In this document: positions 1 through 20,060 of the stretch, piece by piece
Layout of the letters: each line of letters begins with the position of its first letter
How positions within the stretch are numbered: the stretch's first letter is position 1
From: a virus
Strand: one strand, 5' to 3'
Virus record (IMG/VR): IMGVR_UViG_3300047564_006187
Coordinates: 1 to 20,060 of that record
DNA length: 20,060 nt
Program-made: the position numbers and the translations under genes
The notes under the pieces: generated by a model
Seen by the model: the letters and a program-made list of their open reading frames with translations, nothing else
What the model was told of the DNA's origin: nothing
Databases searched by the model: none

Positions 1-267
1 GTTCTTAATGAAACTTACTTTATCGATTTTGATGCCATCGAAAAGTACATAGACATGAAAGATTTGACGGAACCTGAGTTTTCAGGTTCTTCAGAACAAA
101 AAATCAACGTAATCAAATTTGAACTTGTCAAACTTATGTTAGACGTTATAATGACAGAAAATGAAGTGAATGACGAGAAATTGGGCTTGAAAAATTTGGA
201 TGCTTCAATACCTTTTAAACTTGCTTTCAACTCACTACTAAATAAAAACTTAATCAATCATTATTGA
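1..267 (+). CDS. Hypothetical protein, 3' end only
   Basis: The reading frame is open from base 1 to a TGA at 265-267, so this is the last 88 codons of a gene that starts outside the window. An internal ATG at 55 exists, but the frame is open upstream of it and nothing marks it as the true start. The visible part is acidic and mostly helical, with no Cys pair, membrane segment or catalytic motif that I recognise. It ends 1 base before the glycosyltransferase gene at 269, so it is probably in the same transcript. Function unknown. Confidence 0.7.
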   Translation, partial: VLNETYFIDFDAIEKYIDMKDLTEPEFSGSSEQKINVIKFELVKLMLDVIMTENEVNDEKLGLKNLDASIPFKLAFNSLLNKNLINHY

Positions 268-268
268 A

Positions 269-1324
269 ATGGATTCTGAACAAATTTCAAAAGTAAAAAA
301 TTCTATTCAAAATTTGAAAGAGAAAAAATCTAAGTTTCTCTTTTTTATTCATGATACCAAAGGTAACGCCAAAGCCTCTATCAGATACATATACGACATG
401 GCATTAACACTCCAAAGAAATGGTTTCAATGCCGTAATTTTACACGAGAAAAAAGATTACAACGGTGTTGGTAATTGGTTGGGTCAAGAGTACATGACCG
501 AGCTTCCACACCAATCAATTGAAGGTGAAAAAATTGAAGTAACACCTGAAGATTTTTTAATTGTACCTGAAATTTTCGCATTTATGATGGAACAAGTAAA
601 AAATCTTCCTTGTGCAAAAATCGTATTAACACAACAGTACGCTCACATGTTAGAGACTCTTCAACCAGGTCAAACTTGGAATCAATTTGGGTTCTTAAAA
701 TGTATTACCACATCTGAAAAACAAAAAGAATACATCACTCGTGTTTTTAGAAATATTTCATATGATGTTGTTGAACCCTACATCTCTGACAAGTTTCAAA
801 AAAGAACTTTACCTCCAATGCCAATAATTGGAGTCCATTCAAGAGAACAAGAAGACACTGTCAACTTAATTAAAACATTTTACCTTCGTTTTCCGCAATA
901 TCGTTGGTTTACATTCAGAGACCTAAGAGGTTTGACTGAAGAACAATTCGCAGATGCCCTCAAAGAGTGTTTTGTTTCGGTTTGGATAGATAGAAAAAGT
1001 GCCTACGGTACATTCCCATTGGAATCGATGAAAGTTGGTGTACCTGTAATTGGTGTTCAACCTGAATTAGTTCCTTCTTGGATGAATGAAAATAATGGTA
1101 TTTGGGTTAAAGATGAAATTATACTTCCTGAACTTTTAGCGGATTGGGCACAGAATTGGTTAGAAGACAACATCTCCCAAGAGGTTTACACAAATATTCA
1201 AAACACCGCGGATTCACTTCAAACTCGTGAACAATACGAAGCAAAAATTATTGAACTTTTTGAATCCTACCTAAACAATAGAGCGTCTTCAATGGAAGAA
1301 CAAATTTCTAAATTTTCTGAATAA
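269..1324 (+). CDS. GT-B fold glycosyltransferase (GT4-like)
   Basis: A 351-aa protein that looks like a nucleotide-sugar-dependent glycosyltransferase of the GT-B fold. Residues 21-30 (SKFLFFIHDT) resemble the first strand of the N-terminal Rossmann domain. Residues 247-262 hold YGTFPLESMKVGVPVI, the typical GT4 C-terminal donor-site segment: Glu252 is the conserved acid, followed by the G-V-P-V-I turn. It has no signal peptide or membrane segment, so it should be cytosolic. The start is ATG 269, 1 base after the previous stop, without a Shine-Dalgarno motif. It lies 3 bases before a GT-A-type gene, so the two probably act together, either on virion proteins, on modified DNA bases or on host glycans. 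The sequence does not show which acceptor is used. Confidence 0.8.
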   Translation: MDSEQISKVKNSIQNLKEKKSKFLFFIHDTKGNAKASIRYIYDMALTLQRNGFNAVILHEKKDYNGVGNWLGQEYMTELPHQSIEGEKIEVTPEDFLIVPEIFAFMMEQVKNLPCAKIVLTQQYAHMLETLQPGQTWNQFGFLKCITTSEKQKEYITRVFRNISYDVVEPYISDKFQKRTLPPMPIIGVHSREQEDTVNLIKTFYLRFPQYRWFTFRDLRGLTEEQFADALKECFVSVWIDRKSAYGTFPLESMKVGVPVIGVQPELVPSWMNENNGIWVKDEIILPELLADWAQNWLEDNISQEVYTNIQNTADSLQTREQYEAKIIELFESYLNNRASSMEEQISKFSE

Positions 1325-1327
1325 GTT

Positions 1328-2134
1328 ATGAGTAACAAATTAGATTTAACAATTATCCTACCAATCAAATCTTCTTTAGCTAAAGATTTTGATGAGTATT
1401 TTACTAAAGCAATTGAATCAATCAAAAACCAAAAAGTTCAAGTACAAGAGTTGTTGATTGTTGCAACTGTAGAAGAGCAACTAAAGTCATATTTGGAATC
1501 TTATGATTTTGGTGAATTGAATGTAAGAACTGTTGTTTGGAACAAAGAACCAAGTTACAGTACTCAAGTTAATTTTGGTGTTGAACAATCAACCACAAAA
1601 TGGGTTTCATTGTTTGAATTCGATGATGAATATGCAAATATTTGGTTTGATAACGTTCAAAAATACATCGAGTTTTTCCCTGAAGTACAAGCATTTTTGC
1701 CAGTGGTAGTGGACACAGATGAAAAAGGAATTTTTGCGGGTTTCACAAATGAAGCGGTCTTTGCGGCTAACTTCTCACAAGAAATGGGTATTTTGACAAA
1801 TGATGTTTTACAAGATTACCAAAACTTCCAAACATCAGGTATGGTCTTTCGAAAAAGTATTTACGAGGATTTTGGTGGTTTCAAATCGAGTATTAAACTT
1901 ACGTTTGTCTACGAGTTTTTACTCAGACTTACATACAATTCAGTAAACATCATGACTATCCCTCGTTTGGGATACAAACATACGAACATGAGAGAAGGCT
2001 CGGTGTTTTGGAACTATAAGTTTGGCGCAGAAAGAATGGTTGACGATGAAGTGAAGTTTTGGATACAAACAGCAAAAAAAGAATACTTTTTTAGAGACGA
2101 TAGAACCATAAATTACACCTCTGAAAATGTCTAA
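1328..2134 (+). CDS. GT-A fold glycosyltransferase (GT2-like)
   Basis: A 268-aa protein with the layout of a family-2-type glycosyltransferase. Residues 6-13 (DLTIILPI) form the first strand of the nucleotide-binding fold, and a helix follows with the AIESIKNQ pattern. VNFGVEQSTTKWVSLFEFDD (residues 81-100) corresponds to the usual N-x-G-x-x-x-[AS]-x-G-x-[YW]-[IV] run leading to the metal-binding DxD-like acids, here Asp99-Asp100-Glu101. The C-terminal part is longer than the minimal domain and contains the R-x-G-Y-x-H turn at about 213-218. The TAA stop overlaps the ATG of the sigma-factor gene by 1 base, indicating translational coupling. Its acceptor is unknown. It pairs with the GT-B gene upstream. 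Confidence 0.8.
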   Translation: MSNKLDLTIILPIKSSLAKDFDEYFTKAIESIKNQKVQVQELLIVATVEEQLKSYLESYDFGELNVRTVVWNKEPSYSTQVNFGVEQSTTKWVSLFEFDDEYANIWFDNVQKYIEFFPEVQAFLPVVVDTDEKGIFAGFTNEAVFAANFSQEMGILTNDVLQDYQNFQTSGMVFRKSIYEDFGGFKSSIKLTFVYEFLLRLTYNSVNIMTIPRLGYKHTNMREGSVFWNYKFGAERMVDDEVKFWIQTAKKEYFFRDDRTINYTSENV

Positions 2135-2880
2135 TGATTGAGACGTTAACGGCACAGACCGAAGATGTCACATCAAAAAAAAGGGGTAGAAAGGCAACTA
2201 CAACTAATTATTTCGATGTACGTGAGGAGGAGGCTGTAAGAGCTTTTCTTATAGCCGAATCCTACGAAGAAAAAAATAAAATTTACAACGAATTTTTAAG
2301 AGCCCCTTTAGATAAGATGATATCTTCGATTATTCGGAGGTACAAGTTGTACAGGAAAGATATGGATTTCAGAGAAATTCATGTGGATACCCATTCTTTC
2401 CTGATGACTAAAGTAGATAAGTTCAAACCCGCCAAAAATAAAAAGGCGTATTCATACTTTGGTACAATTTGTAAAAATTACTTGATGGGTCAAATCATCA
2501 AAGACCAAAAAGAAACTAATCGTAAAATTTCTTACGAAGATATTTCTTCAAGTCTTGAAGAGAGACCTGACCTGACATATGAAATTGATATTGACGTTGT
2601 TGAAACCGATTTATTAATCAACACATATCTTTCGGATTTAAGAGATTTTATTGCAAACGAAAATCTTTCTGAAAGTGAAAAGAAACTTGGGTATGCACTA
2701 ATTGACTTATTTGAAAATTACGATTCAATTTTTGCTGGCACTGACAACAACAAATTCAATAAAAACATTATTCTTTTGTCTTTAAGGGAAATGACAAACT
2801 TAACAACGAAAGAAATCAGAAACTCCATGAAAAAGTTCAAAAAACTTTATCTTTTAGTCCAAACCAAAATGAAAGACTAA
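2134..2880 (+). CDS. gp55-like late-transcription sigma factor
   Basis: A 248-aa protein resembling the T4 gp55 family, which replaces the host sigma on RNA polymerase and directs it to phage late promoters. Residues about 50-127 match a compact sigma region 2: a helix ending in SSIIRRYKLY, then DKFKPAKNKKAYSYFGTICK, the gp55-like version of the F-D-x-x-K-x-x-A-x-x-Y-F-x-x-x-x-N signature, then a basic helix (IIKDQKETNR). The N-terminus (residues 14-20, SKKRGRK) is a basic tail. It is about 60 aa longer than T4 gp55. Residues 211-240 (LLSLREMTNLTTKEIRNSMK plus a basic end) look like a helix-turn-helix, possibly a region-4 equivalent that T4 gp55 lacks. It is translationally coupled to the GT-A gene. 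The sigma assignment rests on motif recognition only, but I consider it likely. Confidence 0.8.
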   Translation: MIETLTAQTEDVTSKKRGRKATTTNYFDVREEEAVRAFLIAESYEEKNKIYNEFLRAPLDKMISSIIRRYKLYRKDMDFREIHVDTHSFLMTKVDKFKPAKNKKAYSYFGTICKNYLMGQIIKDQKETNRKISYEDISSSLEERPDLTYEIDIDVVETDLLINTYLSDLRDFIANENLSESEKKLGYALIDLFENYDSIFAGTDNNKFNKNIILLSLREMTNLTTKEIRNSMKKFKKLYLLVQTKMKD

Positions 2881-2906
2881 AAAATTTTGGGTTTCGTGGT
2901 TCAAAA

Positions 2907-2913
2907 TATTTAT
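2907..2913 (+). promoter_or_regulatory. TATTTAT box, candidate late promoter
   Basis: TATTTAT lies in the 37-base gap after the sigma gene and reads toward the gene at 2918. The flanks (AAAATATTTATTAG) are nearly identical to those of the box at 7142. The box ends only 4 bases before the ATG, so if it works as a -10 element the transcript would begin at or very near the start codon. It belongs to a set of seven intergenic copies in this window. Confidence 0.5.
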
Positions 2914-2917
2914 TAGT

Positions 2918-3286
2918 ATGCCAAGACCGCAAAAAAAAGAAATTAATTTTACCAAGGATTCCATCTTATCCTTGATGCAGGAAATCTATAATGAACTTGT
3001 AGAGCAAAGAAATACTGCCATTAGAATTCAAAACAAGATGATTTCAATGATGAAGGAACCAGAGGATATGAAATCAATTGGTCCTGTTATTGAAAAACAA
3101 CAACGAGTAATCAATGATTGTGTAGAAAAGAAATTAACCCTTTCAAAACTTCAGTCTACTATTTGGGAAAAATCAAATAGTCAACAAGAGAATTTTAGTT
3201 TGTCAGATTTAGACGACGACTTAATAAATTCACTTATTGACAAAGACTCAAATGTGGATGATGAACCCACATACAGAATGAAATAA
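2918..3286 (+). CDS. Small helical protein next to the late sigma gene
   Basis: A 122-aa protein not matched to a known family. Residues 12-75 are predicted by eye to be two long amphipathic helices (coiled-coil-like), and the C-terminal third is acidic (SDLDDDLINSLIDKD). It is the first gene after the gp55-like sigma gene and the first with its own TATTTAT box, and it lies 1 base before the 714-aa structural gene. Two readings are possible. It could be a small tail or baseplate protein of the downstream block. Alternatively it could be a functional analogue of T4 gp33, the 112-aa late-transcription co-activator. The second idea rests only on size and location. Start ATG 2918, with A/T-rich sequence and no Shine-Dalgarno motif upstream. 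Confidence 0.75.
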   Translation: MPRPQKKEINFTKDSILSLMQEIYNELVEQRNTAIRIQNKMISMMKEPEDMKSIGPVIEKQQRVINDCVEKKLTLSKLQSTIWEKSNSQQENFSLSDLDDDLINSLIDKDSNVDDEPTYRMK

Positions 3287-3287
3287 A

Positions 3288-5432
3288 ATGCCCTTACAAG
3301 AATTTCTTCAATCTACAGACGTTGCTCAGAGCTACAAAGATATTGATAGTCAAATATCAGCTCTACAAGCTTATAACGCCGTTTCAAGAAGTGAGGTCGA
3401 CACTCAAAAACTACAAGGAAATTCACAAGCACAATATACTGGAATCTACGCAACACAGCTCAATAAAATTGCCGAACAGCAAAAACGTTTTCAAAGAAAT
3501 ACACCAACGTCATATAGTGAATTAATAAAACTCATAGGTTCAACCAAGGGGAAAGGACCCGAGTCTCTAAAAGAAATCCGAAAAATTTTTTTGGAATCGG
3601 CGTTAAAACTTGAACCTAAAGTTGCTCAAATAGTTGCAGAAGAAGCTTTTAAAGTTTTAGGTTGTTCTCAAGAACAAACATATAAAGGGATTAGTCAAAT
3701 AACGTTACAAACCATACCATCTTTGAGTAGTTTAGACCCACAAGAGGGAATTTATGTTCGTATTCAGGACATAGATTGGAGTGGTTCGTTGAAAATAAAA
3801 CCATCATCAAAAATCGGAAAAATCTATTATGAGAAAAATCAGATTGGAAGTCTAACTCAGTATGTCAACTACGGAGGTTTACCCGAGAAGTTTCCGATGA
3901 ATTTTGAACTCAGGGAACGTATTGAGAATAATAACTCGTCTTTTAAGGACCAATTCGGTGTCCCTTATGACGGAGTTTCACAACAAAACATTTTTGATAT
4001 CAAGTACTCCCCAACAAACGGGAATCAAGTACAAGGAGACTACTTTAGAGTATTCTTATTAGACAGAAGTGGTTCTCCCGTAACACCTCCCCCAGGTAAC
4101 CCTTTAATCTACTCAGCCAATACAATTGGAACATCTTTAATTGATTATTACAAAACCCTAAAAATGTTTGATGCAAAAATATTATTAGGTAATTTGTTGA
4201 ATCTAACTGTTTGTACCTTGAATAATTCTTTATCAATCAATCAAATTGAGGGTCAAACAAGATTAAATCTTATCATCAACAGAATCTTGGGAAGATGTGA
4301 GGGTGGAGAATCAGAAATTGATGTTGCGGGTACAGCAAAACTATCTGAACTTGATGTGGTTGATGACCAATTTTTTGAATTTACAGAACAAGATGAACGA
4401 TTCATCAATCAAACCGCCAACAACTTCAAAAACAACGTTGTAGAATACGTGGAGTGTGATAACATCAAACTACCTGTTGATAACGATTCGCTTCAAGACC
4501 AACTAATTGATTTGGGGGACCGTTTGGAAAATCTTACCATTGAGGAACAAGTTTCTGAGATGGAAAGAATATTGGATTCTATTCCTGAAAAATGGGCTCA
4601 AGACACTCTCAGACCAACAATAGATTTACAAAACCCATTTAACCAAGATTTATTAGATAAATTCATAATTGCAATTGCCACTTCCGTTCTAACACCTAAA
4701 CATCTATTACCAATTTTAACTTTTCAACAAGTAATACAAAACCAAGTTTTGGGATTCGCCAACAATATTGTAGTTCAGGGAAACCAAGTTGTACAACAAA
4801 CAAATTCTCAGATTACTCAAGCAAACAATTTAAATAGTCAAATAAATCAACAAATTTTGAGTGGGGTTGATTTTGTGAAGAAATTCAAAAAATTTGTGTT
4901 TGGTGTTGTGGGAAGAATTTTAGAAGAGTTTTTAGAAATTCTTTTTGAAATTTTAAAAAAGGAACTACTAAAATTAATTAAAACAATTCTAAGAGACATA
5001 TACAAATCCACAAGGAACAAGTATGTTTTAATGGTGAGTTCTTTATTGGAAGTTGGCGAATTTGTGATTGATACTTTCAGAAGTTATCGAGAGTGTAAGT
5101 CTTTGGTTGCCCAAATACAAAAAATTTTGAAACTAATATCAAGAAACATTCCACTTAGTCCGGGTATCAGTCGAGAACTTCTTCTCTTATCCAAAGGTTT
5201 ACCGGGTATTTCCACAGAAAGAGCGGTATTGAAATCAATTCAAACCATGCAGAAAAAAGGAATACCAACGGGACCTCTTCCTGATGGTTCACCAAATAAA
5301 ATGGTTCAGTTTCTCATTGCACAAACTGGTGGTACTTATGACGAATTTTTGGCAAACGGGAAACTTCAAGCCTTTGGTATAACACCACCTGTTGCCGGTG
5401 GATACGTCGAGATATTTGGAAAAGCTACGTAA
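3288..5432 (+). CDS. Unrecognised 714-aa virion protein, probably tail/baseplate
   Basis: I cannot name the family. The N-terminal 100 residues are Gln/Ser-rich and helical. The middle (about 150-270) looks like a beta-rich domain with Pro/Gly turns (GSPVTPPPGNP). Residues about 480-530 are an Asn/Gln-rich helical stretch. Residues about 535-620 form strongly amphipathic, Lys/Leu/Ile-rich helices (ILEEFLEILFEILKKELLKL), and the end is again Gly/Pro-rich. There is no signal peptide. It sits 1 base from its neighbours on both sides and precedes the gp5-like gene, so a tail or baseplate role is the best inference. The helical segment could be a membrane-active or tape-like region. A glycan enzyme or peptidase role is not supported by any motif. 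Confidence 0.75.
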   Translation: MPLQEFLQSTDVAQSYKDIDSQISALQAYNAVSRSEVDTQKLQGNSQAQYTGIYATQLNKIAEQQKRFQRNTPTSYSELIKLIGSTKGKGPESLKEIRKIFLESALKLEPKVAQIVAEEAFKVLGCSQEQTYKGISQITLQTIPSLSSLDPQEGIYVRIQDIDWSGSLKIKPSSKIGKIYYEKNQIGSLTQYVNYGGLPEKFPMNFELRERIENNNSSFKDQFGVPYDGVSQQNIFDIKYSPTNGNQVQGDYFRVFLLDRSGSPVTPPPGNPLIYSANTIGTSLIDYYKTLKMFDAKILLGNLLNLTVCTLNNSLSINQIEGQTRLNLIINRILGRCEGGESEIDVAGTAKLSELDVVDDQFFEFTEQDERFINQTANNFKNNVVEYVECDNIKLPVDNDSLQDQLIDLGDRLENLTIEEQVSEMERILDSIPEKWAQDTLRPTIDLQNPFNQDLLDKFIIAIATSVLTPKHLLPILTFQQVIQNQVLGFANNIVVQGNQVVQQTNSQITQANNLNSQINQQILSGVDFVKKFKKFVFGVVGRILEEFLEILFEILKKELLKLIKTILRDIYKSTRNKYVLMVSSLLEVGEFVIDTFRSYRECKSLVAQIQKILKLISRNIPLSPGISRELLLLSKGLPGISTERAVLKSIQTMQKKGIPTGPLPDGSPNKMVQFLIAQTGGTYDEFLANGKLQAFGITPPVAGGYVEIFGKAT

Positions 5433-5433
5433 T

Positions 5434-5646
5434 ATGACACAAGAAGAATTTAAAGTAATACAGGAAAACGCCGTCAATGTAGACAAGATACCAAACTCCA
5501 AACTTGAGGAAAGTATGGATAAACTTTCTAAAGAGTTTGAAGAAATCAAAAACTCAATCATTGGGATGAGTTTTTATTTGGATAAAATTGAGGAACTCTA
5601 CAATAGGATATTAAAAGAATATCAAAATCGTAATGGCAGAACGTAA
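5434..5646 (+). CDS. 70-aa coiled-coil protein
   Basis: A small acidic protein whose residues 17-62 form a heptad-like coiled coil (LEESMDKLSKEFEEIKNSII). The start chosen is ATG 5434, 1 base after the previous stop. The frame is open further upstream to a TTG at 5392, but that would place 14 codons inside the end of the 714-aa gene. Its last 14 bases overlap the gp5-like gene (5633-5646), so the two are translationally coupled. It may be a chaperone or assembly partner of the flanking tail proteins. No family recognised. Confidence 0.75.
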   Translation: MTQEEFKVIQENAVNVDKIPNSKLEESMDKLSKEFEEIKNSIIGMSFYLDKIEELYNRILKEYQNRNGRT

Positions 5647-7141
5647 TTGGTTTTACGGTAAGGTTGTTGATAACCAAGACCCACTTAATTTAGGAAGATG
5701 CCGAATCCAAGTCATCACAGATAGGATTGCGGCAATCCAATTAGGTGCTGGTAATGGTTTTAATCAACTTCTTGATAAGTGGCAAGACAACGACCCATTT
5801 GTTTTTAACTCACTACTTCCAATTTTTGTTTACTCCGTACCTCAAATTGATGAATTAGTACAGGTTTACTATCACAATTCGGATGCCCCATTTCTTAACA
5901 GATATTACGTCCAAGCCCCATTTTCGAGAATACAAAATATTGGTCAGGAAGACTACAACCAAGAACAAAAATATACCGATATTAACGGTCTCCAAATTTC
6001 AGGGGCAACCTTTATTAGAAATTTAGACGGAAGTTACAAAGATTCTCGGAGTAAAGGGGTATTCCCTGAACCCAGTGATAAGGCAATCATGGGTCGTGGA
6101 AGTGCGGATATGATTGTAAAGGAGGATGAGGTTCTTTTGAGAGCATCAAGATTTACAGGACAATTAAGAAACGGTGTGTCCCCCATTGCCAACCCGAACC
6201 GAGCATTTCTTCAACTTTCAAAATTACAACAAAAAGTTAGTTTTGGTGCCTTTCAAAAACAAGGTCAGGTTAGTGTTAAAAACGTACAGGTAAAATTCTT
6301 GGTTGAATATGACCTTACTAATCCTGAAACACAACTTTCTCCCCCCATTTTTAATGGTTCGGTAAGATTATACAGATTACTACCATCTCCACTCACGACC
6401 TCAGACAATCTTAAGGTAGATTCAAATGTCGAGAATTTGAAACTGATTGTGGCTCAAGAGAACTTTAATAATTTAGACCAAGTTTCCACAATCAATTTCA
6501 TTAATGGATTTATTGATACTTGTAATTCAAAATTAAAAACCAAAACAGGGGTTGTGTTGTTTAGTGTGTTGGAAGACAGGTTTCCAATTTTCTTTAGACC
6601 AACTCCACTGAATTATAATTTGATGAAAACATCCACGGATTCTTTCACAAAAAGTAATTTATCCGCCATATATCAAAGTATCAAATTAAATACAAACGAT
6701 AAACGAGGAGGGTGGGGTTTAATTATTGAACAAAACAAAACAGGTCAACCCTTACAACTTGTAATCCAATCTTTTCGTGATAGAATCAATTCGGCGGTTC
6801 CTGAAACTTATGGATTGATGGGGGCAAACTACCTATATCTCTTATCACAATTCTCATCAATACCAGGTAAAGAAAAAATTAATTTTGACAATTCATTATA
6901 TGGGTTCAATGAAGAACAAATAGGTCTTAATATTCGTCCTAACACATCTTCTATGGTCAGAGGGGAAGAACTATTGGAACTACTTAATTTCATTGTTAGA
7001 TTCGTTATTTCCCATACCCACGCGTTTCCTGGTGAAGCTCCCGTTCCCGTTACAGAAGACGGTATTACCGTAGCTCAGGTATTAACCGCACTTAATGACG
7101 CCAACCAAAAGGTACTTAATCAATATATTCGGTTGAATTGA
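5633..7141 (+). CDS. Baseplate hub/spike protein with gp5-like OB fold
   Basis: A 502-aa protein. Its N-terminus (residues 6-27, containing WFYGKVVDNQDPLNLGRCRI) matches the start of the T4 gp5 OB-fold domain, where W-F-x-G-x-V-x-D-x-x-D-P-x-x-x-G-R-x-R-V is characteristic. PQIDELVQVYYHN near residue 70 corresponds to the next conserved strand. This domain sits at the centre of the baseplate, between the hub and the membrane-piercing spike. Unlike T4 gp5 there is no visible lysozyme domain. The middle is a long, phage-specific beta-rich region with no repeated beta-helix motif visible. The C-terminal 60 residues are mostly helical (EELLELLNFIVRFVISHTHA). Peptidoglycan degradation, if needed, must come from another protein. 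Start ATG 5633 overlaps the small upstream gene. Confidence 0.8.
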   Translation: MAERNWFYGKVVDNQDPLNLGRCRIQVITDRIAAIQLGAGNGFNQLLDKWQDNDPFVFNSLLPIFVYSVPQIDELVQVYYHNSDAPFLNRYYVQAPFSRIQNIGQEDYNQEQKYTDINGLQISGATFIRNLDGSYKDSRSKGVFPEPSDKAIMGRGSADMIVKEDEVLLRASRFTGQLRNGVSPIANPNRAFLQLSKLQQKVSFGAFQKQGQVSVKNVQVKFLVEYDLTNPETQLSPPIFNGSVRLYRLLPSPLTTSDNLKVDSNVENLKLIVAQENFNNLDQVSTINFINGFIDTCNSKLKTKTGVVLFSVLEDRFPIFFRPTPLNYNLMKTSTDSFTKSNLSAIYQSIKLNTNDKRGGWGLIIEQNKTGQPLQLVIQSFRDRINSAVPETYGLMGANYLYLLSQFSSIPGKEKINFDNSLYGFNEEQIGLNIRPNTSSMVRGEELLELLNFIVRFVISHTHAFPGEAPVPVTEDGITVAQVLTALNDANQKVLNQYIRLN

Positions 7142-7148
7142 TATTTAT
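7142..7148 (+). promoter_or_regulatory. TATTTAT box, candidate late promoter
   Basis: TATTTAT begins directly after the TGA stop of the gp5-like gene and reads toward the 503-aa structural gene, whose ATG is 15 bases after the box. A weak ATTAG/CTAAT hairpin with an all-A loop (7147-7161) follows. The flanks match those of the box at 2907 (ATTTATTAG). Confidence 0.5.
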
Positions 7149-7163
7149 TAGAAAAACTAATTG

Positions 7164-8675
7164 ATGTCAATTTTAAGGTCGTATTTTAGTCGTAACGATA
7201 CACTACTTTCAAACACCTATACAAACACGGGTAGAAACCCTGTAGTAGAGTTAAATTTTGGTTCAGCCGACTTGGTTGTACCCAACTTTGGTTTTACTCG
7301 ATTTATCTTTGATTTAGACTTAGACCTTCTTCAAGAAAAACTTGCCACAGGGGAAATCTCAACAGGTTGTACCTCAGCAATGACCCATACCCTAACAATG
7401 ACCAACACATCATCATTTGACGATGATTTGCTCAATACCAATATGTCAAACGGAAGAAAAAGAGCAACGTCATTCGATTTGATTCTTTTTAGAATACCTA
7501 AGTTTTCAGGTAGCACAGGACTCCCCCAACTATGGGACGAAGGTGTGGGGTATGACTATACTCAAGCTCTAACAAGAAATGGAATTTCAGGTTCAATCAC
7601 CGCAATTCAACAGAACAACGACATTATGTTCTCGACAAGACCCGCCAACTGGTATCAGAGAACTACCGTAAACAATTGGTCCCAACCTGGTCTGTACGAC
7701 AACTCCAATGGTCTTACAGGTTTGACAGGACTCAATTATTCAGCCATCACAATAGTTGATGAACAACACTTTGAGTTTGGTAATGAAGATGTCAACTTCG
7801 ATATGACCAACGAAATCAATTCGATACTTGATGGTTCATTAACAGGTGTCACAGGATGGGGGATTGCCTACAAACCAGACCTCGAGAGACTAACAGGACT
7901 CACAGAGTCTTATAGTGTTGGTTTCTTTGGAAGGTTGACTCAAACTTTCTACCAACCATTCCTACAGACAACATACAACGACCTTATTCGAGATGACAGA
8001 AATCTGTTCTTGAAAAACCAAACAAATAAATTGTATTTGTACATTTATCAGAATGGTGATTTCAAAAACTTGGATGAACTTCCTGTTGTTGATGTATTAG
8101 ACCAAGCAGGTGACCCTGTCGTGGGGGCACAAGGACTTACGGCATGTACTGTGACTAAAGGTGTTTATGAAGTTACAATCCCAAATGTATTCACAGGTTC
8201 ACCAACACCATGTGTATTTTACGATAACTGGACTAACTTAAAGATTAACGGACAAAATATTCCAACAGTCGAAAATCAGTTTATTCTACAAGCCTATCAA
8301 GCAGGAATCCAAATTGGGTCTTTATCCCAAGAACCAAAAAAATATGGATTCAGTTTTTATGGCATTCTTCAAAACGAAAAAATTCTTAACACCGAAACAC
8401 GAAAGATTGGGGTTGTTGTAAAACAAGAATGGTCGGCAAGTGTTATGTTAGAAAACGTTGACGTTTATTACAGAGTTTATGTTAGAGAAGGTACTACAGA
8501 AGTTCAGGTTCAAGATTGGACGCCTGTAAATCGTACACCCAACGAATACTACTTTATCTTTGATATGAGAGATAAAATACCTAACGAATACTTTGTGGAC
8601 ATCAAAGTGGATACAAGTGGTGAAAAAGATATTTATAAAGACACATTACAATTCCAAATTGTTAACAAAAAATGA
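7164..8675 (+). CDS. 503-aa virion structural protein, tail-associated
   Basis: A beta-rich, Thr/Asn/Gly-rich protein with several T-G-L-T-G-type turns (TGLTGLNYS, LTGVTGW, LTGLTESYS). The middle segment VGFFGRLTQTFYQPFLQTTY followed by a D-D-R motif resembles a conserved structural protein that I associate with environmental T4-like phages, but I cannot confirm this without a search. The C-terminal 130 residues (from about KKYGFSFYG) look like one or two Ig-like strands-and-turns domains ending in KDTLQFQIVNKK. I chose ATG 7164; a TTG at 7161 would add one residue and has no support. The stop overlaps the next ATG (ATGA). A baseplate or tail-fibre-attachment role is inferred from position after the gp5-like gene. 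Confidence 0.75.
   Translation: MSILRSYFSRNDTLLSNTYTNTGRNPVVELNFGSADLVVPNFGFTRFIFDLDLDLLQEKLATGEISTGCTSAMTHTLTMTNTSSFDDDLLNTNMSNGRKRATSFDLILFRIPKFSGSTGLPQLWDEGVGYDYTQALTRNGISGSITAIQQNNDIMFSTRPANWYQRTTVNNWSQPGLYDNSNGLTGLTGLNYSAITIVDEQHFEFGNEDVNFDMTNEINSILDGSLTGVTGWGIAYKPDLERLTGLTESYSVGFFGRLTQTFYQPFLQTTYNDLIRDDRNLFLKNQTNKLYLYIYQNGDFKNLDELPVVDVLDQAGDPVVGAQGLTACTVTKGVYEVTIPNVFTGSPTPCVFYDNWTNLKINGQNIPTVENQFILQAYQAGIQIGSLSQEPKKYGFSFYGILQNEKILNTETRKIGVVVKQEWSASVMLENVDVYYRVYVREGTTEVQVQDWTPVNRTPNEYYFIFDMRDKIPNEYFVDIKVDTSGEKDIYKDTLQFQIVNKK
8630..8636 (+). promoter_or_regulatory. TATTTAT box inside a coding region, weak candidate
   Basis: GATATTTATAAAG near the 3' end of the 503-aa gene matches the extended motif (purine, any base, TATTTAT). 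It lies 35 bases before the ATG at 8672. Because it is in coding sequence it could be chance. It is listed because the next gene has no intergenic gap in which to place a promoter. Confidence 0.25.
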
Positions 8676-9151
8676 AAAAGGTAATCAAACTCACAGAAAC
8701 CGACTTACAAAAATTAGTCAATAAAGTTCTTAAGGAAGCGGAACATGAACATAGTCGTTATATGTTTTTCACTAATCTTCAACAAATTAAAAGACAATCA
8801 GAACTTTTATTGGAGTTGGATGATGAGGTAATCAATCAGATTTTGGAGAACGGTCACGATTGGGCTGACGACCACATTACCGTGGCAAAAGAAAACATGG
8901 ACCAGGTTTTTGATTTCTTGATGAATGAAACGCAAGATTCTGAAATGGACATGTCTATGATGGATGATGTTACTATAATAGAAGGACGTAAAAAAACAGG
9001 TACTAAGTTATGTGCTCGTGGTAAAGCCGCTGCTAAGTCGAAGTATGACGTGTTTCCTTCAGCCTATTCAAATGGTTACGCTGTCCAAGTATGTAAAGGA
9101 AGAATGCCAGGTCTCGACGGAAAAAAAAGATGTTCGGGAGTGTATTGTTAA
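8672..9151 (+). CDS. 159-aa Cys/Lys-rich protein with capsid-targeting-like N-terminus
   Basis: Three parts are visible. Residues 1-22 form a basic amphipathic helix (IKLTETDLQKLVNKVLKE from residue 5) followed by Ala23. Residues 28-90 are a helical acidic domain (MFFTNLQQIKRQ to FDFLMNE). Residues 110-159 are a basic domain with Cys114, Cys141, Cys154 and Cys159 around KYDVFPSAYSNGYAVQVCKG, plausibly a metal-binding or DNA-binding fold. L-K-E before Ala fits the T4 gp21 cleavage consensus (L/I-x-E), and T4 internal proteins carry a similar short N-terminal capsid-targeting helix. I infer an internal head protein processed by the prohead protease. The ATG overlaps the preceding stop. The family name is unknown to me. 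Confidence 0.7.
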   Translation: MKKVIKLTETDLQKLVNKVLKEAEHEHSRYMFFTNLQQIKRQSELLLELDDEVINQILENGHDWADDHITVAKENMDQVFDFLMNETQDSEMDMSMMDDVTIIEGRKKTGTKLCARGKAAAKSKYDVFPSAYSNGYAVQVCKGRMPGLDGKKRCSGVYC

Positions 9152-9152
9152 C

Positions 9153-9183
9153 TTTGTAGTTTTAATTTAGTGTTGTATATTTG
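9153..9183 (+). promoter_or_regulatory. Bacteroidota-type promoter (TTTG-N19-TATATTTG)
   Basis: TTTG at 9153-9156 (-33 element), a 19-base spacer and TATATTTG at 9176-9183 fit the Bacteroidota primary-sigma consensus TTTG / TAnnTTTG exactly. Transcription would start near 9189-9191, about 10 bases before ATG 9201. It is the only such promoter I found in an intergenic gap, and it implies transcription of the 9201-9931 pair by unmodified host polymerase early in infection. Confidence 0.75.
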
Positions 9184-9200
9184 TGGTCAAATATCAACTA

Positions 9201-9605
9201 ATGAATAACCTCTACCACAAGTTCCGTCGGTTTGTTCAAAAACAAACCATCCAAGCGTTCCGTTATGTTCAAACGGATTACGAAAAGTCGATTTACGAAA
9301 ACGACTCTATTACAATTTGTAAAAAGTTGATTAGTCAAAAAGAATCAACATTATTACTCACACCAAGAAGTGGGAAAAGATATATCAAAAGTGAAACTTC
9401 AGATGTATTTATTATTCTCGACAGTCATAGAATCAAAATTATCAATCACATCTACGCTTATGATATCTATGTTACAGATAAGCCCTGGACAAAGTTGTTA
9501 GACTACTTTGATACAGAGGTAGAAAAAAGAAGAGATGAATTTGAAAAACAAATTACCTCTAACATCCAAAGTTCACTAAAAAAGATTTTACACGAAGTCA
9601 AATGA
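9201..9605 (+). CDS. Hypothetical 134-aa protein
   Basis: The start chosen is ATG 9201. An in-frame GTG at 9183 is the last base of the -7 promoter element and cannot be in the transcript. The N-terminus is basic and aromatic (LYHKFRRFVQKQTIQAFRYV). A mixed alpha/beta middle follows with the IILDSHRIKIINH strand pair. The last 40 residues are a charged helix ending in SSLKKILHEVK, which resembles the L-x-K-[IV]-L-x-E motif at the ends of other proteins in the window. No catalytic motif was recognised. It overlaps the next gene by 4 bases (ATGA), forming a two-gene operon behind the host-type promoter. Function unknown, probably an early or middle gene. Confidence 0.7.
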   Translation: MNNLYHKFRRFVQKQTIQAFRYVQTDYEKSIYENDSITICKKLISQKESTLLLTPRSGKRYIKSETSDVFIILDSHRIKIINHIYAYDIYVTDKPWTKLLDYFDTEVEKRRDEFEKQITSNIQSSLKKILHEVK

Positions 9606-9931
9606 AACATCCTTTCCATACTTTATTTTACATTGGTCTTTCAACTATGCTCTTTGTTGGTACATTTTTGAGTCTTTTAGTTATTAACATCAAAGACATA
9701 CTTCCTTCGACATTTAGTGACAGTGAACCACGCGTTGTTAATCGAGACGTAATTGTCACAACACCTATTGAGATTTTGAGTGGACCAACACCTCAAACAA
9801 AACCTATCGAGAAAGTAATAGTGACAAAAAAAACAGAAAAAACGGTGGAATTACCAATCCAAGGGGACAGCACCAAAACATTACCCGAAAAAAAAGATTC
9901 AACGGAAACGCCTGTTATAAAGACTCCTTGA
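9602..9931 (+). CDS. Small single-pass membrane protein with Pro/Thr/Lys-rich tail
   Basis: A 109-aa protein. Residues about 7-30 (TLFYIGLSTMLFVGTFLSLL) are a hydrophobic membrane segment after a short basic N-terminus, so the N-terminus should be inside. The remaining 80 residues are Pro/Thr/Lys-rich, low in hydrophobics and probably extended in the periplasm, rather like the linker of TonB or of inner-membrane spanins. There is no Cys lipobox. Its first bases overlap the previous stop, and its last 17 bases overlap the convergent gene at 9915. It could be a spanin-like lysis protein or a superinfection-exclusion protein; the sequence does not decide. Confidence 0.65.
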   Translation: MKHPFHTLFYIGLSTMLFVGTFLSLLVINIKDILPSTFSDSEPRVVNRDVIVTTPIEILSGPTPQTKPIEKVIVTKKTEKTVELPIQGDSTKTLPEKKDSTETPVIKTP

Positions 9932-10640
9932 GTACTTTGTGGATTAAATTTCTTAATCCCTCATTTTTTTTCTTTGGTTTGTAAGACGTCATAGTTGGTT
10001 TGTTACCCTTACCAACTTTGGGGTCTTTTTTTTCCGCGGCTCTTTTTTGAGCACAAGCAGATTTTTTTTGTGCGTCAGTCATTTTTGACGCCACACCCGC
10101 GGCTCTACATTTAGGATAACCCTTAGATTCTCCTTCAGGTCTGCCACAAGGTGGATGCCCACCACCTTCTTTTTTTCTACAAATGTTTACCCAAGGACCT
10201 TTTGGTTGTTTTGACCCTTTTGGTTTTTTCTTGGTACCAAACCAAACGGCTAAATCTTCTTTTATCATAATTGGTTCGTAATCTGATTTAGGTAAATTAG
10301 CGATTTTCTTAATATACTCAGGTGTACCAGGTTGTTTAACCCCACTTGGGTCATATCCATTAATTGGATTACCGCCAGCATCATTTTGTGTAAAATTTTT
10401 TTTGGCAATTTTTGCTTTCTTCAAAGCAATTATTTCGTTTTTTGATATTTGTTTCTTATTTCTCGCCATTTGACCATCATATGAATCATAGGCGTTTTCT
10501 GTAGAAACATACTCAGACACAGGAATATCAAAAGGGGCAACAGTATGTTTGTCCCAAATGTGTGGGGCTAAATTCAAAGGTACCTTGAAACTGCCAGCAT
10601 TAACTGCTCCTGTAGATTCCTTTAAATTTTTCTTTTCCAT
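9915..10640 (-). CDS. 241-aa Lys-rich protein with Cys-rich domain and terminal L-x-E helix
   Basis: It starts with MEKKNLKESTG and ends with LRNLIHKVLKESL, so both ends carry an L-K-E-S sequence matching the prohead-protease consensus. Residues about 128-205 form a Cys/Gly/Lys-rich domain. It opens with WFG and WVNIC, then GGGHPPCGRPEG and GYPKCRAAGVASKM, and a further Cys follows in KKSACAQKRAAEKK. Spacing of the four Cys suggests a small metal-binding fold. I associate similar K-W/C-G-R/Y-P-x-C domains with large phages and algal viruses, without being able to check. The tail is strongly basic, fitting DNA binding inside the head. A TATTTAT box is located 11 bases upstream of the ATG. It is convergent with the membrane-protein gene, overlapping by 17 bases. 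Confidence 0.7.
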   Translation of the reverse strand: MEKKNLKESTGAVNAGSFKVPLNLAPHIWDKHTVAPFDIPVSEYVSTENAYDSYDGQMARNKKQISKNEIIALKKAKIAKKNFTQNDAGGNPINGYDPSGVKQPGTPEYIKKIANLPKSDYEPIMIKEDLAVWFGTKKKPKGSKQPKGPWVNICRKKEGGGHPPCGRPEGESKGYPKCRAAGVASKMTDAQKKSACAQKRAAEKKDPKVGKGNKPTMTSYKPKKKNEGLRNLIHKVLKESL

Positions 10641-10651
10641 AGTATATTACC

Positions 10652-10658
10652 ATAAATA
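10652..10658 (-). promoter_or_regulatory. TATTTAT box, candidate late promoter
   Basis: On the minus strand ACTATTTATGG lies 11 bases before the ATG at 10640, in the 33-base divergent gap. The same ACTATTTAT string occurs upstream of gp22. On the plus strand no comparable box precedes the 10674 gene. Confidence 0.5.
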
Positions 10659-10673
10659 GTTTGATATAAAGAA

Positions 10674-10901
10674 ATGGAAGAATTTAATTCGATAGGCGTT
10701 TTATTTGATAAAATCCAATATACAGGACCCGAGGATTTTGAAAAATTAGTTTTAGATTTATCAGAACCTCAGGCATTTTATGTTTTACAAGTTGCTTTAG
10801 AGAAATCTTACAACTCCGGTATATTTACTTTACAGGAGGCAGAAATATTGTCCAAATCATTAAGAATGTTAAATAAACCATCCATAGAAAAAGAAATCTA
10901 A
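10674..10901 (+). CDS. 75-aa acidic hypothetical protein
   Basis: A small acidic, fully helical protein (LDLSEPQAFYVLQVALEKSY in the middle). No family recognised and no Cys or membrane segment. It is transcribed away from the 9915 gene. The 33-base gap contains no clear plus-strand promoter: ATAGTTTG comes one base short of the Bacteroidota -7 element TAnnTTTG. A strong hairpin terminator follows 3 bases after its stop, which supports a real, separately terminated gene. Start ATG 10674, preceded by AAAGAA. Confidence 0.7.
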   Translation: MEEFNSIGVLFDKIQYTGPEDFEKLVLDLSEPQAFYVLQVALEKSYNSGIFTLQEAEILSKSLRMLNKPSIEKEI

Positions 10902-10904
10902 AAC

Positions 10905-10928
10905 AAGTCCGTTGAGGACTTTTTTTTT
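10905..10928 (+). terminator. Intrinsic terminator after the 75-aa gene
   Basis: A perfect 6-bp stem AAGTCC/GGACTT with a 5-base GTTGA loop is followed by a run of nine T (10920-10928, the first two also in the stem). It sits immediately after the TAA of the 10674 gene. Confidence 0.85.
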
Positions 10929-10936
10929 GCTTAGTC

Positions 10937-11116
10937 ATGACTGAAAAAGATATCATCAAAAAAATTGTAGAGGGAGAGCTCGAATTAACCATGGCAGTTA
11001 GAAATGGTCATAAACCATACATTGGTGACAAATATCAACCGTTAAGAACTGAAGTAGAAATCTTCAGGTGTTTGTATTTTGGTTACGATTCAAAATTTTG
11101 TAAACACAAGAAATAA
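10937..11116 (+). CDS. 59-aa ORF between two terminators
   Basis: An ATG-to-TAA frame of 59 codons starting MTEKDIIKKIVEGELELTMA and ending YFGYDSKFCKHKK. It is balanced in composition, with an acidic N-terminal helix and a basic C-terminus with two Cys (residues 45 and 55). It starts 8 bases after the T-run of one terminator and ends 2 bases before another hairpin, so it fills the gap exactly, which argues that it is a real gene. No promoter is obvious, so expression may depend on read-through of the first terminator. No family recognised. Confidence 0.6.
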   Translation: MTEKDIIKKIVEGELELTMAVRNGHKPYIGDKYQPLRTEVEIFRCLYFGYDSKFCKHKK

Positions 11117-11140
11117 AAAAAGGGGACCGAAGTCCCCTTT
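11115..11140 (-). terminator. gp23 terminator with UUCG tetraloop (bidirectional)
   Basis: Read on the minus strand, a perfect 9-bp stem AAAGGGGAC/GTCCCCTTT encloses TTCG, giving the very stable C(UUCG)G tetraloop, and T residues follow. It lies 21 bases after the gp23 stop. On the plus strand the same stem has CGAA as loop and a weaker T-rich tail, so it may also end the 59-aa gene transcript. Confidence 0.88.
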
Positions 11141-11161
11141 CCTTTTCTATATTGAGATAGA

Positions 11162-12955
11162 TTATCTCAATTCTCTCAAGTCGAATGTTCTTACACCATC
11201 AACTGTGATACGTCCGTAGAAACGGTTGTTCACCACCTTCTTAGCGTATCTGGTCATGATACCCTTGATTGGTGTGAAGTTGAATGGGTTGTACATTGTT
11301 GGAGTGAGTTGTAGAGGTACATACGGTGCGTAGATGTAACCTGTGTCAAGTAACGATGTACCTTTGTGACCCAACAACACTTGGTTTGCTGGGAAGTAAG
11401 GGTCACGGTAAACTTGATATCTACCTGCCAAAGTACCAACTCTCTCGATACCCATGTTGTACTGGTCTTGCTCAGGAGCTGCGTTCGATACGTGGAAGTA
11501 CTCCAAGTCGTCGAAGATAGCAGATACCTCAGAAGATACAACAATCCAGTTAGCTCCACCTCTCAAGGTAGATTTGTGGATTTGTGCTGAGATTTGGTTG
11601 ATTGCCGTGATAAGGGTTTGGTTCCAATCCTTCTGAGTGTAAGGGTTTGAACCATTTCCGTTTCCAAGTCTCTTCCAACCGTTGTAATCCCATCTCAAGT
11701 TCCAAGCCGCAGCTTTTCTCAAGTCTCTAAGGATTTCACGGTCGATTTCAGCCGCTACTTGCTCCGACAACAACGCTGTCAATTCAGCTTCAGCGTCGAT
11801 GTTGTGGAACGCAGCAACGTCTTGTGCCATTTCAGGAGACCATTGTGCTCTTAATTTTCTTTCTGTTACAGATACAGTAACTGACTCGAGGTCAAAAGAA
11901 ACTTCACCTAATCTGTCTTCGAATTCCAAGTTCTTATAAATTCTATAAGTTGAGATAAACGCGGTGTTTACAAGTGAGTTTGAAGAGAACGAAGACCCTG
12001 TGTAACCATCCATAGAAGGACCACAAGTCACACAAACTGGTGTCTGAAGGTCAACTTCTAAGTAGATTTTACCGTTAGCATCACAAACCTGGTAGTAAGT
12101 ACCACCGTCAGTTTTAGAGTTAGGGAATCCTAACGTTACATCCTGACCGTACTGAACAATACCATCACCGTATCTTTGAGTAACAACTCTGAAGAGGTAA
12201 TTATTTTGAGTGTTTGCTGATGTGTAAACGTTTCCAAGAGCTCCACGAATTTCTAAACTAGCGAGGAAAGTCTCTGTATCCATTGGGTTACCATCAGGAC
12301 CAATCAACTGACCAGCACCTGCGTTCGCGAAACCTGACATAACAATGAGTACTTTTCTGTAGTTATCAAGTCCGTAACCAGTGATAATCAAGTTGTCACC
12401 AGCCCAAGCTACTGTAGTAACATCACCTGTGATAGCTGAGAACTGACCTCTTGAGTAGTCGTAAAGACCTGGTGGGTCAAGAGCTGGTTCGTTACCTTCG
12501 TAGAATCTATCGTAAAGGTCTTTAGTGTTTTGGTAGTCGTAACCACTGTTTGGAGTTTGGTCATTAGCTGCGTTTGGTGCTCCGTAAGGTGCCCAGTGCT
12601 GATTTTGTGCGTTTTCGTACGACTGAATGTTAGGTACAAAGTAGAACAACTTACCGATAGGTAGGTTCATAGCTTGTACTGATACGATATCGTTAGCAAG
12701 AAGTTTAGAGAAAACTCTTCTTACGATAGGAAAAACTACAGTCTCGAAAGAACCCGAGTCAGCTGTTGAAGATGCTTCGTTGATTAAGTGTGAAGCTTGG
12801 TTTTCATACAACTGAGCTACGTTCTCCTTAAGGTGACCCTTAAGTCCATCGAGGAAACCTAATTTTTCCCATTTGTTGATTGTGTCTTCTTTGATAACTT
12901 TAAGGTGCTTAAGACCGATGTTACCAACAAGACCTGATTCAAGTAATGCTCCCAT
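11162..12955 (-). CDS. 23: Major capsid protein, T4 gp23-like
   Basis: A 597-aa HK97-fold capsid protein that forms the hexamers of the head. The C-terminus is diagnostic: YQVYRDPYFP, then TGYIYAPYVPLQL and FNFTPIKGIMTRYAKK, matching T4 gp23 DPYAN, FYAPYVALTPL and PVMGFKTRYG. RKLRAQWSPEMAQDVAAFHN followed by AEAELTALL is the conserved helix region. The N-terminal 60 residues are the propeptide: LYENQASHLINE then Ala61 aligns with the T4 maturation site (LTE-A), so cleavage after Glu60 by gp21 is expected. It is about 75 aa longer than T4 gp23, and the extra sequence lies roughly within residues 180-345, with Cys residues around VCVTCGP. Start ATG 12955 is preceded by an A-rich stretch (AATTAAAAAA). 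Codons look more C/G-rich than in neighbouring genes, as expected for high expression. No TATTTAT box; probably transcribed from the gp22 promoter. Confidence 0.95.
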   Translation of the reverse strand: MGALLESGLVGNIGLKHLKVIKEDTINKWEKLGFLDGLKGHLKENVAQLYENQASHLINEASSTADSGSFETVVFPIVRRVFSKLLANDIVSVQAMNLPIGKLFYFVPNIQSYENAQNQHWAPYGAPNAANDQTPNSGYDYQNTKDLYDRFYEGNEPALDPPGLYDYSRGQFSAITGDVTTVAWAGDNLIITGYGLDNYRKVLIVMSGFANAGAGQLIGPDGNPMDTETFLASLEIRGALGNVYTSANTQNNYLFRVVTQRYGDGIVQYGQDVTLGFPNSKTDGGTYYQVCDANGKIYLEVDLQTPVCVTCGPSMDGYTGSSFSSNSLVNTAFISTYRIYKNLEFEDRLGEVSFDLESVTVSVTERKLRAQWSPEMAQDVAAFHNIDAEAELTALLSEQVAAEIDREILRDLRKAAAWNLRWDYNGWKRLGNGNGSNPYTQKDWNQTLITAINQISAQIHKSTLRGGANWIVVSSEVSAIFDDLEYFHVSNAAPEQDQYNMGIERVGTLAGRYQVYRDPYFPANQVLLGHKGTSLLDTGYIYAPYVPLQLTPTMYNPFNFTPIKGIMTRYAKKVVNNRFYGRITVDGVRTFDLRELR

Positions 12956-12985
12956 TTTTTTAATTTTTTAAGGAATTTTATTTAT

Positions 12986-14482
12986 TTAAATTTTTGACAT
13001 CAAATCCTTAATTCTCATGAACTGAGGATTTTCGTATGTCTTAGATTCAATCAATGAAGTTGAGGAACCTGAAGTCATTTGATTGTTGAGTTTTCTTTCA
13101 ACGTTCTCATTGACGCTCTGTGTTTCGGTTTTACCCAATTCTTCTTTGATTGTCTTATAGAGAGATTTTGATTCTTTAAGATTTTCTACAGAATCAAATC
13201 TTCTTAAGATATTGATTTTTTCTTTCTTGGTAGTCGAATGTTCAGTGAACAAACGGGTTGCGTATGCCAAGTTTGAGTTAAATACAGCAACTTCATTAAG
13301 TTTCTCTCTGAATACGTTGAGTGCTTGTCTGTACTCCTCGTTTTTTTCTCTGAGAACTTTCAATTCAGCCTCTACAGATTCAACCTTCACACCATTATTA
13401 CCATATACGTAATTACGGTTGTTGGTGATTCCTTTTCTCAAACCTCTACCCTCTTTAGAGCCCATTCCATAAGTTCTAGCAGCCTCTTTCGTCTCTTCTT
13501 TTTCGTAATCTTTGTAGTGTCCTTTCTTTTCACCAGATTTCTTTTCAACACCGTCTACTTTCTTACGTTTGTATTCGTGTTTCTTAGAACCCCAGTTCTC
13601 TTCCATTTCACCTTCTTTAAATTCGAATTTAGCTTTGCCAGTTCCCATAGTTTTGGGACCCTCTTTTTTGTCTTCGTCGAAGCCCTTCTTAGGTAATGAC
13701 TTATCATACTTAAATTTGGGACTTCCTATACCAACGCCTTTTGGTTTTACAGTCATTTTAGCTTCTTCGAGATTGTATTCTTCAGAACCTTCTTCCATTT
13801 CAGAGTCGTACATTTCTTCCTCATCCATTTCCATAGATTCCTCCATATCTTCCATCTCGTCGTCGTCATCTGACATTTCGATTTCATAGACTACTTCTTC
13901 GTCCATTTCTTCTTCCATTTGTCCAGAGTTAGAATCATACAAAGCAGATAATACAGCTTCCAAGTCAGGGTCAGCCTCATCGAGTTCTTCGAACTCCATG
14001 TCACCTTCTTCTAACTCTTCGTCCATTTCTTCCGCTTCGTTCATTTTAACGATGTATTCCACATCTTCATCATTGTCCTTAATATGAACTTCGTCGTCAT
14101 CTTTAGAAACAATGATTCCGTCTTCTTCACCCATAGCTTTGAAAATTTTCAAAATTTCCTCGTCTGATGCGTCTCTTAAATCGATAGTGTCATCTGAAAA
14201 ATCCATTTCGAGTTCGTCTTCCGACTCCATGTCATCCTCAGAATCACCCATGTCAAAATCAACTTCATTTTCATCACCCATAGTATCCATAGGTAATTCC
14301 AATTCGGTATCGACTTCAATCTCATCTTCGACATCTTGTTCGGTGAGAGATTCTTTTACTAACTGACTGATTTCTTCCTTCATTGTAGAAGCAAGTATTC
14401 CTTTTGCGTTTTCGGCTATAACATCTTCAACGTTTTTCATTTGAATCAGAGCCTCTTCAACTAAATTTTTAGTTTCTTGCAT
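12986..14482 (-). CDS. 22: Prohead core scaffold, gp22-like
   Basis: A 498-aa internal scaffold that organises capsid assembly and is degraded by the prohead protease. Residues about 50-240 are extremely acidic (long Glu/Asp/Met runs), residues 245-350 are Lys/Gly-rich, and the last 120 are a long helical region (LRREKNE-like coiled coil, then YATRLFTEHSTTKKEKINIL) ending MRIKDLMSKI. Position directly before gp23, size and composition support the call. Many L/I-x-E sites (LVEEA, QLVKES, VLREK, SLIES) fit proteolysis by gp21. The acidic region differs from T4 gp22 (about 270 aa), so this one is almost twice as long. It has a TATTTAT box 22 bases upstream and lies behind two tandem terminators, so it starts its own transcript. 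Confidence 0.85.
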   Translation of the reverse strand: MQETKNLVEEALIQMKNVEDVIAENAKGILASTMKEEISQLVKESLTEQDVEDEIEVDTELELPMDTMGDENEVDFDMGDSEDDMESEDELEMDFSDDTIDLRDASDEEILKIFKAMGEEDGIIVSKDDDEVHIKDNDEDVEYIVKMNEAEEMDEELEEGDMEFEELDEADPDLEAVLSALYDSNSGQMEEEMDEEVVYEIEMSDDDDEMEDMEESMEMDEEEMYDSEMEEGSEEYNLEEAKMTVKPKGVGIGSPKFKYDKSLPKKGFDEDKKEGPKTMGTGKAKFEFKEGEMEENWGSKKHEYKRKKVDGVEKKSGEKKGHYKDYEKEETKEAARTYGMGSKEGRGLRKGITNNRNYVYGNNGVKVESVEAELKVLREKNEEYRQALNVFREKLNEVAVFNSNLAYATRLFTEHSTTKKEKINILRRFDSVENLKESKSLYKTIKEELGKTETQSVNENVERKLNNQMTSGSSTSLIESKTYENPQFMRIKDLMSKI

Positions 14483-14504
14483 AGAAAATGTTTTTATTTA
14501 CCTT

Positions 14505-14511
14505 ATAAATA
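14505..14511 (-). promoter_or_regulatory. TATTTAT box before gp22, candidate late promoter
   Basis: On the minus strand ACTATTTATAAGG lies 22 bases before the gp22 ATG and just after a terminator hairpin, the expected place for a fresh promoter serving gp22-gp23. The opposite strand reads TATAAATA, the T4 late box, but no gene follows it in that direction. Confidence 0.55.
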
Positions 14512-14522
14512 GTGTAGTAAAT

Positions 14523-14574
14523 AAAAAAGTTCATTTCTGTCACATCCAAACGGACAAAATGACAGAAATGAACT
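14523..14574 (-). terminator. Long hairpin with T-run, second of tandem terminators
   Basis: A perfect 15-bp inverted repeat (arms 14528-14542 and 14560-14574, AGTTCATTTCTGTCA) has a 17-base loop with a small TCC/GGA stem. Read on the minus strand it ends in TTTTTT. It is much longer than ordinary intrinsic terminators. It could also act as an RNase III site or protect the RNA end. Confidence 0.7.
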
Positions 14575-14576
14575 GT

Positions 14577-14603
14577 AAAAAAAAAGTGGGTCACCCCACT
14601 TTT
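14577..14603 (-). terminator. Intrinsic terminator after the DUF4494-like gene
   Basis: On the minus strand a 9-bp stem AAAAGTGGG/CCCACTTTT has a 4-base GTGA loop and continues into a run of nine T. It begins 2 bases after the TAA at 14606 and ends the gp21-side transcript. Confidence 0.85.
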
Positions 14604-14605
14604 AA

Positions 14606-14815
14606 TTAATCGATTACTTCATCAATCTTACTTTCGCTTACCGAAAAAATTCTCCACTCGTGTTGAAACCCTGTATACTTCTCAGTAACCTTAGCCTCAA
14701 CGTCAGTAACGGAATAACCCTTTACCAACTTCTCCTCTCGGATTTTTTTTATTCTACCTGAGTTTTCATCAGGCATATCGTAAACAACTTTTGCTACAAA
14801 AAATTTCTCATCCAT
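14606..14815 (-). CDS. DUF4494-like small protein
   Basis: A 69-aa protein (starts MDEKFFVAKVVYDMPDENSG). It has the strand-loop-strand-helix-strand pattern of the small DUF4494 family, common in Bacteroidota and their phages: F-x-A/C-K-V-x-Y, then KLVKGYSVTDVEAKVTEKY, then WRIFSVSESKIDEVI. The role of that family is unknown to me. It is 13 bases downstream of gp21, shares its transcript and is followed by the first of two terminators. In T4 the position between genes 21 and 22 is empty, so this is a lineage-specific insertion. The family assignment is from memory of the pattern and needs a profile search. Confidence 0.7.
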   Translation of the reverse strand: MDEKFFVAKVVYDMPDENSGRIKKIREEKLVKGYSVTDVEAKVTEKYTGFQHEWRIFSVSESKIDEVID

Positions 14816-14828
14816 AATTTTGGTTTTT

Positions 14829-15545
14829 TTATCTTGCCAAAAAATCGGATAATTTTTTCATTAAATCAACAGACTTTTCCATTCCGTGACTCTGAGCAAG
14901 TTGTTTTTTTTCTTCGTCGAGGTTTTCTTCGTATTGATTCCTGTCATCGACATTACTAAACAGATATGCTCCAGGTGTTGAAGGCGAAGATACCAAATCA
15001 AAACAAATCAATTCAAAATCATCTTGTACCTCATTCTGTTCCCCCTTCTTAGCCAAAGAACCTACACCTCTTGAGGAAACTCCCATCGTAACACCTTGTC
15101 TCATTAAGTTAGCTGCGATGTCTCCCTTTGTGGATACAATTCCCTTTTCATGAAAACCTGGTGAAGTGAGGAGTTTAAGTTTTCCCATCAAGATATTTCC
15201 ATCCCACCAAATATCAGTAATTATGTGAGACACTCTATCGAGGTCAATTAATGAAGATTCAGGGTGATTCAACTCTGAAGTTGAAAGACCTTTCTTAATA
15301 ATGTTTTTGTACTTGTCAGCTTCTCTTTTGAGAATTCTTTCAGGGTATACTCTACCATTACGATTAGGTACACCAAACTTCTGTAGAACGGCGTAGAATT
15401 CAAAAGGGTTTCTATAATCTAAATCCTTTTGTTCTTTTAAGAAATCTTCATTCAGTCTATCTTTGGGTGATACATATCCCGCATCCATTTCAATAAGAAT
15501 ACCCTTACCCGTGTCACGAGGACCCAAAATTTTCAAATCTTTCAT
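14829..15545 (-). CDS. 21: Prohead core protease, gp21-like
   Basis: A 238-aa serine protease of the T4 gp21 (S78/U9-type) family. It cleaves scaffold, capsid protein and internal proteins after L/I-x-E during head maturation. Conserved blocks are NRNGRVYPERIL (residues 61-72), the catalytic His in ELNHPESS (His94), the catalytic Ser in MGVSSRGVGS (Ser157 or Ser158), and FDLVSSPSTPGAY near residue 188. The length matches the family (T4 212 aa). The C-terminus (EKKQLAQSHGMEKSVDLMKK) is a charged helix that may be removed by self-cleavage. A TATTTAT box lies 14 bases upstream of the ATG, with a TATCTC/GAGATA hairpin directly before the start codon. Confidence 0.93.
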   Translation of the reverse strand: MKDLKILGPRDTGKGILIEMDAGYVSPKDRLNEDFLKEQKDLDYRNPFEFYAVLQKFGVPNRNGRVYPERILKREADKYKNIIKKGLSTSELNHPESSLIDLDRVSHIITDIWWDGNILMGKLKLLTSPGFHEKGIVSTKGDIAANLMRQGVTMGVSSRGVGSLAKKGEQNEVQDDFELICFDLVSSPSTPGAYLFSNVDDRNQYEENLDEEKKQLAQSHGMEKSVDLMKKLSDFLAR

Positions 15546-15559
15546 TATCTCTTTTAGAG

Positions 15560-15566
15560 ATAAATA
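15560..15566 (-). promoter_or_regulatory. TATTTAT box before gp21, candidate late promoter
   Basis: On the minus strand CTAATATTTATC lies in the 26-base gap between the 150-aa gene and gp21, 14 bases before the ATG. The TATTTATC end overlaps the first bases of a small hairpin (15546-15562). Confidence 0.5.
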
Positions 15567-15571
15567 TTAGG

Positions 15572-16024
15572 TTATAGGTTAGTTTTCTTTTTACCCGTTT
15601 CTTTAGAGTTTGAAAAAACAAAATAATCATTTTTCATAACACAATCTTTGTATACTTCTCTTAAAATTTTCTTGATTGAATCTTTTAATCTATTCCCTTT
15701 GAAATCCAATTCTTCTTTAGTGAATAAATTAATCTCCAAATTCATAAAAGAGTGTTTTTCCAATTGAATTCCACTTGTTCTCAAGTCCAAATCCACAATA
15801 AAATTTTCTTTAAATAAATTTCGGTCCAAACTCTCGTATACAGAATGTTTTACATCACGAGATAAATTACCTACCACACGAGTCCAATTTTCCGAGTCTT
15901 GGACAGGGGTTACCCACGTTTGAATGTTTATGTATAATGACTTAAGATTTTTTGAGTCAACCGTACCGTACAAAGTTTTTAATGAATCGTATTGGTTAAT
16001 CTTTACTGTTTTCCCTTTTTTCAC
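15572..16024 (-). CDS. Hypothetical 150-aa protein of the head module (GTG start)
   Basis: The only plausible start is GTG 16024 (GTGAAAAAAGGG); no ATG precedes it in frame. The protein is alpha/beta, with a central strand-rich part (SLYINIQTWVTP, IVDLDLRTSGIQL, FMNLEINLF). A basic helix KDSIKKILREVYKD at about 118-131 resembles the L-x-K-[IV]-L-x-E motif seen in other proteins of this window, followed by a basic tail. It lies between gp20/core-like genes and gp21 in the same orientation, so a prohead core or head-completion role is likely. It has no TATTTAT box; the 78-base gap upstream is shared with the divergent bS21 gene. No family recognised. Confidence 0.7.
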   Translation of the reverse strand: MKKGKTVKINQYDSLKTLYGTVDSKNLKSLYINIQTWVTPVQDSENWTRVVGNLSRDVKHSVYESLDRNLFKENFIVDLDLRTSGIQLEKHSFMNLEINLFTKEELDFKGNRLKDSIKKILREVYKDCVMKNDYFVFSNSKETGKKKTNL

Positions 16025-16090
16025 GTGGGTTAAAATATTGCTCTCCGTTTATTTTCTCTAATTATAGGAGTCTTTTTCGGATTTCCAAAA

Positions 16091-16097
16091 TATTTCT
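16091..16097 (+). promoter_or_regulatory. Variant box TATTTCT before bS21
   Basis: CCAAAATATTTCTTAAATATG closely resembles the sequence before the 2918 gene (CAAAATATTTATTAGTATG), with one substitution in the heptamer. The ATG is 5 bases after the box, again implying a transcript starting at or next to the start codon. Confidence 0.35.
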
Positions 16098-16102
16098 TAA
16101 AT

Positions 16103-16285
16103 ATGCTAGTTGTAATTGTTAACTCAAACATAGAAAAAGCTTTGAAGACTTTGAAATCCAAAGTAATCAAAACCAAACAATCTCAAATTTTGAATGGGAG
16201 AAAAGAGTTTACAAAAAAGTCAGTGGTTAGACGCAAACAAAAATTGTCTGCGATTTACAAACAGAAACTTAATTCTCTTGACTAA
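16103..16285 (+). CDS. rpsU: Phage-encoded ribosomal protein bS21
   Basis: A 60-aa basic protein with the bS21 pattern throughout. It has a short beta start (MLVVIVNSN), then IEKALKTLKSKVIKT, the family's hallmark I-x-x-A-L-K-x-x-K-x-K-x-x-K-T. It continues with RKEFTKKSVVRRKQKL, equivalent to R-x-x-F-x-K-P-S-x-x-[RK]-R, and ends AIYKQKLNS. bS21 binds the 30S platform near the 3' end of 16S rRNA. In Flavobacteriia, bS21 with bS18 and bS6 is reported to hide the anti-Shine-Dalgarno sequence; Tyr52 aligns by eye with the C-terminal Tyr of Bacteroidota bS21. Phage bS21 is known from large phages and probably exchanges into host ribosomes late in infection. The gene is alone on the plus strand inside a minus-strand head module, and its last 17 bases overlap the gene at 16269. 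The start is ATG 16103; an AGGAG at 16066-16070 is too distant to be a ribosome site. Confidence 0.85.
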   Translation: MLVVIVNSNIEKALKTLKSKVIKTKQSQILNGRKEFTKKSVVRRKQKLSAIYKQKLNSLD

Positions 16286-16976
16286 GGGACTCTTCGAGTT
16301 GTTTTAGTCTAACGTAATTAACTTGGTCGAAATTTTCTAATTGAATTTTTTCAATTGTTTCTGAAATTCTTGTTTTCATCTCAGATTCAGATTGTTCCTC
16401 ATATAAAGAATTCAATTTCGAAATTGTGGATTCTTTAAGGTTCGTATATTCTTTTTCCAAGTCATCCGACTTAGACGCCAAAATGTGGAACACTTCTTTT
16501 TTTGTTGTTTCATCTAAACTTGTCAAATAATTTTGAATAGTTTGATTAGCAATGTTTACCATCGATTTGATTGGTAAAGTGACAGATTCTTTCTTCTTTG
16601 AAGTTTCAGTCATCAAAGTTTTAAGAATATTTTTTCTCGACTCTAATCTTTCTTGGATGTTGATTTTGGTGTAATAAACCAAATTATCCAAATCTTCGTA
16701 GATATTAACCACATCACTTCCTTTCTTAGGGAGTTGGGTGGTCTTGAGAATGTGTCTAATCACTTCAATACCTTCCTCAAGGTATTCTCTCGCCTCTGAT
16801 TCTTTCAGCCCCTTAGGAGACGACAAATCATCGTACAAAGAGTAAAGTTTGGCAAAATTTTTATTTTCTAAAACGTTATGTTTGAATTCCCTTAAAGTTT
16901 GTTTAAAGGAAGTAGGCTTGTTGTATGATTCAACTAAGTTTTTTTCAATTATGGATTTTATCTGTCCGAAGGTCAT
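16269..16976 (-). CDS. Helical prohead core-like internal protein
   Basis: A 235-aa, almost fully helical, charged protein directly after the portal gene, the place held by core genes 67/68 in T4. Residues 1-17 (MTFGQIKSIIEKNLVES) look like a capsid-targeting helix: L-V-E then Ser matches the prohead-protease consensus. FKHNVLENKNFAKLYSLYDD (residues 30-49) is a segment I associate with a conserved protein at this locus in environmental T4-like phages, unverified. The remainder is coiled coil (DDLEKEYTNLKESTISKLNS). No sequence identity to T4 gp67 or gp68 is visible. A TATTTAT box lies 21 bases upstream. Its end overlaps the convergent bS21 gene by 17 bases. Confidence 0.75.
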   Translation of the reverse strand: MTFGQIKSIIEKNLVESYNKPTSFKQTLREFKHNVLENKNFAKLYSLYDDLSSPKGLKESEAREYLEEGIEVIRHILKTTQLPKKGSDVVNIYEDLDNLVYYTKINIQERLESRKNILKTLMTETSKKKESVTLPIKSMVNIANQTIQNYLTSLDETTKKEVFHILASKSDDLEKEYTNLKESTISKLNSLYEEQSESEMKTRISETIEKIQLENFDQVNYVRLKQLEESLSQEN

Positions 16977-16997
16977 TGGGGTTGTATTTTATCAACA

Positions 16998-17004
16998 ATA
17001 AATA
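16998..17004 (-). promoter_or_regulatory. TATTTAT box after gp20, candidate late promoter
   Basis: On the minus strand TATTTAT begins directly after the TAA stop of gp20 (TAATATTTATTG) and is 21 bases before the ATG of the core-like gene. Confidence 0.5.
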
Positions 17005-18867
17005 TTACGAATTCAACAACTTGTCTAATTCATCCCCAATTTCTCCTAAAGATTGTTGACCTACACCCAAATCTAAAAATTTACTACCCCACATATCGCT
17101 TTCAATCAATATGTTCATATCCCTCCTTTTTGACTCGGGAGTAATTTCGCCACCTGCGGTAGCGGCGGCAGCCTCTTCACCTGCCGGTGGAATTTCACCA
17201 CCCAAGTCAGGTCCTCCAGTTTCTCCTCCCAAATCAGATAAACCACTTGGCATACTTGGTGGTGGTACAGTTTCTTCTCCCGCAGCAGTTGCTTGGGCGG
17301 TAGTTTCACCACTACCTTTTGTCCCATAAAGTTTGTCAATAGTATCAAACAATCCTGTCTTACTAATAACAACAGGAGTCTGTTTCAATTCCTCACCAAT
17401 TGCTCTTTCGAGACGTTGTTGTAACAAGTCCAAACGAATCTCCTCATCAGAGAAATTAAAGATATGTTTTTTAGCCCAAGTAGAGGAGGTTGGCTGTATT
17501 CCATTACCAGGGTCTGAAACCATGTCACGATAAAGAAGAACTTTTTCTTTCCAAATGTCTACCTTCAACAAATCTGCCTGAGTTGATGGGTTGGTTAGAC
17601 CCAAAGTGAAGTTTGAAATTTCTTCCTCGAATCCCAACAAGAAAAGGTGAACAATAGCAATTTTGTTCAACTCTTGAATCATAGACTTTTGAATTCTATT
17701 GATGGTACGAGCGAAACGAATATCCATCAACGCCAAAGTTTTACCATCTCCTACAGTTTCTTCAAACCCAAGGAATGCCTTTGGAATACGAAGAGCGGTC
17801 ACCAACTTTTTCTGAATGTATTCAATATCAGCAATTTCCGACAAGTTCTGAGCTCCCGCCAAAGTTTCAATTGGTGAAGGTGTCGATGGGTCACGAACAG
17901 GTATGAAGTAATCTTGGTCTACCGCCATTTGGTTGAATCTCATATCTACTTGTCCTGTTTTGGAATCAACAATTTGTTGTCTCTTGAACTTGTTGGCGAC
18001 ACGGTTTACGTATGCTTCAACATCGTCATCGTTCATGTTTCCAACATAAACTTTGAAGATACGTCTTTCAGGCGCTCTTGAGGTACGATAAATCAACATC
18101 GCATCTTCCGACAATAACAATTGTTTCCAAATTCTACGTGACTTTTCCAACATGGAAGTACCATAAGGAAGTTTTCTGTCATCACCTAATAATCTGAAGT
18201 GGGCAATTTCCCATGGTTGGAATTCCATATTACGAGTTCTCCACTGAAAAGTTAGACCTTTGTTTTCTTTTGATGGTTTTACATCAGAAGTAATATTTCT
18301 TTCCATCATACCCGACTCGAATCTTTCGATTTCAATGTTCGGAAGTTGTTGACAACCGATTACCCCTTTTTCGGGGTCCAAACGTAGGTATACAAAATCG
18401 TCACCATACTTACATGTATTTCTTGTCCACATAGGTAAGTTGGTATTAATGTCCAAGTTATTATTGAACAAGTCGGCTAATACTGATTTGATTCTTTTTG
18501 ATTCAGAATAAATCTGTAGAATGAACCCATCTTCGTTTGGAGTGGTAGATTCTTCAGCGTAAATGTCTAATGCCGCTGAAATCTCAGGAGTGTACTCCAT
18601 GGACTCGTAATCGTAGTACGAAGCCAACCTGTTTGGTTCGTAGTAGATTGCTTGAGTGTAAAGATTACTCTCAACTTTAGCAAATTGGTTTGCCAAATAG
18701 ATACTCTGTTGAGCTTGTAATTTTTCCTTTTCGTAAGTGGCTTTGTCTGTAGTTCTTAGAAGTTCTTTTTTATCGAACTTGTAAGTTGGAAAATCTTGAC
18801 TCAGTAAAGCATCAGGACCGAGAGCCCTCGATAACCTTTGCCATACTGTCATATTCTTTTGGTCCAT
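17005..18867 (-). CDS. 20: Portal protein, gp20-like
   Basis: A 620-aa portal vertex protein: a dodecameric ring for DNA entry that nucleates prohead assembly and binds the terminase. Recognisable T4-like segments are LASYYDYESMEYTPEISAAL with YAEESTTPNE, then RNTCKYGDDFVYLRLDPEKG, and further on PWEIAHFRLLGDDRKLPYGT with RRIWKQLLLSEDAMLIYRTS. KLVTALRIPKAFLGFEE and MIQELNKIAIVHLFLLGFEE complete the core. About 100 aa are added relative to T4 (524 aa). Residues about 516-578 are an Ala/Gly/Pro/Glu-rich linker with a different base composition, followed by a conserved-looking 42-residue end (LIESDMWGSKFLDLG). LIE before Ser is a possible gp21 site. The start is ATG 18867. Confidence 0.93.
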   Translation of the reverse strand: MDQKNMTVWQRLSRALGPDALLSQDFPTYKFDKKELLRTTDKATYEKEKLQAQQSIYLANQFAKVESNLYTQAIYYEPNRLASYYDYESMEYTPEISAALDIYAEESTTPNEDGFILQIYSESKRIKSVLADLFNNNLDINTNLPMWTRNTCKYGDDFVYLRLDPEKGVIGCQQLPNIEIERFESGMMERNITSDVKPSKENKGLTFQWRTRNMEFQPWEIAHFRLLGDDRKLPYGTSMLEKSRRIWKQLLLSEDAMLIYRTSRAPERRIFKVYVGNMNDDDVEAYVNRVANKFKRQQIVDSKTGQVDMRFNQMAVDQDYFIPVRDPSTPSPIETLAGAQNLSEIADIEYIQKKLVTALRIPKAFLGFEETVGDGKTLALMDIRFARTINRIQKSMIQELNKIAIVHLFLLGFEEEISNFTLGLTNPSTQADLLKVDIWKEKVLLYRDMVSDPGNGIQPTSSTWAKKHIFNFSDEEIRLDLLQQRLERAIGEELKQTPVVISKTGLFDTIDKLYGTKGSGETTAQATAAGEETVPPPSMPSGLSDLGGETGGPDLGGEIPPAGEEAAAATAGGEITPESKRRDMNILIESDMWGSKFLDLGVGQQSLGEIGDELDKLLNS

Positions 18868-18899
18868 ATTAGGATAAACTTAACTTAGTGTAGTACATA

Positions 18900-18906
18900 A
18901 TAAATA
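18900..18906 (-). promoter_or_regulatory. TATTTAT box after gp17, candidate late promoter
   Basis: On the minus strand TATTTAT begins directly after the TAG stop of gp17 (TAGTATTTATTATG), 32 bases before the gp20 ATG. TACTACACTA, a 10-base string also found before gp22, lies between box and ATG. Confidence 0.5.
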
Positions 18907-20060
18907 CTAACGGATACCAAATAACCACCCGTATTTCTGATAATCCTCACGAGATACTTGTTGGTTTGGTCTACCCATTCCATTTTGATTCGGGAATTGT
19001 GGAATCATTGGATTGAAGAAATCGGACCTTTCAGTATTTTCATTTACATGGGTCGCCCATGAATTAATCATTGCTTTGGTATGGTTGGTAACCTTTACCA
19101 ACGATGGAAAAGCCGCCTCGGCAGCATAAAGAGCAATGGCGATAGACATGATACAATCATCATGATGACCTCTTTGGTGGTCAGGTCTTCCATTGATGTA
19201 AACGAATGTACCCATTTCATTAATCAAACGACTACTCCTAACTTTGAACTCATGTCGAATATTTTCTTCAAATGCGGCAATAATTTGAACTCTTTTACTA
19301 TTGAAATTAATACCAGGTATTTTGTCTTTGACTCTTGGGTCAAACTTCCACAAATTTGTCATATCCACCCCATCATAGTAGAACAACTCGTACCCGAGTT
19401 CTTGTAATTTTCTTGAAGTGGCAACACCCATTCCGCCAGTCAAATCTGTAACACAAAGTGCATTGTACATATTACCCCACTTGTAACCAATCTCCGCCAA
19501 AACATCGGGTGGTACTTTTCCAACAAATTCCAATACTTGTTCCCTACTGTCAAAATCAATGATTTCAATACATGAAAAGTCTTCAGAATCACCACGAGAA
19601 ACGTCAATTCCCATTACGTATTTGTGCCCGTTCTCAGGTTCTTTCCAAATCCAAAGTTGTCCGCCAATCAGTTTAGCTGCCGGTTCCCTAACATCATTTT
19701 TCATAATTGTCTGAACCAACTGAGAGTCAAATACGTTGTCACCTGAACCCAAAAAGTTACACTCTAATTCTTGTGCAACCTTACGTTTGTCGTACTTCAA
19801 TTTTTTTACCATACTCTCAAACCACGAAGAACATGGTTTGTATCCGTCGGCAATAAATCCTTGTAAATCCGTTAGAGTTCTTTCACGGTGATTCTCATGT
19901 GATAAATCTACAACAACATCTTTTGGATATTCTTCTTTGTTAAGAAGGTAGTGAACAATGTCATTACACTTTACCATGTAAAGGTCTTTTGTGTATCGAG
20001 GGTCACGGAACCAATACATTTCGGTAATTTTGAAATCATTCATTCCACGAAGTGCCTGGT
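18907..20060 (-). CDS. 17: Terminase large subunit, gp17-like (5' end outside window)
   Basis: The C-terminal ~383 residues of the packaging motor. The frame stays open upstream of the ATG at 20043 (codons reading QALRG), so the gene continues past the window edge. LRGMNDFKITEMYWFRDPRY is the region after the ATPase core. Next come WFESMVKKLKYDKRKVAQEL and NFLGSGDNVF, the usual linker. The RNase H-like nuclease domain has YVMGIDVSRGDSEDFS (first catalytic Asp), VTDLTGGMGVATSRKL (second acid, here Asp where T4 has Glu) and GHHDDCIMSIAIALYA (third acidic motif). Together these cut the concatemer and translocate DNA into the prohead. The next gene is directly the portal; the tail sheath and tube genes that follow gene 17 in T4 are not here. 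Confidence 0.93.
   Translation of the reverse strand, partial: QALRGMNDFKITEMYWFRDPRYTKDLYMVKCNDIVHYLLNKEEYPKDVVVDLSHENHRERTLTDLQGFIADGYKPCSSWFESMVKKLKYDKRKVAQELECNFLGSGDNVFDSQLVQTIMKNDVREPAAKLIGGQLWIWKEPENGHKYVMGIDVSRGDSEDFSCIEIIDFDSREQVLEFVGKVPPDVLAEIGYKWGNMYNALCVTDLTGGMGVATSRKLQELGYELFYYDGVDMTNLWKFDPRVKDKIPGINFNSKRVQIIAAFEENIRHEFKVRSSRLINEMGTFVYINGRPDHQRGHHDDCIMSIAIALYAAEAAFPSLVKVTNHTKAMINSWATHVNENTERSDFFNPMIPQFPNQNGMGRPNQQVSREDYQKYGWLFGIR

Follow-up and report, generated by a model that had tools for sequence, protein, structure and literature searches.

In phages of Bacteroidetes (clades a–e), the gene for ribosomal protein bS21 has been described as lying opposite to the genes for the terminase large subunit (TerL), portal, protease and major capsid protein (MCP), and its product as having an aromatic residue at the position of Tyr54 (Chen et al. 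2022, PMC9723584). That phage bS21 takes the place of the host protein late in infection and favours phage mRNAs was already proposed in that paper, which also reports high bS21 RNA along with that of structural genes. Phage replacement of host bS21 is discussed by McNutt et al. (2023, PMC9976891) as well. According to the latter paper the host gene, rpsU, of Flavobacterium johnsoniae has an extended Shine-Dalgarno (SD) sequence, is best read by ribosomes lacking bS21, and is autoregulated. Pelagibacter phage HTVC008M encodes a bS21 too, which is incorporated into 70S ribosomes of E. coli (Mizuno et al. 2019, PMC6375957). Phage and host are other than those considered here, and the likeness, by description alone, is that bS21 is phage-encoded.

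The locus analyzed here is in a 20,060-nt stretch of virus DNA (IMG/VR record IMGVR_UViG_3300047564_006187, positions 1–20,060), referred to as the window. The window shares with the Bacteroidetes phages an opposite-strand bS21 gene that is flanked by two hypothetical genes and has the TerL, portal, protease and MCP genes nearby, and its group shares with them the aromatic residue 54 and a clustering apart from host bS21 (PMC9723584). The takeover idea and the gene arrangement are already published, and the window is a further case of reported phage bS21. What is new is a bS21 gene that is without the feedback switch of the host gene (the SD) and that lies directly behind a likely late promoter. 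This was not found in the literature searched: the open-licence PubMed Central literature yielded no description of a leader or promoter of phage bS21, and in a word search of the available text of Chen et al. (2022, PMC9723584) the words promoter, leaderless and autoregulation did not occur.

The bS21 gene and its relatives

The 60-aa open reading frame listed in Table 1, whose coordinates are exact in the window's open reading frame calls, is a genuine bS21 gene. A sequence-only reading of the window had recognized a bS21 signature in it and had proposed a profile search; the signature is borne out by a significant match to Pfam Ribosomal_S21 (37 bits, cut-off 27) and by S21 proteins in the PDB. 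The equivalog model NCBIfam TIGR00030 gave 23 bits, 6 bits short of its cut-off of 28.95, and the window bS21 is therefore a divergent member. PHROG 21469 (S21) gave a weak match (E-value = 0.024). In a PDB sequence search six of the seven matches at E ≤ 1 are S21 proteins, the top ones being 9i5v (6.4e-6) and 7jil (9.3e-5); the remaining match is a MADS-box protein (0.49). The predicted structure displays helices at positions 8–33 and 39–59 (pLDDT 86, pTM 0.44), i.e. the short helical protein typical of the bS21 family. Foldseek gave no match of this model to the PDB at E ≤ 10; a two-helix protein of 60 residues is perhaps too small.

Table 1. Features of the window that are referred to in the text.
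Feature	Positions	Strand	Basis and remarks
Candidate late sigma factor (gp55-like), weak	2134..2880	+	PHROG 234 E 0.023
Major capsid protein (gp23 type)	11162..12955	-	Pfam PF07068 E 2.7e-72
Prohead protease	14829..15545	-	Pfam PF03420 E 2.6e-24
Divergent neighbour, 150 aa, GTG start in window	15572..16024	-	Opposite strand in 79/80 relatives
Promoter-like box ATATTTCT	16090..16097	+	ATATTT part 16090-16095, ending 7 nt 5′ of ATG
bS21 gene (60 aa); its Tyr52 aligns with Tyr54 of the host protein	16103..16285	+	PF01165 E 2.7e-9; 337 IMG/VR relatives; phage clade support 100/100
Convergent neighbour, 235 aa	16269..16976	-	Opposite strand in 80/80 relatives
Portal protein (T4 gp20 type)	17005..18867	-	Pfam PF07230 E 2.4e-75
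Terminase large subunit part, open at window end	18907..20058	-	PHROG 2 E 2.7e-12

With a gp23-type MCP, a gp20-type portal, an S77 protease and a terminase, the window represents part of the genome of a T4-like phage; no tRNA genes were found in it. The genes from MCP to TerL (11162–20058) are all on the minus strand, so that bS21 is opposite to the adjacent head genes, as had been noticed before; its strand is that of the main open reading frames in 1–9931. The 3′ end of the convergent neighbour shares 17 bases with bS21. The divergent neighbour shows no weighty Pfam or PHROG family match. Its protein, together with those encoded at 8672–9151, 9183–9605 and 9915–10640, has a helical-looking stretch with (L/I)xE near one end. 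These stretches are reminiscent of T4 capsid-targeting sequences and prohead-protease sites.

Eighty of the IMG/VR relatives of the window bS21 were kept for comparison. The single one in which the divergent neighbour is not seen on the opposite strand (L036) has its contig cut at that point. The portal gene is opposite to bS21 in 76 relatives, protease in 74, TerL in 62 and MCP in 43, many contigs being too short to include these genes. In the tree, 40 distinct phage bS21 sequences form a single clade with a long stem against 48 host proteins. In this tree of only 64 columns, a check that the sequence-only reading had proposed, no sister of the phage clade emerges among the hosts.

The phage bS21 is kept under purifying selection. 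NG86 dN/dS values are 0.03–0.09 within the window's own group (13 computable of 15 pairs; one pair with <4 differences was left out and one has no defined dS) and up to 0.20 in other phage groups, the values being rough because some dS exceed 1. That bS21 is a captured host gene without function, a neutral passenger or pseudogene, is extremely improbable in view of this selection, of its occurrence at the same place in 80/80 relatives, of its invariant residues, and of the bS21 expression reported for Lake Rotsee phages (Chen et al. 2022, PMC9723584).

As to the host, a search of genome contigs gave only one relative, a Chitinophagaceae MAG, which serves as an entry point to the phylum Bacteroidota. 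The Tyr54 of the window bS21 is also found in part of the Bacteroidota. The best portal matches among cultured phages are split between Microcystis phage Mel-JY01 and Flavobacterium phage immuto, each with 38% identity, so that no host can be read from the portal. The window bS21, searched by tblastn against 50,697 phage records, yielded five matches at E ≤ 0.1, all to uncultured phages of 634–735 kb; immuto is absent from these matches.

The aligned tyrosine had been pointed out in the sequence-only reading, and this alignment holds across the clade: host position 54 is Y in 38 and H in two of the 40 distinct phage proteins. The common feature with F. johnsoniae is this Tyr54 position of bS21, which touches the 16S tail (PMC9976891). 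Since the phage Tyr is aligned with host Tyr54, the earlier suggestion that the anti-SD is kept hidden is consistent with the sequence comparison. In comparison with the 32 host proteins in which residue 54 is aromatic, phage-specific residues are found at host positions 13, 18, 19, 21, 23, 24, 28, 30, 37 and 49. They are fixed or nearly so, and most of them belong to the first helix. Residues 21, 23, 25 and 28 are named by Chen et al. (2022, PMC9723584).

Shine-Dalgarno sequences of host rpsU and phage bS21

It is in its control that the phage bS21 gene differs most clearly from host rpsU. In F. johnsoniae, rpsU combines an extended SD with feedback (PMC9976891), whereas the phage bS21 gene is without an SD. 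An SD was termed strong if the SD–ASD duplex was -7 kcal/mol or stronger. Among Bacteroidota rpsU loci (90 usable of 91), 66 leaders have a strong SD (median -12.7 kcal/mol) and 24 are without one; for hosts with an aromatic residue 54, it is present in 20/32 (median -17.0 kcal/mol) and absent in 12. None of 48 distinct phage bS21 leaders has a strong SD, the strongest value being -6.4 kcal/mol. The window leader gives +1.7 kcal/mol and does not show the extended SD of the autoregulated rpsU type. Comparison of 0/48 phage leaders with 20/32 aromatic-54 host leaders gives a Fisher probability of 6e-11, uncorrected for kinship. It should be noted that the contrast in feedback need not hold for the phage's true host, as 24/90 host leaders, and 12 of the 32 with an aromatic residue 54, are without a strong SD.

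A GGAG at 16067–16070 was rejected as the SD of bS21, as it is 33 nt before the ATG and too far. On the other strand it is part of an AT-rich stretch 5′ of the divergent neighbour.

Strong SDs are rare throughout these genomes. None of 22 window genes (simple ATG-only open reading frame calls) has an SD at the -7 kcal/mol threshold, in agreement with the SD-free translation surmised earlier for this phage, and in seven related contigs 0 to 3.6% of genes have one, near the level of shuffled sequences. This would suit a simpler explanation, in which phage bS21 is a plain substitute that supplements the host protein at high demand, the choice of mRNA and host rpsU stay unaltered, and SD absence is a general phage trait; the retention of Tyr54 also agrees with it. 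On the other side are the phage-specific residues that are fixed or nearly fixed at ten host positions, mostly in the first helix, and the bS21 genes of four distant huge phages (-12.1, -2.4, 1.6 and -5.1 kcal/mol), one of which has a strong SD. The latter gene, in a 735-kb phage (LR756501.1, match at 3001), displays the SD AAAGGAGG with -12.1 kcal/mol, unlike the window's clade. A plain substitute is a possible, though rather unlikely, explanation.

The TATTTAT box as a candidate late promoter

In all 80 phage loci with a start (the window plus 79), an ATATTT sequence ends 7–10 nt before the ATG of bS21; this was seen in 0/90 host rpsU leaders. In a merged set of 119 contigs, ATATTT ends 6–10 nt 5′ of the ATG in 103. 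Of the other 16, ATATGT is found there in 12, and in four the box is at 21 nt; hence the bS21 leader in these four would be an ordinary one.

The ATATTT box of bS21 is similar to TATTTAT, a motif found in the sense strand upstream of many genes in these phages. Among upstream 7-mers TATTTAT ranks first in 8/8 phage contigs, and its count is above the highest of 100 Markov resamplings in all of them, but the window and two others (G002 and G006) are close kin and the eight are not independent cases. It is found upstream of 8/22 genes in the window (0.3 expected) and of 32/131 in G005 (1.4 expected). The sense to antisense counts are 8/2 in the window, 33/4 in G005 and 17/5 in G002. For the window MCP gene, although it is a late gene, an exact TATTTAT is missing from the 70 nt before the start, which speaks against a late promoter. 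The host-like element TAHHTTTG shows no steady strand bias in the eight phage contigs. The host control for TATTTAT comprised 25 genes at GC ≤ 0.40 (two sense, one antisense, 0.8 expected) and is too small to inform.

In a 50-kb part of the immuto genome with structural genes, TATTTAT is before 17/60 genes (1.4 expected) and antisense at nine. The genes preceded by it include terL, portal, tail sheath and tail tube, not MCP. In the other 50 kb, with replication genes, sense and antisense counts are 10 and 9 for 87 genes. As immuto (NC_055915) is a cultured phage in which no bS21 was detected, the motif appears to be wider than the bS21 phages. Tblastn with nine window proteins against the two 50-kb parts gave weak matches for two.

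TATTTAT is likely a late promoter, to judge from its sense orientation before many genes of these phages and before several structural genes of immuto. The T4 late promoter box is TATAAATA, whereas the box here is TATTTAT in the sense strand. In T4, the box is recognized by a gp55-type sigma factor together with the sliding clamp. What is common to both is a single AT-rich box with no second element found (PMC2988020 for T4); for a gp55-like sigma factor there is a candidate here with a weak match. In the record this candidate gives E = 7.6e-5, and 13/15 records have E ≤ 1e-3; tblastn with it against the two 50-kb immuto parts gave no match. The phage box also seems to be closer to the transcription start than that of T4, in the manner of the host -7 element.

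The box could instead be an A/U-rich translation element in an mRNA whose leader is of the ordinary kind and begins further upstream. It is within reach of the initiating ribosome, initiation in F. johnsoniae is tuned by upstream nucleotides, e.g. A at -3 (PMC6847099), and a TGTCAAAA stretch further upstream is conserved in one lineage group. However, TATTTAT-to-ATG distances range from 4 to 67 nt, which is too wide for such an element, with 0/110 under 4 nt (TATTTGT is at 3 nt twice), and in immuto the box is prominent before genes of the structural part and not of the replication part (10 versus 9 of 87). A translation element is therefore considered quite unlikely.

With the box read as a promoter, the transcription start can be estimated. 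In F. johnsoniae, the -7 element TAHHTTTG is followed by the transcription start at a distance of 4–5 nt; among predicted transcripts for which there is a probable promoter, 87% have leaders >10 nt (PMC6847099). Alignment of TAHHTTTG with TATTTAT, TTT to TTT, would put the phage start 3–4 nt past the box. This agrees with the minimum box-to-ATG distance of 4 nt; 28/110 boxes are at 4–6 nt (eight contigs, some near-identical). Exceptions with a 3-nt spacing are the two TATTTGT variants and one TATTTAT in immuto, where another of the 20 boxes is at 5 nt. No difference between the bS21 phages and immuto in the share of 4–6 nt boxes is claimed, immuto's 20 being too small a number beside 28/110. 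The T4 spacing of about one helical turn (PMC2988020) would place starts inside some ATGs. The predicted bS21 leader is thus about 0–5 nt, and 1–2 nt in the window. Without an SD and with the box beside the ATG, the bS21 mRNA is expected to have almost no leader and to escape the host feedback loop. Leaderless phage mRNAs are already known as such (PMC5312081).

A gene adjoining the sigma candidate (2918–3286, plus strand, 122 aa, “MPRPQ”) has TATTTAT exactly 4 nt 5′ of its ATG in 7/8 contigs. Its mRNA is a promising candidate for one that is leaderless and conserved among the phages.

On the side of the divergent neighbour, AAATAAAC is conserved 5′ of the start in 23/24 lineages compared, all but L013; examples are the window (16025–16102), L015, L040 and L055. 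Because of this conservation, a further control element, back to back with that of bS21, seems to be present in the divergent gap.

Proposed effect on the host

From what was computed here (identity, single clade, selection, synteny, SD absence and box position) we infer the following course of events, in which timing, transcription start, ribosome entry, the effect on host rpsU and any preference for phage mRNAs stay conditional. The bS21 gene is probably transcribed late, from its own box beside the ATG, and the resulting mRNA would be leaderless or nearly so and SD-free. The protein probably joins the host 30S subunit, where it would displace host bS21 or fill its absence. Its Tyr may then tuck the 16S rRNA tail away, and ribosomes would stay set for SD-less mRNAs such as the phages make. 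Having Tyr54, phage bS21 could also turn host rpsU down, as that mRNA is best read by ribosomes without bS21 and these would now be filled with the phage protein. The phage gene, being without an SD, would escape the host feedback loop. Taken together, these steps have in our judgement an even chance of being correct.

A more specific form of this proposal is tentative and, on balance, unlikely. According to it, phage bS21 would silence host rpsU by way of the host's own autoregulation, while its near-leaderless late mRNA would be blind to the loop. Host bS21 need not be destroyed, and the altered first helix may tune ribosomes to leaderless or short-leader phage mRNAs.

On the side of the host, McNutt et al. 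(PMC9976891) suggest that autoregulation would replenish host bS21 and serve as a counter-defence, and that the phage might carry a protease against host bS21. For an rpsU reporter, their view and the main proposal above would lead to opposite outcomes. The prediction here, which is testable in a laboratory strain, is that phage bS21 would repress an rpsU reporter and spare one with the phage bS21 leader. The contrast between host and phage control makes the general takeover idea a testable prediction.
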